From Verrucomicrobium sp. BvORR034 (GTDB taxonomy: Bacteria; Verrucomicrobiota; Verrucomicrobiia; Verrucomicrobiales; Verrucomicrobiaceae): a DNA stretch of 64,000 nt. A program made the translations under genes and the position numbers. The stretch covers positions 1-64,000 of the forward strand of contig NZ_BATQ01000104.1 in NCBI RefSeq assembly GCF_000739635.1, read 5' to 3'. The first letter of the stretch is position 1, and each line of letters opens with the position of its first letter. The notes beneath the pieces are model-generated. The model ran no database searches. It was given only the letters and a program-made list of their open reading frames with translations, and was not told the origin of the DNA. Positions 1 through 64,000 of the stretch are shown one piece after another.

Positions 1-1
1 T

Positions 2-397
2 TTGATGCTGGCGCTCCTCGCCACCGTGCCATCCTTGCACTCTGAAGGGCGAGACTCCAAAACTCCCGTGGCGGTGAGCCCGTCAAGCTCGACTGAGCGC
101 TGGGTTCCCCCAGGGTATAAGGCCGAGACGACGTTGGTGGGAAAGACGCTGACCAAAGTCCTCGAAGCCCTCAAGACCAGTGAGTCAGCAGTCCAGCACT
201 ACGATTTCACGCCGGGCCAACTCACCGCCGTTGCCATTCCGGCTAAAGCCGATGGCAGATGGCTCGTGCTGGGCTTCGCACCGCCCCCGATGGACTTCAC
301 GCGAAAGTGGCCCGCGAAGAGCCTTGAAAAGCATCCCATCGCCTGGGCCTATTCACGAGAAGGGAAACCCAAGGCGCACGAGATTGTGCTCGAGTAA
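2..397 (+). CDS. Hypothetical secreted protein, possibly 5' truncated by the window edge
   Basis: The reading frame is open to the first base of the window, so the true start may lie outside; ATG at 5 or TTG at 2 are the only starts visible. The first residues (LALLATVPSLHSEG) look like the end of a signal peptide, followed by a Ser/Pro-rich stretch and about 90 residues with mixed charge. No family is recognised. It ends with TAA and is followed after 33 bases by another small gene on the same strand, so the two may be co-transcribed. Confidence 0.5.
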   Translation: MMLALLATVPSLHSEGRDSKTPVAVSPSSSTERWVPPGYKAETTLVGKTLTKVLEALKTSESAVQHYDFTPGQLTAVAIPAKADGRWLVLGFAPPPMDFTRKWPAKSLEKHPIAWAYSREGKPKAHEIVLE

Positions 398-430
398 TAC
401 GACAGATCCGAGACCTCGTCCCAGTTTGAT

Positions 431-700
431 ATGAACTCCCGTCTACTCAAGCTGGCCGGCATTCTGGTGCTGGCGGCATCCGGCGTCGCCGCCTCCCACA
501 TCCCTTGGGGAAAAGAAGACGCATTCCACGGCACCGGGTTCCCGGTATTCACCGTTGCTTGGGACAGAAGCAAGGACACCGCCCTGTTCCTGGACTACCC
601 CAATCCGCTCGGGTACATCCTGAATCCATTACTATTCGTGGTTGTTGGATTTTTTATATTTTGTGCTACGCGATGGTGTTTTCACCTGCTGAACAAATGA
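431..700 (+). CDS. Small membrane protein of unknown function
   Basis: This encodes 89 residues from an ATG. An N-terminal hydrophobic segment (about residues 6-22) and a second one near the C-terminus (about residues 62-82, rich in Phe, Val and Ile) predict one or two membrane passes with a short polar middle. No family is recognised. It follows the preceding secreted protein closely on the same strand. It could also be a signal-peptide protein anchored at its C-terminus. The 165 bases that follow, up to the stop of the large minus-strand gene, hold nothing I recognise. Confidence 0.5.
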   Translation: MNSRLLKLAGILVLAASGVAASHIPWGKEDAFHGTGFPVFTVAWDRSKDTALFLDYPNPLGYILNPLLFVVVGFFIFCATRWCFHLLNK

Positions 701-865
701 GATCTTGATGGCGTAGTCATGAACTTCCCAGGGACATCTGACTGCGGCAGATTCCTGGCAAACGTGGCGCCCTGTGTGTGATCCCATAGTCGTCGGAACA
801 TAGGGCAATGAGCATGACGCTTGCGGCGGATTGCCGCATTCAGAGTTAAGCCAACACAGTGCAAA

Positions 866-3800
866 TCATTTTCCGGTTGCCAGCGGCGGCGTGAGATCCA
901 GCCCATATACGGCAATTCGAACCGCGTGTTTCATGTCCTCCTCGAGTGCCATGGCAATGCCTTGCAGTCTCAGGACTACCTCGGCGAACGCAAGCTTCCT
1001 GCGACTCCCGGGCTCAATCCAGAACTTTTTACTGCCATTGTAAGTTAGCAGCAAGCAACCTGAACTACACAACTTATGCCTGAGATACTGTTTCACCAGT
1101 TGAACCCGAAGAGCCTTTTCCAAGTCACGAATCGACCATCGGGAGTCAGCAATCTTCACTTCTATGACGGATCTCACTTCTCCTCGAACGGAGTGTAACC
1201 TAATGTCAGTCTTCTTGCGATCTGCGACCTCCTCTTCTCTTACTGTTATGTATACGCTCTTGGCTCGATCGGCAAATTTGGCAGCAAGAGCTCTCTGCAT
1301 GTCCTCTTCGTCAGAGAGTGCGGTCAAAATGGATCTGTCGGTAAAATCATGATGGCTTATGTCGTGCTGTATATCATCTAGACGGTCGATGACTGTGTTA
1401 AACAGACTGTCGCGGTCAAAGGTTGCTCGCTCATATCTCGCTTCAAACATCTGAACATCTTCAGGTCGAAAGGCATCAAACTCAGAATCTTTTGCTGCCC
1501 TTTCGCGAGCCAAGTGTCGCAGTCGATCAGGGATGTGTCGAAAGGCGCTCTCGCTGGCTAATTCACGCAGCATTTCACTAGACTTAATTCCCGGTGTTTC
1601 GATCAGGGCACCAAGGAGGTAGCCACGCGCTTCTTGAGCATGGTCCCGGATGTCTGGAGTGTAGCCACCTGTGTGCACATGATCGTCTTCTGGCCTCACG
1701 AAGGCATATATCTTGCGAAGCATACGACCAAGTAGTTCAACACGCAGTTCTGGGGCTTCAACTATGAGCGCCACTCCATCGGTCCGTGCGAATACGGTTC
1801 CAAACGCTTTGATTGCGACTCGGGAGGCGTCCGCGCCATCGCAATGCGTCAAGAGCTTTTCAATAGCTTCCACCCCACGGACGGGATCGAAACGAAAGAG
1901 TCCTCGAAGAAACACCATCGCAGTTCCCGCGGCCAACCCTAATTCAGACCGCAATTGACATTGATCAGCTACCAGCACCCGTTGACATGTCGGTATTCCC
2001 TCATCAAGGATGCCTAACATTTGGTCTAACACATGTGACCAGTGCGTGTCGTTTTGCTCATAAAAATCTAAACTGAAGGTCTGAAGGATTTCTAGCAATC
2101 TCGGTGCCAGAAGAATTTTGAGCGCATTGGACGCGGAAGTAAGATTTTGCAGGGCTGGTAAGTGCTCGGTGCTGGCGGCACTGACAATCTGATCGCGGAT
2201 TTCGCTGCCCAGTACTGATTCAACGGTAGAAGGATGATTCTGTGCAAGTTCATCAAGAAAATTTGAGAAACTGTTGATCTCAACCATTGCAAGTTTCGCA
2301 GCCAAGATCGCTTCGGATGAGTTTAGTTTGGTTGCCCATCCGGCTTTCTCAGATTCGGCAGATACACCGCACATGCCATATATCCAAACGTATTGCGTAC
2401 TGTTACGATCTTCTTTGGCGCGGCCACTCCACATCTCTGGCGAGGTTTGCCTCCAATACCATTGAAAAGCGGTCGAAGCGTAGTCGGCTACGTTCTGGCC
2501 AAATGCCTCAATTAGGAGATTTCTATTCCACACATTGTACCTGGTGGAACTATCCTGCGATTTTGCTAACCATGCGTACAAGAGCGCAATAGAGTTTCCA
2601 GTTTTTTCTGTGGAGAAAAATATACAAGGATCCGTCATGACTTTTTGCCTCCATGCGCGCCATTCATCGATTGCACGATCATTGCGCAACTGGTGTAACG
2701 CCTGTCTCCTTTTGGCATTCCGTTCCAATCTCTCCATTTTGCGATCTTTTACCGGGGGGATGATACTTTTGTTTACAAGTGCCTCGAGATCCTCGAATCC
2801 CGACACTAGTTTCTGCAACTGAATCGCTTGATCGTGTTTGCGGCCACGGCTTCTCCATAGCCAGAGCAATGCTTCAACTGCAACTATTGAGTATTCTCGA
2901 CAACCGGAGCAGACACGTCGCTCCAACCATTCTGAATCTCCGTCTTCGAACTTGTCTAGGATTGTATTCTGCTCAACTTGATGGAACCTCATCCACGAAT
3001 CACTCTTTGGATAAAGCTCGTCCATCAGCGATAGCTCCGCCAAAAATGCGGCTTCACGGTATTCGCTTGCGGACTGGAAGAATTTCTTGAGGTTATCAAC
3101 TTCGGCTCGTGAGTGAGGATCGTTGTGAAAACGGTGTGCTACAATGCATGCGCGAAGAATTGATTGGCCAACGTGATGGGCATTGAGTTCAAGGTATTTG
3201 AGGCAAGCGGAAGCTAATCCGATTGAATATGAGTTTAACTTGCCACTCATTCGATAGTACTCTGAGTGAGGACTCCGCCCGCGCAACACTAGATCTGCAA
3301 GTCTTTCGATGAATGTTGTCAGAATCTCGGTTGTCGAAAACACTTCAACGATGGTCGACAGCGACCAACTCAGTTGCTCTGCATCTTTCTCCGTATGGGC
3401 ATCTCTCCCTAATAGTTCAAACAATCGATCCAGCGATAAATGCTTTGGAAATATGTTATTGAGCGCATCAGCAACAAGTTGAGTCGGCCAAGAGCTTGGG
3501 TTGCCAAGCATATTGAGAGCAGTCCTCCGAATCCTCGCAATTTCTGTTGAACTCGCCAAAGCTCTCATGGCAACCCCCCGGAGCGATGGTGCGAATCCGT
3601 CCGAAGTTGCCACGGATTCGGCAATGTCCATGCACCCTTCAAGCGGGCTGAGCCAAATGAGTTCAAGCAGCAGCGACTGCACTTCATTGTTTTGAGTGGT
3701 TCTCTGCCAACATTTGTATACTGTTGAGTCTAGGCCGATGTGCGCTAGCCTTTGCACAGTATCAATCTGAATACCCAGACCTCGCCAACCGCCCCGACCA

Positions 3801-5224
3801 TAGAAGACAACTAGAGCTTCGACTAGCAATTTCCTGCTTTCCACGGTGAGCGATTCGGGATCTCCTTGCGTCAGAAGAAGTTCTGGCTCCAGCTTAAGCA
3901 CTTTCTGTCGCACTGATTCGTTCGAAAGAGAGTGCCAGGACGCGATTGCGCGCATAGAAGGGACAACTAACTCGAAGCCATATCGATTGGAAAAGAGCAG
4001 TCTAAAGATTGCATTGGTAGGCATGCCTCTATCGCGGAGATTGGCAAGTCTTTGGGCTGCAAGATACTCCTGTATGGAACGATGGTGAAAGCGAATGCGT
4101 CCATAGGTAGCAGGGTCAAAAAGTGGTCTCCTTAAGAGGGTTTGTCGCTCCTCTTCCGTCCAGTCTGTGAGTATGGCCGATGCATCAATTGCGGTTTCGG
4201 AGACATTCAGTTCCAGCACTTGCTCTGGGCTCTTAATGGTCCTACAATGCGATAGCGTAAGTGCAAGAGCTAAACGTTGTGCGCCCTGCATCGCTTTATC
4301 ATCCGATAGCACGCCGCGATCCGCTCGCTCAGGGTTGTCGCGAAGCCTCGACGATAGATTCAAGGCATGCTGCTCAGCACGCGTTCCCAATCGTCGTTTT
4401 GTTTTCCAGAATGAAATGAGCTCCAGTAGATCGAGAGGCTGCCTTGCGAATAGCCACGCATTGCGCTTGCGTATTGTATCGAGGAAATCTTTAGCATCCT
4501 CGATGCCTTTAGACAGCGTGAGAGTTTCAATTTGCCGATTACTCAGAGGAAGCAAAGTCACAATTGTCATTGCAGGGAGCGCAGCCTTGCCCTTAATCTC
4601 AGCGTTGCGCTGATCAGTCTGGTGTGACTTTTCCTTGTCAAATGCTTGGAGAAATAGCTCCTCTGCGGACAATGTGTTTTTCTTCTTTGGTGGCTCAAAA
4701 GGAAGATACTCTTGAACCAGTGCACTATCGTGATGAAGCCTCCAATCGTGGGGTCGACTGGATATCAAGATGTGGGAACGGTTCAGCTCGGCGCCAAGAG
4801 CATTCTTTAGTCTTTGCAGTGCTCGCTTGAAGGTTCCACGAGTGAGTTTAAGTTCATCGACCGAGTCCAAGAAAAACCAACCTTCTTCAGATTCGTCATT
4901 CAGCCACTGATCGAAACGCTTGTTCTCTGGAGGGCTAAGAATAGACGGGAGATCTTCTTGCCCTAGTTGCTCCAGGGGTATGAAAAGGCAAAATTGCCCA
5001 TTGGAGTTCAGGGCCTTGGATCGCTCTTGCATTTCCCTGGTTTTTCCGGCTCCTGCAGTCGCCAATAGCAATACTCTTGCGCGACACAATAACTCTTCCC
5101 AGCCCAAGGAGAGATACGACTCGTACATCGACGGCTCATTGAGTTGAGCAAGATCGTCAGAGGCTTCGAGCTCTGTTTCGTTCACGATCCGAAATCGCCG
5201 CGCGAGGTCAACGAAGGAATTCAT
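866..5224 (-). CDS. NACHT/STAND-like NTPase with C-terminal PD-(D/E)xK-like nuclease domain, probable defence protein
   Basis: The 1452-residue product has a P-loop (ATAGAGKT, residues 55-62), a Walker B strand with acidic tail (WFFLDSVDE, about 116-124) and a sensor-like ILISSRP near 152, the arrangement of NACHT-type STAND NTPases. About 1000 middle residues are Leu-rich helical sequence, as in HEAT/TPR-like sensor arms. The last 130 residues contain TDIRL then VIEVK and a downstream QLVKQYL, resembling a PD-(D/E)xK endonuclease core. STAND NTPases of this build sense phage proteins and trigger a nuclease, but Avs-type proteins carry the nuclease at the N-terminus, so C-terminal placement is notable. 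The gene is AT-richer than its neighbours and stands alone, suggesting transfer. The defence role is inferred from architecture only. Confidence 0.8.
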   Translation of the reverse strand: MNSFVDLARRFRIVNETELEASDDLAQLNEPSMYESYLSLGWEELLCRARVLLLATAGAGKTREMQERSKALNSNGQFCLFIPLEQLGQEDLPSILSPPENKRFDQWLNDESEEGWFFLDSVDELKLTRGTFKRALQRLKNALGAELNRSHILISSRPHDWRLHHDSALVQEYLPFEPPKKKNTLSAEELFLQAFDKEKSHQTDQRNAEIKGKAALPAMTIVTLLPLSNRQIETLTLSKGIEDAKDFLDTIRKRNAWLFARQPLDLLELISFWKTKRRLGTRAEQHALNLSSRLRDNPERADRGVLSDDKAMQGAQRLALALTLSHCRTIKSPEQVLELNVSETAIDASAILTDWTEEERQTLLRRPLFDPATYGRIRFHHRSIQEYLAAQRLANLRDRGMPTNAIFRLLFSNRYGFELVVPSMRAIASWHSLSNESVRQKVLKLEPELLLTQGDPESLTVESRKLLVEALVVFYGRGGWRGLGIQIDTVQRLAHIGLDSTVYKCWQRTTQNNEVQSLLLELIWLSPLEGCMDIAESVATSDGFAPSLRGVAMRALASSTEIARIRRTALNMLGNPSSWPTQLVADALNNIFPKHLSLDRLFELLGRDAHTEKDAEQLSWSLSTIVEVFSTTEILTTFIERLADLVLRGRSPHSEYYRMSGKLNSYSIGLASACLKYLELNAHHVGQSILRACIVAHRFHNDPHSRAEVDNLKKFFQSASEYREAAFLAELSLMDELYPKSDSWMRFHQVEQNTILDKFEDGDSEWLERRVCSGCREYSIVAVEALLWLWRSRGRKHDQAIQLQKLVSGFEDLEALVNKSIIPPVKDRKMERLERNAKRRQALHQLRNDRAIDEWRAWRQKVMTDPCIFFSTEKTGNSIALLYAWLAKSQDSSTRYNVWNRNLLIEAFGQNVADYASTAFQWYWRQTSPEMWSGRAKEDRNSTQYVWIYGMCGVSAESEKAGWATKLNSSEAILAAKLAMVEINSFSNFLDELAQNHPSTVESVLGSEIRDQIVSAASTEHLPALQNLTSASNALKILLAPRLLEILQTFSLDFYEQNDTHWSHVLDQMLGILDEGIPTCQRVLVADQCQLRSELGLAAGTAMVFLRGLFRFDPVRGVEAIEKLLTHCDGADASRVAIKAFGTVFARTDGVALIVEAPELRVELLGRMLRKIYAFVRPEDDHVHTGGYTPDIRDHAQEARGYLLGALIETPGIKSSEMLRELASESAFRHIPDRLRHLARERAAKDSEFDAFRPEDVQMFEARYERATFDRDSLFNTVIDRLDDIQHDISHHDFTDRSILTALSDEEDMQRALAAKFADRAKSVYITVREEEVADRKKTDIRLHSVRGEVRSVIEVKIADSRWSIRDLEKALRVQLVKQYLRHKLCSSGCLLLTYNGSKKFWIEPGSRRKLAFAEVVLRLQGIAMALEEDMKHAVRIAVYGLDLTPPLATGK

Positions 5225-5315
5225 GTTATCTAGTTGAATAAATTAGAAACTTTAGACAAAGAATGATGCCAATAGTCTGCACGGGGTCAGTGGGGAGTTA
5301 GGTGGGAGCGCGTGC

Positions 5316-5678
5316 TTACTCGATCTCCGGCAATCCGTTAGGGTAGGGGCGCTCATAGGCAAGGTTCCTTATCCCTCGATAGAGTCCAAGCATAGGAACA
5401 AATTCTACCACGAGCCACAGTTCTTGTTCGCACCCCTCGGCGGATCTGACATTCACAGAGTAGTCAAACTCAAGAAGGAATATTGCTGCTCGAATGGAGC
5501 CGCAATCCTTGAAAACTATCTTTCTGCGAGACGACAGGAGAATGTAGGCGTTCTCCTCCAGCCACTTTTGCACGGCGAATCGCGCTTGAACCAACATCCA
5601 AATGTGTCGGAGGAATCGGAAGGACAGAAATGGCACGAAAATCCAGAGGGAGATTAGTGCGAAAGTTTCGAAGGTCAT
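5316..5678 (-). CDS. Small membrane protein of unknown function
   Basis: The chosen ATG at 5678 gives 120 residues starting with a strongly hydrophobic helix (FALISLWIFVPFLSF), followed by a basic stretch and a soluble C-terminal half. An upstream in-frame ATG at 5771 would add 31 mostly polar residues; the longer open frame beyond that runs into livF and is a shadow. No family is recognised. It lies 125 bases downstream of livF on the same strand, with a weakly hydrophobic second segment (LWLVVEFVPMLGLY). Codon use is AT-richer than the liv operon. Confidence 0.45.
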   Translation of the reverse strand: MTFETFALISLWIFVPFLSFRFLRHIWMLVQARFAVQKWLEENAYILLSSRRKIVFKDCGSIRAAIFLLEFDYSVNVRSAEGCEQELWLVVEFVPMLGLYRGIRNLAYERPYPNGLPEIE

Positions 5679-5803
5679 GGACAGGGGGAGTGACGCATCC
5701 TCCCCCGATACGTCACATTTTTCCAGTGGTTTGCGATTCCTATGCTGAAGTGCACCCCACGGCTCCCGCATCAGCACTGCTTCGAGCAACTTCCTGGAGA
5801 CCC

Positions 5804-6511
5804 TTAATCCCCCAAATAAGCCTCGCGCACCTGCGGATTTTGCCGTAGCGCAGCCGCAGAGTCTTCCAAGATCACTTTCCCAGTCTCCAAGACATAACCG
5901 TAGTGGGAGATCGCCAACGCCAGGTTGGCGTTCTGTTCGACAAGCAGAATCGTCAGGCCGCGCTCTTTGTTGATCTTGACGATCTGGTCGAAGATGGCGC
6001 GTACGAGCATGGGGGCGATGCCGAGGGAGGGCTCGTCCAGCATGAGGCATTTGGGCTTGCTCATGAGGGCCCGGGCGATGGCGAGCATCTGCTGCTCACC
6101 GCCGGAGAGGGTGCCGGCGAGCTGGGAGATGCGCTCCTTGAGCCGGGGGAACATGGTGAAGGCGTAGTCCACGTCCTCCTTGATGCCGGCTTTGTCCCGA
6201 CGCAGGTAAGCGCCCATCCGGAGGTTCTCCTCCACGGTCAGGTTGGCGAAGACCATGCGGCCTTCCGGCACGTGGCAGAGGCCCTTGGAGACCACAGCGT
6301 GGGGCGACTGGTTGGTGATTTCCTTCCCGTCGTACTTCACTTGGCCGCCGCCGGCGCGGATGAGTCCGGAGATGGCGCGCAGGGTGGTGGACTTGCCCGC
6401 GCCGTTGGCCCCGATGAGCGTGACGATGGACTTCTCCGGCACTTTCAGGGACACCCCGTGCAGAGCCTTGATCGTTCCGTAGGAGACTTCGAGTTGGTTG
6501 ACTTCAAGCAT
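5804..6511 (-). CDS. livF: Branched-chain amino acid ABC transporter ATP-binding protein LivF
   Basis: This is one of the two cytoplasmic ATPases driving uptake of branched-chain or related amino acids. The protein has Walker A (GANGAGKST), the signature LSGGEQQ, Walker B (CLMLDEP) and a switch His-containing end, and it starts with the typical LivF opening MLEVNQLEVSYG. The ATG at 6511 overlaps the end of livG by 8 bases and has GGAAAGG upstream; an in-frame ATG at 6529 is possible but adds an atypical leader. It is the last liv gene of five. Length (235 residues) matches the family. Confidence 0.93.
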   Translation of the reverse strand: MLEVNQLEVSYGTIKALHGVSLKVPEKSIVTLIGANGAGKSTTLRAISGLIRAGGGQVKYDGKEITNQSPHAVVSKGLCHVPEGRMVFANLTVEENLRMGAYLRRDKAGIKEDVDYAFTMFPRLKERISQLAGTLSGGEQQMLAIARALMSKPKCLMLDEPSLGIAPMLVRAIFDQIVKINKERGLTILLVEQNANLALAISHYGYVLETGKVILEDSAAALRQNPQVREAYLGD

Positions 6512-7292
6512 CGAGCGGGCCCTTTCCATCCTCGGTGCCCAGGTAGGCGGCGATGACTTTCGGGTTGCTTTGAATTTCTGCGGGCGTGCCTTCAGCGATC
6601 TTCACCCCGTACTCAAGCACGGCGATGCGCTGGCAGATGCCCATGACGACCTTCATGTCGTGCTCCACGAGCAGCACGCTGATTTGGAATTTGTCTTTGA
6701 TGAACTGGATGAGGTGCATGAGCTCCTCTTTCTCCGTGGGGTTCATTCCGGCGGCGGGCTCGTCCAGCAGCAAGAGCTTGGGCTTGGTGGCCAGGGCGCG
6801 GACGATCTCCAGGCGGCGCTGATCGCCATAGCAAAGTGACTTGCACGGTGTGGACGCCTCCTTGCCCAGATCGAAGATATCGAGCAGGTCGAACACCTCG
6901 TTCTCGATCATCGCTTCCTCATCCAGGAACGCCGGTCCGCGGAAGAGGGAATGGGCAATGCCATGCTGCAGGTGCATCATCTTGGCCGTGCGGACGTTGT
7001 CGAAGACCGACAGCGAGGAGAACAGGCGGATGTTCTGGAAGGTGCGGGCAATGCCCAGCTTCGTGATCTGGTGCGGCTTGTGCCCCGGCACGGAGACACC
7101 GCCGAACTTGATGCTGCCGCTGGTGGGCTGATAGACCCCGGTGATGAGGTTGAACACGGTCGTCTTCCCGGCGCCATTGGGGCCGATGAGGCCGACGAGT
7201 TCACCCGGCTGGATGGAGAACGTCAGGCCCCCAACCGCGCGCAGACCGCCGAACTGGATCGAGACGTCATTGAGCTCAAGGACCGAACTCAT
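6504..7292 (-). CDS. livG: Branched-chain amino acid ABC transporter ATP-binding protein LivG
   Basis: This 262-residue ATPase has Walker A (GPNGAGKTT), a CYGDQRRLEI signature region replacing the usual LSxGQ as in many LivG proteins, and Walker B (LLLLDEP) followed by AAGMNPTEKEEL, which is characteristic of LivG. It pairs with LivF to power the LivHM permease. Its start overlaps the stop of livM by 4 bases, and its own stop overlaps livF, indicating tight translational coupling in one transcript. Confidence 0.94.
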   Translation of the reverse strand: MSSVLELNDVSIQFGGLRAVGGLTFSIQPGELVGLIGPNGAGKTTVFNLITGVYQPTSGSIKFGGVSVPGHKPHQITKLGIARTFQNIRLFSSLSVFDNVRTAKMMHLQHGIAHSLFRGPAFLDEEAMIENEVFDLLDIFDLGKEASTPCKSLCYGDQRRLEIVRALATKPKLLLLDEPAAGMNPTEKEELMHLIQFIKDKFQISVLLVEHDMKVVMGICQRIAVLEYGVKIAEGTPAEIQSNPKVIAAYLGTEDGKGPLDA

Positions 7293-8266
7293 GCGGACTT
7301 CCTCCTTTTCTTCTCAAAGGTGACAGGCAGAAGGCCCTGGGGCCGGACAATCATCATGACGATAAGCAGGATCGAGAACACGATCATGCGGAACTTTTCC
7401 GCATCGCGGAGTTGCTCATTGAGTGCAGTCAGGCCGATGGCGGCCACCACCACGCCCAGGGTGCTGCCCATGCCGCCGAGGATGACCATGATGATGATAT
7501 CCACCGACTTGAGGAAACCGAAGCCTTTGGGATCGATGGCACCGAAGAGGTGGGCGTAGAGTCCGCCCGCCAGGCCTGCGAAGAAGGCGCCCAGCACAAA
7601 GGCCACCACCTTGTAGCGCACGGTGTTCACCCCCATGGACTCGCTGGCCACTTCATCATCCCGCACCGCCAGGAATCCGCGGCCGTAGGTGGAGTTCACC
7701 ATGCTGGCCACCACGTAGATGCAGATGGCGGCGATGCCAAAGACCCAAAAGAAGGTGCTGTAGTCAGGAATGCCCCGCATGCCCAGCGCACCGCCGAAAG
7801 GCCCGCTGCTGGAGGTGTTCTGGAAAACCACCCGGATAATCTCATTGAACCCGAGGGTGACGATGGCGAGGTAATCGCCCCGGAGACGGAGGGAAGGCAC
7901 GCCCACCATCCAGCCGCATACCGCCGCGCAGAGGCCGCCCACCAGGAGGGCGATGACGAAGGTCACGCCGTGGGACAAGGTGCTGGGACCGCCGAGGAGC
8001 CCAAGGATGGAAGGCCCCATCTCCACGGAAACAGCGGCCGACATATAGGCCCCGACGCCCATGAAACCGGCGTGACCGAGGGAGAACTGGCCCGTGTGCC
8101 CATTCACCAAGTTCAGGCTCACGGCCAGGATGATATTGATGCCAGCCACCAGCATGATCTGGAGGACATAGCCATCAATGTTGTCCGAGGCCTGTGAGAC
8201 CACGAAGCTGACCAGCAGGGCCAGCAGGAGAAACGCTTGAGTGCGATACTTGAGGAGAAGTTGCAT
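7289..8266 (-). CDS. livM: Branched-chain amino acid ABC transporter permease LivM
   Basis: The 325-residue integral membrane protein has about eight to ten hydrophobic helices and the LivM/LivH family motif region NLVNGHTGQFSLGHAGFMGVG near residue 50, plus the cytoplasmic coupling loop around LRLRGDYLAIVTLGFNEIIR. It forms the inner membrane channel with LivH. It lies 11 bases downstream of livH and overlaps livG, so it belongs to the same operon. The C-terminus is basic (KKRRKSA), as expected for an inside tail. Confidence 0.94.
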   Translation of the reverse strand: MQLLLKYRTQAFLLLALLVSFVVSQASDNIDGYVLQIMLVAGINIILAVSLNLVNGHTGQFSLGHAGFMGVGAYMSAAVSVEMGPSILGLLGGPSTLSHGVTFVIALLVGGLCAAVCGWMVGVPSLRLRGDYLAIVTLGFNEIIRVVFQNTSSSGPFGGALGMRGIPDYSTFFWVFGIAAICIYVVASMVNSTYGRGFLAVRDDEVASESMGVNTVRYKVVAFVLGAFFAGLAGGLYAHLFGAIDPKGFGFLKSVDIIIMVILGGMGSTLGVVVAAIGLTALNEQLRDAEKFRMIVFSILLIVMMIVRPQGLLPVTFEKKRRKSA

Positions 8267-8277
8267 CGTGACCAGAT

Positions 8278-9201
8278 TCAGACCTTTTCACGTTCCACCT
8301 TGCCCAGGAGCCCCGAGGGCTTGAAGAGCAGGATGAGAATCAAGATGATGAAGGCAACGCCCTCCTTGTAGCCCGAGGGGATGCCCAGCTTCTGGCTGTA
8401 GCCGGTGACGAGGGTCTCCACCACGCCGATGATCATGCCGCCGAGGGCCGCTCCGGGAATGTTGCCAATGCCACCCAGCACGGCCGCTACGAAGGCCTTG
8501 ATGCCCGGCTGAATGCCCATGAAGGGATCCACCGAAGGATAAAGCGAAGCGTACAGGATGCCGCCAGCCGCCGCGAGGGCGGAACCGAGGCCAAAGGTGA
8601 AGGAGATGACCACACTGGTATTCACCCCCATGAGGGCAGCCGCGGTGGGGTTCAAGGAAAGGGCGCGCATGGCCAGCCCCAACCGGGTGCGCATGACGAT
8701 GTAGCGCAAGCCGATGAGGAGGGCGGTGGTGACTACCACCACAATGACCTGCGTCATGGTCACGGTCAGACCTCCCAGACCGCTGATGTTCTGCCGGGGG
8801 ATCAGCGCCGGGAACGGCTGCTGTGTGGCCCCGAAGACGAGCTGACCGGTGTACTCAATGAAGAGCGAGACCCCGATGGCGGTGATCAGGACGTTGAGCC
8901 GTGGGCGAGTGCGCAGCGGCCGGTAGGCGAAGTATTCAATCGCGATACCGAGGGCCGCACAGATCGCCATGGAGGCGAGCATCACGACCGCGAGGGCGAG
9001 CGGCCAGGGCAGGGCATTCAGCAGGGGCGCGAGGGCCTTGTGGACATAGAGTCCGCCAAAGGCCCCGAGCATGAAGACATCCCCGTGCGCGAAGTTGATG
9101 AACCGCAGGACCCCGTACACCATCGTGTACCCCAACGCGATCAACGCGTAGATGGCACCGAGGAACAGGCCGTTAAGGAGTTGCTGAACGAACTGATCCA
9201 A
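8278..9201 (-). CDS. livH: Branched-chain amino acid ABC transporter permease LivH
   Basis: This 307-residue permease begins with the family-typical MDQFVQQLLNGLFLGAIYAL and contains the conserved NFAHGDVFMLGAFGG region near residue 37 and the EYFAYRPLR segment before the periplasmic loop. It has about eight transmembrane helices and would pair with LivM. It lies 70 bases downstream of livK, a gap that can hold a ribosome binding site and partial attenuation, since binding protein is usually made in excess. Confidence 0.94.
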   Translation of the reverse strand: MDQFVQQLLNGLFLGAIYALIALGYTMVYGVLRFINFAHGDVFMLGAFGGLYVHKALAPLLNALPWPLALAVVMLASMAICAALGIAIEYFAYRPLRTRPRLNVLITAIGVSLFIEYTGQLVFGATQQPFPALIPRQNISGLGGLTVTMTQVIVVVVTTALLIGLRYIVMRTRLGLAMRALSLNPTAAALMGVNTSVVISFTFGLGSALAAAGGILYASLYPSVDPFMGIQPGIKAFVAAVLGGIGNIPGAALGGMIIGVVETLVTGYSQKLGIPSGYKEGVAFIILILILLFKPSGLLGKVEREKV

Positions 9202-9271
9202 GGTGCGCTCTCGATTAAGGGTGGGGCTGCGGTGTCAGGTCAGATGAGTTAACGAGAGGTCTGCGGGAGGA

Positions 9272-10426
9272 TCAGGGAGCGACCGTTTCGACGTAGACGA
9301 ACTTGCCGTCCTTGATCGTGAGCACGACCGCCGGTTTGTTGGCGTCGCGCTTGGCGTCCAGGGAGATCTTGCCGGTGATGCCTTCGAAGTCCTTGGTGGC
9401 GGCGATGGCGTCACGCAGGGCTTTGCCTTCGGTCGTGCCCGCACGCTTGATGGCGTCCACCAGGATCATGGCGGAGTCATAGCCCAGAGCGGCCATGGCA
9501 TCAGGGATGGTGCCGTGCTTGGCCTTGTACTTGGTGACGAACTCCTGGATCCGGGGAGCGGTGTCCTCGTTGGAGAAGTGGTTGGAGAAGAAGGAGCCCT
9601 CAATGGACTTGCCTGCCACCTGCACGAGGGAAGGGGAGTCCCAGCCATCGCCACCCAGCAAGGGGGCCTGGATGCCGAGTTCCTTGGCCTGCGTGGACAT
9701 GAGGCCCACTTCATTGTAGTAGCCGGAGGCGAGGATCGCATCAGGCGCGCCTTCCTTGACCGAGGTCAACTGGGCCTTGAAGTCCTTATCACCGGAGGCG
9801 TAGCTCTGCTCGCCCACGATGGTGCCGCCGTTCTTCGTGAAGTACTCCTTGAAGTACTGGGAGAGACCCACGCTGTAATCCTGCGTGACGTCCGTCATCA
9901 CGGCCACCTTCTTCCAGCCACGGGCGAGGGCGAACTTGGCCATCACCGTACCCTGGAAGGGATCAATGAAACACACACGGAAGATGAAGTCACCGGTCTC
10001 CGTCACCTTGGGGTTCGTGGAGGCAGGGGAGATCATGGGAATGCCCGCCTTCTGGGCGATGGGGGCCATTTCCAGGGAGCGGCCGGAGGCCACTTCACCC
10101 AGGAGGGCCACGACCTTCTCACGGCTCACGAGCTTCTTGGCCACAATACCGGCCTCACCCTGCTTGGACTGGTCGTCCTCGGTCACGAGCTTGATCTTCT
10201 TGCCCAGCACCCCGCCAGCAGCGTTGACCTCGTCAATCGCCATCTGCGTGCCAGCATGGGAGGACTGGCCAAACGTGGCCGTACCGCCCGTGAGGGCTGC
10301 CACCTCACCGATCACGATGGTGTCGGCATCAGCAGCAGCGTCGCCGCCCTTTTTACAGCCAGTCAGACCGGCGGTGACGACGCCAAACAATCCAAGGAGG
10401 AGAAAAGCACGGTTGCGGATTTGCAT
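9272..10426 (-). CDS. livK: Branched-chain amino acid ABC transporter substrate-binding lipoprotein LivK-type
   Basis: From the ATG at 10426 the protein starts with a lipoprotein signal (hydrophobic LLLGLFGVVTAGLTGC, lipobox ending in Cys) and then the type I periplasmic binding fold opening TIVIGEVAALTGGTATFGQ. The conserved pattern AIDEVNAAGGVLG and the later SPASTNPKVTETG match the Peripla_BP_6/LivJ-LivK family. A GTG 60 bases upstream is in frame but would bury the signal peptide. The mature protein should be lipid-anchored and deliver amino acids or related ligands to LivHM. The precise ligand cannot be read from the sequence. Confidence 0.92.
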   Translation of the reverse strand: MQIRNRAFLLLGLFGVVTAGLTGCKKGGDAAADADTIVIGEVAALTGGTATFGQSSHAGTQMAIDEVNAAGGVLGKKIKLVTEDDQSKQGEAGIVAKKLVSREKVVALLGEVASGRSLEMAPIAQKAGIPMISPASTNPKVTETGDFIFRVCFIDPFQGTVMAKFALARGWKKVAVMTDVTQDYSVGLSQYFKEYFTKNGGTIVGEQSYASGDKDFKAQLTSVKEGAPDAILASGYYNEVGLMSTQAKELGIQAPLLGGDGWDSPSLVQVAGKSIEGSFFSNHFSNEDTAPRIQEFVTKYKAKHGTIPDAMAALGYDSAMILVDAIKRAGTTEGKALRDAIAATKDFEGITGKISLDAKRDANKPAVVLTIKDGKFVYVETVAP

Positions 10427-10497
10427 GGAGGGACTGTTTAGCAGCCACCGTTCCACGGGCAAGGGGAAAAGCCGTACGTACTCCACTTCATTTGCGA

Positions 10498-10533
10498 TGT
10501 GGGAAATTGTAGGAAAAAGGAATCTTTCCCACA
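10498..10533. promoter_or_regulatory. Perfect 9-bp inverted repeat in the livK/helicase divergent promoter region
   Basis: Arms TGTGGGAAA (10498-10506) and TTTCCCACA (10525-10533) are perfect inverses separated by 18 bases. On the livK strand a TACAAT hexamer, a possible -10 box, lies between the arms. This is the layout of an operator controlling the liv operon, or the divergent helicase, but no matching regulator is identified. Confidence 0.4.
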
Positions 10534-10611
10534 GAGGTTGCCTCGCGGCGGAATGGTGGTTTGATCGGGGTCGGTTTTGTTCCTGTCCCCGATTCTTTTT
10601 GCCCCCCTCTA

Positions 10612-12630
10612 ATGGCCCGCGACTACACGCTTCATGGCACCCCGGCTCCTCATCGTATCGATTACCGTGCGGAGCTGAATGAACAGCAGTTCGCTGCCGT
10701 GACGGCTCCAGCGGGGCAGTCCCTGGTGATTGCGGGCGCAGGCAGCGGCAAGACCCGGGTGCTGACCTACCGGGTGGCCTACCTGCTGGACAATGGCATT
10801 GCCCCGGAAAACATCCTGCTGGTGACCTTCACCAACAAGGCCTCCCGCGAGATGCTGGACCGGGTGCAGAATCTGCTGCCGATCGAGACGAACCGGCTCT
10901 GGGGCGGCACCTTCCACTCCATCGGCAACCGGCTCCTGCGCAAGCACGGCGACCGCCTGGGGCTACGCCAGGGCTTTTCCATCATGGACCGGGAGGACCA
11001 GAAGGACCTCATGGAGACGGTGGTGACCAGCAGCGGGGTGGACACCACGACCTACCGCTTCCCCAAGCCGGAGGTGCTGGGGGAGATCTTCTCCCTGGCA
11101 GACAACACCAGCTCCACCATCGCCCAGGTGGTGAAAGGGAAGTACCCGTACTTTGAGCGGGTGGTGGAGGGCATTGAGAAGCTCCGCGAGCTCTACACGG
11201 CCAAAAAGCTGGATACAAACAACGTGGACTTCGACGATCTGCTCACGATGACGCTCCGGCTCTTCCGTGAGAATGAGGATCTGCTGGATCGCTACCGCCG
11301 GACCTTCCGCTTCATCCTGGTGGACGAGTATCAGGATACCAACCTGCTCCAGAGCGAGCTGATCGAGCTGCTGGCCGGGCCCGAGGGGAACCTCATGGTG
11401 GTGGGGGATGACGCCCAGTCCATCTACTCCTGGCGCGGGGCGAACCTGAAGAACATCCTGGAGTTCCCCCAACGCTACCCGAAGGCGCGGGTGTACAAGA
11501 TCGAGGTGAACTACCGCAGCGTGCCCGAGGTGCTGCATCTGGCAAACCGGGCCATCGAGGTGAATCAGGGGCAGTTCCGCAAGGCACTCATGCCCGTCCG
11601 CCAGGGGAAGGAGGTGCTGCCCGCCCTGGTACCGCTGGACAACGCCAGCGCCCAGGCATCGTTCGTGGCCCAGCGCATGCTGGAACTGCGGGATGAAGGC
11701 ATGGAATTCAATGAGATGGCCGTGATCTATCGCGCCCACTACCACTCGCTGGAAATCCAGATGGAGCTGACCAACCGGGGCATCCCTTTCCAGATCACGA
11801 GCGGTCTGCGATTCTTCGAGCAGGCACATGTGAAAGATGTGGCCGCCTTCATGAAGTTCGCGGTGAACCGTCAGGACGAGGTCTCCTTCATGCGCCTGGT
11901 GCGGCTCATCCCCGGTGTGGGTACCGCCAGCGCGGGGAAGATGTGGCAGCACTGGCTGCAAAGCGCCGCCGTGGCCGGGCCGGTGACCCAGAGCGACTTT
12001 GGCGAGTGCCTTCGCAAGCTGCCCGCGCCCAAGAAGGCGGCCAAGATCTGGGAGCAGACCGCCTTCACCCTGGAGGAGTTGCTGGAGCCGGAGGGGCAAC
12101 CCGTGGCCCCCTCCGCCATGATCCGCAGCGTCATGGAGGGCGTGTATGAGGACTATATGCGCACCAAGTTCAAAAATGCCGACCAGCGCAAGCAGGACCT
12201 GGAGCAGCTCAGCAACTACAGCACCCGGTTTAAGGACGTTTCTGAGTTCCTCAGCCAGCTCGCGCTCGTGAGCGGGGTGGACACGGACGAGCAGCCCAAC
12301 GCAAACAACCGCGACACCGAGGCGGTCACGCTGACCACTGCCCACCAGGCCAAGGGGCTGGAGTGGCAGGCCGTCTTTGCCGTCTGGCTCGCAGAGGGCA
12401 TGTTCCCGAACAACCGCGTCATCGAGGAGTCAGGCGAGGTGGGGCTGGAGGAGGAGCGCCGTCTCTTCTACGTCACGGTCACCCGGGCGAAGGACGAGCT
12501 GTACCTGACGTATCCGGTGATCAACTACCAGGCGCGCGATGGTGAGGTGCTGCAGCGTCCGTCCCGATTCCTTCAAGAACTGCCCAAAGACTTGATGGAG
12601 ACCTGGAACGTGCGAAGTGTGTTCGCGTGA
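10612..12630 (+). CDS. UvrD/PcrA/Rep-type superfamily 1 DNA helicase
   Basis: This 672-residue protein carries the SF1A helicase motifs in order: Q-motif region LNEQQFAAV, motif I (GAGSGKTR), Ia (TFTNKAS), II (DEYQDTN), III (GDDAQSIYSWRGA), IV (NYRS), V (TTAHQAKGLEW) and VI (VTRAKDELYL). It would unwind DNA 3'-5' in repair or restart of replication. The ATG at 10612 gives the usual short leader; an upstream in-frame start at 10561 overlaps the promoter region and is less likely. It is slightly shorter than E. coli UvrD (720). The next gene starts inside its stop codon, suggesting coupled translation. Confidence 0.93.
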   Translation: MARDYTLHGTPAPHRIDYRAELNEQQFAAVTAPAGQSLVIAGAGSGKTRVLTYRVAYLLDNGIAPENILLVTFTNKASREMLDRVQNLLPIETNRLWGGTFHSIGNRLLRKHGDRLGLRQGFSIMDREDQKDLMETVVTSSGVDTTTYRFPKPEVLGEIFSLADNTSSTIAQVVKGKYPYFERVVEGIEKLRELYTAKKLDTNNVDFDDLLTMTLRLFRENEDLLDRYRRTFRFILVDEYQDTNLLQSELIELLAGPEGNLMVVGDDAQSIYSWRGANLKNILEFPQRYPKARVYKIEVNYRSVPEVLHLANRAIEVNQGQFRKALMPVRQGKEVLPALVPLDNASAQASFVAQRMLELRDEGMEFNEMAVIYRAHYHSLEIQMELTNRGIPFQITSGLRFFEQAHVKDVAAFMKFAVNRQDEVSFMRLVRLIPGVGTASAGKMWQHWLQSAAVAGPVTQSDFGECLRKLPAPKKAAKIWEQTAFTLEELLEPEGQPVAPSAMIRSVMEGVYEDYMRTKFKNADQRKQDLEQLSNYSTRFKDVSEFLSQLALVSGVDTDEQPNANNRDTEAVTLTTAHQAKGLEWQAVFAVWLAEGMFPNNRVIEESGEVGLEEERRLFYVTVTRAKDELYLTYPVINYQARDGEVLQRPSRFLQELPKDLMETWNVRSVFA

Positions 12631-13670
12631 GGTCCGGTGGAAAACCCCTGAAGAAGAAACGTGGCTGTGCATGGCGGATCCTGGGCCTCCTGATGGTGCT
12701 GGGGCTGGTGGCAGTGCTGGCGGTGGACTATGTCTTCAACCTGAGGAGCACGCTGGTGTTCCTGGCCTTCCGCGACTCTCGCCAGCCTCTGGAAGTGCGG
12801 CTGGGCGGCAGCGGTTCATGGAAACCAGTTTCCGCCCTCACCGTGGCAGAGCTGGATCGCGCCCTGGTGCGGAGGGATGAGGACAACGGCATCACCTGGC
12901 GAACGCTGGTGCTGCGTCGTGAGGCGCGCACCTGGGGTCAGCGTTTGGCGGGCTTCCTCGTGCGCGAGACCGTGAACGTCATCGAGATAACCCCCGCCAA
13001 CTACCAGTTCCAGACCAGCTTCAAGGACGGCTTTGCCCTCACCACGGCCAAGGAACGGCTCAATACGGAGCGGGCCGCCTTTGCGATCACGGCCAATTTC
13101 CGCGATCCCGCGGGCAAGCCGCTGGGATTGGTGGTGCACGAGGGCACCCAAAGGAATTCGACCTTCCCGGCTTGGACAGGCTACTTCTTTGTGAAGGCAG
13201 GCAAGCCATGGTTTGGGCCCAAGTCGCTGTTCGAAGAGACCCCAGGCGTGCTCCAGGAGGCGTCCCAAGGCTATCCCTCCCTGATGAAGAACCACACGGT
13301 GTTCTCCTATGTGGATCTGCCAAGTACGCGCTACTTCGACGGCAATCGCGTCACCTACCGCGCCCTCGCGGGCATGAAACAGAATGGGAACATCGTCTTC
13401 ATCCTGTCGGGGACCGGCGGAGTGATGAACGTCTCTGAAGTCACGGCGCTGGCCCAGCGGCTGAACGTGCAACACGCGACTCTGCTGGATGGTGGACGGG
13501 CGTTGCAATACTCGCTGAAACTGCATGGTGCCGCCCGGCATTTTACGGCCTTTAACACGTTGATTGACTTCGGCTCTGAGATGCTCGAATTGCAGCGCTC
13601 GCCCGTGTACATCGTCGCCCGTCCAACGGCGGTGGTACCGGCGAGCCCTCCCACCGTCACCACGCCGTGA
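12627..13670 (+). CDS. Membrane-anchored phosphodiester glycosidase (DUF2233/NAGPA)-like protein
   Basis: A GTG start overlaps the helicase stop (GTGA). After a basic leader (KKKRGCAWR) comes one transmembrane helix (about residues 18-38), then a periplasmic or outward-facing domain of about 300 residues. The second half shows the order typical of the NAGPA/DUF2233 fold: a GYFFV segment, GGVMNVSEVTALAQRLNV and LLDGGRALQYS, the last matching the conserved LDGGgS loop. Such enzymes cleave phosphodiester-linked sugars or act in polysaccharide modification. The specific substrate is unknown. Its location between helicase and rnhB looks like operon hitchhiking. Confidence 0.7.
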   Translation: MRSGGKPLKKKRGCAWRILGLLMVLGLVAVLAVDYVFNLRSTLVFLAFRDSRQPLEVRLGGSGSWKPVSALTVAELDRALVRRDEDNGITWRTLVLRREARTWGQRLAGFLVRETVNVIEITPANYQFQTSFKDGFALTTAKERLNTERAAFAITANFRDPAGKPLGLVVHEGTQRNSTFPAWTGYFFVKAGKPWFGPKSLFEETPGVLQEASQGYPSLMKNHTVFSYVDLPSTRYFDGNRVTYRALAGMKQNGNIVFILSGTGGVMNVSEVTALAQRLNVQHATLLDGGRALQYSLKLHGAARHFTAFNTLIDFGSEMLELQRSPVYIVARPTAVVPASPPTVTTP

Positions 13671-14371
13671 AAAAGTCACCCGCCAAACGCTCAGCTGCTG
13701 CCCGCAAAAAAAAGGCGGCGGCAGTGAAGGCGATGCTAGGAGCAGCGCGCCCCACGTTCCACTATGAGATGGAACTGCGCCAGGCCGGGCACCAAGTGGT
13801 GGCCGGGGTGGATGAAGCAGGGCGGGGGCCCCTCGCTGGGCCCGTGAGTGTGGCCGCGGTCATTTTGCCGGATGATTTCACTCACGAGGAGTTGCATGAT
13901 TCCAAGCAACTCAACGAGCTGAGGCGAGAGCGCATCTATGATGAGCTGATGGGGCGCGCCGACGTCCTGTGGTGCCATGTGATGGTGGAGGTGGATGAAA
14001 TCGACCGCATCAACATCCTCCAGGCTACCCGTATGGGCATGCGCCGGGCAGTGCAAGGTTTGTCCATGCTGCCTCATGCAGTTTTGATTGACGGGACACC
14101 CGTGCCCGACTTTCCTGTGCCGCACCGTGCGCTGGTGAAGGGGGATGCGTTGAGCCTCTCCATCGCGGCGGCCAGCGTCATCGCCAAGGTGGCGCGGGAC
14201 CGGCTCATGCGGCAGGCGGCATTGGACTATCCCGTATATGGCTTCGATCAACACAAAGGGTATGGCACGCCTGAGCACCTGGAGGCGCTCCGTCGGCATG
14301 GTCCTTGCCCGCTGCATCGCCGTTCTTTCTCGCCCGTCTCTCAACTCACGTTTGCGTTTGACGACCTCTAG
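13667..14371 (+). CDS. rnhB: Ribonuclease HII
   Basis: RNase HII removes ribonucleotides and RNA from RNA-DNA hybrids. The diagnostic motif VDEAGRGPLAGPV gives the first catalytic Asp and Glu; a further Asp is seen in LIDGTPVP and the last in AALDYPVYGFDQHKGYG, whose HKGYGT is family-typical. The GTG start overlaps the previous stop (GTGA). A basic Lys-rich N-terminal extension of about 40 residues precedes the core. Length 234 is close to other RNase HII proteins. Confidence 0.95.
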   Translation: MKKSPAKRSAAARKKKAAAVKAMLGAARPTFHYEMELRQAGHQVVAGVDEAGRGPLAGPVSVAAVILPDDFTHEELHDSKQLNELRRERIYDELMGRADVLWCHVMVEVDEIDRINILQATRMGMRRAVQGLSMLPHAVLIDGTPVPDFPVPHRALVKGDALSLSIAAASVIAKVARDRLMRQAALDYPVYGFDQHKGYGTPEHLEALRRHGPCPLHRRSFSPVSQLTFAFDDL

Positions 14372-14756
14372 GGGGCATCGCGTCGAGCCCAGAGTCATCG
14401 GGGAATGGGGCGAGCATCTCGCCGCGAAGTGGCTGGCGAGGCATGGGAGAAAGATCCTCTACCGGAACTACCGCGGCCCAAAGGGTGGGGAAGTGGACAT
14501 CGTTTGCCGCCATGGCGAAGTGCTGACCTTCGTGGAGGTCAAGACCCGCACCAGCCTGGACTACGGCCGACCCGCGGACGCGGTGGGCAGCGTAAAGGAA
14601 AGACTTATCCTTCGTGGGGCAAGGGGGTGGTTGCGACTACTGGATCGTCCAGAATGCATTAACACTCGATGTGATATTGTGGAAGTCATTGTTTCTGAAG
14701 GAGAAAAACCTCAAATATCTGTGATCGAGGGAGCATTTATTCTGGCGGATGACTAA
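14352..14756 (+). CDS. yraN: YraN family protein (UPF0102), endonuclease-fold
   Basis: The core GEWGEHLAAKWLARHG, YRNYRGPKGGEVDIVCRHG and LTFVEVKTRT is the YraN/UPF0102 signature; the E-D-ExK pattern resembles a Holliday-junction-resolvase-like nuclease fold, although the family's role is poorly known. The start is uncertain: TTG at 14352 or 14358 gives a family-typical leader and overlaps rnhB by about 20 bases, while ATG at 14298 would overlap by 74. rnhB-yraN adjacency is common across bacteria and supports the call. Confidence 0.85.
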   Translation: MRLTTSRGHRVEPRVIGEWGEHLAAKWLARHGRKILYRNYRGPKGGEVDIVCRHGEVLTFVEVKTRTSLDYGRPADAVGSVKERLILRGARGWLRLLDRPECINTRCDIVEVIVSEGEKPQISVIEGAFILADD

Positions 14757-14770
14757 CAGGGAAGTTATGG

Positions 14771-14796
14771 TTTCTCAGAAAATCCCCCCTGAGAAA
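14771..14796 (+). promoter_or_regulatory. Hairpin immediately upstream of the first PEP-CTERM gene
   Basis: Arms TTTCTCAG (14771-14778) and CTGAGAAA (14789-14796) form a perfect 8-bp stem around a C-rich loop, ending 4 bases before the ATG at 14801. In RNA it would occlude the ribosome entry site. There is no T-run, so a simple terminator for yraN is unlikely. Confidence 0.4.
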
Positions 14797-14800
14797 TCGC

Positions 14801-15649
14801 ATGATTCGCAGCGTCTTTGTCTCCCTCGTCTTGCTTCTTCTCCCTGCGGCGGCTCGTGCCGTCACCATCGTGGGGTATGATCCCGCGTTGCATGACCGGT
14901 TTGCGTCGGGTTACCCCACAACTCCTGTCGTGAATTCCAGCGCAGGTTACGTTGGTGCAGGATATGACTTTTCTGGGGTGGGGTGGAGCCTGGGTGAACC
15001 ACAAAAGTCCATCACGATGATTAGCGACCAGTACTTTGTGTACTCGGGTCACTACGAGGTGACTGGTACTGTGCAATTCCGCGCGGCGGACGGCAGCACC
15101 GTCACCCGTACCGTGGACAGCAGCTTCTCCTTTGCGCCTACTGGCGAGGTATCCGATGCATTGGGGGACTTGAGGATTGGGCGGTTGACTTCCAGTGTGA
15201 CGCCGACCGTCGCTTCTTATGCCATCTTCGACTCCTCGGACTACGACGATTTCTCGGGCCTGCCGCTCCTCGTTTATGGTCACGGAAGCGGCGGGTCACC
15301 GAGGATTGGGATCAATATCTCTGAGGGACTGCAGGATGTGGAAGTTGCTACTGGCGTCTTCAAGAAGGGCCTAGTCTGGGATCAAGATTCGGCCCTCGGC
15401 GAGGCCCTTCTGGAGTCCGGTGACTCCGGGAGCCCGACCTTTGCGATCTACAACGGGCAATTGGTCCTGCTGGGCACCCACTACGGGGTAGGGGGTACTA
15501 CTTCGGTGGACGATCTCCTTGCGCTCTATTTGGAGAGTCTGGCTGCTGCAGGCATCCCATTCTCCACTGTGCCGGAACCGGGCAAAGTGGCCTTTTTGCT
15601 GCTGGCTTTGGGATCGATGGGGATGCGGCGGAAGCGCCAGTCGGTCTGA
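14801..15649 (+). CDS. Trypsin-like serine protease-like protein with PEP-CTERM sorting signal
   Basis: The 282-residue product has a signal peptide (SVFVSLVLLLLPAAARA) and a C-terminal PEP-CTERM tail: VPEPGK, a hydrophobic stretch and the basic end RRKRQSV. The centre resembles a trypsin fold, with MISDQYFVYSGHY in the place of the catalytic His region, DLRIGRL as the likely Asp region and SGDSGSP around the nucleophile Ser. PEP-CTERM proteins are processed by exosortase at the cell envelope of biofilm or exopolysaccharide producers; no exosortase gene is in this window. A paralogue follows directly. Activity is plausible but unproven because the usual TAAHC motif is divergent. Confidence 0.8.
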   Translation: MIRSVFVSLVLLLLPAAARAVTIVGYDPALHDRFASGYPTTPVVNSSAGYVGAGYDFSGVGWSLGEPQKSITMISDQYFVYSGHYEVTGTVQFRAADGSTVTRTVDSSFSFAPTGEVSDALGDLRIGRLTSSVTPTVASYAIFDSSDYDDFSGLPLLVYGHGSGGSPRIGINISEGLQDVEVATGVFKKGLVWDQDSALGEALLESGDSGSPTFAIYNGQLVLLGTHYGVGGTTSVDDLLALYLESLAAAGIPFSTVPEPGKVAFLLLALGSMGMRRKRQSV

Positions 15650-15684
15650 TGTTCCCAACTATTGTCTGGCATTTTCAGGGTTAA

Positions 15685-15715
15685 ATGATATTTTCGGGCT
15701 GATTGGAAATATCAT
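15685..15715. repeat. Inverted repeat between the two PEP-CTERM genes
   Basis: ATGATATTT (15685-15693) and AAATATCAT (15707-15715) are perfect inverses separated by 13 bases, about 28 bases before the second gene's ATG. Its position fits an operator or an RNA hairpin. It is AT-rich and unlike the hairpin before the first gene. Confidence 0.35.
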
Positions 15716-15742
15716 AGCGAGGTCCCAAGTCGCCCCTGACTC

Positions 15743-16642
15743 ATGCGCCCCTTGGTGAAATCAGCCATTCTCTTTGCGTTCGGCATCTGCCTTGGATTGG
15801 GCAGCATGCCCAGCAGACTGTCTGCGGCGCTTCAGGTGGCCAGTTATGATGCCAATGTGAACGAGCGCCTCAATGGCAGTGCCAATTTCATCGGCGCCGG
15901 GTACGACTGGAGCGGGGTGGGGCAGACTTCGGATGGACGTTGGGTCACGATGATCTCTGACGAGTACTTCATCTCTGTGGGGCACTACCATCCCGTAGCT
16001 GGAACGGACAACGTGCGCTTTTACCTGAGCGACAGTCTCTCGGGCGGGTTCGAGGACTACACAGTGGACACCTCCTTCGGCATCCAGCTCATGACGGATC
16101 AGGGCCTGAGCGACATCTGGATCGGTCGACTCACCTCCGCGACCAGCAGCAACATCACGTCATACGGTATTCTTGACCCGCTGACCGATCCCAATGAACT
16201 GGAAGGGGAGAACGCCTTCGTCGTGGGCAATTCCGGGCAGGGCGCCTACCAGAACTTTCGCGTGGGCACGAACGTGCTCGATCTCGATGATGGCATCCTG
16301 GGGGTTGCCGAGCGGAGTGTCTCCGTCGTGAACGGCTGGTCTGCCACCGCGGTGTATGACGCAGACGTGCTGTATGACACGTTCTTCCAGTCTGGCGATT
16401 CTGGTGCTCCGACGTTCATCGTGAACAACGGGGTGTTGGAGCTGGTCGGCGTGCATTCGGTCGCTGGCACGATCACGCTCCCTGGAGGAGATGAGCAGGT
16501 CAGCATCGACTCCTTGGTTTCGGGCTACCGACAGGAGATTCTGGGCATCATCACCCCAGTTCCAGAGCCTGGTGGGGTGGTGCTGGTGTTGGGCGCCGCC
16601 GTCTTCCTAACCCTGCGTCGCCGCCGGACACGGAGCGCGTAG
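15743..16642 (+). CDS. Trypsin-like serine protease-like protein with PEP-CTERM signal, paralogue of the preceding gene
   Basis: This 299-residue protein shares with its upstream neighbour the segments GAGYDWSGVG, TMISDEYFISVGHY, DIWIGRLTS and SGDSGAPTF, so both come from a local duplication. It has a signal peptide (about residues 1-28) and the tail VPEPGGVVLVLGAAVF followed by RRRRTRSA, a textbook PEP-CTERM arrangement. The His, Asp and Ser candidates of a trypsin triad are retained. Both proteins are probably anchored or released at the cell surface after exosortase processing. The 66 bases after the stop carry no clear terminator. Confidence 0.8.
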   Translation: MRPLVKSAILFAFGICLGLGSMPSRLSAALQVASYDANVNERLNGSANFIGAGYDWSGVGQTSDGRWVTMISDEYFISVGHYHPVAGTDNVRFYLSDSLSGGFEDYTVDTSFGIQLMTDQGLSDIWIGRLTSATSSNITSYGILDPLTDPNELEGENAFVVGNSGQGAYQNFRVGTNVLDLDDGILGVAERSVSVVNGWSATAVYDADVLYDTFFQSGDSGAPTFIVNNGVLELVGVHSVAGTITLPGGDEQVSIDSLVSGYRQEILGIITPVPEPGGVVLVLGAAVFLTLRRRRTRSA

Positions 16643-16708
16643 CGGAAGGACCATCCGGCTGCAAATGAGTGACAGGGGATTTGTGTCACGTCCGCTCGCA
16701 TCGTAGGT

Positions 16709-18421
16709 TTGCCGCGCATGCCCCCTTGCCGTCAGTTTCTCGTCCTTCTCCTCGCCGGGATCCTGCTTTCCGGCCCCGCTTGCACGCCCATCGCGGCCCT
16801 GCGGGAGACCCGGGCCCGACTCGTTGACAACGCCAGAGTGGATGTTCGCATCAAGAGCGCGAACGAGGCGCTCGACGAAGCCCACCGCTGCGCCAAGAAG
16901 GATCCTAATCTGGCTATTCAGCGCTGTCTCACAGTGCTCAAGGACAGCCACGAGCGCCTCCAGAGAGATGCCGGGGACAAGGAAGCGCTCAAGGTGTACA
17001 ACTATGCGCTGCAACGGGTCTTCGCGGTGATTCGGATGCACAAGATGGATCCCTGGGCTCAGCCCGCCCGCTTCGGCGAATTCACGCTCGGTCACTACAA
17101 GGATCCGCGCCCCACCTGGAACCCCTCGCTCTACGAATTCCTGCCGGATGATCAGCTGGAGGTAGGAGGAAAGTACCTGAAGGAGCGCGTCACCCGCCCG
17201 GGCGCTGGTGCCACACTGGTGGCCATCAGCAAGAGCTCCGACATCGACCCGGCCGAAGCCATCACCATGGGTGCCAAGATCTACTACGGCGTCACGGCCG
17301 TGGCCAGGTTCAAGGGTAACACTTGCGAGGTCCAGTTCTACGATCCCCTGGACACGGACGATGTGAAGGTGGCCGGCCATACCTTCGACCTGGCGGCAGA
17401 CTACACCACGCCCATCGCGGTGCTGTTGACCCGTGAGAAGCCGGAGCGGCTCGGACTGCGTCGGCTCATCGATCCCGGGCGCTATGCGGACACCGCCCGG
17501 CTCATCCGCATGCGCCCGTACGATCCCCAGCGGATTCCTCTGGTGCTCGTTCACGGCCTCATGGACACGCCTGCCACCTGGACGCCCATGCTCAATGCCC
17601 TGCGGGCAGACCCGGTGATCAGGAAGAAGTACCAGGTCTGGATGTACAGCTATCCCAGCGGATACCCATACCCCTACAGCGCCGAACTGCTGCGGAATGA
17701 GTTCGACAAAGTGAAGCAGACCTATCCCAACCACAAACCGATGGTGTTCGTCGGACACAGCATGGGTGGGGTGATCGGCCGCCTGATGTTGATCGACACG
17801 GGGAACGACGTATGGAACAGATTCTTCCGCGTCCCGCCAGAGAAAACCCATCTCTCGAAAGAGGATCGCGATCTCCTGGCCAATACGCTCATCTTCAGCC
17901 ATCGCGATGATATTGATCGCGCCATCTTCATCTCCGCCCCGCATCGTGGCAGCAAGCTGGCCATGGGCTGGATCGGCCGGCTGGGCTCCCGCTTGGTCAA
18001 GGCACCGTCGAACCTCGTTTCCCTGGCCTCGACCATCACCGATGTGCTGTTGCTGGATGAGACCTCCCTCCAGATGGGGCGCCTGCCGAACAGCATCGAC
18101 ACCCTCTCGCCTGCAAACCCCTTTGTAAAAGCCACCATGGACATTCCCATGACCTCTGGCATCCCGTACCACACCATCTGCGGCAACCGTGGCCGGGGTG
18201 GCCCACCCACCTGCAGTGATGGCGTGGTGCCCTACACTAGCTCCCACCTGGAAGGGGCCGAGTCCGAGCTGATTGTCCCCTCGAACCACGGTGCCCACCA
18301 GAATCCTCAGGCCATCCAGGAGGTGCGCCGCATCCTGCGCAGGCATGTGGGAGCCCCGCCTGCGGAAACACCGCCCCAGACCGGTGAGGCGGGGAGCAGC
18401 CTTCATCAGGTGAGTCGGTAA
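16709..18421 (+). CDS. Lipase/esterase-like alpha/beta hydrolase lipoprotein
   Basis: The N-terminus has a hydrophobic signal with a lipobox-like end (LLSGPAC), predicting lipid anchoring. The catalytic half shows PLVLVHGLMDTPATW (oxyanion region), then VFVGHSMGGVIGRL with the nucleophile Ser in GHSMGG, and SDGVVPYTSSHLEGAE with NHGAHQNP near the end, which supply candidate Asp and His. The N-terminal ~200 residues are an uncharacterised helical and beta region. It resembles bacterial triacylglycerol lipase-like proteins acting outside the cytoplasm; the substrate is unknown. Confidence 0.75.
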   Translation: MPRMPPCRQFLVLLLAGILLSGPACTPIAALRETRARLVDNARVDVRIKSANEALDEAHRCAKKDPNLAIQRCLTVLKDSHERLQRDAGDKEALKVYNYALQRVFAVIRMHKMDPWAQPARFGEFTLGHYKDPRPTWNPSLYEFLPDDQLEVGGKYLKERVTRPGAGATLVAISKSSDIDPAEAITMGAKIYYGVTAVARFKGNTCEVQFYDPLDTDDVKVAGHTFDLAADYTTPIAVLLTREKPERLGLRRLIDPGRYADTARLIRMRPYDPQRIPLVLVHGLMDTPATWTPMLNALRADPVIRKKYQVWMYSYPSGYPYPYSAELLRNEFDKVKQTYPNHKPMVFVGHSMGGVIGRLMLIDTGNDVWNRFFRVPPEKTHLSKEDRDLLANTLIFSHRDDIDRAIFISAPHRGSKLAMGWIGRLGSRLVKAPSNLVSLASTITDVLLLDETSLQMGRLPNSIDTLSPANPFVKATMDIPMTSGIPYHTICGNRGRGGPPTCSDGVVPYTSSHLEGAESELIVPSNHGAHQNPQAIQEVRRILRRHVGAPPAETPPQTGEAGSSLHQVSR

Positions 18422-18441
18422 CTCCGGAGGGAGTGATTGAC

Positions 18442-18612
18442 CAAGGAGCGGCGGTTTGTGCCTTGAGCACAACCGCCCATGGTGATCGGACAGATCGCTG
18501 GTCCAACTCCTTCCTCAGCGCCCAACGCCTCACATAGTTCCGAGATATTGGCACCCGCCCCGCTTCGCTATCCCCCGGTGGTTGTGCTTGCAGCACAAAC
18601 CGCCGCTCCTTG
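18442..18612. repeat. MITE-like element with 20-bp perfect terminal inverted repeats
   Basis: Bases 18442-18461 and 18593-18612 are perfect 20-bp inverses, and inside each end is a smaller hairpin of TTGTGC paired with GCACAA. The 171-bp element lies between two convergent genes and has no coding capacity. A 13-base fragment of it (GCACAACCGCCCA) recurs near 28446. Confidence 0.65.
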
Positions 18613-18648
18613 ATCGAGGGTGCGAATTTGCACCTGTGATCATCACCC

Positions 18649-19266
18649 TCACCCCAGAGGATATCGCAGCGTCGCCACCACAGGCACTATCCAGCGGATC
18701 TGCTCGCGGGACACGTGCATCGGTGGGATCTCAGGTCGCAATGCGGTGAGCGTTGCGGATTGGTCGGCGCCCAGACTGTGAAACACACGTAGCAGCGCTG
18801 GTCCCCCGGCAGATCCTTTTAAGCGCACGATGACGAAGTCGCCGCTGCGAACCCTTGCGGCGGGTGAAGCGATGGCGAGGCAGTTTTCCAAGTCGGCCGG
18901 AATCTCGGGGCTGGCTTCCAATTTCAAAGCAAAAGCATGCGCATCCTCCGTCACAAAAGCGAGGTGCTTGACCGCAGCTGTCTTTGGAGTCGCAGGCGAG
19001 CTCAAAGCTCCCGCCTGGGACAAACTCATGAGAGGGAGCAAACGCAGGACAGGAGGGGTAGCAATGCGCCCTCCTGTCGGAGCAGCGGTTGAAGAGGGAG
19101 ACAGGGCGGCTTTTTCCAAATGCTCCATAAGGAGCAGCACGGGCCGCGACGGCATGGCTCCGGCTTCCAGCTTGGTGATGTACTGCCGGGACACGCCCAG
19201 TCGTACCGCCAACTGGGGGCGGCCCAGACGGAGACGGTGGCGCAGGTTTCTGACTCGCTCAGCCAT
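18649..19266 (-). CDS. XRE-type transcriptional regulator with S24/LexA-like C-terminal domain
   Basis: From ATG at 19266 the 205-residue protein starts with a helix-turn-helix domain (RLGRPQLAVRLGVSRQYITKLEAG, residues about 13-36). After a Pro/Ala linker, the C-terminal part (AFALKLEASPEIPADLENCLAIASPAA then GDFVIVRLKG) has the pattern of the S24/LexA peptidase fold seen in phage-type repressors. Whether the Ser-Lys dyad is intact is not clear. The frame is open another 174 bases upstream, but that part has no homology-like features and would place the helix-turn-helix far inside. Confidence 0.7.
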   Translation of the reverse strand: MAERVRNLRHRLRLGRPQLAVRLGVSRQYITKLEAGAMPSRPVLLLMEHLEKAALSPSSTAAPTGGRIATPPVLRLLPLMSLSQAGALSSPATPKTAAVKHLAFVTEDAHAFALKLEASPEIPADLENCLAIASPAARVRSGDFVIVRLKGSAGGPALLRVFHSLGADQSATLTALRPEIPPMHVSREQIRWIVPVVATLRYPLG

Positions 19267-19456
19267 GGAGATGCCGGCGACAGGGGGATGGACTCGAAGA
19301 TGGGGCATGCGCAACGGGTGATGCTGAACCCGAAAAGCGTGCCTGTTTTCCAGAACTTTGCCCATAGACCAAAAGGTCCGTTTTGGATTGGCCGGCTGCT
19401 GCGAGGTAGTGACAACTGCCAAATAGGAGGGCTGCACCAAAGAGCCTGCGATAGAG

Positions 19457-19477
19457 CTGCTGATTACAAATCAGCAG
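19457..19477. repeat. Short palindromic hairpin in a gene-free stretch
   Basis: CTGCTGATT and AATCAGCAG (9-bp arms, 3-base loop) form a perfect hairpin in the 350-base gap between the XRE regulator start and the end of endonuclease V. It resembles the other short hairpins at 29141 and 53531. The rest of the gap shows nothing I recognise. Confidence 0.45.
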
Positions 19478-19616
19478 GTCGGGCGATTTTCCCCTCGGCG
19501 ACTGAGCCGGACGGGGACCGTCGGGGCAGAAGCGAAGGGGGAGACGCAAAAGATTTCTGACGTTCTGACCGCCCAGCATGCCTTCTTCGAGCAGCCCTCC
19601 CCCTCCGATGACAGGG

Positions 19617-20129
19617 TCACACCCGACCGCGACACAACTGATCCGCACGCTTGATCAAAGTCGGCAACCGGTGCTCGCCATGCATTTGTTTCACGTGGAC
19701 GGCCGCCTCTTGCGGGGGCACTCCCGCTGCGGTGACAAACAATGGCCGCTGACTCCCTCCTCGAAATACCTCGACTGCCTCGGTCTGCCCGTGAAATGCT
19801 GTCTTGGCAACTCCCACGACGGGAACGCGTGTCTCCAGCGCATCATAGAGCCGGGCACCGAGCCCGGGACGCGCCAGCCCCAACCAGACGTAGCCGTCGA
19901 TGAGGATCAGGGCAGGGGGCTCGTCCAGAGACTGAATGGCCGCCATCAGACAAGGGAGTTCCCGTTTGTAAAACTCTCCGGGCTCGTAATCCGCTGTGGC
20001 AGGCAGGGTAATGGTAGTTTCCTTGATCGCCAAGTCGTCCGTCCAGCTGGAAAACACCACGGCCGCCACGGTAGCGCTGGCATCAGCGTAGTGGACGTCG
20101 AGGCATACCATGGGGGAGGCAAGAGACAT
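19617..20129 (-). CDS. Endonuclease V-like protein
   Basis: Endonuclease V nicks DNA near deaminated bases such as inosine. The pattern fits the family: CLDVHY (first Asp), YEPGEFYKRELPCL (Glu), ALILIDGYVWL (second Asp), and PVVGVAKTAFHG matching the conserved GVAK segment. The ATG at 20129 gives 170 residues, shorter than E. coli Nfi (223), mainly because the usual N-terminal helix of about 30 residues before the first Asp is missing. The open frame continues upstream to 20345 but passes through an inverted-repeat element, so I do not extend it. Confidence 0.75.
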   Translation of the reverse strand: MSLASPMVCLDVHYADASATVAAVVFSSWTDDLAIKETTITLPATADYEPGEFYKRELPCLMAAIQSLDEPPALILIDGYVWLGLARPGLGARLYDALETRVPVVGVAKTAFHGQTEAVEVFRGGSQRPLFVTAAGVPPQEAAVHVKQMHGEHRLPTLIKRADQLCRGRV

Positions 20130-20204
20130 GGCTGCCACTGTGGACCGGCGAGCAACGCACTTCAATTCACAGGAGGTTACTTGTTCAATCGAGTCCAACA
20201 GCCG

Positions 20205-20311
20205 ATAAAGGAGGCGGGGTCTCCGGCCCCGCAGTATGCCGGGTGGCTGGGGCAAAAAGGGGCTCAAGGGAAGCACGACTGAGCGGGGCTGGGACCCCTC
20301 CGCCTCCTTTA
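20205..20311. repeat. GC-rich inverted-repeat element between endonuclease V and esterase
   Basis: ATAAAGGAGGCGGGGT near 20205 pairs with GACCCCTCCGCCTCCTTTA at 20293-20311 with one small bulge, giving a ~107-bp element with a GC-rich centre. It sits between divergent genes and has no open frame of its own. It is likely a miniature palindromic repeat. Confidence 0.5.
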
Positions 20312-20371
20312 CCCTTTTGAGGATCTGTAAGACTGAATGCCCCACCCCACGTTGTTGAATCTTGCGCCACC

Positions 20372-21253
20372 ATGGGATCTCGCTTTGTCATCTTCTCATC
20401 CCTCAGCCTGCTCCTCACAGCCTGGCTTGCCTCGCCATCTGCGGCATCCGGCCAGGTCACCTCAGAGCCCCCGCAAAAGGATGCCACCACCGGCATTCAG
20501 AGCTATGCCTTGTCATCCCCATACCAATCCGGTCCCACGGTGGTGCGAGTGATCCTCCCTAAACCCCTCATCGCAGGAAAGCGCTACCCCGTGCTTTACG
20601 TCCTCCCCGTCGAGCCGGAAGGCAGCTTTCGCTTCGGCGATGGACTCGAAGAGGGACGCAAGCTCAACCTCGCCAACAAGCACCAGGTCATCTGCGTGGC
20701 TCCCTCCTTCAAGGTCGTGCCATGGTATGGCAACCACGCCACGGACCCGAAGGTACGGCAGGAGGACTTTGTGCTGAAATCCCTGGTCCCGGATGTGGAT
20801 CAACGCTTTCCCACCGTCGCAGATTCAGAGCACCGCTGGCTTCTGGGTTTCAGCAAATCAGGGTGGGGGGCCAGTGTGCTCCTGATGCGGCATCCCACGG
20901 TCTTCGGTTACGCTGCCACGTGGGACGCTCCGTTCCTATTGAACGGCGAAAATCACGGGAAAGAATGGGGACCGATCGGCATCAAGGACGTCTTCGGGAC
21001 CAAGGAAACTTTCCTGGCCGTGCTGCCGCCCACACTCCTCGCCGGCCACGCAGACGCCTTAAAGCAGCGCCGTCGGCTGGTCTTGGGGGTGGGGGTGGAT
21101 TGGAAATCGCACGTCGTCGGCATGCACGAGCTCCTTGACCAGCGCCGCATCCCCCACGCCTACCTTCCCGAACTGCTGGTCAAGCACCGCTGGGACACCG
21201 GCTGGCTGGGCCCAGTGGCGGATCAGCTCGTGGATCTCGCGACCGCCCCCTGA
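20372..21253 (+). CDS. Secreted esterase-like alpha/beta hydrolase
   Basis: The 293-residue protein has a signal peptide (FSSLSLLLTAWLASPSAASG). The body follows the putative esterase/feruloyl esterase (esterase D) pattern: YPVLYVLPVEP, then RWLLGFSKSGWGAS with the nucleophile Ser in GFSKSG, followed by a candidate His near the end (VKHRWDTGW). It probably acts outside the cytoplasm on an ester of unknown nature. It lies 195 bases before the DhaL operon on the same strand, but a promoter in between suggests separate transcription. Confidence 0.7.
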   Translation: MGSRFVIFSSLSLLLTAWLASPSAASGQVTSEPPQKDATTGIQSYALSSPYQSGPTVVRVILPKPLIAGKRYPVLYVLPVEPEGSFRFGDGLEEGRKLNLANKHQVICVAPSFKVVPWYGNHATDPKVRQEDFVLKSLVPDVDQRFPTVADSEHRWLLGFSKSGWGASVLLMRHPTVFGYAATWDAPFLLNGENHGKEWGPIGIKDVFGTKETFLAVLPPTLLAGHADALKQRRRLVLGVGVDWKSHVVGMHELLDQRRIPHAYLPELLVKHRWDTGWLGPVADQLVDLATAP

Positions 21254-21409
21254 ACTCCAATAATGCTTTGCGATGGCAAAGAATTCACCCGGACCGGTGG
21301 CAGGAAAGTCCTAAAATGGGCAACAGGGGTTATTGAGGGGGCTACGCACGCGTTTTTGCTTCTGATTGCTCCAAATCTGAGCCATGCTGCGTGTCCCGCG
21401 TTTGCGTAT

Positions 21410-21438
21410 TTGACAATACCCACCACCCCGCCTTGTAT
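21410..21438 (+). promoter_or_regulatory. Sigma-70-like promoter directly before dhaL
   Basis: TTGACA (21410-21415) and TTGTAT (21433-21438) are separated by 17 bases. A start about 7 bases downstream would leave only a few untranslated bases before the ATG at 21449, so the mRNA may be near-leaderless. The match is good at -35 and moderate at -10. Confidence 0.5.
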
Positions 21439-21448
21439 CCGCGCCACC

Positions 21449-22075
21449 ATGCCCAAGACCACACTTAATAAAGACGAAGTCAAAGCGATGCTGACCCTCG
21501 TGGCGGATCGCATCATTGCCGCCGAGCCCCTGCTGTCCGAGGCGGACCGCAACCTGGGTGACGGGGATCATGGTCTGGGCATGCAGCGTGGGATGAACGC
21601 CGCCAAGGAAAAGCTGAGCGACGAGTCCATCGAAAAAGCCTTCTCCAGCGTAGGCATGGCCATGATGAGCAGCATGGGCGGTGCGTCCGGCGCAATCTTT
21701 GGCACCATGTTCCGCAATGGCGGCAAGGCCCTCGCGGGCAAGGAGGAATTCGACGCCGCTGGTCTGGCGATCCTGCTTCAGGCCGGCCTGGAAGGCGTGA
21801 AGTCCCGGGGCGGCGCTGCGGTGGGCGACAAGACGATTGTAGACTCGCTGGAACCCGCAGCAGTAAAGGCTCAGGAAGTCACTGGAGCCTCCCTGATCGA
21901 TGCCGTGACCGCCGTGGAAACGGCGGCGCTGGAAGGCCTTGAGGCCAGCAAAGCCATGGTGGCCAAGTTCGGCCGCGCCAAGACCCTCGGCGAGGGGGCC
22001 ATTGGCTTCCCGGACGCTGGCGCGATGTCCCTCACCATCATCGTCGGCGCCATGAAAGAATACATCGCCGCCTAG
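21449..22075 (+). CDS. DhaL-type dihydroxyacetone kinase subunit (ATP-binding)
   Basis: The 208-residue protein is a DhaL/DAK2 domain: NLGDGDHGLGMQRGM carries the Asp residues that bind Mg-ATP, with SSMGGASGAIFGTMF, VGDKTIVDSLEPA and GFPDAGAMS in the expected order. DhaL phosphorylates a substrate held by DhaK, but no DhaK gene is in the window, so it may work with a distant partner or on another sugar. The ATG at 21449 is chosen because the earlier in-frame residues look non-coding and contain the promoter. It starts a three-gene run with an LsrF-type aldolase and a TIM-barrel isomerase. Confidence 0.88.
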   Translation: MPKTTLNKDEVKAMLTLVADRIIAAEPLLSEADRNLGDGDHGLGMQRGMNAAKEKLSDESIEKAFSSVGMAMMSSMGGASGAIFGTMFRNGGKALAGKEEFDAAGLAILLQAGLEGVKSRGGAAVGDKTIVDSLEPAAVKAQEVTGASLIDAVTAVETAALEGLEASKAMVAKFGRAKTLGEGAIGFPDAGAMSLTIIVGAMKEYIAA

Positions 22076-22182
22076 ATTTTCTGACTGATTTGTCCTAAAT
22101 CGCACTTCTGGTGCGATGAGAACATTCCCCAACAACCGTTTCATCAGACCCCAACTCAACCGACCCTACTAACTACAAGACC

Positions 22183-23085
22183 ATGGCAGACCTTGACGGC
22201 ACCAAAGCAGAGAAGAAGGAAAAAGAGTTCTTCACCGACGTTCCCCAGGCCGCACCCGGCTTCTTCCTCAAAGGTTCCCACCAGTACGACTGGGGTTTGA
22301 AGAACCGCCTGAGCCGCGTGTTCAACCCCAAGGACGGCCGCACGGTGATGCTGGCCTTCGACCACGGCTACTTCCAGGGCCCCACGACGGGTCTGGAGCG
22401 TGTGGACCAGACCATCCTCCCGCTTGAGCCGTATGCAGACTGCCTCATGCTCACCCGCGGCATTCAGCGCAGCGTCATCCCCGCCACCACGCAGAAGGCG
22501 ATCGCCCTCCGCGCTTCCGGCGGCACCAGCATGGCGCAGCCCGACCTCCTCTCCAATGAGAGCATCGCCTGCTCCATCGAGGAAGCCGTGCGCCTCAACG
22601 CCTCCGTGTTGGCCGTGCAGGTCTTCATCGGCAGCGAGCATGAGCGCCAGACCATCAAGAACATGACCGACCTCATCGATGGCGCGAACCGCTACGGTAT
22701 CGGCGTCATGGGCGTGGTGGCCGTGGGCAAGCAGATGGCCCGTACCGCCCAGTACTTCCGCCTTGCCACCCGCATCATGGCGGAGCTCGGCTGTCACATG
22801 GTGAAGTGCTACTACACGGAAGAAGAGTTCGACACCATCACGAGCTGCTGCCCCGTGCCGCTGGTCATCGCCGGTGGCAAGAAGCTTCCGGAACTGGACG
22901 CGCTGAAGATGAGCTACAACGCCATCCAGCAGGGTGCCTCCGGTGTGGACATGGGGCGCAACATCTTCCAGTCCGACGCTCCTGTGGCCATGATGCGCGC
23001 CGTCCGCGGCGTGGTGCATGAAGGCCTCACCGCCGAACAGGGTTTTGAGTTCTACAACGAGCTCAAGTCCCAGGGCGTGAAGTAA
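22183..23085 (+). CDS. lsrF: LsrF-type class I aldolase/thiolase (DhnA family)
   Basis: The 300-residue product closely follows E. coli LsrF as I recall it: MADLD opening, [47 protein letters not shown] with the Schiff-base Lys region, and [15 protein letters not shown] near the end. LsrF transfers an acetyl group from the phosphorylated AI-2 product to CoA. There are no lsrK, lsrR or transporter genes here; the neighbours are DhaL and a TIM-barrel isomerase, so the physiological substrate may be another phospho-ketose. It starts 107 bases after dhaL, with a small hairpin (22098-22116) in the gap. Confidence 0.85.
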
Positions 23086-23103
23086 GGTCCGCCTCGTTTT
23101 CCT

Positions 23104-23155
23104 GAATGGTGCAACAGAAAGGCTTGCCACGCGCAACCCGGACGTTGCACCATTC
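23104..23155 (+). repeat. Inverted repeat hairpin between lsrF and the isomerase gene
   Basis: GAATGGTGCAAC (23104-23115) and GTTGCACCATTC (23144-23155) are perfect 12-bp inverses with a 28-base loop. It has no T-run, so it may modulate mRNA stability or be a protein-binding site rather than a terminator. Confidence 0.5.
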
Positions 23156-23203
23156 CTGTTTCGTCAAAACATCATTCGAATCGCACAGTCCCGTTACCGA
23201 ATC

Positions 23204-24226
23204 ATGGCTACTCTACCCAAACTGCACAACGCGATGTGGCCCGGCCTTGTCGGCAAGGAGCCCGGCACGGACCACCCGCCCATCAGCCTGGAGCGCATGC
23301 TCGAACTCACCGCCAATGCGGAAGTGAACGGGCAGAAGTTCGAGGGCGTGGACCTCTTCCTCTTCCATCCCCACACGGACCCCGATGGCAGTGTGGATGA
23401 CATCAAACGCATGGCGGACCTCATCGCCAGCAAGAATCTCAAGGTGGGCTCTCTGGTAGCTCCGATCTGGCCAGGCACCGTGGGGGATTCTGCCATGGGC
23501 ACCCCCGACCAGCGCGCCAAGTTCGTGCTCGCGGTCAAGAAGGCCTGTCGCATCGCCAAGATCCTCAATGAGCACGGCGTCCGCGAGTACGGGGTGATCC
23601 GCATCGACTCCGCCGGCAGCCCAGGCGCCTGGGTGGCCGATCCGGTCGCCAGCACAAAGAAGATTGCCGAAACCTTCCGCGAAGCCGGGGTGGTGGCCGC
23701 CGCCAATGGCGAGCGCCTCGCTGCCGAGGGCGAGATCTGCTGGGCAGGCATGCACTCCTGGAAGGACATGCTGGACCTGCTGGAGCAGACCGGCATGCCC
23801 GGCACCGTTGGCTTCCAGGCTGACTTGGCCCACACGTATCTCTACCTCCTCGGGTACAACGCCCCTGAGCACGCCCTCCTCAAGGAAGGCTACAGCCAGG
23901 CAGAGTTCGAAGCCGCCTACACGAAGATGACCGACGCCCTGCGCCCATGGACGATCGACTTCCACGTGGCCCAGAACGACGGTACCGTGCACGGCACCGG
24001 CTCCCATGACAAGACCGGACGCCACTGCCAGGCAGATGATCCGAACGGCAAGCTCGACATCACCCAGGCCGCCGGCTACTGGCTGAAGGACGCGGCCTCC
24101 CGCGGTATCCAGCACATCTGCTGGGATGGCTGCATGTTCCCGAACGCCGTCCTGGAAACCCCGGACACCTGGAACAAGATCCTGGCTGCCATGATCAAGG
24201 TGCGCGAGGCCCACGGCTGGAGCTGA
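23204..24226 (+). CDS. Xylose isomerase-like TIM-barrel sugar isomerase/epimerase
   Basis: The 340-residue protein fits the AP endonuclease 2/xylose isomerase-like TIM barrel: [60 protein letters not shown] and [21 protein letters not shown] give His, Glu and Asp residues suited to binding a divalent metal. Such enzymes isomerise or epimerise sugars or sugar phosphates. The gene lies 118 bases after lsrF and ends just before a strong terminator, so it is the last gene of the dhaL-lsrF unit. The exact sugar is unknown. Confidence 0.78.
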
Positions 24227-24264
24227 TTCCCGGCAACGGGGACACACTTGTGAAATAATGCAAA

Positions 24265-24297
24265 CCCCGTCAGGCCGATGGTCTGGCGGGGTTTTTT
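24265..24297 (+). terminator. Rho-independent terminator after the dhaL-lsrF-isomerase operon
   Basis: CCCCGTCAG (24265-24273) pairs with CTGGCGGGG (24283-24291) across a 9-base loop and is followed by six T residues. It is well placed 38 bases after the isomerase stop. Confidence 0.9.
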
Positions 24298-24425
24298 GTG
24301 TCGGGGAAGCTCATGGGTGGGGAGCACGATCCCGCATGAAAAGACGCTCTTCCGGCCTCCGCGCCCGCGTCCCACCTGGGGTGTAGGGCGACCGCTTCGG
24401 TTGCCTTATCGAGATCCTTCACCCT

Positions 24426-26813
24426 TCACATCGCATGCTTCCCGTTCGGTTGCCTCGTCGCCTGACCAAGAAGAGCCCGCAGTTCCGCAATGCCGACGGG
24501 CTTCACCAGATGGTGGTCAAAGCCGGCGTCATGTGAACGCTGCCGGTCCTCCTCCTGACCGTAGCCAGTCACTGCGATGATCAAGGCATTGCGACAGCCT
24601 TCGAGGTCACGCATCCGTCGGGCTACCTCGTAGCCGTCCATTCCGGGAAGACCGATATCGAGCACCACCGCGTGAGGCGCCCATTTTTCGGCAATCGACA
24701 GCGCTCGTGTGCCATCGTGGGCCACTGTGGTCTGGTGACCGGCCCGTTCAAGCAATCGGGCGAGCCCCTGTGCCGAGTGGACGTTGTCATCGACCACGAG
24801 GATGCGTTGTGCCGGAGGCTCAGCAGATGCAGGAGCTGGCTGCTTCATCGTCGCCGGGGCTGGCGTATCCGCCATCGGCAGATGAACGGTGAAAGTGCTG
24901 CCCTGCTGTGGCCCGGGGCTCTCAGCCTCCACACGGCCACCATGCATCTCGGCGATCTTCTGCACAATTGTAAGACCGATGCCGAGGCCGCCTTCACTGC
25001 GGGCAATCGAGCGTTCACCCTGAGTAAAGAGCTGGAACATCTCTGGCATCCGCTCAGGCACGATCCCGGTGCCGTTGTCCCGAACTTGGATCACCACCTC
25101 TCTTCCCTGCTTCTCAGCCGTGAGCTCAATCTGGCCGCCATTGGGCGTGTACTTGGCTGCATTCGTCAGGAGGTTGAGGACCACTTGTTCGATGCGGGTG
25201 GCATCTGCCTCCAGCCAGAGCTCGCCCGGGGAGTAGTGTCGGGCGAGGTGGTGCCCACGATCTCTCACCAGGGGTCCGGCGGATTCGCAGGCCCGGTCCA
25301 AGATGACGGCGACGTCGATGACCTCCTTCCTCAAGTGGATCTTGCCGGTGGTGATTCGCGAAACGTCCAGAAGATCATCGATGAGATGGGCAAGCTGCCG
25401 CGTCTGCCGGTCGATCACACCGGCGGCCCAGTGGAGGTCTTCCGGTTCACAGGCACCTTTGACCAGCGTGGCCGCGTGGGAGACAGCCGCCAGGGGATTG
25501 CGCAGTTCGTGGGAGAGCATCGCCAGGAACTCGTCTTTCTTCCGGTCCGCTTCGCGCAGCGCCTCGGTCTGCTGCAGCAGGGCCACCTCCGCATCCTTTC
25601 TCGCGGTGATATCCATGACCGTGCCGATCATCCGCGGGAACCGTCCGCTGGCATCGTGATAGAGGCCCCCATGCATCGCGATCCAGTGGACGCAGCCGTC
25701 AGGCCACACCACACGGCACTCGAATCGCCACGACTCATTGCTCATGATGGCGGCGAAAAATTTCCTCGATACTGCCTCGCGATCGCCGGGGTGTACGTGC
25801 TCGATGAAGGTTTCCAGCCCCCACTCCTTGACTGGCTCTGTGTAGCCGAAGGCCTGATCGTGGCGCAGAGAACGGTGCGACGTGTTGTCGGCCAGGTTGA
25901 AATCCCAGTCACCCATCTGCGCGGCGTTGAGGGCAAACTCCAGACGGGCCTTGCTTTCCCGCAGCTCATCCTGCGCGTGGCGGCGGTCTGTAATATCGGA
26001 GATGAAGACGGAGATGCCCCGGGTGGAGGGGTAAATTCGCACTTCCAGCCACCGGTTGAGCGTGGCGTGGTGCTGCTCGAAGTCCATGTTCTGCTGCTGG
26101 AGCATGGCAAACTGCACCGCCTGGTAGATGGGCAGTTCCCGGGCTTCAGGAAATACGTCCCAGATGCAGCGGCCGATCAGTTCCTCCTTCTTCCGTCCGG
26201 CGAGCACCTCCACCTTTTCATTGAGGAAGGTGCAGCGCCAGCTGGTGTCAAAGGTGACGAACGCATCGCTGATGCTGGCCACCACCGCCTGGCGTTCCTC
26301 CAGCAGGTCGCGCACCTGGTACTGGCGCAGGCGGGAACGCAGGGCCACTTTGCAGCTGTTCACCAGGGTGGTGGGCCGCACGGGACGCTCCATGATGGAA
26401 ACGTTGCCCACGGGGCCCAGCAGATCCAGGTAGCGCTGACGATACCGGGTGGCCTCGCCATTCCCGGTCAGGATGAGGATGGGCAGGTCTGACCAGGAGG
26501 GCTGAGCATGAAGCTCCTGCACCAGAAGACTCACGCTCTCCGTGTGGAGGGCTTCTTCAGCCACAAGCACGGCGGCACAGCCCACCCGCATGGCCTCCGA
26601 CAACCCTTCGATGTTGTGGCAGATGAAGGCATCCAGCCCGGCGGCAGAAAGGAAACCTGCGGTGAGGCGGGCATCATTGCTGGTGGGGGCCAGCAGCAGG
26701 ATGCGGCCGGCCGTCATGGCGGCAGACAGCGCTGGCGCGGCCGGCGGCAGCATGGGAGGTGGGTCTGGGCCGCCACTGGCGAAGGGCGCGGGTCCGTGGG
26801 TGGTGTCACTCAT
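24426..26813 (-). CDS. Hybrid PAS sensor histidine kinase with C-terminal receiver
   Basis: This 795-residue protein has, in order: a degenerate receiver-like region (RILLLAPTSNDARL...), two PAS/PAC units (FVTFDTSWRCTFLN; VWPDGCVHWIAMHGGLY), a HisKA domain with the phospho-acceptor in MLSHELRNPL, a HATPase_c domain (NLLTNAAKYTPNGG, DNGTGIVPE, GLGIGLTIV) and a complete receiver (ILVVDDN, VVLDIGLPGMDG with the acceptor Asp, and the KPVG Lys). No membrane helix is seen, so it should sense a cytoplasmic signal. Its ATG overlaps the end of the KaiC-like gene by 8 bases, indicating one transcript and a joint signalling role. Confidence 0.9.
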   Translation of the reverse strand: MSDTTHGPAPFASGGPDPPPMLPPAAPALSAAMTAGRILLLAPTSNDARLTAGFLSAAGLDAFICHNIEGLSEAMRVGCAAVLVAEEALHTESVSLLVQELHAQPSWSDLPILILTGNGEATRYRQRYLDLLGPVGNVSIMERPVRPTTLVNSCKVALRSRLRQYQVRDLLEERQAVVASISDAFVTFDTSWRCTFLNEKVEVLAGRKKEELIGRCIWDVFPEARELPIYQAVQFAMLQQQNMDFEQHHATLNRWLEVRIYPSTRGISVFISDITDRRHAQDELRESKARLEFALNAAQMGDWDFNLADNTSHRSLRHDQAFGYTEPVKEWGLETFIEHVHPGDREAVSRKFFAAIMSNESWRFECRVVWPDGCVHWIAMHGGLYHDASGRFPRMIGTVMDITARKDAEVALLQQTEALREADRKKDEFLAMLSHELRNPLAAVSHAATLVKGACEPEDLHWAAGVIDRQTRQLAHLIDDLLDVSRITTGKIHLRKEVIDVAVILDRACESAGPLVRDRGHHLARHYSPGELWLEADATRIEQVVLNLLTNAAKYTPNGGQIELTAEKQGREVVIQVRDNGTGIVPERMPEMFQLFTQGERSIARSEGGLGIGLTIVQKIAEMHGGRVEAESPGPQQGSTFTVHLPMADTPAPATMKQPAPASAEPPAQRILVVDDNVHSAQGLARLLERAGHQTTVAHDGTRALSIAEKWAPHAVVLDIGLPGMDGYEVARRMRDLEGCRNALIIAVTGYGQEEDRQRSHDAGFDHHLVKPVGIAELRALLGQATRQPNGKHAM

Positions 26814-28332
26814 GTTCGCGAAGGGGGTTGTCGGTTTCCTCGATCTCTGCCCCCTTCACAAACTCTGGCACGCCCGTGAGGACACCCTGCATGTTGTGCA
26901 GGGGCTGTCCCACGGTGATCCCGTCTGAGGTGATGCGCATCTCGCGGATGGTCCGCTCGTGCGTGCCGCTCCGCTTCTTGATGACGGACACCGCCTGCTT
27001 CACACGGCCGTAGGCCTCAAAGAAGCGGAGGAGGAGCACAGTATCCGCCAGATAGGTGAGATCCACGGCGGATTTCATAGAACCGATCAGCCCCTGCTGG
27101 GCCAGCACCATGATGGTCACGACGCCAAGCTGGTTCAGAAAGGCGAGCAATTCATGCAGTTGCAGGTTGAGATGCCGCTCTGCAGGCATGGCATTGATGT
27201 AGCCGTTGATGCTGTCAATGACGATCAACCGCACTCCGCCCCGCGTCACCGCCTCGCGGATGCGATGGCCCATCTCCCCAGGGGAAATCTCCGCCGGGTC
27301 CACCGACACGATTTCGATGGTGCCCCTCTCAAGATGTGGCCTCAGGTTCATGCCCAGTTGGGAGGCCCGGTTGAGCAGGGTGCCAATCGTCTCATCAAAG
27401 ATGAAGAGCATGGCCTTCTCTCCACGTTCGGCCGAGGCCAGCGCAAACTTGATGGCAACCGTGGACTTCCCCGTGCCCGGGGGACCCATGATCATGGTGC
27501 TGGTGCCACGCCCCAGGCCACCGCCCAACAGCGTATCCAGTTCGGTGATGCCACTGGGAAAATTCACCCGCTCAAAATCACGGTGCGAGCCGTCGGCGAT
27601 CAAGCGCGGAAAGACGGTCATTCCACCGCGACGCAGTACCAGATCATGACTGCCTTCGAGGTACTTGGATCCACGGATTTTGAGGACATTGAGCTGTCGC
27701 CGCGTGACCCCATAACTGGGGGATGAAGCCTCGATGCTGATCACCCCATGGGCGACACTCTCCACCTGGAGATCCTGCGTGCCTGAGGTGCGATCATCCA
27801 GCAGCAGCACCGTGCATTGGCGGCCTGCGAAATAGCTTTTCAGCTGCAGGATCTGTCGGCGGTATCGGAGCGGTGTCTCTGCCAGCATGCGCATTTCCGA
27901 AAGGGAGTCAAACACCACCCGGGAGGGGCCGATGCGCTCCACCTCCTCGATCAGAGCACCAATGGTCCGGTTGAGCTCCACCTCGGAGGGATGAAAGAAG
28001 GTGCTCTCACTGTCGCCCCGGATCTTCTCCTCGATGGAGGACAGCTCATAGAGATTCACAGGAGACAGGTCCCACCCGTGGGACTCTGCCACGGCCAGGA
28101 TCTCGTTTTTGGTCTCGGAAAGGCTGATGTACAGCACCTTCTCCCCCTGGCTGGCCCCCTTCATGAGGAACTGGAGGGCGAGGGTAGTCTTGCCCACGCC
28201 GGGGTCGCCTTTTACCAGGTAGAGTCGGTGATGGGGCAGGCCGCCGCAAAGGACCACGTCGAGTCCTTCTACCCCCAATTCACAGCGGTTGGGGGAATGA
28301 GTATCCTGATCATGATTCTTCGAAGCGGTCAT
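26806..28332 (-). CDS. KaiC-like ATPase with two RecA domains
   Basis: Two tandem KaiC domains are visible, each with Walker A (GDPGVGKTT and GPPGTGKST) and a Walker B-like strand (RVVFDSLSE and LIVIDSINGY); acidic pairs such as SETKNE and FDETIG lie after the P-loops as in the catalytic Glu region of KaiC. Outside cyanobacteria, such proteins often work with histidine kinases in signal-dependent regulation, which fits the overlapping hybrid kinase downstream. No KaiA or KaiB is seen. ATG at 28332 gives 508 residues; in-frame ATGs at 28389 and 28443 are possible. Confidence 0.85.
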   Translation of the reverse strand: MTASKNHDQDTHSPNRCELGVEGLDVVLCGGLPHHRLYLVKGDPGVGKTTLALQFLMKGASQGEKVLYISLSETKNEILAVAESHGWDLSPVNLYELSSIEEKIRGDSESTFFHPSEVELNRTIGALIEEVERIGPSRVVFDSLSEMRMLAETPLRYRRQILQLKSYFAGRQCTVLLLDDRTSGTQDLQVESVAHGVISIEASSPSYGVTRRQLNVLKIRGSKYLEGSHDLVLRRGGMTVFPRLIADGSHRDFERVNFPSGITELDTLLGGGLGRGTSTMIMGPPGTGKSTVAIKFALASAERGEKAMLFIFDETIGTLLNRASQLGMNLRPHLERGTIEIVSVDPAEISPGEMGHRIREAVTRGGVRLIVIDSINGYINAMPAERHLNLQLHELLAFLNQLGVVTIMVLAQQGLIGSMKSAVDLTYLADTVLLLRFFEAYGRVKQAVSVIKKRSGTHERTIREMRITSDGITVGQPLHNMQGVLTGVPEFVKGAEIEETDNPLREHE

Positions 28333-28693
28333 GGGAGTGGGAGGTTGAAAAAGCGGGCCAGTTCCCGGAGCAGCATCCTGCAGCTCCATGCGGTCATCCC
28401 ACCGGATCCGAGCGGAGGAAGATGTGGCGCCATGGGTAGACATGAGGCACAACCGCCCAATGAGCCATCAATGCTGACGCTGCCTGCTGAGGCAGTGATT
28501 GAGTGAGCGGTTTGAGAGGTCGTGTCTCGTGTCAGGAGGAGCCGGCGCATGAGGAAGGGAGTCATACCTTGGGAGGCGCTACATTCCTGATTCGCGGCTT
28601 TCCACGCTGTGGCCGTATTGCCATCGACTCAAAAGGAGCGGAAACCCCGTTATAAGTGGCTGAGATCCAAGGAGAGCACTCCGGCGTGCAAAC

Positions 28694-28812
28694 GAGCAGC
28701 TCGTAGCTGCACTTGTAAAAGTGCGGAAGGTGGCGCGACCCTGTGGTTCGAACAGCGCGCCATCGGCCTAAGCGCCCTGACCGGGTTCTCACGAACCCAG
28801 CCACACTGAGGG
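28694..28812 (-). repeat. Dispersed ~120-140 bp repeat, inverted single copy
   Basis: On the minus strand this matches the three tandem copies at 60874-61281, including the hairpins around GGGTTCGTGAGAACCC and GCACTTTTACAAGTGC. It occupies much of the 480-base gene-free gap upstream of the KaiC gene. The rest of that gap shows nothing I recognise apart from a 13-base match to the element at 18442. Confidence 0.75.
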
Positions 28813-28813
28813 G

Positions 28814-29029
28814 CTACCCGGGAACCGCGTCCCCTAATCCCAAGGCTTCCACGACGCTTTCAGCCACAGCTTCCGTGGCACACTCCTGCCAGAGCAAGAC
28901 ATCGGCGGTCTCAAAGCTGGTCCGCCCATCCGCAGAGTAGAAGGTTAGTTCGCCCCGGGTGTTCGTACCCTTGCGCCCCTTGAATATCACAGGACCCTTC
29001 GAATTGGTGACAACCAGTATGACCTTCAT
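28814..29029 (-). CDS. Small protein, member of a local paralogous family (A)
   Basis: The 71-residue protein opens with a beta-rich MKVILVVTNSKGPVIFKG and has DVLLWQECATEAVAESV near the end. It shares the pattern VVT-x-x-KG-P/A-x-I ... LLW-x-EC-A with the genes at 30614 and 32308, all on the same strand within 4 kb. ATG at 29029 is chosen since the shared family block begins there; one 7 codons upstream is possible. No known family is recognised. It abuts a dispersed repeat at its 3' end. Confidence 0.6.
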   Translation of the reverse strand: MKVILVVTNSKGPVIFKGRKGTNTRGELTFYSADGRTSFETADVLLWQECATEAVAESVVEALGLGDAVPG

Positions 29030-29140
29030 GGCAAGTGGAGACTGCACCATAGACTATAATTGGTTGCATGCGCAAATTAAATGCTGGCGAAACATCATAA
29101 TTAGCAAGCTTCCACCAGACTCACATGGGCGGAGTCGGTG

Positions 29141-29179
29141 CCGATTAACAATCGGCGGACAGCAGATTGCCAATCTGCG
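29141..29179. repeat. Double-hairpin dispersed repeat
   Basis: Two adjacent palindromes, GCCGATTAACAATCGGC (29141-29157) and GCAGATTGCCAATCTGC (29163-29179), recur in inverse order and orientation at 53531-53570. The repeat lies between two small genes. Confidence 0.7.
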
Positions 29180-29261
29180 CTACGGTGCTGCGTTGGCCCT
29201 TGATCTCAGGTCTGCTGTCTGGCGTCTGGCCGTCTTTTGTCTCCCGCGCAGCGGGGGTGGC

Positions 29262-29504
29262 TCACTCCGGATTCTTCGGTTCCGCGTAGCCGGGCAGGGG
29301 ACGAAGCTTGCTCCAGGTGGGTCCCATCCCACCCAGCGGGGGTTTGGTCAGATCCGTGTCCCAGCACAGCACTTCCGTCTTGGAAAAGCTCTTCAGAAGC
29401 TCGTCGTTCTCCTTGAACAAGAGCTCCGGCCCGTAGGGATCCACGGTCTCAGCCGTGAATTCGTGATATCCACCGTCGAATGTTACCACCACAAAGCGCG
29501 CCAT
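29262..29504 (-). CDS. Small protein, possible divergent member of the local family
   Basis: The 80-residue product starts MARFVVVTFDGGYHEF and has SKTEVLCWDTD in the position where family members at 28814, 30614 and 32308 have a Leu-Trp-Glu-Cys block. The similarity is weak, mainly strand spacing and the conserved Trp. It ends in a Pro/Lys-rich tail. No known domain is recognised. It lies alone between a dispersed repeat and the acetyltransferase gene. Confidence 0.5.
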   Translation of the reverse strand: MARFVVVTFDGGYHEFTAETVDPYGPELLFKENDELLKSFSKTEVLCWDTDLTKPPLGGMGPTWSKLRPLPGYAEPKNPE

Positions 29505-29630
29505 GCTGGTAATTATTGCTTATAGAGGATAGTGGACAAGCTATGACGGAACACCTTAGGAATCAATAAAGTTGGGGCTTAGTGATACCCACTCAACGAA
29601 GCGTACTTCTTAAGTGCTTCTACAAGTTCG

Positions 29631-30494
29631 TCAACCGAGTTCGAAGGTGGTGACGCCAAATGTGCTTCCGAGGTCCACCAAAGGAGGATCCCCAGTGTAC
29701 ATGCGGGCGGTTTCGAAGATCACCTGCATGCCTGCTTCCTCGGCCAAGGCGACAGCGGCCGGGTTCACCTCGGGTACATCCAGAATGACGGGCCCGGTTG
29801 AATTCCTCTGGCTGGCCAGAGTCAGCAGGAGCAGTTTGGCGATCTCCACGTTGTCAGCGAAGACGGGGCCCACCTTGTGCCCCTGGAGGCATCGCCGAAT
29901 CACCCCCATGCCGCGTATGCCGTCGGAGCCCAGCGCCGTTAGCGCCACGCCATCTGGCTGCCCGATCCACGCGCGAAGAAAGCCCTCTCGTTCTGCCGGG
30001 AAGAACCGACGATCGTAGGCCATCACGTCTTCGATGGGCACCTCCGTAGCAGGCACTAATCGGATGCCGTCCGGAAGGGGGCCGGGCGAGGGGAGGCTGG
30101 AGGAGGCGTAGCGGACGTTCCGATAGGCCAGCTTGAATCCCGATCTGGCGTACGCTTCTTGCATCGCCACCACCCCATCCAGCCCGATGTTGGTTCCCTT
30201 CAATCGCTGCATCGCCCGTCGCCATAGAGCCTGACCGATGCCGCCACCGCGGAACTCCGGCTCCACAATGTAGAGGCCAATGAAGCCAAAATTGCCCGGA
30301 TAGGAAACCGCGGAAATGCACCCCACCGGCTCACCTTCCAGCTCTGCCATCAGAAAGCCTTCGGGATCGGCGGCATAGAAGGAGGCCGCATCCTGCAGGC
30401 CCGGATTCCAGCCCTCTGCGGCGGCCAGTTGGATCGCGTACGGCACCTGAGACGGACTCATGGTCACGATGGCGACGGACTTGAAGTGCGACAT
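29631..30494 (-). CDS. GNAT family acetyltransferase with second acetyltransferase-like domain
   Basis: From ATG at 30494 this is 287 residues. The N-terminal half has the GNAT acetyl-CoA-binding signature (IGLYIVEPEFRGGGIGQALWRRAM), preceded by FLMAELEGEPVGCISAV. The C-terminal half (LVPATEVPIEDVMAYDRRFFPAERE, VGPVFADNVEIAKLLL, GPVILDVPEVNPAAVALAEEAGM) matches the pattern of the YitH-type second domain found in similar proteins. It probably acetylates a small molecule or protein amine. The longer open frame upstream lacks these features. Confidence 0.85.
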   Translation of the reverse strand: MSHFKSVAIVTMSPSQVPYAIQLAAAEGWNPGLQDAASFYAADPEGFLMAELEGEPVGCISAVSYPGNFGFIGLYIVEPEFRGGGIGQALWRRAMQRLKGTNIGLDGVVAMQEAYARSGFKLAYRNVRYASSSLPSPGPLPDGIRLVPATEVPIEDVMAYDRRFFPAEREGFLRAWIGQPDGVALTALGSDGIRGMGVIRRCLQGHKVGPVFADNVEIAKLLLLTLASQRNSTGPVILDVPEVNPAAVALAEEAGMQVIFETARMYTGDPPLVDLGSTFGVTTFELG

Positions 30495-30613
30495 GGGAAC
30501 GACAGTTGGACGTTCGCGGGCGGTTGCCCGGCAATCTATCCCAGCTCTGCCAGCACCGCGAGCGGGAATAATTTCGGGGTTGCGTTGGTGGACCCCTGCC
30601 TGGCAACGGCACA

Positions 30614-30874
30614 CTACACTTCACAAGCTTCGGAACTGAGGGAGACTCCTCTCAACTCCGCCACCATTTGCACGGCGTCCGGCATGGCCGCGCATTCTTC
30701 CCACAGTAAGATTTCGCGCCGGCTGTATTCTCGCCAGACTTCTCCCTGCCGTTGAAAGACAAACGACGGGCCGTTTTCAACCAGAGCGCAGGCCTCGACG
30801 ATCTCCGGCCCACGGGTAGTTGTGACCACCACGTACACCCGCTCCGCCGCTGATGATGCCGCACCCCCGTTCAT
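30614..30874 (-). CDS. Small protein, member of the local paralogous family (B)
   Basis: The 86-residue product contains VYVVVTTTRGPEIVEA, then FVFQRQGEVWREYSRREILLWEECAA, close to family members A (28814) and C (32308). A good GGAAGGA ribosome binding site precedes the ATG at 30874, which supports that this family is really translated. The N-terminus has a short Ala/Ser leader that the relatives lack. Function unknown. Confidence 0.65.
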   Translation of the reverse strand: MNGGAASSAAERVYVVVTTTRGPEIVEACALVENGPSFVFQRQGEVWREYSRREILLWEECAAMPDAVQMVAELRGVSLSSEACEV

Positions 30875-31245
30875 CGTGTCCTTCCGTGAATGCCAACAGA
30901 CCCATTTGCCCGTTCAGCCGTTGACCTGATATCCACCTAAGGTTGTATCATTTTCTGAACCAAAGACAATCGCAAAGTGGGGCTGATCGAAAAACAATCC
31001 CGGTTCAAAGGCCGGCATGGCAGGGCATGTTCTCGAGAATCTGGTCCCCCCCTTCGAGCCCGATCGCCTTTGGGGTCAGTGACACACCTTGAGCCACGAT
31101 GAAGAGCCCTCGGGGTTTGCCTGTGAAAGACGGGAACCGGCCATCTTCATCCCGCGAAGAGGTGCCTCACATCCCATAAAACCGGACCCTGAGGATCACC
31201 AATTTCCCGCACCCCCATTCGCGTTCGGTTGGCGCAAACTTGCAA

Positions 31246-31344
31246 CGCCTTGGGAGAGACTCCAACCCTCCCAAGGCGCACGGACCGCTAGCAGTCCTGG
31301 AAACAGTAACGCCGCTACGCGGAATGAGCGACGTTACCGTTTCC
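31246..31344. repeat. Two strong hairpins in a 670-base gene-free region
   Basis: The 30875-31544 gap holds no convincing gene. CGCCTTGGGAG (31246-31256) pairs with CTCCCAAGGCG (31268-31278), and a 13-bp stem with one mismatch runs 31299-31311 with 31332-31344, followed by five T residues. The second could terminate transcription on the plus strand. The rest of the gap shows nothing I recognise. Confidence 0.55.
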
Positions 31345-31544
31345 TTTTTGCATGCTACGAAAAAAGCTCCTGGGAGCACCCCCCTCAATTGTGGGGATCC
31401 GTGAAAAACGTTCACGTACAGCGCCATCCATGGGGTCATGCGGAGGAGCGCAACGCCCGTCGTGCGCACGAAGCCCGCGGGGAAATGGAGAGGCTCCGGA
31501 CCACCGCTGTTTGACGTTCCGGTGCTTCAATCGAAAGTCGTAGG

Positions 31545-32240
31545 GTGAGGAAACTTCTCTCGTGGACTGGCCTGCTCATCTTCGGCCCATTGTTTGGCAT
31601 CCTGTTTTTCATGCTGCTCTTCATGATGCCCCTGGAGTTCGTCGTCTCCAGCTGGCATCTCTACCGCACCCGCGATGGCCTGACCCACGGGAAGGTGGTC
31701 TCGTCGGAGAAGGTGACCCACCGCGGCAATTCCCGGTCGGACATCCGGTACCGCTATGTGGTGGGAGATCGCGAGTATGAATCGGATCGTGTTCACGCCG
31801 GCTGGATCAGCAATCACGGCTTTGAAGCTGGGGCGGGGGAGCTTGGAGGTGCGCTCCGCCCCCGGGACACCATCCCCATCTACTATGACCCCAACCATCC
31901 GGAGTTCGCCCTGCTGGAATACGGCTGGCCCAAGTGGAGCATCGGCTTCTCCATGGTCGTTTGGGGATTGATCGTGGGCAGCGCCTGCAGTCCAGATTCC
32001 AGATTGGGAATCATCGGGGCATCGCGGTCGATGAGGATGACTTTGACGCGCCGGCTGCTGGGGTATGGCGTGGGCAAGGGCATGCTGCTCGTGGGCTTTG
32101 GCACCATCATCCTCCGCCCACCGACGGTGGAGCCTCAGGATCTTCCGCTTCTCTTCACCGCATGGGCTCTGGCAAGCGCGGCCGCAGTCGGGTACGGCTG
32201 GTTCCGTCACTACAGGAAGGTTCCCCAACGGCTGGCCTGA
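31545..32240 (+). CDS. DUF3592-type membrane protein
   Basis: A GTG start gives 231 residues. An N-terminal hydrophobic segment (LLSWTGLLIFGPLFGILFFM) is followed by the DUF3592-like core: TRDGLTHGKVVSSEKV, RYRYVVGDREYESDRV and PIYYDPNHPEFALLE. At least two further hydrophobic segments lie in the C-terminal half. The family is of unknown function and often sits near secretion or envelope genes. The C-terminal third is more divergent than usual for the domain. Confidence 0.75.
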   Translation: MRKLLSWTGLLIFGPLFGILFFMLLFMMPLEFVVSSWHLYRTRDGLTHGKVVSSEKVTHRGNSRSDIRYRYVVGDREYESDRVHAGWISNHGFEAGAGELGGALRPRDTIPIYYDPNHPEFALLEYGWPKWSIGFSMVVWGLIVGSACSPDSRLGIIGASRSMRMTLTRRLLGYGVGKGMLLVGFGTIILRPPTVEPQDLPLLFTAWALASAAAVGYGWFRHYRKVPQRLA

Positions 32241-32307
32241 AAGGGGTACCCGAGCCGCGTAGACGGTGAGGCTAAAGCGAGCTGCATCTACCCGGTGCGA
32301 CCGAGTT

Positions 32308-32508
32308 TCAGAAGCCCATCACGCGCTTCACTTCTTCTGCCTCGAACCGGCTGGCACACTCCTGCCAGGTGAAAACATCTTCGCGACCGTATTCCAGCTT
32401 CTTCTCGCCACGCACCTGAATACGAAGCGTTCTGACCGTGGATTCACACCCAATTCCTTCGACGATTTCCGCGCCTTTCGAGTGGGTGACAATCAGGTAG
32501 AATTTCAT
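32308..32508 (-). CDS. Small protein, member of the local paralogous family (C)
   Basis: From ATG at 32508 the 66-residue product reads MKFYLIVTHSKGAEIVEG near the start and KLEYGREDVFTWQECASRF near the end, matching relatives at 28814 and 30614. An upstream in-frame ATG at 32607 would add residues not shared with the family. Function unknown; no membrane segment. Confidence 0.6.
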   Translation of the reverse strand: MKFYLIVTHSKGAEIVEGIGCESTVRTLRIQVRGEKKLEYGREDVFTWQECASRFEAEEVKRVMGF

Positions 32509-32816
32509 GCTTGGGGGTCGATGGCTGCGAACCGGATCGCGCAATACCCGGAGCGCACGTGCGGCTGCGTCTATAAATAATGCGCAGGGATGCATATATC
32601 GACCCAATATTGTACTTAAGACTCTCCAAAAGGAGTATGGATTGGCCCGCGCTTGCCATTGCCATCTGGGGCAGGAGGGAACCGAACCCTTCGTACCGAC
32701 ACCCCCGGGGTCTTAGCTAGCGGTGTCGATGGGGGGGGCGAGGTTGCCTGGGCGGCACCGTCGCAATACGGTCACAACGGGCCCAGCATCCCTCTTGCGT
32801 TCTTACTGAGTGCGGC
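32509..32816. other. Gene-free stretch with a tRNA-like fragment
   Basis: No gene is supported. On the minus strand, around 32665-32735, there is a T-arm-like AGGGTTCGGTTCCCT next to a GACACC/GGTGTC stem, reminiscent of the 3' end of a tRNA or tmRNA. No matching 5' acceptor strand is found at a proper distance, so at most it is a remnant. Confidence 0.3.
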
Positions 32817-33188
32817 TCAAGTCAGTTCTCGGACTCGAGGCAACTTGTTCGCGTGGGACCTCATATAGACCAAGGGACCCATGCAACCGACTTTGGATTC
32901 TTCCATACGGAACACCTCTTGTCCGTTGAGGTAGAGGACGACAAAATCATCGGTCCGCACGGAGTCATCGGCCAGAACCTCCAGGTAGCTATTGTCTTCC
33001 AGATAGAGTTCGTAGGGCTCAGCGTGAAGCTTCTGCGAGTATTCCTTCACCTCATCAAGTGGAAACGAAATCTCGTGCCGCACGGAGGCCTGCAGGATCA
33101 ATGTCCGGCCATCGTCTTGGTGCTTCTCCGCCTGGAAGCGGCGCTCCATGCCATTCTTGAAGACGATGCGGTACTCGTACAAGGACAT
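32817..33188 (-). CDS. Hypothetical protein, beta-rich, possible distant relative of the small-protein family
   Basis: From ATG at 33188 it encodes 123 residues beginning MSLYEYRIVFKNGMERRFQ and containing alternating polar and hydrophobic strands (RTLILQASV, DDFVVLYLNGQEVFRMEES). It shares the open strand/strand/helix layout of the neighbouring small proteins but not the Trp-Glu-Cys block. No known domain is recognised. Confidence 0.5.
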   Translation of the reverse strand: MSLYEYRIVFKNGMERRFQAEKHQDDGRTLILQASVRHEISFPLDEVKEYSQKLHAEPYELYLEDNSYLEVLADDSVRTDDFVVLYLNGQEVFRMEESKVGCMGPLVYMRSHANKLPRVRELT

Positions 33189-33573
33189 GGGGAACCCTAG
33201 ACAGCATGCTGTGCCAGGATGCAAGGTGCAGCTCTGACTGCATGGTTGCGAAACCGCCGCATGCCCGCGGCTTCATCGGGCTGGTTTTCAGGATCGATGA
33301 TGGGAATGCCCCAGCCGGCGACCAGGGGCGATGCAATCACTCCATATCGGTACCGAAGTCAACTTCACCGACTCTGTGAAGGGGTCAGGTCAGGGTCGTA
33401 GCAACGTTCAAGCGCCCCGTGCCGCATCATCAAGGAGGCGGGGGTTCCAGACCTGCATTGCAAGCTTGGCACTTGGAGGTTCCTACACCACCTTGATCAG
33501 CCGGCACTTCATCACGATATCTGTCCACCAAAAAAAGATGCCAGCTTGGGAAAAGATGCCAAATTAGGCCTCG
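33189..33573. other. Gene-free stretch, nothing recognised
   Basis: Short open frames exist on both strands, but none has a good start, composition or similarity to a known family. No clear hairpin, repeat or promoter is seen. Confidence 0.4.
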
Positions 33574-33783
33574 ATGAAGGCTTGGGGAATTACACTGCAG
33601 ATTCTCGGGGTTGTCTTGTTCGTCAGTTCCAGCCTGGCTCTGTTCTTCCTGGTTCGCGATACTTCCGGACTGTACCTGCCAGTAAACCTGTTCTGGGTCC
33701 TGGTGAGACTCCTCTTTATGCTACAGGGGGGCGCTCTGTTTGTAAGGGGGCGCCAGATGTGGGCGATGTCGCCGGGCAAATGA
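33574..33783 (+). CDS. Small membrane protein with two hydrophobic segments
   Basis: The 69-residue product has two strong hydrophobic helices (ITLQILGVVLFVSSSLALFFLV and LYLPVNLFWVLVRLLFMLQG), with Asp and basic residues between and after them. It looks like a two-pass membrane peptide. No family is recognised. It stands alone. Confidence 0.5.
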   Translation: MKAWGITLQILGVVLFVSSSLALFFLVRDTSGLYLPVNLFWVLVRLLFMLQGGALFVRGRQMWAMSPGK

Positions 33784-33970
33784 GGCTGGCGCAATCCTTG
33801 GCCCGCAGGACCAACCGAACGAGCAGGCATCCTTTGGTGTGAGAGTAGCACCCCGGGTGAACTTCACGTCAGCCAATCTAGAGAGAGATGTTGCATAGCC
33901 ACCTCAAGCATCAGTATAGTTTGTCCGTAATTCGACAGATTCCCTGTGCTCTCACGTCGGAAAGGCCGCC

Positions 33971-34474
33971 ATGAAATGCTCCCTCTTCGCCGCTCTCCTT
34001 GCAGGGCTTTTCCTCGTTCCTCTGCACTCGGAAGCGAACGAGGAAGGCAATCAACTGAGAGGTAAGATCCTTGAAACTCTAGGCAACGTTTTTGACTGCA
34101 CCATCACCACTGAACACATTAAGGTCCCCGGCATGAAGCGGCCGCTTCTGAGGATAAAAAAGAATGACCTGCCGGACAATGACATCCTTATCACGGGAGC
34201 TGAAGAGCTTGTCATTATTCGGTGCCAAGGCCCGGGCATGGGCGTCGCTCCGCGTAGTCCGGAGCTTGGCTTGGGACTACAGATTCGAGTGCTTGTGAAA
34301 GGAGCCAATTCAGAATCAGTGGTCTCCGTCAGCTACACGGTCCCAGAGAACACAGCGAAGACGGTGGTCACCACAAACGGTGACCTACCGCTGCTTTTCA
34401 ACCGGATCGATCTCGCTAGGGATGGCAAGACTATCCTCGGACAGCTTGAGATCCGCCTTGAAGACAGCAAATAG
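33971..34474 (+). CDS. Hypothetical secreted protein
   Basis: The 167-residue protein starts with a clear signal peptide (MKCSLFAALLAGLFLVPLHSEA). The mature part begins with an amphipathic region (QLRGKILETLGNVFDCTITTEH) and then beta-rich sequence. No family is recognised. It is the last chromosomal gene before the phage-related repeat and the left att site, so it may be the native neighbour of the integration site. Confidence 0.6.
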   Translation: MKCSLFAALLAGLFLVPLHSEANEEGNQLRGKILETLGNVFDCTITTEHIKVPGMKRPLLRIKKNDLPDNDILITGAEELVIIRCQGPGMGVAPRSPELGLGLQIRVLVKGANSESVVSVSYTVPENTAKTVVTTNGDLPLLFNRIDLARDGKTILGQLEIRLEDSK

Positions 34475-34529
34475 CTAATTGAGAAGCACAGCTCGCTTAG
34501 AGCCCCGTCAGTCCCAGATTTGTCTCGCT

Positions 34530-35057
34530 GCCATCGGGGCGGGTTTACATGTCAGGGAGAATTGACGATGCCCCGCAACCTGAAAGTCAGCGGGTGCGAT
34601 CCAGCAAGCCGCTGCACGATCATCCATCGAACGTACGCCACGGCCAAATTCGGAAATATGACGCCGCACCTCTCGACGGGGCAGTTCCGCGACATGGCGT
34701 GTGCCTGACGCGCGGAATCCGCCACGCGCTGGCATCAAAGAGGAGAGGGGGGGCTGTCCGGCTAGTTTCCTCGCATGCCTCTCCCTTGCTGTGACCAATG
34801 GCACGCGGGGAGCTTGGCAGGCTCGCTCTGATCTGGTCTCTGCTCGGAACAGACCAGGACGCAGGGCAGCAAGCTTCAATTCGCTTTGCGAGTACACATT
34901 CAGGACAATATGGGTTCCAGCGGTCGTGGGCTGGACTTGAGCCGACGCCACACAGCAGGAAGCCAAAGGCTCGTTGGACCAACGAGGGTGCAACGATGTG
35001 GCGGATTCTGTTCACTGGGGTGTACGGATCTGCCAAATCCGACTGCTGCTGACAGCG
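34530..35057. repeat. Relic copy of the phage intergenic region (structured repeat, left)
   Basis: This ~520-bp sequence aligns along its length with 45050-45566, at roughly four identical bases in five by eye, with small indels that shift all reading frames; it is therefore not coding. Conserved hairpins are seen in both copies, with compensatory changes (see findings). It ends about 24 bases before the left att site and lies outside the present prophage, so it is best read as a relic of an earlier related phage. Confidence 0.75.
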
Positions 35058-35080
35058 CCTCAGGATTCACACCAGAACCA

Positions 35081-35107
35081 CAGTCTATTTTATATTACGT
35101 ACATCGT
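35081..35107 (-). other. Left att site, dif-like
   Basis: This 27-bp sequence is repeated at 46562-46588 with two differences. On the minus strand it reads ...TGTACG then TAATATAAAAT, resembling the Xer dif central region and XerD arm (E. coli TGTATA TTATGTTAAAT). The XerC arm is poorly conserved, as is common in phage att sites. Confidence 0.7.
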
Positions 35108-35247
35108 GTGTTGCGTAGCAAAACCAATACCCGTAATAACCTCAATAAGAGGGGATTAGACAACAAAGCACCATCTGCGCCAGAAGTACAGTTTGGCGCA
35201 TTCCACTGGTGTATTTTTGTTCATGCAGCCCTTAATTATGTTATTTC

Positions 35248-35484
35248 CTATGGGTTTTTCAGATTCTTCCAGATGTCTTCGGATGTTCTCAAACCTGTCT
35301 GTTTATGGCAGTCCAGTCGGATTCGATTTTCCACCAGGGGAAGCGCCTCATTAAGTAAGCGCAACAACATCGCACACTCCCGAAGGTGCTGGAGTTCCCA
35401 TTTCCAATTGGTTTCTTGAAATAACTCCTCTGCGTGATGGCTCAACTGCCGAGCCAAAATCAACACTTCCTCTTTCCTCGTCAT
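35248..35484 (-). CDS. Small helical phage-borne protein of unknown function
   Basis: From ATG at 35484 the 78-residue product is charged and predicted helical (MTRKEEVLILARQLSHHAEELF...). No family is recognised. It is the gene nearest the left att site, transcribed in the phage direction. The 140 bases between it and the att site hold no feature I recognise. Confidence 0.5.
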   Translation of the reverse strand: MTRKEEVLILARQLSHHAEELFQETNWKWELQHLRECAMLLRLLNEALPLVENRIRLDCHKQTGLRTSEDIWKNLKNP

Positions 35485-35559
35485 CCGCCGCCATGCCTCC
35501 CGTTGCCCCCGCAACCCAATGTGCGACGGCCTCCAAAAACTTCAACCCGACGCAGCGAG

Positions 35560-36045
35560 TTATTTCCCAATGCTCCGCTGAAGTTCGAGTCTCGCTTTTG
35601 CCTTTTCTTCTTCTGTCACGGGCTTTGCGGGATCCACGATGGGAGTCAAATATCTGGCCATGTCAGGTGGCCCCGACCGCCTCGTTTGGACTGGCTGAAC
35701 CGAGGAGCCAGTTTTTGCTTTTTGTGGGTCCGTGATCGTCAATTCCGCCCTCCGATTTGAGGGTGGGAAGTTGAATTGGGGCGGGGGAGGAGGAACGAAA
35801 GTAGATTCTTTGTTGGCCTTTTCCGCAGCTTCAGCGATGCCCGAAATCGCCGCGCCTGTTGCAGCAGCGCCCAGACCAAACAGGCCAAGCCCTAGGATGA
35901 AAAGGGTCGCGACACCAAGCACCCAAAGGCCGACGAGTACACCAATCACCGTTAACACCCTCATTTTGAGCCTGTAAGACCGTTCGGCGTAGTGAGCGAT
36001 TGCCGCTAAATCCTGCGTTTCTTTGGAAATGATGGGCTTTAGCAT
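35560..36045 (-). CDS. Phage-borne membrane protein with Pro-rich tail
   Basis: From ATG at 36045 the 161-residue product has a charged N-terminus (KETQDLAAIAHYAERSYRL), one long hydrophobic Gly/Leu-rich segment (about residues 30-68, long enough for two passes) and a Pro-rich polar tail (FVPPPPPQFNFPP) ending with a charged helix. No family is recognised. An upstream in-frame ATG at 36084 is possible. It may be an accessory envelope protein of the phage or host-interaction factor. Confidence 0.5.
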   Translation of the reverse strand: MLKPIISKETQDLAAIAHYAERSYRLKMRVLTVIGVLVGLWVLGVATLFILGLGLFGLGAAATGAAISGIAEAAEKANKESTFVPPPPPQFNFPPSNRRAELTITDPQKAKTGSSVQPVQTRRSGPPDMARYLTPIVDPAKPVTEEEKAKARLELQRSIGK

Positions 36046-36200
36046 AATTTCCAGAATAGGCCCGAGGCCCTTCGAGTGCAACAAATAGCCTGAAATTGCC
36101 CTGACGCTGACGCTGACCCCGCACCCGGCCCTAGACTATCTACTATCTCGTTCGACTCGATAACGCTACGCCTTCACCCGTTCCCCTCGTTGCACTCGGC

Positions 36201-36277
36201 AACCTGACAAAATCAGAAAATCCCCCATCTACCCCGGATTTTCTGCCCTCGCTTCGCTTCGGTGATTTTGTCAGGTT
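36201..36277. repeat. Nested inverted repeat, candidate phage replication/packaging structure
   Basis: Outer arms AACCTGACAAAATCA (36201-36215) and TGATTTTGTCAGGTT (36263-36277) are perfect 15-bp inverses; an inner pair AGAAAATCC (36215-36223) and GGATTTTCT (36236-36244) forms a second stem. Nested hairpins of this kind mark origins or packaging signals in ssDNA phages. It lies in a 290-base gene-free stretch inside the prophage. Confidence 0.6.
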
Positions 36278-36313
36278 GACGGGTTCGGGGCTTCGCTTCC
36301 GGGCGGTTGGGGT

Positions 36314-36335
36314 AATCGACTTCGTCGATTTTTTT
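36314..36335 (+). terminator. Probable terminator upstream of small plus-strand gene
   Basis: AATCGAC (36314-36320) pairs with GTCGATT (36324-36330) across a 3-base loop and is followed by T residues to 36335. It could stop plus-strand transcripts before they enter the small gene at 36338. Stem is short and AT-containing. Confidence 0.5.
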
Positions 36336-36351
36336 GCATGTATATGCAAAA
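36332..36351. promoter_or_regulatory. Perfect palindrome (operator candidate) overlapping a start codon
   Basis: TTTTGCAT and ATGCAAAA are perfect 8-bp inverses separated by 4 bases, and the left arm runs into the ATG of the small plus-strand gene. This is what an autoregulated repressor or anti-repressor site would look like in a prophage control region. Confidence 0.45.
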
Positions 36352-36526
36352 CGATATCAAACTCACGAAGGAAGAGAAAAGCCAGATTGCAGCCCTGGAG
36401 TCTTTGATTGCAGATCTGGACACCCACATCGCACGTGGTGGCCCCGCTGCGGAGGGCGTGGAACTCTCCAAGGCCGTTGCCAGAGGGCACATTTCCGCTA
36501 TTCACAGTGCCGCCCGGTGGCGGTAG
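36338..36526 (+). CDS. Small charged phage protein, possible regulator
   Basis: The 62-residue product is a charged helical protein (NDIKLTKEEKSQIAALESLIADLDTHIARG...). It is one of only two plus-strand genes in the prophage, transcribed against the phage block, and its start overlaps a perfect palindrome. A control role is inferred from position only. An in-frame ATG two codons later is equally possible. Confidence 0.45.
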   Translation: MYMQNDIKLTKEEKSQIAALESLIADLDTHIARGGPAAEGVELSKAVARGHISAIHSAARWR

Positions 36527-36632
36527 CGGGGAGGGGGGGCGCAAGGCCCCTTTCTCCTGCACGAACGACCTGTATTTTAATGACTGCCGGCATGCCGCTT
36601 TTGGCCTGCCTGGTTCAAACTTTTGTATCACT

Positions 36633-36836
36633 ATGGCAACGCGCATCTATGACGTGACCCCGGCCACGTTCTACCAGTACAACCGACACCGCCAGATGTG
36701 GGAGGCGTTCAGCCTGGACGAAGACGGCCTACGGGATCCAATCAACGAGTATTGCGAGACGGACAGCGACGCTATTCGTTCGTGTCTTGACTGGCAACAA
36801 CGACGCGACAGCGACCCTATCGAGCCGCCGTTCTAA
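36633..36836 (+). CDS. Small acidic phage protein of unknown function
   Basis: From ATG at 36633 the 67-residue product reads MATRIYDVTPATFYQYNRH and continues with an acidic, aromatic-rich sequence (EYCETDSDAIRSCLDWQQRRD). No family is recognised. It lies on the plus strand, convergent with the HEPN gene. The longer frame upstream starts inside the previous gene and has unlikely composition. Confidence 0.5.
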   Translation: MATRIYDVTPATFYQYNRHRQMWEAFSLDEDGLRDPINEYCETDSDAIRSCLDWQQRRDSDPIEPPF

Positions 36837-36868
36837 CGCTGTGAACGGCTTTTGATCGCATCTAGTTC

Positions 36869-37783
36869 CTAGTCCTGATGCTGCATACAGGTGAGGCATT
36901 GATTATCATCCGGATCATACACGTTGCCTTTACATTCCCCTTGATTGCAATCACGGCGCTCAACCGTCACTTCGTTTCCGCAGATGAAGCAGAACAGAGT
37001 TGTACTGCCCGCCGTGTTTGGACGCAGCTGAGCCGTTTTACATTCGAGGCCAAATTCCGCGTAAGCCCTGCTACACGTGGGACATCCGTAAACTCTCTGC
37101 TTCTTATTGTACCCGAAAAATCGTTTGAGCGAAGCAGCCCCAAGTAGCTCGATCAAGAGCACGAATTCCTCAGCAACACGAAAATCGACATGCTCAAGGT
37201 CGATCGCAGAAATCTTATCTCGATAGATATATTCTCGTCGTGCGGCAGCCCAGGCTTGAGGTCCGACTAGATGCTCTGAGAGCACTAGAATTCTCTCGAT
37301 CAGTGATTTTGCATTAACTTCAAGGTCCGAACAGACACTGTGCATGATAGAGTTCCGCTCTCGCCGAAGATTACTAAATACCTCCACGAACTCCTCTGGC
37401 AGTCTCGAACTCAAAAACGTGTCATGTACCTTGATCAAATCATGGGCGTCGATTGTCCGAAATTCTGAATAGTCCGTATCCTCTTTGTCGCAACGGCGAG
37501 GCCAATCCGATGGTGAACTAGCAACCAATAACCAAGGGCTTACCGAGCAGATCTTAGCCTTTAACAAAAACTCCGCTCCTTGCATCACGAGTGTCAAAGC
37601 GGTGGCCAACTCGCGCTCCGCTGCATCCCAGAATTCTTCTGCCATTTCTGGCTCCAATCCCGAGGCCCATTCGTTAGCGTGTTCAAAATCGGTGAGCACG
37701 CTCAGTATCGCACCCCATCCAAGGTTCATGTAGTCGACACCGTGCGCCTTAAAGTCTGTATCGAGAGGAACATTTCGAATCAT
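36869..37783 (-). CDS. HEPN-like RNase candidate with C-terminal zinc-binding cysteines
   Basis: The 304-residue protein is helical in its N-terminal two thirds and contains RNSIMH at residues 143-148, an R-N-x-x-x-H pattern typical of HEPN ribonuclease motifs. The C-terminus has cysteine pairs CPTC (234-237), CFIC (265-268), Cys at 279 and 284, and CLTC (296-299), consistent with zinc-ribbon folds. HEPN RNases are common toxins in abortive infection and toxin-antitoxin systems. Its place downstream of the secretin, outside the core phage block, fits a cargo gene. AT-richer than the structural genes. No antitoxin partner is obvious. Confidence 0.6.
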   Translation of the reverse strand: MIRNVPLDTDFKAHGVDYMNLGWGAILSVLTDFEHANEWASGLEPEMAEEFWDAAERELATALTLVMQGAEFLLKAKICSVSPWLLVASSPSDWPRRCDKEDTDYSEFRTIDAHDLIKVHDTFLSSRLPEEFVEVFSNLRRERNSIMHSVCSDLEVNAKSLIERILVLSEHLVGPQAWAAARREYIYRDKISAIDLEHVDFRVAEEFVLLIELLGAASLKRFFGYNKKQRVYGCPTCSRAYAEFGLECKTAQLRPNTAGSTTLFCFICGNEVTVERRDCNQGECKGNVYDPDDNQCLTCMQHQD

Positions 37784-37947
37784 AATCTCTAGCCTAAAAT
37801 GTTACGATACCGCTGAATCTGCAAAAGCCTCCGGCAATCGAGCCTTTCCTTCTGACCATCTTAACGTAAAAATCACCCCTAAGCTCCGAGCCTTTCCCAG
37901 CACAAGAACTTTTGCGCCGGACCCCAATGTAGCCTTGCCGCGAATGT

Positions 37948-38127
37948 CTAAAACCCGTCGAGCGCAATGGTCCCACTTTCGGCGGTGTAACTGTTCGGGA
38001 ACTCTTTCTTACACTCAGCGCTCTCGAGATCAAAAGTACCCAATCTGCGGTTCTCGTCGATGGTGCTTTGGCCGGACACGATCACTTCTTTCCCTATCCT
38101 GAATTCAGCTTTCACTTTTTCGGTCAT
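37948..38127 (-). CDS. Short phage protein, unknown
   Basis: An ATG at 38127 opens a 59-codon frame beginning MTEKVKAEFRIGKEVIVSG and ending in TAG at 37948. It has balanced composition with beta-strand-like alternation and lies in line with the phage genes, 81 bases after the small gene downstream of the secretin. An overlapping frame at 37794-38033 is basic and less plausible. No family is recognised. Confidence 0.45.
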   Translation of the reverse strand: MTEKVKAEFRIGKEVIVSGQSTIDENRRLGTFDLESAECKKEFPNSYTAESGTIALDGF

Positions 38128-38208
38128 CTGAGCTTAATAGTTAAAGTTAATACACTTTTAACGTAAATTATCATTGCTGCAATTCCTTTCTGCGCATTGC
38201 ACGGTGCC

Positions 38209-38424
38209 TTAATGCTGAGGTCCGCCTTCCTGTAGCCGCGCCAGCCAGAACGCCGCCACGTTCTGGCACCTCAGCGCCTCTTGTCGCTGGACCACGGTTA
38301 GACTCCGGTCCGTGGCCCGTTCCCTTCGCTCGTGCCACTCGCGGGACCAGTAGCACCAGCCAAGCGACACTGCCGCCCGGTCTTCTGCCGCACTGTGATC
38401 GAACCCGGGAAAGTAAGCGCTCAT
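38209..38424 (-). CDS. Small phage protein coupled to the secretin gene
   Basis: The 71-residue product (MSAYFPGFDHSAAEDRAAV..., rich in Arg, Trp and Ala) starts at an ATGA overlap with the secretin stop, which supports translation. No membrane segment or family is recognised. The acidic-then-basic pattern suggests a small soluble helical protein. Confidence 0.55.
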   Translation of the reverse strand: MSAYFPGFDHSAAEDRAAVSLGWCYWSREWHERRERATDRSLTVVQRQEALRCQNVAAFWLARLQEGGPQH

Positions 38425-39812
38425 GGCTTGAAAAAGTGGGTGAGATCCATCGCCTTGACTGGACCGCGCCCGACCTTCGGACGGACAAACACGACGATTT
38501 CCTTTGTCTCCGTGCCCTTCTTGACGGAGCCGAACAGGTATTTCAGCACAGGCAGACGGTTCAGCCCGGGCACCCCGGTAACGGTTTCCGTGTCGCGCTT
38601 GGTCCGCAGACCGCCGAGGAACACCGTCTCACTGTCCCGGGCAACGACGATGCTTTGCACGCCTTGCTCTGAGATGTTTGGCAGGCTGTTTCCTGATACC
38701 TCGCTGAACCCGGTGACGTCATTCTTGGACTGCTTAAAATCCAAACGGATCTTGCCGCCTTCCATGAGGTGGGGGGTTACGGAGACCTCCAGACGAACCG
38801 GGAGATAATCCGTCGTGACCACTGACGCGGTTTCCGTGACCGTCCGACCGGGCACCGGCACACGTTCCCCAACATAGATGTTGGCGGCCTTGTGGTTTGC
38901 CGTTTGCAGCTTGGGACGTTGGAGAATGCGGAAATCCTCCAGCTTGGAAAGCGCCTGGACGACTGCGCTATAGTCCTGCCCAACTTGCCCGTAGAGGGTG
39001 AGGCCCTCGCCCCCATAGAGAGCAGATGCGCCGGATCTGACTTGGGCCAAATCGGCCAAACCCGCGCCCCGGATGCTGCCAGCCAGACGAAGGCCGTCGG
39101 TGGCCTGCGTGAAGATCTGCGACCAGTCTACGCCGGCACTCTGCCCATCGCTCAGCGCGTACTCTGCAATGATCACCTCTAGCTCGATCATGGCCGGATC
39201 GACATCCATTTGCAGCGCCACCTTTTTAAGAGCCTCACGGCCCGCCTTAGTGCCGTAGAAGGTGACAGCATTCCCGGCGACGTCCTGCACCACACGGACC
39301 CCGAGAACGTCAGCAATGCCACTGCCAGAGAGAGGCATAGAGGCTTGTGGGGCAATCTGGGTTGATTGGACCGGGACCATGCCCAGCGGTGAAGCCTGAT
39401 TGATTCCGAAGCCTGAACTTTCCGGAAGGGCCACACGCGAAGGAATGCCTGTCATGGATTGCGCCTGGGTGATGGCCTCGACGAACTCGGAGACTGGCAG
39501 GAAGCGGAACACCACCCGCTCGGCATCTTCGCGGGTTTCCTCGCCCTGCACCTTTGGCACCGAGCGCCACACCACGGAGTTTGTTGTGTACTCGAACCCT
39601 ATGCCCTCCAAACGGAGACTTTCCTCAATCCATTTGAGGGCTGCGGACTGTTCCAACGGACGGAAGGCACGGACCGTAACTTCCGTGTCCTGCACCTCCG
39701 GGTGCACCATCACTCGGATGCCAGAGACCTCTTCATACACCTGCCCGACTTCTGCAACGGGGACGTTCTGAAACGACAGGGTGACCAGACCAGCGAGAAC
39801 GGCAAGATTCAT
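38421..39812 (-). CDS. Phage secretin, pIV-like outer membrane channel
   Basis: The 463-residue protein has a short signal (MNLAVLAGLVTLSF), an N0/N1-like region (VPVAEVGQVYEEVSGIRVMVHPEV), a further N-domain (VVFRFLPVSEFVEAI) and the secretin core: ALQMDVDPAMIELEVIIAEY, RPKLQTANHKAANIYVGERVPV, VTPHLMEGGKIRLDFKQS and VARDSETVFLGGLRTK followed by GVPGLNRLPVLKYLFGS. These match the type II/III/phage secretin family. It would form the outer membrane pore through which the filament leaves. It lies directly after Zot, as gene IV follows gene I in Ff phages. Confidence 0.93.
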   Translation of the reverse strand: MNLAVLAGLVTLSFQNVPVAEVGQVYEEVSGIRVMVHPEVQDTEVTVRAFRPLEQSAALKWIEESLRLEGIGFEYTTNSVVWRSVPKVQGEETREDAERVVFRFLPVSEFVEAITQAQSMTGIPSRVALPESSGFGINQASPLGMVPVQSTQIAPQASMPLSGSGIADVLGVRVVQDVAGNAVTFYGTKAGREALKKVALQMDVDPAMIELEVIIAEYALSDGQSAGVDWSQIFTQATDGLRLAGSIRGAGLADLAQVRSGASALYGGEGLTLYGQVGQDYSAVVQALSKLEDFRILQRPKLQTANHKAANIYVGERVPVPGRTVTETASVVTTDYLPVRLEVSVTPHLMEGGKIRLDFKQSKNDVTGFSEVSGNSLPNISEQGVQSIVVARDSETVFLGGLRTKRDTETVTGVPGLNRLPVLKYLFGSVKKGTETKEIVVFVRPKVGRGPVKAMDLTHFFKP

Positions 39813-39834
39813 ACTTAGTCAGCGTGAAAAGCTC

Positions 39835-41022
39835 TCAGCGCCCGAGCAACGAACTCAAACCCTGACCCAATGAGACAGGCAACGGCGAAGACCCCGAAAA
39901 GGGAGCCTGCGAGATCTGCGAGGATTGTATCCATGTTTTTCTTTCTTGTGTTGTCCATGGCCGAGCTATCAGCCTGCGGCCTGTTTTAGTTGTAGCGTAA
40001 AAACGCCCCCCGACTTCGACGAGGGCGACGAGGTTTTCCCCTCGATAGCTGGCACCGATTTCCAGAAGCACGCCGTCACGGCAAAAGACCCGTTGCCGGG
40101 TCTTGTCGTGCGCGGAAATAATAAGGTCGTCTTCAAGCCTCACGTTCCATTCCACGCCCTCGACGTGATAAGTCACAGTGTCGCGGGGCAGGACCGGAGC
40201 GAGTGCAGGTTTGCCGCTGAAATCTGCGGGAACCGGGGCCGTGGTTGAGCCAGCGCCCGAACCTATCGAAGCGTTGAGGTTCTTTTCCTCTTTGCGTGCT
40301 GCCGAGAAAATGCCCTTCACCTGCCAGACTCCGACAACCACCGCGAGGACGAGGAACGCGAGCACCATTAGGGCCGTGCGCTTGTCCTTGTTTTTCTTGG
40401 CTCCACGGCTGGCCGTTTTCTTGAGGCCGAGCGACCTGCCGACGGTGTCGTCTGTCCTGTAGAAATCGCCAATGCGCTGACTAAAGCGGTGATAGGTGGA
40501 GCCAATGAGGTTTTTACCCTCGCCGCCGCCGTAGCGCATGCGCTTGAAGTCACCCAGGAGCGGCCTCGCCAGCCAGCCTACGAACGGGATCATTTTGACC
40601 GCAACACAGTGCACGCGGATCTCGGTGAGACGCCGCAACATCACGTCAATGTTTGCCGCTGACTGCGTGATAAAATACACGTCCAGACCCGCCTTTCTGG
40701 ACCACACGAGCAACTCGAAAATATCGCGGTTGTCTCCACGCTTCTTTTGCTGGTCGTTCACGTGGAAGCACAGCGCGGCCTCATCGACCATGAGAAGGTT
40801 TTCTTTGCCTTCCTCGCCCGCGTGGATCACCGACTGCCATTCAGACGGATCAGCAGGGAGCTTGATATGCTGATCCTGCCAACCATTTTCCGCGATGGTT
40901 TCCTCATTAAGCTGCATGTTGGTATGCACCACCGCGCCTTCTTCGAAGGCCGTCAAACACACGTCCGCGCCCAGGTAGCTTTTCCCGCCACCCATCACGC
41001 CTGTTACAAGGTAGAGTGCCAT
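39835..41022 (-). CDS. Zot/pI-like phage assembly ATPase
   Basis: The 395-residue protein has Walker A GVMGGGKS (8-15), Walker B LLMVDEA (about 76-82) and a FITQSAANID motif of the Zonular occludens toxin (Zot) family. One transmembrane helix lies at about residues 216-235, followed by a periplasmic Ser/Ala/Pro-rich and globular tail. pI/Zot proteins drive filament assembly at the inner membrane and contact the secretin. It starts 2 bases after the pVI-like gene. Confidence 0.95.
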   Translation of the reverse strand: MALYLVTGVMGGGKSYLGADVCLTAFEEGAVVHTNMQLNEETIAENGWQDQHIKLPADPSEWQSVIHAGEEGKENLLMVDEAALCFHVNDQQKKRGDNRDIFELLVWSRKAGLDVYFITQSAANIDVMLRRLTEIRVHCVAVKMIPFVGWLARPLLGDFKRMRYGGGEGKNLIGSTYHRFSQRIGDFYRTDDTVGRSLGLKKTASRGAKKNKDKRTALMVLAFLVLAVVVGVWQVKGIFSAARKEEKNLNASIGSGAGSTTAPVPADFSGKPALAPVLPRDTVTYHVEGVEWNVRLEDDLIISAHDKTRQRVFCRDGVLLEIGASYRGENLVALVEVGGRFYATTKTGRRLIARPWTTQERKTWIQSSQISQAPFSGSSPLPVSLGQGLSSLLGR

Positions 41023-41024
41023 AA

Positions 41025-41390
41025 TCAGCCCACGGTTGGAATGCAGGACTTCACCATGCGGATGCCAGTGCAGACGATCTTGATGGGGATCAGCGTTGCC
41101 ACCATCATGATGCTTTCACTGATGGGGAAGAAGTAGTTCATTTTCCCATAGATGACCATGAAACCACCCTTAGAACCCGCACCGGATGACTGCACGAACT
41201 GCACGCCCTGCATGGTGCTGTTCCAGAGGTTGTCATTCAGCACGATGGACCCGAGCGCGGTGAACAGGAAGATAGGTATAGCGAGCAGGGGAAACGCCTT
41301 GAGGGCCACCATGTTGGCGGCCCGGAATCCATCGCGGGTGATATTGGCAAGGGTGCGAAGGACCGAATAGATGAATTGTGTGAGAAACAT
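41025..41390 (-). CDS. pVI-like minor coat/membrane protein
   Basis: The 121-residue product is very hydrophobic with about three membrane segments (LKAFPLLAIPIFLFTALGSIVL, FMVIYGKMNYFFPI, SIMMVATLIPIKIVCTGIRMV). Position between attachment protein and Zot, size, and hydrophobicity match gene VI of Ff phages and DUF2523-like minor coat proteins. The 4-base spacing to Zot indicates coupling. Confidence 0.8.
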   Translation of the reverse strand: MFLTQFIYSVLRTLANITRDGFRAANMVALKAFPLLAIPIFLFTALGSIVLNDNLWNSTMQGVQFVQSSGAGSKGGFMVIYGKMNYFFPISESIMMVATLIPIKIVCTGIRMVKSCIPTVG

Positions 41391-41408
41391 AGTGTTAGGT
41401 TCTAGGTG

Positions 41409-42953
41409 TTAATTTGCATCTGCGAAGGCTCCACGGATCATTTTGATGGCGCTCAAGAGCATCTGCCACGAGACCACCAAAAGGATCACATCTCGGCAGA
41501 GTTGGATCCACGCATCATACTGGGAGATGTTGAAGTTGATGGACCCGAAGGGGGTGGGAATCTGGAAGTCCAAGCTCTGCCTGGAAGAAGACCCCGGGAG
41601 CACGGTGGAAAACGCATCGTCTATTGCCTCGCCCAAGATGCCGAAGCGCGTTTTGAGCGTTGTCAGCATCTCGCCCATGCCAGCCAGAAATGCGCCGTCA
41701 TCTTCTGGAATGCCTTCCCCAAGCTCTCCCGGATCATCGCCGTCCCCGGTCAGAGCCTCTTTCAGATCACCCACGCCTTCGCCCACCGCTGCCGTTGCAG
41801 CCGTCCCTTGATTGATCGCGGAAATAACTCCACTCATGTCCACCTCTGGCCCACCGTCACCATCACCGACACCAGCGCCAGACTGCGCCTTGATCGCGTT
41901 CAACGTCCCCACCGCATCGACGTGAGCGGTGTCGCCGACCGCCTTGACGATGCCACCGAGCCGCTGCAACTCGGCAGTAATGTTGTTTGTCATGCTGTTT
42001 TGCTGGCTGGCGGTCGCCGCTGCGGTGCCGGATACCTGCGTATTTGCGGCTGGAGCAGGCAACGGGTTCGGACTGTTTACAACGGGCGTCGCGCCGCCCG
42101 TTGACCCCGTCGGGGGCGGGGTGGGCGTCTGCGTGGAGGGCTGCACGACTGGCTGTGACTGCGTGCTTCCTTGAGGCACTTCCTCCTGTTTGGTGCCGCC
42201 GAATTCAACGTCAGGCACCCACTGCACAAGCCCGACACCAACGGAGAAAGCACCCGTTCCGCCAGAACTGGAGGGCCGGGTGTACTGTTTTCCCCAGGAC
42301 TGCCCCGGAGCCAATTCTACCACTTCGTCGGGCATCCCGGGAATGGCGTTGCCTGCCGCATCACGCGGGCGGATCGTGTATTGCTGCGGCTGGCCTGTGG
42401 TGTTCGTCAGGGACACGCCCACCTTCTGCCCAACCTCTTGCACGCCGCCGCCGGAGGTAATAGCGCCCGCCTGACTGACGCTGTCACCACTGCCGCCCGC
42501 GCCCGTGGTGCGACCAGACCCCATGTAATTGAAGGGCGTTCCCGTGCCCTCAGGAAAATAAGCGGGCTGGCTGGTCTTTCCGCTGCCGGATTCGACGGCG
42601 AACCAAGATTGAATCGGGGTCCAACCGACATCTCCATTCGCGGTGTTGGCATACCCAATGATTGCCTCAAAGGCTGCGGGACGGACCCCGCCGAGGCTGA
42701 CGCTGCGAGCTCCACCAGGGTTAAAGTTGTTGGCAGTAGTGCTTTGTGCGATCAGGGATCCGCTCAAATTCGAGGCAGAACCAACGTAACGGACCATCAA
42801 GAAATAATATCGGTTGGTCCCCGATGTGCTTGGGGGCGTCCACATCGTGGTCGTGGGCTGACACACCCAATCAACCGCAAAGGCCGAATAAGAGAGATTC
42901 AGCGCGACAGCCCAAAGCGCGCCCAGAGCAACCCGAGAAAGAAAACGAGACAT
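41409..42953 (-). CDS. pIII-like attachment (adsorption) protein
   Basis: The 514-residue protein has a signal peptide (residues 1-26, ending SAFA), a folded N-terminal domain of about 200 residues, low-complexity linkers rich in Pro, Thr and Gly (QTPTPPPTGSTGGATPV), a conserved-looking helical C-terminal domain and a final membrane segment (DVILLVVSWQMLLSAI). This is the layout of filamentous-phage pIII, which binds the pilus or receptor and caps the filament. The N-terminal domain has no family I recognise, as expected for a host-range determinant. Confidence 0.85.
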   Translation of the reverse strand: MSRFLSRVALGALWAVALNLSYSAFAVDWVCQPTTTMWTPPSTSGTNRYYFLMVRYVGSASNLSGSLIAQSTTANNFNPGGARSVSLGGVRPAAFEAIIGYANTANGDVGWTPIQSWFAVESGSGKTSQPAYFPEGTGTPFNYMGSGRTTGAGGSGDSVSQAGAITSGGGVQEVGQKVGVSLTNTTGQPQQYTIRPRDAAGNAIPGMPDEVVELAPGQSWGKQYTRPSSSGGTGAFSVGVGLVQWVPDVEFGGTKQEEVPQGSTQSQPVVQPSTQTPTPPPTGSTGGATPVVNSPNPLPAPAANTQVSGTAAATASQQNSMTNNITAELQRLGGIVKAVGDTAHVDAVGTLNAIKAQSGAGVGDGDGGPEVDMSGVISAINQGTAATAAVGEGVGDLKEALTGDGDDPGELGEGIPEDDGAFLAGMGEMLTTLKTRFGILGEAIDDAFSTVLPGSSSRQSLDFQIPTPFGSINFNISQYDAWIQLCRDVILLVVSWQMLLSAIKMIRGAFADAN

Positions 42954-43153
42954 ACAGAGTAGGGGAGTAGTTCCGCCTGCCGGACCGTGAAGGGGAGTTG
43001 CTCTACTGCGGTGCCGGCATTCACCACGACATAGCCACGGCTAAAGCTGTTTCCAGCGACCGTGCAGCTTTCCCCAAAGACATGCAGGGGACCTGTCAAA
43101 GACTGGCCACCAACCTGCACCGTTGTTTCATCTAGAACTTGTATTTCGACCAT
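42899..43153 (-). CDS. Small phage membrane protein between coat and attachment genes
   Basis: The 84-residue product is beta-rich with one hydrophobic helix near the C-terminus (LLPYSVCLVFFLGLLWARFG). It overlaps the start of the pIII-like gene by 55 bases. Its position suggests a minor virion protein of the pVII/pIX or pVIII-associated kind, but the sequence does not show which. Its ATG follows immediately after the poly-A/T tract of the coat terminator. Confidence 0.55.
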   Translation of the reverse strand: MVEIQVLDETTVQVGGQSLTGPLHVFGESCTVAGNSFSRGYVVVNAGTAVEQLPFTVRQAELLPYSVCLVFFLGLLWARFGLSR

Positions 43154-43194
43154 AAAAAAAGGGGAGCGAAGATTTACACCCTCGCCCCCCCCTC
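43154..43194 (-). terminator. Terminator directly after the major coat gene
   Basis: On the minus strand, a G-run plus GCGA pairs with TCGC plus CCCC, followed by seven T residues, 14 bases after the coat stop. In Ff phages a similar terminator after gene VIII limits expression of the downstream minor coat and assembly genes, so function is likely the same. Confidence 0.75.
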
Positions 43195-43208
43195 CAGGTT
43201 AAGGCACC

Positions 43209-43457
43209 TTAGATGCCACGCTGAATCTTGCGCACCACGAAGGCACCCACGGCAATGATCCCGGCCACAGGCACCAACGCAGCGAAGAGCGCGGTTGCCT
43301 GGGTGGAAAGGGAGGTCGCAGTGGCCTCGATTTCGGTGGTGTAGTCAGCGCGGGCGGTGCCGACCGTCACAAGGGCAAGGGTGCCCACTGCCAGCATGCG
43401 GCTGACGTTGCGATTGCGGGCGATTTTGCGCAGGGTGTTCTTGAGCGTGTTTTTCAC
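43209..43457 (-). CDS. Major coat protein, pVIII-like
   Basis: The 82-residue precursor has a long basic signal region (MKNTLKNTLRKIARNRNVSR), a hydrophobic signal helix and a signal-peptidase site at TARA. The mature part is a textbook pVIII: acidic N-terminus (DYTTEIEATATS), a hydrophobic helix (ALFAALVPVAGIIAVGAFVV) and a basic DNA-binding tail (RKIQRGI). A GTG start is used. Filament walls are built from thousands of copies. Confidence 0.92.
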   Translation of the reverse strand: MKNTLKNTLRKIARNRNVSRMLAVGTLALVTVGTARADYTTEIEATATSLSTQATALFAALVPVAGIIAVGAFVVRKIQRGI

Positions 43458-43518
43458 TTTGGTTTTGTCTTTCTTGGTGGCCCCGGGCTACGGGGCAGTT
43501 TGTTTTGTTGTCGGCTAG

Positions 43519-43722
43519 CTAGGCCGAAAGTTTCAGGCCCCCCACTTGCGCCACGGCGCCCACGTATAGGAGGGTCGTTGCTCTGCTTTCCGGGCAGGTT
43601 CCGACGTCCGGGCAATGATGCGATACAGGCGACCCGCAGAGAGGGCACGCCTTGTCTTCAAACGGGAGCATATCAAGCGGGCAGTCTTTGGGGGCATCTT
43701 CATAACTAAAGAAAAGGTTCAT
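43519..43722 (-). CDS. Small zinc-finger phage protein
   Basis: From ATG at 43722 the 67-residue product has CPLCG then HHCPDVGTCP, giving enough Cys and His residues for one zinc site, and a hydrophobic C-terminal third. It lies between the replication initiator and the coat gene, where Ff phages have small genes. Function unknown. Confidence 0.6.
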   Translation of the reverse strand: MNLFFSYEDAPKDCPLDMLPFEDKACPLCGSPVSHHCPDVGTCPESRATTLLYVGAVAQVGGLKLSA

Positions 43723-43845
43723 GGTTGTTTCCTTGATCGGTGTTTTCCGTCCGCCGCTTCGCGGGCATAGCTTCTCCATTCAAGTCGCCCCTGCGGGTTC
43801 GGTCCGGGGCTCGCTTCGCTCGCCCCGTCCCTCCCCTTGGGGAAC

Positions 43846-44544
43846 CTATCGAACGAAGGAAGTACCAGCCGGGTGCATGCTGGGGACCCACAGGCCGCCT
43901 TCATACGCTGGTGCTTGCTTCGTGCGATCAGCTGCCGCCTTGCGACGGCCCGACAGTGACAGCCCCGAGGTATCGGTGTTCTCTGTCCCTTCCGTAGGTC
44001 TTGGCTTTACCGAACCCCGCGCCCATTTTTCTACGCAGGCATTCGCCAAGATCACCTCGCGGCCGTAGTCGGATTCCTCGAACTTGCGCATTTCGTATGC
44101 GTTCGCCCGTGACCGACTCCATTCCTCAAGCCCCTTGAGAACGTATTGCACCCCGGAAAGTCGGGTGTCGAAAATACGCACGTCCGAATGACCCCCACCG
44201 CAGCGCTTCCAAATCTCCTTGATCGTGAAGCGTTCGGTTTGATTCATCCGCCCAGGGGGTAAGCCGCTGATCAGAATATGAAAATGGTAGCGTCCCTTGA
44301 ACTCCCCACGCTCCTCACGAGCGGCCCAAAGCAGCTTGGAAAAGTGCACCTTGTCGATGCGCTTTCCCTCGCCGTTTTTCTTGAGGCCCTTCGCGACTTC
44401 ACGCAGGAAGGCAAACAACATGTGCCGCCGACCGTCCACCTTGGGCACCGAGACGTGATTTTTTTCCCCGTCCTCTGAGCGATAGGTCAGAGTGACAAAG
44501 TACTGCCACGTTTCGAGGCTGAGGTTATAGACGTCTGGTGACAT
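43846..44544 (-). CDS. HUH-type rolling-circle replication initiator
   Basis: The 232-residue protein has the three HUH motifs in order: FVTLTY (about 16-21), the metal-binding HFH (87-89, in YHFHILISG), and a single Tyr motif GVQYVLKG with Y134 and K137. It should nick the phage plus-strand origin and covalently attach to the 5' end. The last ~60 residues are basic and low-complexity. In the 120 bases downstream there is a GC-rich hairpin (about 43806-43828). Confidence 0.85.
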   Translation of the reverse strand: MSPDVYNLSLETWQYFVTLTYRSEDGEKNHVSVPKVDGRRHMLFAFLREVAKGLKKNGEGKRIDKVHFSKLLWAAREERGEFKGRYHFHILISGLPPGRMNQTERFTIKEIWKRCGGGHSDVRIFDTRLSGVQYVLKGLEEWSRSRANAYEMRKFEESDYGREVILANACVEKWARGSVKPRPTEGTENTDTSGLSLSGRRKAAADRTKQAPAYEGGLWVPSMHPAGTSFVR

Positions 44545-44565
44545 CTGTCCGACGCGTAAAGTGTG

Positions 44566-44958
44566 TTACTTGCTGGCGGTTCCCGCGGCCGCTTTGACCG
44601 GGGCAGAGGCGGATCCCATCGGGATCTCGTCAGCGTCCGGGTGCACCATGGCCTCGATTGCCTCGGCGGTGTGCTCGCCCTTCACGATCTGGCCACGGAT
44701 CGCAATGAAGGCATTGCGGGCGGTCATTTCCTGCACGGCTACAGTGACTCGCTCGTCCACGGCTTCAGAGGGTCTTCCACCGCCAAACTCCTTGCGGAAT
44801 TTCTCGGCTTTCACAGTCATGATCATGGGCGTCGTGCACCGGAAGTGCTTCGATTTGTCGCCCAGGATAAGCTGATACATGCTGACCTTCTGACCGGGGT
44901 TCTGCTTGTCGGGGAACTCCAGTTTTTCGACACGTTGGATTTCTGCCTTGATTACCAT
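44566..44958 (-). CDS. Phage ssDNA-binding protein, pV-like
   Basis: From ATG at 44958 the 130-residue product begins MVIKAEIQRVEKLEFPDK, with a small beta-barrel-like core (MYQLILGDKSKHFRC, RVTVAVQEMTARNAFIAIRG) and a flexible Ala/acidic tail. Position just upstream of the initiator and size agree with a phage single-strand binding protein that coats the newly made viral strand; direct homology to gene V is not visible. The intergenic region upstream holds the structured repeat. Confidence 0.65.
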   Translation of the reverse strand: MVIKAEIQRVEKLEFPDKQNPGQKVSMYQLILGDKSKHFRCTTPMIMTVKAEKFRKEFGGGRPSEAVDERVTVAVQEMTARNAFIAIRGQIVKGEHTAEAIEAMVHPDADEIPMGSASAPVKAAAGTASK

Positions 44959-45049
44959 GGCTTTAGTTTTGGTTGTTGAGTTGATTGGCCCCGCTTGGGG
45001 TGCGACCAGCACGGCGGGGCGCGCACTGGCAGTTTCCGAGGCTCTTGCC

Positions 45050-45566
45050 GCCATCGTGGGCGGACTGGCATGTCAGGGAAATTTGACGCTGCACCGCACC
45101 CTGAAGGTCAGCGGGGTTGATGCAGCGGGCGGTTGTCCGATCATCCATCGAACGGAGTCCACCGCCAAAGTCTTGACGCCGCACCCCTCGACGGGGAGTT
45201 GCCAGGGCACGGCGGGTGCTTGACACGCGGAATCCGCCACGCGCTGGCACCAAAGAGGAGAGGGGGGCAGTCCGGCTATTTCCGCGCATGCCGCTCCCTC
45301 GTTGTGACCAATGGCACACGGGGAGTTTGGCAGGCCCGCGCTGATCTGGTCTCTGTTCGGAACAGACCAGAACGCAGGGCAGCAAGCTTCAATTCGCTTT
45401 GCGAGTCCACATTCAGGACAACACGGGTCCAGCGGTCGTGCGCTGGACTTGAGCCGACTTCACACAGGAAGCCAAAGGCTGATTGCACCAGTGACGGCGC
45501 AACGATGTTGCGGATTCTGTTCATGATAACTACGGGTCTCGTAAACCCGGCTGCTCGTAACAGCAC
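45050..45566. repeat. Phage intergenic region with structured repeat (right copy)
   Basis: This noncoding stretch lies in the 640-base gap between the AbiJ-like gene and the ssDNA-binding gene. Stable hairpins include GTCCAGCG with CGCTGGAC, CGGGT with ACCCG (45533-45549) and a TGGTC/GACCA stem near 45355. In inoviruses this region holds the replication origin and packaging signal. A second, diverged copy is at 34530-35057. Confidence 0.75.
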
Positions 45567-45599
45567 CGCGATATTCCACAATGACTATAACGGAGTCAA

Positions 45600-46427
45600 T
45601 TATTTTTTTGGCAAAACTTCCTCCAGGTAATTTGTAAACGCTGAGCAGGTCACCAGCATGAACTTTGCTTCAGCATGGGTCACAGTGGACTCTTCCATCA
45701 GTGCATGTCGCAAGCCTTCAGGTCCACAGGTCCAGGCATATAGCTTTGTGAAGCCCTCTTTTAGACAACTGGGGAGGGGGATCTTCTTCAAAGCTTCACC
45801 CAACGTACTGTGCCCGGTGCGCTGCCTACAGGCAGTTTCGACTGCGGAAATAGACTCTTTGATAACGTTTCGAAAGTCCGGGTGCGGGCGCAGGGCCAAA
45901 AGCTTCGCCGCAGTTTTGATATGGGTTGAGCTATGCGGGCATGAAGAAGCCATGGCCGATTCGACGGTCTGCACTTCTACTATGTCACTGATAGGTACAA
46001 TCATGCCACCAATGATCCGATAAGCAGAGAATTCTTGTTCGAATGCTCGATTGACCGCCCCCACCAAGTCTTCACGCCCAGGATTCCACTTGAGCACAAC
46101 AAACTCGAGTAGATCCAGCACGCGAAACCAGTCGCCCTCCAGGAAAAGGCTCTTCAATGTATCATACCCAATATGCTTGGAAGGGGTGCGATTGTAGCGA
46201 GACAGGGAGTCCAAATCCCAACCGAGGAAATACCAAATGCTGAGATAAAGCTCCTCTATCGCCTGCACTTTGGGCGTTGTGTAGTCCCACGCTCCAGAAC
46301 TCCAATCGTCCCAAATATGAAGCTTCAGGATGTTCCAGACCTTCCTTCGAAGAACATCAGACAAGCACTCTAATTGGGGACTGTCGGGAGTTTTTACGTA
46401 TCCGTGTCTTTGCGAAAACGTGTTCAT
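45600..46427 (-). CDS. AbiJ-like abortive infection protein
   Basis: From ATG at 46427 the 275-residue protein opens MNTFSQRHGYVKTP, the pattern I associate with the AbiJ_NTD4 domain, and its C-terminal half (PHPDFRNVIKESISAVETAC, GEALKKIPLP, LKEGFTKLYAW, GLRHALMEE with Arg240-His241) resembles the companion HEPN-like domain of that family. Such proteins act in phage abortive infection. It is set apart from the phage core, next to the right att site, and is AT-richer; it may protect the lysogen from other phages. The family call is from memory of its pattern, not a search. Confidence 0.65.
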   Translation of the reverse strand: MNTFSQRHGYVKTPDSPQLECLSDVLRRKVWNILKLHIWDDWSSGAWDYTTPKVQAIEELYLSIWYFLGWDLDSLSRYNRTPSKHIGYDTLKSLFLEGDWFRVLDLLEFVVLKWNPGREDLVGAVNRAFEQEFSAYRIIGGMIVPISDIVEVQTVESAMASSCPHSSTHIKTAAKLLALRPHPDFRNVIKESISAVETACRQRTGHSTLGEALKKIPLPSCLKEGFTKLYAWTCGPEGLRHALMEESTVTHAEAKFMLVTCSAFTNYLEEVLPKK

Positions 46428-46430
46428 AAA

Positions 46431-46465
46431 TAAAAACCCGCCCGTGTTACGAGCACGGACGGGCG
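46431..46465 (-). terminator. Terminator-like hairpin directly upstream of the AbiJ-like gene
   Basis: On the minus strand CGCCCGTCCGTG pairs with CACGGGCGGG, followed by five T residues, ending 4 bases before the ATG of the AbiJ-like gene. A terminator between promoter and gene suggests attenuation; it may otherwise insulate the phage from read-through out of the chromosome. Confidence 0.7.
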
Positions 46466-46469
46466 ACAA

Positions 46470-46538
46470 TTAAGTCTGGCCGAACAGAATCAGCGTTACG
46501 GCAAAAATAGGGGCAGCGGAGCAGCATGCAAGAGACAT
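46470..46538 (-). CDS. Possible leader peptide upstream of the AbiJ-like gene
   Basis: A 22-codon frame begins MSLACCSAAP, is hydrophobic in its second half (IFAVTLILFG) and stops 5 bases before the terminator-like hairpin. The layout (short ORF, terminator, gene) is that of transcription attenuation or a small membrane peptide. No clear Shine-Dalgarno; translation is uncertain. Confidence 0.3.
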   Translation of the reverse strand: MSLACCSAAPIFAVTLILFGQT

Positions 46539-46561
46539 CTTTTCAATACCTTTATTTTCAC

Positions 46562-46588
46562 CAGTCTATTTTACATTACGTACATTGT
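46562..46588 (-). other. Right att site, dif-like
   Basis: This repeats the left att site with two changes. On the minus strand it gives ATACAA, TGTACG and TAATGTAAAAT; over the 19 bases from AATGTA this differs from E. coli dif at four positions. It is the better dif match of the two sites. Confidence 0.7.
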
Positions 46589-46666
46589 ATCTAGTTATAA
46601 GTATTCCCCGGCGAGAGCTCCAAAACACCCTCAAACCCCCAATCTGCACTCAGTTCTGACAGTTTC

Positions 46667-46698
46667 CGGCTATAATCGGCTATAGTCGGCTATAGCCG
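46667..46698. repeat. Three tandem ~10-bp units next to the right att site
   Basis: CGGCTATAAT, CGGCTATAGT and CGGCTATAGC follow each other and the last forms a palindrome with its neighbour (CGGCTATAGCCG). It lies in the 400-base gene-free stretch between the att site and the SNF2 gene; nothing else is recognised there. Confidence 0.55.
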
Positions 46699-46988
46699 AT
46701 GCCTGGCCAATTCGCAGGTCTGAGCCTCATCCAAGTCACTTTGTGAGGCAGTGTTCCACGTGCAACATTCAGTATAAACGCCTGATTTTGAGGCCTCAGG
46801 ATTTCGAAGTTTTGACGCCGTCCGGCGCTGGGCTCACAAAGCTTCGCGCCAATTTGGACTGCCTCGCGTGAAGGCCGTTCTCAGAATCGCGCCAGCGTCC
46901 TGTGGCCACCGGCACAGACCCAGGCGCGTCCTGCAGCCTTGACGAAACTGCGAGACGCAACACTGAGACCATCCCGAGATGGCTGCCG

Positions 46989-49900
46989 TCACGCACCCAT
47001 GAGCATCTCTTCCAACTCGGAATCTGAGACCCCGGCCATGACGGTCGGATCGTCTTCCAAGGTCATGTCCATGATGGATCGCTTCTTCTCCTGGAGCTTG
47101 AGGATCTTCTCCTCCACCGTCCCTCTCGTCGCCAGGCGGTACGCTGTCACCGGCCTGCCCTGACCGATACGGTGCGCCCGGTCGATCGCCTGCGCCTCGA
47201 CGGCCGGATTCCACCAAGGATCCACCAGGAGCACGTGATCTGCTGCCGTCAGGTTGAGGCCGTAACCGCCAGCCTTGAGGCTGATGAGGAAAAGCTTCCG
47301 TTCTGGGTCTGATTGGAACGCTGACACCTGACCGCCGCGGTCCTGAGTGCCGCCATCCAGGTAGCTGTGAGCGATCTCCAAGCTCTGGACTTTGTCACGC
47401 ACTAAACGTAACATGCCTACGAACTGACTGAATATCAATGCTTTGCCGCCGCCGTCAATGATTTCTTGCAGTAATTCTTCCAGCATGGGCCATTTGCCGC
47501 CGGGTTGCCCTTTGAACTGATCTCCCAGCTTGAGAAGCCGGAGGTCGTTGCAGACCTGGCGCAGACGCAGGAGCACAGTGAACATAGTCATACGCGCCGA
47601 GCCTTGTCCGGTCCGCTTGCGGGCCGAGCGGATCTCCTCACGCCCTTCCTCCAGCAGGCGCTGGTACACCTCATTCTGCTCCCGGGTGAGTTCACACCAG
47701 ACCACTTTCTCGATCTTCTCCGGAAGATCCTTGGCCACCTCCCGCTTGGTGCGACGGAACAGGTAGGGCCGGATGAGCCGGCGCAGACGCTCCATGATGG
47801 CGCGCGACTGGGTGGACCGCCCCTCAGCCTGGCTGAGCGGTTTCACGAACCGGGACTGGAAATCCTCCAGCACAGGCAGGTATCGCGGCAGCATGAAGGC
47901 GAAGATGGACCAGAGATCCTTGATGGAGTTCTCCACCGGGGTACCCGTGAGGGCAAATCTCGCCTCCGCCTTGAGCTGACACAGCGCCTTGGCGGCAGCG
48001 GTATCCGGGTTTCGGATATAGCTGGCTTCGTCCAGCACGACGACGCAAAACTTAAGGTTCACGTAATACTCTAGATCTCTGATAATCAGAGCATAAGACG
48101 TAAATACCACGTCGTAATCGGCAAGGCTCCCCAGCTTCTCTTTGCGACCAGCTTCATGAGAAACATGGGTCTTGAGCTCGGGCGTGAAGCGGGCCGCTTC
48201 TTCTGACCAGTTCGACAAAAGCGAGGTGGGACAAATCACCAAGGCGGGCCCAACCGGCTCGCCCCCCTGCCCTTTTCCTCCCGCCGCGTTGACCCGAGCC
48301 CGGATGATACGGAGTAGCGCCAAGGTCTGCACGGTCTTGCCCAAACCCATCTCATCCGCCAGGAGCCCCGCCGCCCCTGAGCGGGTGTGCTGCTCAAGCC
48401 ATTGAACCCCTTCAAGCTGATAAGGTCGCAAGGTGTTTCCAAGCTCTGCAAGTAGCGTCTTGATCTGCGAAATTTCCAGTGCAGGCACCTTCAGTGGCAC
48501 CGCAGATTTGCCCGCGGGAAGGAAATCACTGAGCACCCCAAGCTGACGTGACCTGACGGCGATGGTCTGGCCGCCATGGCCAAAGCGCGACTCCACATCC
48601 TGCAGAGTCTCTTCCAGCTCCTCGCAGCCCTCAATATCCAGGAGATACCGACGCCCATCCTGAGCTCGAACATCCCGCTTGCCGCTGCGAATGAGGCGCA
48701 GGACTTCTTGGCGAGCGATGCGGAAACCATCGGCGGCCTCATAGGCCACCTCAAGGCTGAGCCAGTCCATACCCGCGCCCTGACGCGAGTCGGCCGCTGA
48801 CGAATCCCGGGGATCATCCTTGGTTCGCATCTGCGGGCGGATCGTTGCCAGACCGCGCGTGGCATTCCGCCAGCCGTCACCGTCCTGGATTTCAAAGAGC
48901 TCCTTCAGACGCGGCAACTCTGTGGCGACAAACCGCAGCACTTCAGACTCACCATCGATCGCCAGCACTCCTTGATGATCCATACGAAAGCCTGCTGACT
49001 CCAATCGCTGCCAAGCGCCCTGCTCCCGCAGCAAATTCCGATGCCGGAATCGCAGTGGATCTCCAGAAGGATCCGGAATCGGGTAGAGGTCTGTCTCGCG
49101 CCACTCGCGACCAAAGTCCGCCCCGAGGGTGACCGGATGAGATGCCTGAGGGACAGGATGCACCGTCAAGGAGGCCTCAACGCGTCGCAGAGAACCGTCG
49201 AGCCGGAGACCAAAGACCGGATCCGCGGGCACGACCCGCACCTTTGCCAGGGGAGCCGCCGGGCTTTCGACGTCCAGGATTTCCCCGAGCGCCCCGAGGT
49301 TGGCCGCCACCCAGCGGGGCGTGCGCTCCACTTTGCGGCGCGTAAAAAGCTCATCCAGAAACTGCCGCAAGTTATTCACATGCGGACCATCAAGAAGCAT
49401 AATCGTACCAGCCCCTTCATCGACTACCGACGAAACACCGCCAATACTCCTAACCGATAAAGCATTACTTAACACCTGAAGGTCAATGCTTTGCGATACG
49501 TTAACACGTACAATTTCATCAGAGAGATGCAAGTCATTGATAAGGAGCGCCTTCAGTGAGGATGTCACACTTGCAGAAGGTTTAGCGCTCAATGCGGGCA
49601 GTCCATTGTGGACCCGGGGATGTCCCTTCAATATTGTGAGTAACTCACCGAGATCTGCCGCAGGGAGTCGGAGTGGCATGGACTGGCATTTTAGTCCTCG
49701 CGTGAAAAGCCATTGGGCGATTTCCGCCTCTTTGGTCTCGCCACCGGCTTGGAAATCGAGGTACACCGGGACGGTTCCCTTGGGTAACTGAGAGAGATGA
49801 GAGAGAGGAATGTAGACGGTGAATTTTCCCGCTGGCACCGTGTTAAGATCCAGCACGGCTTTCGGAGTGGCATCGGCGCTTTTCACGCCCGCGGCATGAG

Positions 49901-50276
49901 AAGTCACACCCCTCGAAGACGAAGATCCGACCGGGCTGGCATACCGAGATGTTCCAGTACCTGGACGCGCCTCAGCCGTACCGGGTCCCGAACTGGCTGC
50001 TGGTCCGCCGCTGATCGCATAAAGTGCGACGGCCAATCCGTGCGAACAGATGAGGCCCCGCTGGGCATCACTGCAGGCACATCGGCAGTCCACCGTGCGC
50101 GCGTCCTTCACGGTCAGGGTGGCCTTGTAACGCCGTCCCCCCTGCCCTACCAGGCCCTGATAGACCTGGCCTTGATGGGAGGCTTCCGCCACGCCACCAG
50201 TCCGCACGTATTCCCTGGCCGACTTCATTGCCTGCCAGCCACCGATTTCACCGAGCCACTTTTCCGTCACCTGCAT
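46989..50276 (-). CDS. SNF2/SWI2-family helicase with N-terminal SWIM zinc finger
   Basis: The 1095-residue protein begins with a SWIM zinc finger (CRCACSDAQRGLICSHGLAVAL, about residues 65-86), continues with about 500 residues of uncharacterised sequence, and ends with a full SNF2 ATPase: DEMGLGKTVQTLALL (motif I), VVLDEASYIRN (II), LTGTPVENS (III), FRRTKREVAKDLP (IV region), ISLKAGGYGLNLTAADHVLLVDPWWNP (V) and AIDRAHRIGQGRPV (VI). Bacterial members remodel DNA-protein complexes or act with RNA polymerase (RapA-like). It is transcribed divergently from the ParA gene. Confidence 0.92.
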   Translation of the reverse strand: MQVTEKWLGEIGGWQAMKSAREYVRTGGVAEASHQGQVYQGLVGQGGRRYKATLTVKDARTVDCRCACSDAQRGLICSHGLAVALYAISGGPAASSGPGTAEARPGTGTSRYASPVGSSSSRGVTSHAAGVKSADATPKAVLDLNTVPAGKFTVYIPLSHLSQLPKGTVPVYLDFQAGGETKEAEIAQWLFTRGLKCQSMPLRLPAADLGELLTILKGHPRVHNGLPALSAKPSASVTSSLKALLINDLHLSDEIVRVNVSQSIDLQVLSNALSVRSIGGVSSVVDEGAGTIMLLDGPHVNNLRQFLDELFTRRKVERTPRWVAANLGALGEILDVESPAAPLAKVRVVPADPVFGLRLDGSLRRVEASLTVHPVPQASHPVTLGADFGREWRETDLYPIPDPSGDPLRFRHRNLLREQGAWQRLESAGFRMDHQGVLAIDGESEVLRFVATELPRLKELFEIQDGDGWRNATRGLATIRPQMRTKDDPRDSSAADSRQGAGMDWLSLEVAYEAADGFRIARQEVLRLIRSGKRDVRAQDGRRYLLDIEGCEELEETLQDVESRFGHGGQTIAVRSRQLGVLSDFLPAGKSAVPLKVPALEISQIKTLLAELGNTLRPYQLEGVQWLEQHTRSGAAGLLADEMGLGKTVQTLALLRIIRARVNAAGGKGQGGEPVGPALVICPTSLLSNWSEEAARFTPELKTHVSHEAGRKEKLGSLADYDVVFTSYALIIRDLEYYVNLKFCVVVLDEASYIRNPDTAAAKALCQLKAEARFALTGTPVENSIKDLWSIFAFMLPRYLPVLEDFQSRFVKPLSQAEGRSTQSRAIMERLRRLIRPYLFRRTKREVAKDLPEKIEKVVWCELTREQNEVYQRLLEEGREEIRSARKRTGQGSARMTMFTVLLRLRQVCNDLRLLKLGDQFKGQPGGKWPMLEELLQEIIDGGGKALIFSQFVGMLRLVRDKVQSLEIAHSYLDGGTQDRGGQVSAFQSDPERKLFLISLKAGGYGLNLTAADHVLLVDPWWNPAVEAQAIDRAHRIGQGRPVTAYRLATRGTVEEKILKLQEKKRSIMDMTLEDDPTVMAGVSDSELEEMLMGA

Positions 50277-50336
50277 GGGGATTTATCTTGCTGTCATGCA
50301 GGTTTGTGATGATGGAATGCGCCCGTCAAGCTGCGT

Positions 50337-51113
50337 ATGAGGATAGTTGCGATCGCGAACCAAAAGGGAGGTGTGGGAAAGACCACCACATCTCTAAATT
50401 TGTCTGCCTGTTTGGCAGCAAGAGGGCTGCGCGTGCTGCTCATTGACCTTGACCCCCAGGCCAATACGACGAGTGGCCTCGGCATCGCCCAGGAGGAGGG
50501 GGGGAGCCTATACCCCTGCCTGGTGAGCGATGTCAATCCCACCCAGGTGATCCGGAGCACCCGCCTGCCGAACCTTTCCATCATCCGCTCCCACCAGGAA
50601 CTGGCGGGGTGCGAAGTGGAGCTGGCCCAGACCGGTCACCACCTCACGCGTCTGCGGGATGTGATGAAGCCGCTGCGCTATAGCGGCCACTTTGACTATG
50701 CGATCATGGACTGCCCGCCCTCTCTGGGTGTGCTCATGACGGGTGCTCTCGCCGCGGCGGACGAACTGCTGGTGCCGATCCAGTGCGAGTACTTCGGCCT
50801 GGAAGGTCTTTCCAAGATCGTGCAGATCGTCCAGCAGATCCGCGAAAGCGGGGCCAATCCCGCCCTGGCGCTGGAAGGCATCGTGATGACGATGTTCGAC
50901 TCCCGGATGAACCTCTCCCAGCAGGTGGTCTCAGACGTGCGGAACTACTTCTCCCAGGTGGTGTATGACACCATCATCCCGCGCACGATCCGTCTTGGCG
51001 AAGCCCCGAGCTTTGGCAAGTCGATCATCGAGTACGAACCAAACGGTCGTGGCGCTCAGGCCTACCTGTCGCTGGCTGAGGAGTTCCTGCGTCGGCACGG
51101 GGATGCGCGGTAG
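50337..51113 (+). CDS. ParA/Soj family ATPase
   Basis: The 258-residue protein has the deviant Walker A KGGVGKTT near residue 10, the Walker A' region (LLIDLDPQAN) and Walker B (YAIMDCPPSLG), with the Soj-like opening RIVAIANQKGGVGKTT. It would organise chromosome segregation or position large complexes. No parB lies next to it, so it may be an orphan or have a distant partner. It shares a short intergenic region with the SNF2 gene. Confidence 0.9.
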   Translation: MRIVAIANQKGGVGKTTTSLNLSACLAARGLRVLLIDLDPQANTTSGLGIAQEEGGSLYPCLVSDVNPTQVIRSTRLPNLSIIRSHQELAGCEVELAQTGHHLTRLRDVMKPLRYSGHFDYAIMDCPPSLGVLMTGALAAADELLVPIQCEYFGLEGLSKIVQIVQQIRESGANPALALEGIVMTMFDSRMNLSQQVVSDVRNYFSQVVYDTIIPRTIRLGEAPSFGKSIIEYEPNGRGAQAYLSLAEEFLRRHGDAR

Positions 51114-51273
51114 GTCGGTAAACCAGTAATTCAGTAATTCGGTAGAACAGTGGTGGGGTAAACGGCGTGATGGGTGTCGAAGCACCCGGAGCTTACCTCT
51201 CACCTTTTACCATTTGCCTGAAGCTTCAGCACCTTTTGCGTCCAAATCGCGCCACTCGGTGCTATCCATCCCC

Positions 51274-51807
51274 ATGGACCCAGCCCCAGATCCCCACCGC
51301 GCTCTGGTGCCGCTGTTGATGCGGCATGAGCGGCAGATCTTTGCTTACATTTACACGCTGGTGCCGCACCGTCATGATGCGGAGGACATCCTGCAGGAGA
51401 CCTGCCTGACCATCTACGACAAGTTTCAGGAGTTCACCCCGGGCACCGATTTCCTGGCCTGGGCCATGCGCATCGCCTGGTGGAAGGTGCGCCAGGCCCG
51501 GCAGAAGTATGCGAGATCTAAGGTGGTCTTCAACGACGAGGTGCTGGAGGCGGTGGCTCACACCGCGGAAAACATGCAGGAGGAAACCTCCGCCATGCAG
51601 ATCTGCCTGGCCCAGTGCCTGCAAAAGCTGAATGAACGGGACCGGCGCATGATCCTGACCCGCTACGAGCGCGGCAGCGGCGTGGAGCGGGCGGCGATGG
51701 TGAGCGGTCGGTCGCTTCAGGCGGCCTACAAGGCGCTCATGCGGATCAAACAGGTGCTGCACGACTGCGTGACGAATTCCATGTCGAAAGAGGAGGCCCT
51801 GTCATGA
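51274..51807 (+). CDS. ECF sigma factor (Verrucomicrobia/Planctomycete type)
   Basis: From ATG at 51274 the 177-residue protein has region 2 (HRHDAEDILQETCLTIYDKFQEF and FLAWAMRIAWWKVRQARQ) and region 4 (LNERDRRMILTRYERGSGVERAAMVSGRS). The stop overlaps the start of the next FecR/LamG gene by 4 bases (ATGA), so the two form a signalling pair. The earlier in-frame start at 51214 adds an unlikely leader. Such sigma factors are numerous in this phylum. Confidence 0.9.
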   Translation: MDPAPDPHRALVPLLMRHERQIFAYIYTLVPHRHDAEDILQETCLTIYDKFQEFTPGTDFLAWAMRIAWWKVRQARQKYARSKVVFNDEVLEAVAHTAENMQEETSAMQICLAQCLQKLNERDRRMILTRYERGSGVERAAMVSGRSLQAAYKALMRIKQVLHDCVTNSMSKEEALS

Positions 51808-53489
51808 GCCACGAGGAAAGCAATCACAATCGGCTCTCTGACGAGGACACAGTGAAGCTGAACAGCTGGCTCCACGACCTGGAGGAACATCAACTGGCCG
51901 AGCCGGACCGGAAGGCCCTGGAGGCCATGTTGCTGGGCAGTGAACTCGCCCGCCGCTATCTGGTGCAAAGGCTGGGCATGGGAGCGACGCTCTGCCGGCT
52001 CGCGGACGAATCTCAGGAATCAGGCGATCAAGAGGGTGACGCCCCCCAAGGATTGCGTGCGCATGTGAATGCAGCCCGTTTGGAAGGGGCGCATCGACCA
52101 GGATCTCTGAGACGGGCATGGCCAGCCTCCGCCAAGCTGGCTCTCGCGGCCTCGCTGGTACTGTGTGCCTGCACTTTGGGCCTGCTCCTTTTCAGCCCGA
52201 GGTTGCACCGACATGACGGTCCCGGGTCCCAGGCAGAAGTGACAGATCAAGGCTGCGCGGTGCTCGTGGATGTGGTGGGCGCACAGTGGGCCAGCGACGG
52301 TGGATCCTGGCAGGTGGGCATGTCCGTGCCCGCTGGAAAGGTGAAGTTGCAGAGCGGTCTGGCGCGATTGGAATTCTACAGCGGAGCTTCGGTGACGCTT
52401 GAGGGCAATAGCGAGCTCGAGATCGTCTCGGTCAACGAGGCCAAGTGCCGGTTTGGCCAGATGCGGGTGCATGTGCCGCCTCACGCGCGTGGGTTCAAGC
52501 TGATGACTCCCGATGCCAAGGTGGTGGACCTGGGTACTGAGTTTGGCCTGAAGGTGAGCGACTCCGGCAAGTCGGATGTGCATGTCTTCGACGGTGAGGT
52601 GGAGGTGTATCCCGGAGCCGGCGACGACAAGCTGAACCTCAAAACAGGGGCCCGCTGGAACGCCGCCAATGGGGCGGGAACGACGGGGGCCGACACTCAG
52701 GCCTTCGCCGACATCGCCTCACTGCATGCAAAATCTCAGGATGCAGACGAACGCCGGAAGCTGGAGTGGCGGGTGGGACTGCAAAAGTTCCTCGAAGATC
52801 CCCGCCTGCTCGTGGGCTACACGTTTGAGCCGCTCAATGCGTGGGATCGCACCCTGCGGAATCAGCAACCCTATGCACCCGAGTTTACCAACGGCTCCGT
52901 CGTGGGTGCGCAGTGGGCGCAAGGGCGTTGGAGAGGCAAGCAGGCGTTGGACTTCAAGTCACCCGGCGACCGCGTGCGCCTGGCAGTGGCTGGCGAGTAC
53001 GATGCCATCACGCTGGCGGCCTGGGTGCAGGTGGGCGGGGTGGACCGGAATTTCAACAGCCTCTTTCTCACGGATACCTGGACCTATGGCAACCCCCACT
53101 GGCAGATCATCCGGTCCGGAGCTGTCGCCCTGGGGGTGCACAACGGGAAAGGCGGCAGCCAGCACGTGCTCAACTCCCCTGTGCTCTTTGGCCCGGAGAA
53201 TCTGGGGCTCTGGTTCCATGTGGCATCCACCTTCGATGTGCGCACGAGTATGCTGCGGCACTATGTGAATGGACGGCAGGTCAGTGAGTTGAAGGAGGCT
53301 AAAGTGGATCCCGCCACACGTATCCGTATCGGCAGCGGAGAACTGGGCAACTGGGGGCTGCCGGAAGGCAAAACGCCCCGTACTGAGGTGCGCAGCTTCA
53401 ACGGTCGGATGGATGAGTTTCTGATGTTCAAGGAGGCTCTGAGCGCGAAGGAGATCGAGCGGATCTTCGAGATCGGGAAGCCAAATTGA
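51804..53489 (+). CDS. FecR-type protein with LamG domain, partner of the preceding ECF sigma factor
   Basis: The 561-residue protein has a cytoplasmic N-terminus (LNSWLHDLEEHQLAEPDRKALEAM), one transmembrane helix (LALAASLVLCACTLGLLLF, about residues 110-130), a FecR domain (ALEFYSGASVTLEGNSELEIVS-like, with VVDLGTEFGLKV and VHVFDGEVEVYPG), and a C-terminal LamG/concanavalin-like domain (YTFEPLNAWD ... SFNGRMDEFLMFKEALS). It should relay an outside signal to the sigma factor. A paralogue with the same partner type is at 55360. Confidence 0.85.
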   Translation: MSHEESNHNRLSDEDTVKLNSWLHDLEEHQLAEPDRKALEAMLLGSELARRYLVQRLGMGATLCRLADESQESGDQEGDAPQGLRAHVNAARLEGAHRPGSLRRAWPASAKLALAASLVLCACTLGLLLFSPRLHRHDGPGSQAEVTDQGCAVLVDVVGAQWASDGGSWQVGMSVPAGKVKLQSGLARLEFYSGASVTLEGNSELEIVSVNEAKCRFGQMRVHVPPHARGFKLMTPDAKVVDLGTEFGLKVSDSGKSDVHVFDGEVEVYPGAGDDKLNLKTGARWNAANGAGTTGADTQAFADIASLHAKSQDADERRKLEWRVGLQKFLEDPRLLVGYTFEPLNAWDRTLRNQQPYAPEFTNGSVVGAQWAQGRWRGKQALDFKSPGDRVRLAVAGEYDAITLAAWVQVGGVDRNFNSLFLTDTWTYGNPHWQIIRSGAVALGVHNGKGGSQHVLNSPVLFGPENLGLWFHVASTFDVRTSMLRHYVNGRQVSELKEAKVDPATRIRIGSGELGNWGLPEGKTPRTEVRSFNGRMDEFLMFKEALSAKEIERIFEIGKPN

Positions 53490-53530
53490 AGACACCAGAC
53501 TGCCAGACACCAGACCTGAGGGGCTGTAGC

Positions 53531-53570
53531 GCAGATTGGCAATCTGCCGTGCCGCCGATTGTTAATCGGC
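53531..53570. repeat. Double-hairpin dispersed repeat
   Basis: GCAGATTGGCAATCTGC (53531-53547) and GCCGATTGTTAATCGGC (53554-53570) repeat, in inverse orientation, the two palindromes at 29141-29179. It lies in the 460-base gene-free stretch downstream of the FecR/LamG gene. Confidence 0.7.
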
Positions 53571-53654
53571 AGGGTGGCTCTGCGACGGAACGGAGTTAAC
53601 ACGACAGGAGCAGAGCAGTGCGTGTCCCGACTTTTGGAGTAAGTTCGCACCGGG

Positions 53655-53815
53655 GTTGGAGTACCGCTTTTAAGCGGAATCACGTCTCGCACGTCCCATG
53701 GCGAGATTCCATCCCCAGGCCCCCAAGCGATTGCCAATTGGTCAGTCGCTTCGCACCGGGAGCGCGATCAAGGGCCAATTGTATCCTGATTCCGCTTAAA
53801 AGCGGTACTCCAACC
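53655..53815. repeat. MITE-like element with 29-bp perfect inverted ends
   Basis: Bases 53655-53683 and 53787-53815 are perfect inverses of 29 bp; each end also contains the palindrome CCGCTTTTAAGCGG. The 161-bp element has no coding capacity. Direct target repeats are not clear. Confidence 0.7.
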
Positions 53816-53953
53816 CTGCTGCGAAACGGTGGTTGTCACTTGGTGCCCCCAGACCAGGGGAGTCCAATGCGCCGCCTACTGCCTACTGCCCACTGATGAC
53901 TGCCCACTGAATTCCCCTTGCCCCTCCCGGCCTCCCCGCCTACAAACGGGCCG

Positions 53954-54604
53954 ATGTCCGAAACCACCGCCTCCCCTGCTCCCGCTGCTGCTGTCGCATC
54001 TGTCGAACACGTTCTGGTGATCCCCCGTGCGCTGTTCGATGAACTGGGGGCATTCCAGGGATTTCAGCCGGAGGTGGACCGTTATTTGGAGGCCATCCTG
54101 GCACCGGGCGCGAACTTCTTCCTTCCCCGCCCTGCCGCGGAACTGGACCCCACGCACAAGCAGATCATCCCGTACGCGATCTTTCACCACCAGGGCAAGT
54201 ACCTCGTCTATACCCGGGGCGGCAAGTCGGGTGAAAAGCGCCTCGTGGCAAAGCGCAGCGTCGGCATCGGCGGCCACATCAACCCGCACGACGAACGCGA
54301 GGACTCCCTCGCCAAGACGACCTACCTCAACGGCGTGGAGCGCGAGATTGAAGAAGAGTTGGTGCTCACGGGCAGTCACACCCAGCAGGTCATTGGCCTG
54401 ATCAATGATGACTCCAATGAGGTCGGCCAGGTCCACCTTGGCGTGGTGCACCTCTTTGATCTGGAGAGCGATCAAGTGACCTCCAACGAAGACGCCATTC
54501 AGGACCTGCAGTTCCTCAGCTTGGACGAGTTGGTCGCAGGGATCGAAAACCTCGAGACCTGGTCGGCGATTTGTGTGCGGCATCTGGTGGAGCGCAGGGC
54601 GTAG
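53954..54604 (+). CDS. NUDIX-like phosphohydrolase
   Basis: From ATG at 53954 the 216-residue protein has a Ser/Ala-rich leader, then VEHVLVIPRALFDELGAF and the NUDIX-like block GGHINPH ... NGVEREIEEELVL, whose REIEEEL matches the catalytic helix of the NUDIX box. The spacing between Gly-Gly and REIEEEL is longer than in the classical 23-residue box, as in the predicted phosphoesterase subgroup. Substrate unknown. It stands alone between two sigma/FecR modules. Confidence 0.75.
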   Translation: MSETTASPAPAAAVASVEHVLVIPRALFDELGAFQGFQPEVDRYLEAILAPGANFFLPRPAAELDPTHKQIIPYAIFHHQGKYLVYTRGGKSGEKRLVAKRSVGIGGHINPHDEREDSLAKTTYLNGVEREIEEELVLTGSHTQQVIGLINDDSNEVGQVHLGVVHLFDLESDQVTSNEDAIQDLQFLSLDELVAGIENLETWSAICVRHLVERRA

Positions 54605-54798
54605 CGAGGCTTCAAAATTAAAACGCCAGACTTCAAAGAAGTCACAAGCCCCAAGCCTCAAGGCAGCGTGAGGATTGCCCGAACGTATGTTCCTTTGAAC
54701 CTTGGAAGTTTGAGGCTTCCTTGATCGTTTGTATTTGAGGTTGAAGTTTTGTTCCCCGTCCAATTCCCGCCTCTGATGCGGTAACCCTGCAACTGCGC

Positions 54799-55353
54799 AT
54801 GTCCTCTGACGCCTCCGCCTCCCTGCCCCAGCCACCCGAACACTACGAGACGTTCGTCCGGCTCTTCGTGCACCACGAAGGACGGTTGCGGGGCTTCCTG
54901 CGGACCTTGGTCCGGGATTGGGATGATGTGGACGAGGTGATGCAGGAGACCAGTCTGGTGGCTTGGCGGAAGTTCTCGCAGTTCGATCCGGACACGAATT
55001 TCATGGCCTGGGCGGCGGCGATTGCGCGATTTGAGGCGCTGAAGCACCTGCGAAAGCAATCCCGGGACCGGCTGGTGTTCAACGATGACATCCTGGACCT
55101 GCTGGCCGAGGAGAGCCTGGAAGAAGTGGACTCGCTGGAGCGCCACCGCTCCGCGTTGGGCAAATGCCTGGAGAAGCTCGATTCCCGCCAGAAGGAACTC
55201 CTGCAGCTCGCCTACCAGCCGGGGGTGAAGTTCCACGAGGTGGCCGCGCAGGCAGGCAAAAGCGCCCAGGCCTTCTACAAAACCATCCAGCGCATGCGGG
55301 CAGCCTTGCTCCAGTGCGCGGAGAAACAGATGCAGGCGGAGGCTGCGACCTGA
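54799..55353 (+). CDS. ECF sigma factor, second module
   Basis: The 184-residue protein has region 2 (DWDDVDEVMQETSLVAWRKFSQF, FMAWAAAIARFEALKHLRKQ) and region 4 (LDSRQKELLQLAYQPGVKFHEVAAQAGKSAQAFYKTIQRMR). It is a paralogue of the sigma factor at 51274, with the same downstream gene type 6 bases away. The intergenic 194 bases before it contain no clear promoter. Confidence 0.9.
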   Translation: MSSDASASLPQPPEHYETFVRLFVHHEGRLRGFLRTLVRDWDDVDEVMQETSLVAWRKFSQFDPDTNFMAWAAAIARFEALKHLRKQSRDRLVFNDDILDLLAEESLEEVDSLERHRSALGKCLEKLDSRQKELLQLAYQPGVKFHEVAAQAGKSAQAFYKTIQRMRAALLQCAEKQMQAEAAT

Positions 55354-55359
55354 TCCACC

Positions 55360-57069
55360 ATGGCGACCTTTGGTAACAGCGATGGCGGCAACGGCGGCGG
55401 TGGCGGGTGCAATCCGGGGAAACTTCCCGAGGCCAGCCGTCTGATCGGTGAATGGCTCAGCGGCAGCATCACGCCAGCAGATTTTGACCTCTTGCAGACG
55501 ATGCTGCAGGATTGCAGCGAAGTGCGACGGATGCTACGTGAGGAGGTGAACCTCGAGCAGGTGCTTCGGGAGAACGCCAGCGTCACCGCGGACCTCAAGG
55601 CATGGAATCCAGAAGGCCTGCCAGATCATGAGGGCGAGGGCGAAGCGGCAGCCATCCCCTTCCCAGACCAGGGCACGAAGGCCCGGGCCAAGAAATACTG
55701 GATCTCCTGGGCCGCGGCAGCGTCAATGGCCGTGCTGCTCTCCGCAGGCACCTTTCTCTGGGGTGGCCGCCATGCGCTGAGCAAGGATCTGGTGCAGGAG
55801 GAGACCAATCGCGGCTGCGCCATCCTCACCCATGTGGTGAATGCTGAATGGCTGGATGATGACAACAGCCGGCGCACCGGCGACACCGTGAACTCTGGCA
55901 TGCTCAAGCTGGCGTGCGGCTTTGCCCAAGTGGAGTTTTTCAGCGGGGCCACGCTCCTCATGGAGGGTGATGCTGAGCTGGAAATCGTCTCGCCCTGGGA
56001 GGCGATCTGTCACTCGGGCAAGGTGCGCGTGCGCGTGCCGCCGCCCGCGCGTGGCTTTCTGCTGCACGCCCCTGGCATGAAGTTGGTGGATCTGGGCACC
56101 GAGTTCGGTGTGCAAGTGAATCCGGAGGATCTGAGTTCCGAAGTGCACGTCTTTGAGGGGGAGGTGGAAGCTCATCCGACGAACCAGGACCTCATCAGCC
56201 TCAAGCAGGGCATGGGCCTGTACAAGGAAGGCAACAAGGTGGCCCCTCTCCCAGGCGTGCGTCCGGATGACTTCATGGGGATGGAGCGCCTGGACGCGAT
56301 CACCGCCACCCGAGCCAAGGCCAGGTATGATGCCTGGGCCACGTGGAAGAAGGACATGTGCGGCGACGAGCGGCTGGTGGTTTACTTTCCCTTCGAGCGT
56401 CAGGGCAAGTGGCAGCGCATGATCGGCAACGGCTGCAACCCCTGCAACCCTGACCGCAACGGCGGCGTGGTGGGCGCACGATGGACTCAGGGCCGCTGGC
56501 CCATGAAGGATGCCCTGGAATTCAAGCGTCCCGGGGATCGGGTGCGGCTGCGTATTGATGGTGAGTATGAGGCGCTTACGCTCACCTGCTGGGTGAAAGT
56601 GGACGGGCTGGACCGCAAGTTCAACGCCCTGCTCCTGACCGACGGCTATGATGCCGGTGAGCCCCACTGGCAGATCACCCAGGATGGGAAGCTCATGTTC
56701 TCCATCGCCTATCCAGACGAGGAGCACCCCGAGGTGAAACGCAATCAAGTGCACCTCTCCCCGGTCGTGTTCAATCGCTCCAACATCGGCCGCTGGCACC
56801 AGCTCGCTGTGACCTATGACAACTGCAGCGGCGAAGTGATCCAGTTTGTGGATGGCAAGGAAGTGAGCCGCGAGGTCTCGCCGCTCTACCAGCCCGGGCG
56901 CAAGATTGTCTATGGCGCCTGTGAGCTTGGCAACTGGGGCCTGCCCCTTCAGGACCACCAGTTCCCCGTGCGGAACCTCAATGGCTGCATGGACGAGTTT
57001 GCCATCTATCAGATCGCGCTTGCCGGCGACGAGCTGAAGAAGATCTACGAAGCCTCCAAGCCGGAGTAG
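55360..57069 (+). CDS. FecR-type protein with LamG domain, second module
   Basis: The 569-residue protein has a Gly-rich start, a transmembrane helix (about residues 120-138, WAAAASMAVLLSAGTFLW), a FecR domain (QVEFFSGATLLMEGDAELEIVS, LVDLGTEFGVQV, VHVFEGEVEAHP) and a C-terminal LamG domain ending in LNGCMDEFAIYQIALAGDE. It resembles the protein at 51804 throughout, so both modules come from duplication. It probably gates the paired sigma factor and lies just before the surface-protein genes. Confidence 0.85.
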   Translation: MATFGNSDGGNGGGGGCNPGKLPEASRLIGEWLSGSITPADFDLLQTMLQDCSEVRRMLREEVNLEQVLRENASVTADLKAWNPEGLPDHEGEGEAAAIPFPDQGTKARAKKYWISWAAAASMAVLLSAGTFLWGGRHALSKDLVQEETNRGCAILTHVVNAEWLDDDNSRRTGDTVNSGMLKLACGFAQVEFFSGATLLMEGDAELEIVSPWEAICHSGKVRVRVPPPARGFLLHAPGMKLVDLGTEFGVQVNPEDLSSEVHVFEGEVEAHPTNQDLISLKQGMGLYKEGNKVAPLPGVRPDDFMGMERLDAITATRAKARYDAWATWKKDMCGDERLVVYFPFERQGKWQRMIGNGCNPCNPDRNGGVVGARWTQGRWPMKDALEFKRPGDRVRLRIDGEYEALTLTCWVKVDGLDRKFNALLLTDGYDAGEPHWQITQDGKLMFSIAYPDEEHPEVKRNQVHLSPVVFNRSNIGRWHQLAVTYDNCSGEVIQFVDGKEVSREVSPLYQPGRKIVYGACELGNWGLPLQDHQFPVRNLNGCMDEFAIYQIALAGDELKKIYEASKPE

Positions 57070-57121
57070 GCGGGTTCATTGCGGATTCTGGAAGGGTGAA
57101 TTTGGATTGTTTGTTTCCTCG

Positions 57122-60028
57122 ATGCGATCTCACAGGCACTTCTGGGCGCTGATGACGGTGGCGGCAGTCACCGGGGGCGCCCCCACCCTGTTGGCGGCAG
57201 AGCCGGAGGCTGAGAAGCATTTCGTGTTGAAGGTACTGCCGCTCTTCAAGGAGAAATGCCTCGCCTGCCACGGGGACGACCCGAAGAAGTTCAAGGGTGG
57301 GTTCGACATGCGGACGCCGGAGCGGTTCTTCTCCGGTGGTGACAGTGAGAAGAACCCCGTCGTGCCCCGCAAGCCTGAGGAGAGTGTGCTCTACATTGCG
57401 GTGACCCGCACCGACTCCAGCCTGGCCATGCCCCCGAAGGAGAACGACAAACTCTCTGAGGCGCAGGTGGAGATCATCAAACGCTGGATCCTGGACGGTG
57501 GAATCTGGCCGGATGCCAAAAGGATCGCGGAAATCACGGAGGAACAAGCTCGCGCGCCCCAGTCTGCCGTCACCGGAGAGACGGGAGTCAAGGTGACCAC
57601 CAGCGGCGGACTGTCGGGCGACTGGACGAACCGGCTCTACAAACCGGAAGATCTGTGGGCGTATGCGCCGCTTCGTGGCGAGACGCAAGACGAGAATCCT
57701 GAAGACGCCAGACCTGAAAACGGGCGTTCCATCGATCGCCTCATCGATGCCAGGATGAAGGAACTTGGGGTGGAGCCGGGACCTCTGGCGGACCGGAGAA
57801 CGCTGATCCGCAGGGCGACGTTTGACCTCACCGGACTGCCACCGACTCCGCAGGAGGTGGCGCAATTCCTTGCAGACCCTGCCTCCGAGGAGGAGGCATT
57901 TGCAAGACTCGTGGATCGGCTCCTGGCCAGTCCCCACTATGGAGAACACTGGGCGCGTCACTGGCTGGATGTGGTGCGCTATGCGGACTCGTCCGGCTTT
58001 GCCAATGACTACGAGCGCGGCAATACCTGGCGGTACCGCGACTACGTCATCCGGGCGTTCAACGAGGACAAACCGTATGACCAGTTCATCCGGGAGCAGA
58101 TCGCCGGAGATGAACTCCCGCCAGACCGGACCAAGACACCTGAATCAGAAAGGCTCATCGCCACCGGATTCCTGCGCATGGGGCCCTGGGAACTGACCGG
58201 CATGGAGGTGCCGAAGGTAGCGCGTCAACGCTTCCTGGATGACGTGACGGACATCGTGGGGCAGGCCTTCCTGGGGCACACCCTGCAGTGTGCGAGGTGT
58301 CATGATCACAAGTTCGATCCCATACCGACGCAGGACTACTACGCCATGCAGGCCTGCTTTGCCACCACCCAGCTCTCCGAGCGGGAGGCCCCTTTCCTGC
58401 CGGCGGAGAACACCAGCGGGTTTGAGGAAATCAAGTATCTGGAGATGCGCCGGGCGGAGCATCTGGTCGGTCTGCGCCATCTCGATGACGTCTCGCTCAA
58501 GGCGGCCGATGCCTGGTTCAAGGAAAAGAACCTCGGCCGCAGTGCCTGGGATGCCGCCCTGGCGAAAAGCCGGGACCGTCAGCCGGGAACCAGGCCCAAT
58601 GCCCGCAGGGAGTTTGTCGGCCTCTTCGACGCCACCCGCAATGCCTTGCAGCAACAAGGTGTGCCGGAGGCTGAGTATCCGCCGAAAAACCTCGGATTCA
58701 GCGTGGAGGACTACGGTCATGAACGCATCGCGCGGAAGGGGCTGGAGCGCCTGCGCTGGGAGATGGAGCGATACGCTCCCTATGCCTTCGCCGTCTATGC
58801 AGGCAGGACGCCCGCGTTAAAGTCCGTGAATGCCCCGCTGCGGGTGCCGGCGACCCGGCTGGAGGATGGCGAACTGGAAAGCACCGCGATCTTGGCAGGC
58901 GGAGATCCCTTCTCGCCCAAAACGCCGGTGAGACCCGGCACGCTGAGTGCCCTGGGAGGACGCAGCGCCGTCATCCCGGAGGGCATTGAAGGCCGACGAC
59001 TGGCGTTGGCAGATTGGATCGCCTCCGCGGACAATCCCCTCACGACCCGCAGCATCGTGAACCGCCTCTGGCAGTGGCACTTTGGACGTCCTATCGCGGG
59101 GAATCCCAACAACTTCGGTGCCACCGGGAAGAAACCAACGCATCCCGAGCTCTTGGACTGGCTGGCGGATCGCCTCGTGAAAGAAGGATGGTCGATCAAA
59201 GCGATGCATCGTGTCATCATGATGAGTGAGGCCTACCGACGCAGTGCCGGGCATCCCAATCCGGAGATGCTCAAAGAGCGAGACCCTCATGGCGTGAGTT
59301 ACGCCGCCTTCCAGCCGCGGCGGATCACCGCCGAGGAGATTCGGGACGCCATGCTGCTCGCATCCGGAGAGCTAAATCCCACGCTCGGCGGCATCCCTGC
59401 ACGGCCGGAGATCAATCTGGAGGCCGCGCTACAGCCGCGGCAGGTGATGGGCACCTTCGCCCCAGCCTGGCAGCCCAATCCCCTGCCCGCCCAGAGGCAC
59501 CGTCGCTCCATCTATGTGCTGAAGCTGCATGGTCTGCGGGACCCTTTTATGGAGGTGTTCAACGAGCCCACGCCGGAGTTTTCCTGTGAAGGCAGGGATG
59601 CCTCCAATGTCACGCCCCAGGTGTTCAGCCTTTTCAACAGTGCCGCCACGTTCAACCGCGCCCTGCAACTGGCGCGCCGAGTTCACCGGGACGGAGTTAC
59701 GGAGGCCGAAGCCATCACCGCGCTCTTTCTGCATACCTGTGGTCGTCCTCCCACAGAGCAGGAGCAGCAGAGCTGCCTGAGGCACTGGGAGAACATGACT
59801 CGGCGGCATGAAGGGCTGACTCTGCCCAGGCACGTGCTCCCCACCGAGGTGGTTCGAGAGGCGGTGGAAGAGAATACCGGGGAGAAATTCACCTTCACCG
59901 AGCGGTTGCATGTCTCTGCGGACTATCAGCCGGACCTCGTCCCTGGTGAGATGAATGCAAAGCTGCGCGGGCTTGCAGAAGTGGCCCTGGTGCTCTTTAA
60001 TTCCAACGAATTCGCGTTCGTGTATTAG
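57122..60028 (+). CDS. Cytochrome c / DUF1549 / DUF1553 surface protein
   Basis: From ATG at 57122 the 968-residue protein has a signal peptide, a heme-binding CLACH motif (residues 46-50) of a PSCyt1-type cytochrome domain, then DUF1549 (IDRLIDARMKELGVEPGPLADRRTLIRRATFDLTGLPPTP and HWARHWLDVVRYADSSGF) and DUF1553 (NRLWQWHFGRPI, AMHRVIMMSEAYRRSA). A second heme-like CARCH lies in the middle (near residue 394). These proteins are typical of Planctomycetes and Verrucomicrobia and are usually encoded with DUF1501 proteins, as here. Confidence 0.9.
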   Translation: MRSHRHFWALMTVAAVTGGAPTLLAAEPEAEKHFVLKVLPLFKEKCLACHGDDPKKFKGGFDMRTPERFFSGGDSEKNPVVPRKPEESVLYIAVTRTDSSLAMPPKENDKLSEAQVEIIKRWILDGGIWPDAKRIAEITEEQARAPQSAVTGETGVKVTTSGGLSGDWTNRLYKPEDLWAYAPLRGETQDENPEDARPENGRSIDRLIDARMKELGVEPGPLADRRTLIRRATFDLTGLPPTPQEVAQFLADPASEEEAFARLVDRLLASPHYGEHWARHWLDVVRYADSSGFANDYERGNTWRYRDYVIRAFNEDKPYDQFIREQIAGDELPPDRTKTPESERLIATGFLRMGPWELTGMEVPKVARQRFLDDVTDIVGQAFLGHTLQCARCHDHKFDPIPTQDYYAMQACFATTQLSEREAPFLPAENTSGFEEIKYLEMRRAEHLVGLRHLDDVSLKAADAWFKEKNLGRSAWDAALAKSRDRQPGTRPNARREFVGLFDATRNALQQQGVPEAEYPPKNLGFSVEDYGHERIARKGLERLRWEMERYAPYAFAVYAGRTPALKSVNAPLRVPATRLEDGELESTAILAGGDPFSPKTPVRPGTLSALGGRSAVIPEGIEGRRLALADWIASADNPLTTRSIVNRLWQWHFGRPIAGNPNNFGATGKKPTHPELLDWLADRLVKEGWSIKAMHRVIMMSEAYRRSAGHPNPEMLKERDPHGVSYAAFQPRRITAEEIRDAMLLASGELNPTLGGIPARPEINLEAALQPRQVMGTFAPAWQPNPLPAQRHRRSIYVLKLHGLRDPFMEVFNEPTPEFSCEGRDASNVTPQVFSLFNSAATFNRALQLARRVHRDGVTEAEAITALFLHTCGRPPTEQEQQSCLRHWENMTRRHEGLTLPRHVLPTEVVREAVEENTGEKFTFTERLHVSADYQPDLVPGEMNAKLRGLAEVALVLFNSNEFAFVY

Positions 60029-60084
60029 GGGGCTTCGCTGAGGTGGGGGCATATCAGAGCGCCGGTTCCCCATTTTCCGTTGCC

Positions 60085-60861
60085 ATGAAGACCCCGCATG
60101 ACTTTTTCAAGGCCATCACCGGCATCGCCATGGAGAACGGGATTCGTTATCTCCTCTTCGCCGGCTTCGCGTGGCTCCTGGCGTATGTGCTGTTCCGGCG
60201 TCGCTGGTTTCACCGCAAGATCATTGCCCGACTGCCCTCATCCGCCGATGTGCGACGTGAGATGGGCTACTCGGTGCTCACGGTGCTCATCTACGGCATC
60301 GGGGGCACGCTCACCATCTGGATGGCCAAGCAGGGGTGGACGCACCTGTACGGCCGCATCCCCAAGTTTGGCTGGGGCTGGTTTGTGGCCAGCATCTTCT
60401 GCATCATCATCCTGCACGATGCCTACTTCTATTGGACGCACCGGCTTATGCATCATCCGCGGCTCTATCGCTGGTTTCACCGGGTGCATCATCAGTCCAA
60501 CAATCCCTCACCGTGGGCCGCGTACTCCTTTGGCCCGCTGGAGGCCGCCATCCAGGTGGGCATCTTCCCGCTCTCTGTGCTGGTGATGCCCGTGCATCCC
60601 CTGGCCTTCTTCATCTTTCTGGTGTGGCAGATTGCCTTCAATGTCGCTGGACACACCGGGTTTGAGTTCTATCCCCGTTGGTGGCTGGATACGTGGTTTG
60701 GCCGGTTCATGAACACCCCTACGAATCACGTCATGCACCATGAGTACTACCGCGGAAACTATGGGTTGTACTTCAATGTCTGGGACCGCCTCATGGGGAC
60801 GAACCATGAGAAGTATGAGGAGCGATTCAAGGAAGTAACAGGCCGCAGCCGGGCAGCGTGA
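60085..60861 (+). CDS. Fatty acid hydroxylase / sterol desaturase family membrane protein
   Basis: From ATG at 60085 the 258-residue protein has several membrane helices and the three His boxes of the family: HDAYFYWTHRLMHH, HRVHHQSNN and HVMHHEYY, which bind a di-iron centre. It would hydroxylate or desaturate a lipid at the membrane. The upstream in-frame start at 60043 adds 14 residues overlapping the previous gene's end and is less likely. Confidence 0.85.
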   Translation: MKTPHDFFKAITGIAMENGIRYLLFAGFAWLLAYVLFRRRWFHRKIIARLPSSADVRREMGYSVLTVLIYGIGGTLTIWMAKQGWTHLYGRIPKFGWGWFVASIFCIIILHDAYFYWTHRLMHHPRLYRWFHRVHHQSNNPSPWAAYSFGPLEAAIQVGIFPLSVLVMPVHPLAFFIFLVWQIAFNVAGHTGFEFYPRWWLDTWFGRFMNTPTNHVMHHEYYRGNYGLYFNVWDRLMGTNHEKYEERFKEVTGRSRAA

Positions 60862-60873
60862 GAGAGGGGAAAG

Positions 60874-61281
60874 TCAGTCGTGGCTGGGTTCGTAAGAACC
60901 TGGTCAGGTCGCTTGGGGCCCATGACGCTCTGCTCACACCGCAGGGCCGTGCCACCCTTCCGCACTTTCACAAGTGCAGCTACGAGCTTCGAACAGATCT
61001 GCGATGATCCTCAGTCGTGGCTGGGTTCGTAAGAACCTGGTCAGGTCGCTTGGGGCCCATGACGATCTGCTCACACCACAGGGACGCGCCACCCTTCCGC
61101 ACTTTCACAAGTGCAGCCACGAGCTTCGAATTGCCCTGCGATGAGATCCTCAGTCGTGGCTGGGTTCGTAAGAACCTGGTCAGGCTGCTAGGGGCCCATG
61201 ACGCTCTGCTCACACCGCAGGGCCACGCCACCCTTCCGCACTTTCACAAGTGCAGCCACGAGCTTCGAACTGCTCTGCGGG
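60874..61281 (+). repeat. Three tandem copies of a ~138-bp repeat
   Basis: Copies begin at 60874, 61011 and 61150, each starting TCAGTCGTGGCTGGG, and are about 90% alike by eye. Each has a GGTTCGTAAGAACC hairpin and a GCACTTTCACAAGTGC hairpin. A single inverted copy is at 28694-28812. They fill the 480-base gap between two genes, and short frames inside them are not genes. Confidence 0.85.
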
Positions 61282-61339
61282 CACCCGCAATTCCCTTCGA
61301 CATTCCCCGGGGGTTTTGTATTCGTCCCACCACCCACGC

Positions 61340-62398
61340 ATGTCCACGCCGTCCCCCACCCGTCGCGACTTTCTTGCCCTGTCTGGCACCTCTCTCCTGG
61401 GATTGGCGGGCTGCGACGGCCCGGCCGCCCCGGCCTTCACTCCAAAGACCACCTTGGGCATCACGGGGCCTCAGTTCACACTCAATGGGAGGCCCACCTT
61501 CCTGCTCGGCTGCAGCTACTACGCAGCACTGGGAGCTCCGGACAGCACTTGGAAGTCGGACCTGGATGAACTGCAACGCCTCGGGTTCAACTGGATCCGG
61601 ATGTGGGCCACTTGGGCCTCATTCGATAACGACATCTCCGCCGTGCATCCCAAGACGGGCAAGGCCCGGCAGCCGTATCTGGATCGGCTGAAAGCGCTGC
61701 TGACCAATTGCGATGCCCGCGGCATGGTCGTGGACGTGAGCCTCTCTCGGGGCAACAGCGTGACTGGACCAGCCAAGCTGCAGAAACACGAGGCGCATGG
61801 GGAAGCCGTTCGCACGCTGGTGAGTGAACTCAAGGACTGGAAGAACTGGTACCTTGACCTCAGCAACGAGCGGAACCTGACTGACAAGCGCTTCTGCAGC
61901 TACGATGAACTGGCGGCTCTGGCCGGCCTCTCCCGATCCATCGACCCGGGTCGTCTGCTCACCGCCTCGTTTGCGGGAGATTTCTCCCCAGATGATCTCC
62001 AGGCCTACTCCCAGCAGGTGAAGGTGGACTTTCTTAGCCCGCATCGTCCCCGTGGTGCCAACTCCCCTGCCGAGACCGAAACGCGAACGACGGAGTGGCG
62101 GGCCACGACGCTCAAGCTGGGCAAGGAGCTGCCCGTGATGCACCAGGAGCCGTTCCGTCGGGGCTACGGCTTCTCCCCCGAGGTGAAGGACTTTCTCACC
62201 GATCTGGAAGGGGCGGTGCGGGCAGGTGCAGGCGGATGGTGTTTCCATCAAGGCGATGTCCGCAAGGCCCCCGACGGTCGCCCCCGACGATCCTTCGATC
62301 TGCGGGACGGGCCCCTGTTCAGTCAGCTGGACGACGTGGAGAAACAAGCCATCAGCCAAATGGCGGCATCGGTCAAAACGGCCTCGGGAACGCGCTAG
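61340..62398 (+). CDS. Tat-exported glycoside hydrolase-like protein
   Basis: From ATG at 61340 the 352-residue protein begins with a twin-Arg leader (PTRRDFLALSG) ending in a lipobox-like GLAGCDG. The body looks like a TIM-barrel glycosidase (GH5/cellulase-like): FLLGCSYYAALG, LGFNWIRMWATW, WYLDLSNERN with a candidate acid/base Glu, and ELPVMHQEPFRRG with a candidate nucleophile Glu near the end. Substrate unknown; it may be a lipoprotein on the outer side of the inner membrane. Confidence 0.7.
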   Translation: MSTPSPTRRDFLALSGTSLLGLAGCDGPAAPAFTPKTTLGITGPQFTLNGRPTFLLGCSYYAALGAPDSTWKSDLDELQRLGFNWIRMWATWASFDNDISAVHPKTGKARQPYLDRLKALLTNCDARGMVVDVSLSRGNSVTGPAKLQKHEAHGEAVRTLVSELKDWKNWYLDLSNERNLTDKRFCSYDELAALAGLSRSIDPGRLLTASFAGDFSPDDLQAYSQQVKVDFLSPHRPRGANSPAETETRTTEWRATTLKLGKELPVMHQEPFRRGYGFSPEVKDFLTDLEGAVRAGAGGWCFHQGDVRKAPDGRPRRSFDLRDGPLFSQLDDVEKQAISQMAASVKTASGTR

Positions 62399-62499
62399 GC
62401 GCCGCTACTGGGTGCGGAATTCCTCCGCTTTCTCCATTTCCTGTCCAGATTGGTTCTGCGGCGGCGTTTCCCTCGTGTCCGAGTTCCGTCCCCGCCGCC

Positions 62500-63936
62500 A
62501 TGTCCGCTCCGTCTACTCCGTTCTCCTGCGCCGGTCACCGGGCAGTCTGGGCGCCGACGCGTCGGGAGTTTGTCTACAGCCTCGGGGCGAGCATTGGCAG
62601 TGTGGCTCTGACCCAGGCGCTCGCGGGAGAGAACTCCGCGACGGGACCGCTCGCGCCCAAAGCTGCCCATGTGCCCGCCCGGGCCAAGCGCTGCATCTTC
62701 CTCATGATGGAGGGCGGTCCGTCCCACATCGACACCTTTGATCCCAAGCCCGCTCTCAAGCGGCTGCATCTGAAGGAATTCGTGCGCAACGATGTGCAGC
62801 AGTCGGCCATGTCCGGTGGGAAGAGGTACTACGTGCAGAGCCCGTTCGGCTTTGCCAAGTACGGCGAAAGCGGGGCCGACATGTGCGACCAATGGGAGCA
62901 TCTGCGGCATCACGCGGATGACCTCTGCTTCTACCGCGGCTGTCAGGTTGACTCCGTGAACCACCCGACGGCGATGTACCAGATGAACACGGGAAACCGC
63001 TTTGGCGGAGATCCCGGCATCGGCGGCTGGGTAACGCATGGCCTGGGCTCGGTGAACCAGAACCTGCCGGGGTTCATCGTCTTGCCGGAGGTTTCCTATC
63101 CACAGGGCGGCTCTGCGAATTGGAGCAACGGTTACCTGCCAGCCAGCTTCCAAGGCACGCCCTTGCGAGCCCGAGGCTCCCCGATTCTGGATCTCCAGCC
63201 AGCACCGGGCATCACGGCCGAACATCAGCGGGCCAACCTGGATCTGCTGGAGGCCTTGAACCAGCGTCATCAAGCGGAACATCCCTGGCATGACGACCTC
63301 GCTGCTCGTATGGAAAACTACGAGCTGGCGTTTCGCATGCAGATGCAGGTGCCGGGCGTGCTGGACATCAGCAAGGAGAATGCCCAGACGCAGGAGATGT
63401 ACGGGATCGGCAGTGGTCCCACGGACGCCTTTGGCCGCAAGTGCCTCCTGGCCCGCAAGCTGGTGGAACAAGGGGTGCGCTTTGTGCAAGTGTATGCCGG
63501 CACGTGGGATTCCCACGACTACATCGAGCGTGCGCACGGCAATCTGATCCGTGCGGTGGACAGCCCCATCGCGGGTCTGCTCGCCGACCTGAAACAACGG
63601 GGCCTGCTGGAGGATACCTTGGTGGTGTGGTGCGGCGAGTTCGGCCGCAGCCCGGACAACGGCGTGCGCGGCGGCACGGCCTATGGGCGCGATCACAACC
63701 CCAAGGCCATGACGGTCTGGATGGCGGGCGGAGGGGTGCGGGCCGGCCACACGATCGGAGCCACGGACGAAACCGGTGCCCAGGCTGTCGATTGTGTGCA
63801 CCATGTGCGGGATCTCCACGTGACGCTGCTGCGGCTCCTGGGGCTGGATGACAACAAGCTCACGTACTTCCATGCCGGGCGCTTCAAGCAACTCTCGCAG
63901 TTCGGGGGCAGCGTCATCAAGGAACTCATCGCCTAG
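62500..63936 (+). CDS. Tat-exported DUF1501 (sulfatase-like) protein
   Basis: From ATG at 62500 the 478-residue protein has a twin-Arg region (PTRREFVYSLG) and the DUF1501 body: KRCIFLMMEGGPSHIDTFDPKP, VNHPTAMYQMNTGNR, ARKLVEQGVRFVQVYAGTWDSH, LVVWCGEFGRSPDNG and GRDHNPKAMTVWMAGGG, which matches the alkaline-phosphatase-like superfamily used by this family. It is the usual partner of the DUF1549/DUF1553 protein at 57122. The longer frame to 62095 overlaps the preceding gene and is a shadow. Confidence 0.9.
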   Translation: MSAPSTPFSCAGHRAVWAPTRREFVYSLGASIGSVALTQALAGENSATGPLAPKAAHVPARAKRCIFLMMEGGPSHIDTFDPKPALKRLHLKEFVRNDVQQSAMSGGKRYYVQSPFGFAKYGESGADMCDQWEHLRHHADDLCFYRGCQVDSVNHPTAMYQMNTGNRFGGDPGIGGWVTHGLGSVNQNLPGFIVLPEVSYPQGGSANWSNGYLPASFQGTPLRARGSPILDLQPAPGITAEHQRANLDLLEALNQRHQAEHPWHDDLAARMENYELAFRMQMQVPGVLDISKENAQTQEMYGIGSGPTDAFGRKCLLARKLVEQGVRFVQVYAGTWDSHDYIERAHGNLIRAVDSPIAGLLADLKQRGLLEDTLVVWCGEFGRSPDNGVRGGTAYGRDHNPKAMTVWMAGGGVRAGHTIGATDETGAQAVDCVHHVRDLHVTLLRLLGLDDNKLTYFHAGRFKQLSQFGGSVIKELIA

Positions 63937-64000
63937 ACGCTCGCCCCCTTTTGAGGTAGGCTGGGTTCGTGGAAGCACCCCGCGTCTGTGATACCAAACC

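What the first reader, a model, noticed from the sequence alone, without database searches (positions are those of the whole stretch)
866..5224. Lone NACHT-like NTPase with nuclease at the C-terminus
A P-loop and LDSVDE Walker B at the N-terminus, about 1000 residues of helical repeat, and a C-terminal TDIRL...VIEVK...QYL block that fits a PD-(D/E)xK nuclease. In Avs and many bNACHT proteins the effector precedes the NTPase, so the order here is reversed. It is AT-rich, alone, and next to a housekeeping operon, suggesting a mobile single-gene defence system.
Basis: partly seen in the sequence, partly recalled or inferred. Interest (0 to 1): 0.6.

Follow-up and report, generated by a model that had tools for sequence, protein, structure and literature searches.

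The report
HyoA-type NACHT antiphage protein, C-terminal nuclease
This is a bacterial relative of animal inflammasome-type immune sensors, with the predicted DNA-cutting part at the tail rather than the head; its family was already named, but relatives that carry a different weapon, or none, at the same end suggest the tail is an exchangeable effector.

Summary
Window 866-5224 (-) is one intact 1,452-codon gene: NACHT module with NACHT-type Walker B, winged-helix motif, helical repeats, and a C-terminal PD-(D/E)xK nuclease fold. It is not an orphan: it passes NCBIfam's HyoA ("NACHT domain-containing antiphage protein") cut-off at full length; PADLOC and Pfam missed it. All 90 aligned full-length relatives keep E1306, E1330, D1340, E1355, K1357, Q1375 and Y1380. 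The N-terminal model matches NLRC4, NOD2 and NLRP3 (Foldseek: Avs4, Avs3 first); the C-terminal model matches PD-(D/E)xK nucleases. The gene is foreign (GC3 0.49 against 0.85 for livF) and sits at a defence hotspot: two congeners carry Drt8 or SIR2-NACHT genes there. Relatives are scattered over many phyla, on plasmids and beside other defence genes. New here: some members lack the nuclease at exactly this end. In two Rhizobium plasmids the core stops near residue 1265, is under purifying selection (dN/dS 0.10) and overlaps an upstream Fic gene; a viral-contig relative has a membrane helix instead. Most likely the C-terminal nuclease is the exchangeable effector of a phage-sensing NLR-like protein. 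Defence and nuclease activity are inferred, not shown here.

The parts
866..5224 (-). hyoA-like gene, 1,452 aa plus stop
   Evidence: NCBIfam NF058534.1 1259.7 bits against cut-off 1200, residues 7-1446
5039..5062 (-). Walker A / P-loop ATAGAGKT, residues 55-62
   Evidence: G60 and K61 in 90 of 90 relatives, T or S at 62 in 90 of 90
4853..4876 (-). NACHT-type Walker B FFLDSVDE, residues 117-124
   Evidence: D120, D123, E124 in 90 of 90 (partly by construction, pattern)
4055..4093 (-). winged-helix-type motif RFHHRSIQEYLAA, residues 378-390
   Evidence: conserved; beta hairpin 369-379 followed by helix 382-398 in the model
4025..5224 (-). NACHT module with winged helix, residues 1-400
   Evidence: VIA-align 2: NLRC4 Z 15.5 (406 aligned), NOD2 Z 14.5, NLRP3 Z 13.8
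1430..4024 (-). all-helical repeat region, residues 401-1265, presumed sensor
   Evidence: secondary structure of models
866..1429 (-). C-terminal PD-(D/E)xK nuclease module, residues 1266-1452, presumed effector
   Evidence: model pLDDT 91.5; PD-(D/E)xK structures top the list; absent at this boundary in nuclease-less relatives
1154..1207 (-). catalytic block, D1340 to E1355-x-K1357
   Evidence: invariant in 90 of 90
5316..5678 (-). co-directional upstream ORF of 120 aa, unknown; no relative found, so not counted as part of the system
   Evidence: (no tblastn match in the loci held), no Pfam, PADLOC or NCBIfam match
5801..5805 (.). homology breakpoint next to the livF stop codon: outside it two congeners have other defence genes
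108..678 (.). left flank shared in pieces with congener G389, broken there by an ISL3 transposase gene

Best explanation
A single-gene, NLR-like antiphage (or anti-mobile-element) protein of the HyoA family. At rest the NACHT module holds nucleotide and the long helical-repeat arm keeps the protein monomeric or inactive. Binding of an invader molecule to the repeats lets the NACHT modules exchange nucleotide and oligomerise, which brings the C-terminal PD-(D/E)xK domains together as active nucleases that cut DNA (phage, host or both) and abort the infection. The nuclease is the effector and is an exchangeable module at the C-terminus. Shown here (by computation): family, domain order, invariant catalytic residues, folds, foreign origin, defence context, relatives without the nuclease. 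Inferred: trigger, oligomerisation, DNA as substrate, abortive outcome.
For: NCBIfam HyoA full-length above cut-off. NACHT fold. Seven nuclease residues in 90 of 90 on a PD-(D/E)xK fold; the first 28 rows of the VIA list are all nucleases or nuclease complexes that I class as PD-(D/E)xK from recall, best Can2 Z 8.7. Same site holds Drt8 or SIR2-NACHT genes in congeners. 66 of 72,556 plasmids hold a match, 39 over at least 80% of the query. Neighbours of relatives: 296 PADLOC families matched among 135 neighbours, against 11 among 113 controls. E. coli and Klebsiella copies sit beside Shango genes and a SIR2 gene. Nuclease-less cores with a Fic gene, dN/dS 0.10, and with a membrane helix.
Against: No activity was measured. 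VIA Z of 8.7 is close to the level the tool calls common, and plain Foldseek gave no significant PDB match for the C-terminal model. PADLOC has no model for it. The paper behind the name HyoA was not found, so I have not seen its experiments. In R. beringeri/leguminosarum the Fic gene persists without the NACHT gene, so the Fic-NACHT pairing is not obligatory.
Confidence: 0.8

Rival explanations
1. The nuclease is not a death effector but restricts foreign DNA directly, with the NTPase as a DNA-linked switch (McrBC-like logic).
For: McrC is among the VIA matches of the C-terminal model (Z 7.3, 118 aligned); many relatives sit on plasmids.
Against: The NTPase is NACHT/NLR-like, not a McrB-type motor; nuclease-less members persist under purifying selection; the long helical arm fits a protein sensor better.
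Confidence: 0.12
2. It acts mainly against plasmids, conjugation or other mobile elements rather than phages.
For: 39 of 72,556 plasmid records carry near full-length relatives, 33 of the 66 matched records conjugative.
Against: NCBIfam calls the family antiphage; the mechanism would be the same, only the trigger differs.
Confidence: 0.1
3. An ordinary housekeeping gene linked to the liv amino-acid transporter operon.
For: It lies about 0.6 kb downstream of livF in the same direction.
Against: Absent next to livF in the two congeners G388 and G389 and in 14 further family genomes read there; the only other family copy, in G066, is on a different contig from its livF; GC3 0.49 against 0.85.
Confidence: 0.01

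Closest known systems
HyoA (NCBIfam NF058534.1, NACHT domain-containing antiphage protein, equivalog)
   Same: Full-length match above the curated cut-off, same order, same length.
   Different: Only just above the cut-off (1259.7 against 1200), 20-43% identical to the relatives compared. The model also accepts a nuclease-less protein (1238.1 bits), so the name does not guarantee the nuclease.
EruA (NCBIfam NF058535.1)
   Same: Two members over the EruA cut-off (L157, L158) also have a NACHT module in front and an E..D..ExK..Q..Y block at the C-terminus, read by eye; the automatic alignment put E and K one place off.
   Different: Window protein scores 170 bits, far below the cut-off of 1000.
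Avs3 / Avs4 (STAND antiphage proteins)
   Same: First Foldseek matches of residues 1-1190 (E 3e-5 and 5e-5); STAND NTPase plus helical arm plus PD-(D/E)xK nuclease (Avs domain content recalled).
   Different: In Avs3/4 the nuclease is N-terminal (recalled); here it is C-terminal. TM-scores are low (0.15-0.22), so the match is to the general layout.
bNACHT25/bNACHT32 (clade 6 bNACHT)
   Same: NACHT module plus PD-(D/E)xK DNase needed for defence (PMC12169576, passages seen).
   Different: There the nuclease is N-terminal and the NACHT central.
Animal NLRs (NLRC4, NOD2, NLRP3)
   Same: NACHT plus winged-helix fold (Z 12-15).
   Different: No nuclease in those; leucine-rich repeats instead of this helical arm (recalled).

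Membership tests
HyoA (NF058534.1) | Full-length score above the curated cut-off of 1200 bits | tested here: met
   1259.7 bits, residues 7-1446 on model 1-1429 of 1430
HyoA (NF058534.1) | Protects against phage | not testable with these tools
   needs a phage challenge; the source paper was not found
NACHT-clade STAND NTPase | Walker A and acidic Walker B of the D-x-x-D-E type | tested here: met
NACHT-clade STAND NTPase | NACHT plus winged-helix fold | tested here: met
   NLRC4 Z 15.5, NOD2 14.5, NLRP3 13.8; 27 of the first 28 rows by my reading are NLR-family chains, Pfam NACHT itself did not fire
bNACHT / canonical tripartite STAND | N-terminal effector, central NACHT, C-terminal sensor | tested here: not met
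   NACHT begins at about residue 40; effector fold is at the C-terminus
Avs1-4 | Match to an Avs model; N-terminal effector | tested here: not met
   no PADLOC match at E up to 1; no N-terminal effector
EruA (NF058535.1) | Score above 1000 bits | tested here: not met
   169.9 bits
PD-(D/E)xK nuclease superfamily | D ... (D/E)-x-K catalytic residues | tested here: met
   D1340, E1355, K1357 in 90 of 90
PD-(D/E)xK nuclease superfamily | Core alpha-beta-beta-beta-alpha-beta fold | tested here: met
   Foldseek alone not significant
PD-(D/E)xK nuclease superfamily | Metal-dependent nuclease activity | not testable with these tools
   needs purified protein

The most novel reading that the evidence does not exclude
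The HyoA core (NACHT plus helical arm, to about residue 1265) is a sensor chassis whose effector sits at the C-terminal end and is exchanged: PD-(D/E)xK nuclease in most, a membrane helix in one relative, and a Fic enzyme supplied in trans from an overlapping upstream gene in another. NLR-like proteins could then deploy effectors from the sensor end, and one equivalog name would cover several modes of killing.
Probability: 0.5. Interest if true: 0.65.

Novelty: new member of a known kind. Interest (0 to 1): 0.45.

Why it matters
The effector-less and effector-swapped relatives give a direct way to test how an NLR-like sensor drives a weapon attached beyond its sensor arm. They also warn that annotation by the HyoA model does not say which effector is present. 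The livF site is a small, comparable defence hotspot within one genus.

Tried and rejected
Housekeeping gene of the liv operon: rejected, the site varies. Orphan of unknown family: rejected, NCBIfam names it. A conserved partner gene: not found; in the neighbour set no Pfam family was matched by more than 3 of 135 neighbours, and the 120-aa upstream ORF has no relative in the loci held. Hotspot beyond the genus: not supported; downstream of livF in 14 other family genomes I saw no comparable cassette by ORF list, but I did not scan those ORFs for each system singly (113 ORFs of the window and these stretches served as PADLOC control). Absences in VIA lists were not used as evidence.

Led nowhere: single-protein scan of genome contigs (0 relatives of 35 stretches); PDB by sequence for the whole protein and for both alignments (no relative); plain Foldseek of the C-terminal model (none at E up to 0.001). 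The tree does show mixing of phyla, but the statistic is weak: 17 changes of phylum label against a shuffled mean of 17.8; it is FastTree with several long branches. Rows dropped before the 90-row count: 5 of 94 (L046 and L097 change frame, L085, L088 and L094 end near the contig end). L166 (1,150 aa) also lacks the nuclease but looks degraded (Walker A part outside the annotated start, IS630 nearby), so I do not count it. L163 and L165 are about 93% identical DNA and count as one lineage. Neighbour set: nearest ORF of 120-899 aa on each side within 3 kb by a simple ORF caller; larger ORFs dropped. The control is from one bacterial family, not matched by host.

HyoA in print: searches (names; domains) in the held library found no paper that describes HyoA or EruA as antiphage, nor a NACHT-Fic pair; most subscription papers and preprints are not held.
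Full report
WHAT IS THERE. The gene is at window 866-5224 on the minus strand, 1,452 aa, in one open frame. The window begins at the first base of contig C97 of its genome, so the left side ends at window position 1. To the right lies a co-directional liv-type branched-chain amino-acid transporter operon (name by my reading of the products). HyoA has GC 0.494 and GC3 0.494; livF has GC3 0.847 and the rest of the window GC 0.597.

FAMILY. Pfam and PADLOC gave nothing above their thresholds. NCBIfam NF058534.1, 'NACHT domain-containing antiphage protein HyoA', matched residues 7-1446 with 1259.7 bits, over its cut-off of 1200; EruA (NF058535.1) matched with 169.9 bits against 1000. I could not find the paper behind these names in the held library, so I know the antiphage claim only from the model's name.

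RELATIVES. An alignment of the window protein with 14 others found 274 relatives in genome contigs, of which the best 80 were kept. They come from Pseudomonadota, Thermodesulfobacteriota, Verrucomicrobiota, Chlorobiota, Planctomycetota, Omnitrophota and others. In the window's own phylum 24 of 387 genomes had any match and 2 of 387 were over the cut-off, the window's genome and G066 of the same family. Plasmids: 66 of 72,556 records, 39 with a place over at least 80% of the query. E. coli: 3 of 5,426 genomes, searched with the Klebsiella copy as DNA query, which finds close copies only. Viral contigs: 3 relatives among 30 candidate stretches.

CONSERVATION. In 90 full-length proteins (window, G066 copy, 13 plasmid or phage-labelled records, 75 genome loci; 5 of 94 dropped) every row has G60, K61, D120, D123, E124 and R157, and every row has E1306, E1330, D1340, E1355, K1357, Q1375 and Y1380. 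The Walker B was part of the scan pattern, the nuclease residues were not.

STRUCTURE. Residues 1140-1452, with 71 sequences, gave mean pLDDT 91.5. E1306 starts a helix, D1340 stands at the start of one strand, E1355 and K1357 lie on the next, and Q1375 and Y1380 on the following helix. Foldseek against the PDB was not significant. VIA-align 2 on Foldseek's own list put Can2 (Z 8.7), OkrAI (8.0), EcoT38I (7.8), PaqCI (7.8), BglII (7.5), McrBC (7.3), FokI (7.2), Card1 (7.1), NucC (6.3) and NucS-like enzymes on top. That they are PD-(D/E)xK enzymes is recalled. The Z values alone are moderate; together with the invariant residues they are convincing. Residues 1-1190, with 58 sequences, gave mean pLDDT 86.8: a Rossmann-type NTPase, a winged-helix-like part with the conserved RFHHRSIQEYLAA motif, then helices to the end. 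Foldseek ranked Avs4 bound to portal and Avs3 bound to terminase first; VIA-align 2 ranked NLRC4 (Z 15.5), NOD2 (14.5) and NLRP3 (13.8) first.

MOBILITY AND CONTEXT. DNA homology with congeners G388 (96.7%) and G389 (92.8%) starts at window 5805 and 5801, next to the livF stop codon. Beyond it G388 has a Drt8 reverse transcriptase (PADLOC 408 bits) and a 454-aa gene without a match. G389 has a 1,117-aa SIR2_2 plus NACHT protein and a trypsin-like protein. G389 shares pieces of the left flank (window 108-678), split by an ISL3 transposase gene. So two of two congeners read at this site have other defence-type genes; the fourth congener, G387, was not read. In 14 further genomes of the family the place downstream of livF was read as ORF lists and looked ordinary. 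Around the relatives, 135 nearest-neighbour proteins matched 296 PADLOC families at E up to 1e-8, and 113 control proteins from the window and family genomes matched 11, mainly through ABC-type ATPases such as livF (that reading is mine). The tool does not say how many neighbours had any match. Single neighbours include BrxC/D, BrxL, type III methylases, TIR and Fic proteins and integrases. The E. coli copy lies beside SngA, SngB and SngC (Shango) and a SIR2 protein. No neighbour is constant, so the system looks like one gene.

EFFECTOR EXCHANGE. Three relatives lack the nuclease at the same end. L163 and L165 (Rhizobium plasmids, 1,238 and 1,239 aa) stop at a position aligned with about residue 1265, with P-loop and Walker B intact. 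They begin inside the last codons of an upstream Fic gene (CDS 1727-2899 and 2896-6612 in L163; 4712-5899 and 5896-9615 in L165). The Fic proteins match Pfam Fic at 1e-14, bear HPFLDGNGRVAR (FIC motif form recalled), and best match SoFic in PADLOC. No nuclease remnant was found downstream (no tblastn match below E 0.07 that lies there). Between the two cores dN is 0.024 and dS 0.236, ratio 0.10 over 1,238 codons. L163 still scores 1238.1 bits for HyoA. L156, in a viral contig, has a linker and a membrane-helix-like stretch instead of the nuclease and scores 983.3 bits. Against a fixed pair: R. beringeri and R. leguminosarum plasmids carry the Fic gene at 98-99% identity without the NACHT gene; L168 keeps about 97 bases of its start and resumes 3.8 kb later, which reads as a deletion of the NACHT gene with Fic left behind.

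MECHANISM. Canonical bacterial NACHT proteins are described with effector at the N-terminus, NACHT in the centre and sensor at the C-terminus (PMC12169576, passages seen). C-terminal effector-like fusions to STAND proteins have been predicted before, for example glycosyltransferase-4 domains (PMC8195603, passages seen). Here the effector is beyond the sensor arm. The simplest model is trigger binding to the arm, NACHT oligomerisation, and clustering of C-terminal nucleases. This is inferred from the families.

VERDICT. A real, intact, foreign, single-gene NLR-like defence gene of the already named HyoA family, with an unusual but conserved order. The order is not new with this window. The exchangeable C-terminal effector is my addition and is at 0.5.

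Noticed in passing
window 5801-5805; L137:6276-9629 and 10599-11342; L138:10991-13792: Small defence hotspot downstream of livF within one genus: HyoA here, Drt8 plus a 454-aa unknown in G388, SIR2-NACHT plus trypsin-like protein in G389.
   Followed up: partly
L163:1727-6612; L165:4712-9615: Fic gene overlapping a nuclease-less HyoA core, a possible two-gene defence operon; the Fic gene alone persists in R. beringeri after loss of the core.
   Followed up: partly
L156:2944-6867: HyoA-like protein on a viral contig with a membrane-helix-like C-terminus in place of the nuclease.
   Followed up: partly
NCBIfam NF058534.1: The HyoA equivalog model accepts a protein without the nuclease (L163, 1238.1 bits), so the name mixes different effectors.
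   Followed up: yes
L032 (CAKLQH020000024.1): The two 'Acinetobacter phage MD-2021a' records with a HyoA relative carry efflux, two-component and fatty-acid-type genes around it and look bacterial rather than phage (one of the two read).
   Followed up: no
plasmids CP070278.1 and NZ_CP066788.1: Nearly the same plasmid (246,192 and 246,197 bases, identical match values) is filed under a Bacteroidota and an alphaproteobacterium, perhaps a mixed culture.
   Followed up: no
Burkholderia glumae plasmids, e.g. NZ_CP130149.1:71596-77583: In many B. glumae plasmids the HyoA relative is split into two pieces by an ISNCY-family transposase gene.
   Followed up: no
window 5316-5678: 120-aa ORF just upstream of hyoA, same strand, hydrophobic N-terminus, no match anywhere searched.
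   Followed up: partly

Follow-up and report, generated by a model that had tools for sequence, protein, structure and literature searches.

A putative kissing-loop RNA module ahead of the replication operon in filamentous prophages of the Verrucomicrobiales

Results

Gene content of the prophage

The window, that is, the whole 64-kb stretch of DNA that was analysed, carries an inovirus prophage at 35081-46588 with genes for a secretin, Zot, the major coat protein and a G2P-type Rep, all on the minus strand. The co-occurrence of a Zot/pI ATPase, a secretin, a small coat protein and a rolling-circle Rep places the element among the inoviruses. An identical 11,481-bp element is present as a contig in IMG/VR, where the search otherwise returned distant matches to Zot only; the relatives that could be named belong to the Verrucomicrobiales. 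Two 27-nt repeats, attL (35081-35107) and attR (46562-46588), bound the element. Their core, TGTANGTAATRTWAAA on the minus strand, recurs at the end of phages related to this one in other genera and resembles a dif site. As the core is dif-like and no integrase was seen, the prophage likely integrates by way of the host XerC/XerD. Two other repeats were observed: an inverted repeat of 22 nt with a gap of 47 nt in the left part of the prophage (36194-36284), and a sequence of about 137 nt present in three tandem copies at 60874-61279 of the window and as a single inverted copy 32 kb off, at 28698-28811.

The Rep (43846-44544, minus strand) belongs to the REP_ORF2-G2P family (PF23343) and has the HUH motif. 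It is preceded on the same strand by a gene for a ssDNA-binding-like protein (44566-44958), its function assigned by position, for which family searches gave no match; the start at 44958 was set by comparison with relatives, the longest ORF starting at 45054. Two small minus-strand ORFs come before this gene. ORF Y (45276-45524; 82 aa) is the first gene of the replication operon and has homologues in genomes G004 and G014, and ORFs occupy the same place in G027, G033, G058 and G065. ORF Y is under purifying selection, with synonymous changes exceeding non-synonymous ones in both the G027/G065 (dN/dS 0.32, Fisher p 0.001) and the G004/G014 comparison (dN/dS 0.45, p 0.015). ORF X (44963-45289; 108 aa) overlaps the end of Y and stops a few bases ahead of the likely start of the ssDNA-binding gene; its substitution pattern is close to neutral and its coding status is uncertain. 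A PHROGs search with Y and X gave no match.

Inside ORF X, between Y and the ssDNA-binding gene, is a hairpin termed H2 (45176-45217, minus strand; CCCGCC-stem-loop-GGCGT). With changed stems and the consensus CCCGCC-stem-loop-GGYGT, it is present in most relatives (R, G002, G004, G014, G027, G058 and G065). H2 is a possible replication origin, and either H2 or the twin hairpins described below could be the origin of the phage. Further upstream, a cargo gene with an AbiJ N-terminal domain (45600-46427, minus strand) lies between the twin hairpins and a candidate small RNA.

A repeat shared with a phage relic

A sequence-only reading of the window had described a structured repeat common to the prophage and to a chromosomal relic. 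The repeat is real, its copies at 34523-35059 and 45043-45567 being 83% identical over 539 columns. A search of the genome found these two copies only, and phage and plasmid records held no nucleotide homologues of the repeat. The right copy precedes the ssDNA-binding and Rep genes, and the left copy lies just outside attL. The claim that indels break every frame applies to the left copy but not to the right, in which the minus-strand ORFs Y and X are intact. Because both frames are interrupted in the left copy (34523-35059, minus strand), it is a decayed relic; the cargo gene and the candidate small RNA are absent from it. As had been proposed, it is the remnant of a related phage that was present earlier, one that occupied the same att site. 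G002, a genome of the same genus, has a comparable relic at the same chromosomal position and with the same flanking genes. The G002 relic (locus L005, about 6105-7870) consists of the start of the ssDNA-binding gene, remnants of X and Y, a different cargo gene and an att site, and its loops are partly decayed. In G014, a tRNA-Leu-like stretch (locus L006, about 7005-7085) adjoins a relic copy of the region.

The same reading had argued for selection on structure from two base-paired changes. The first of these is genuine: the stem at the distal end reads CGGGT/ACCCG in the right copy, against CGGAT/ATCCG in the left. For the second, the letters are exact (45131 G/45163 C in the right copy, 34610 C/34642 G in the left), but the folds differ in detail between the copies, and the change rests on two sequences and lies within ORF X. 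Since most of the repeat is coding, its conservation from end to end is no evidence for structure. Selection on structure is supported at one place, the distal stem, and the claim is too broad for the 530-nt repeat, most of which is small protein-coding genes.

Twin hairpins with identical loops

The distal stem is one of two tandem, adjacent hairpins (45533-45564, minus strand) that have identical 7-nt loops and stand ahead of ORF Y at the head of the replication operon. In the sense of the phage, target hairpin 1 reads GCTG-TTACGAG-CAGC (45550-45564, loop 45554-45560) and target hairpin 2, which contains the distal stem, reads CGGGT-TTACGAG-ACCCG (45533-45549, loop 45538-45544). They are the only tandem hairpins with identical loops in the 64-kb window, and none were found in 1.92 Mb of shuffled window sequence. 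The twin hairpins of the relic (35025-35055) have the loops TCAGCAG and TTGGCAG in the sense of the phage. Related phages carry the twin with other loop letters (TTCTCAG, TTCGCAG, GTCAGAG and CTGACAG, each twice), as do phages of other families, with the loops TGTAGCAG, TCTAGCGG, TCTAGCAG, TTTAGCAG and GTAACGA, again each twice. The stems of the twin also differ between phages, with pairing kept. In the phages read, the replication operon has its first start codon shortly 3' of the twin, and in most of them a TTGAC box stands ahead of the twin. In an unconstrained fold of the whole leader, the two small hairpins are not both favoured. The twin loops were also considered as nick sites for Rep, which is disfavoured since near-identical Reps (G014 and G004, 93%) have different loops.

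A third hairpin with the complementary loop

A search for more copies of the loop as protein operators turned up a single inverted copy instead, and with it a third hairpin. This hairpin lies near attR, 0.9 kb from the twin and outside the coordinates of the sequence-only reading, which had not noticed it. It is terminator-like (46437-46464, minus strand), reading GCCCGTCCGTG-CTCGTAA-CACGGGCGGG and then TTTTTATTT, and its loop (46447-46453) matches both twin loops exactly in reverse complement. As RNA it folds with -23.4 kcal/mol (z = -4.6). A candidate small RNA would run on the minus strand from the att site to this terminator, with an approximate extent of 46437-46560; strict scanning for sigma-70 sites in the window region found no consensus promoter. 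The cargo gene separates the third hairpin from the twin in the window phage, and in L106 and L104 the two are only about 90 nt apart. The compact layout of L106 consists of a TTGACA box, about 105 nt, the terminator, a TTGACG box, the twin and an ATG.

Most loops of the candidate small RNAs (CTCGTAA, CTGAGAA, CTGCGAA, CTTGTAA and others) fit the pattern C-U-N-N-N-A-N and so resemble a tRNA anticodon loop. It is possible that they adopt a U-turn shape for fast pairing.

Occurrence among relatives

The twin together with a complementary third hairpin is present at 17 inovirus loci from three families of Verrucomicrobiales, a count that includes the window phage and one relic. In each of the six f1 phages with a 7-nt twin, the loop recurs once more near att, 288-1338 nt upstream, as an inverted copy; G014, with a 6-nt twin, likewise has one upstream, and the G014 relic and G065 also have one. 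The inverted copy makes up the loop of the third hairpin, which is on the same strand and is mostly a strong stem with a T-run after it. Among phages of the other families, the complementary third hairpin was found in five of five, then in L106 and, in less perfect form, in L104 and G022. The arrangement varies in detail. L111 and L103 have the complementary loop in a pair of successive hairpins upstream, G022 and G065 have a single matching target loop, and in G027 and G058 the terminator is distinct from the matching hairpin and follows it. The module was absent or unrecognisable in L105, L109, L179 and L102, and none was found when M13, IKe, Pf1, VGJ and XacF1 were scanned or at Rep-like loci outside the family.

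A blind scan looked for a terminator-like hairpin whose loop holds a 6-mer complementary to the loops of two tandem hairpins downstream. All its matches were on the sense strand, in 10 inovirus loci; neither the antisense strand nor 664 kb of shuffled sequence gave any. The same scan of Zot loci mostly from outside the order gave no match in 560 kb (both strands counted, some loci overlapping). The third hairpins of G022, G027, G058, G065 and L103 were found by a search for the complement and not in the first blind scan. In a matrix of 16 phages, which have 14 distinct loops among them, cognate loops match over 6-9 nt and non-cognate loops over a mean of 2.9 nt. The observed sum of matches, 113, was reached in none of 100,000 permutations, the best of which gave 85.

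Discussion

The hairpins, the exact complementarity of their loops, its upkeep despite changed letters and the place of the twin before the replication genes can all be read directly from the sequences compared. As the position and strand of the hairpins are shared by descent and the loop letters differ, it is the maintained complementarity that is the signal. Pairing between the loops is strongly supported on this basis. A terminator hairpin whose 7-nt loop is the exact complement of two hairpin loops in the leader of the replication operon has the appearance of a kissing-loop antisense RNA. It is reasonably probable that the operon is repressed by such a small RNA, which would also determine the immunity group of the phage.

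Under this scenario, the small RNA would be transcribed from just inside the att end and would terminate in the intrinsic-terminator hairpin, exposing the 7-nt loop. The leader of the operon for Y, X, the ssDNA-binding protein and Rep would fold into the two adjacent hairpins with their identical complementary loops. The small RNA loop could then kiss one or both leader loops and reduce operon expression, for which a block to leader translation would be the simplest route. Since repression of the operon would act in trans, the RNA is proposed to serve immunity or copy-number control. The prophage would be kept quiet and the replication of incoming phages with the same loop stopped, and phages with other loops would be unaffected, so that the loop sequence would define an immunity or incompatibility group. 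Such heteroimmunity predicts that phages at one chromosomal site have different loops. Consistent with that prediction, though the pairs are few, the loops differ within both co-resident pairs compared (n = 2), namely the G014 phage and its relic, and the right and left copies in the window. In its widest form the hypothesis is that a lineage of filamentous prophages in the Verrucomicrobiales uses a 7-nt kissing-loop RNA with two identical target loops to control replication and superinfection, and that the loops diversify into many mutually blind immunity groups, allowing related phages to share one att site. This wider form is put forward tentatively, at somewhat less than even likelihood.

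Alternatively, the three hairpins may be DNA elements, such as an origin, an operator or a packaging signal, two facing one way and one inverted, with the loop as the recognition sequence of a phage protein. Repeated identical loops are iteron-like, and a pair of tandem hairpins near the replication gene is likewise found at the origins of M13 and IKe. However, the third hairpin has the loop but not the stems in common with the twin, is always inverted and is mostly a terminator, and the G014 and G004 Reps are 93% identical and nonetheless go with different loops. Together these features make recognition by a phage protein an unlikely explanation. It is less likely still that the loops kiss within single-stranded phage DNA, joining two places on the packaged or replicating strand as a packaging or replication signal. 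The packaged strand of known inoviruses is the coding strand, on which both hairpins lie here, and pairing of the loops would be just as good in DNA. Against such a contact, the T-runs 3' of the third hairpin and the TTGAC boxes before the twin indicate transcripts, and there is no obvious reason for rapid loop change in a DNA contact in cis. RNA is favoured over DNA both by these boxes, present in most phages, and by the compact layout of L106. Finally, the view of the sequence-only reading that selection acts on the entire 530-nt repeat as a single structured RNA or DNA is rejected as very improbable, as the repeat is mostly ORFs Y and X, with Y conserved as a protein under purifying selection, the frameshifts of the left copy those of a decaying relic and no match in Rfam, even if the conserved H2 within the near-neutral ORF X suggests that the inner region may be partly structured.

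The antisense small RNA that we favour has parallels in several known systems. In the C4 antisense RNA of phages P1 and P7, short variable loops recognise phage mRNA, set specificity and give superinfection immunity (PMC5320573). The hairpins described here likewise appear to offer short variable loops complementary to a regulated phage mRNA. They differ from C4, which folds into a conserved three-stem structure of its own and is cleaved by RNase P, in having one terminator loop and two identical target loops in a filamentous phage. As Rfam gave no match with a meaningful E-value for the window or for 45000-46700, the prophage module is not a member of the C4 family, and it would work like C4. 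In ColE1-type plasmids, loop-loop contact of RNAI with the structured leader RNAII controls replication, and changed loops give rise to new compatibility groups (PMC9458437). Pairing between the loops of two hairpins is also predicted here. In contrast to RNAI, which overlaps RNAII and is fully complementary to it, the RNA proposed here would be encoded 0.1-1.3 kb off on the same strand and be complementary only in the loop of 6-9 nt. Since an overlapping antisense gene is absent, the module is not of the RNAI type. Antisense RNAII of the rolling-circle plasmid pMV158 is a small RNA that blocks translation of the gene for a rolling-circle initiator (PMC4485353). To that extent it resembles the RNA proposed here in acting against a rolling-circle initiator gene, pMV158 being a plasmid and the present element a phage.

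Among filamentous phages, the viral-strand origins of M13 and IKe resemble the twin in having two tandem hairpins near the replication genes, but they lack both a twin with identical loops and a complementary third hairpin. Immunity of the Pf4 inovirus prophage depends on the repressor protein Pf4r (PMC8402870). The module would have a comparable role in the immunity of a filamentous phage and in keeping replication of its prophage under control, with a protein in the one case and an RNA proposed in the other. In the reports consulted, control of inovirus prophages is by repressor proteins, and a matched RNA-loop code, if true, would be a different route to self-recognition for filamentous phages. 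The immunity determinant of phage cf is possibly RNA-based; that determinant is the subject of a 1999 paper by Cheng cited in PMC5666396. If specificity does reside in seven bases that can be read from the sequence, immunity groups would be predictable from genomes, and such a code would help account for the stacking of related phages and relics at one chromosomal site.
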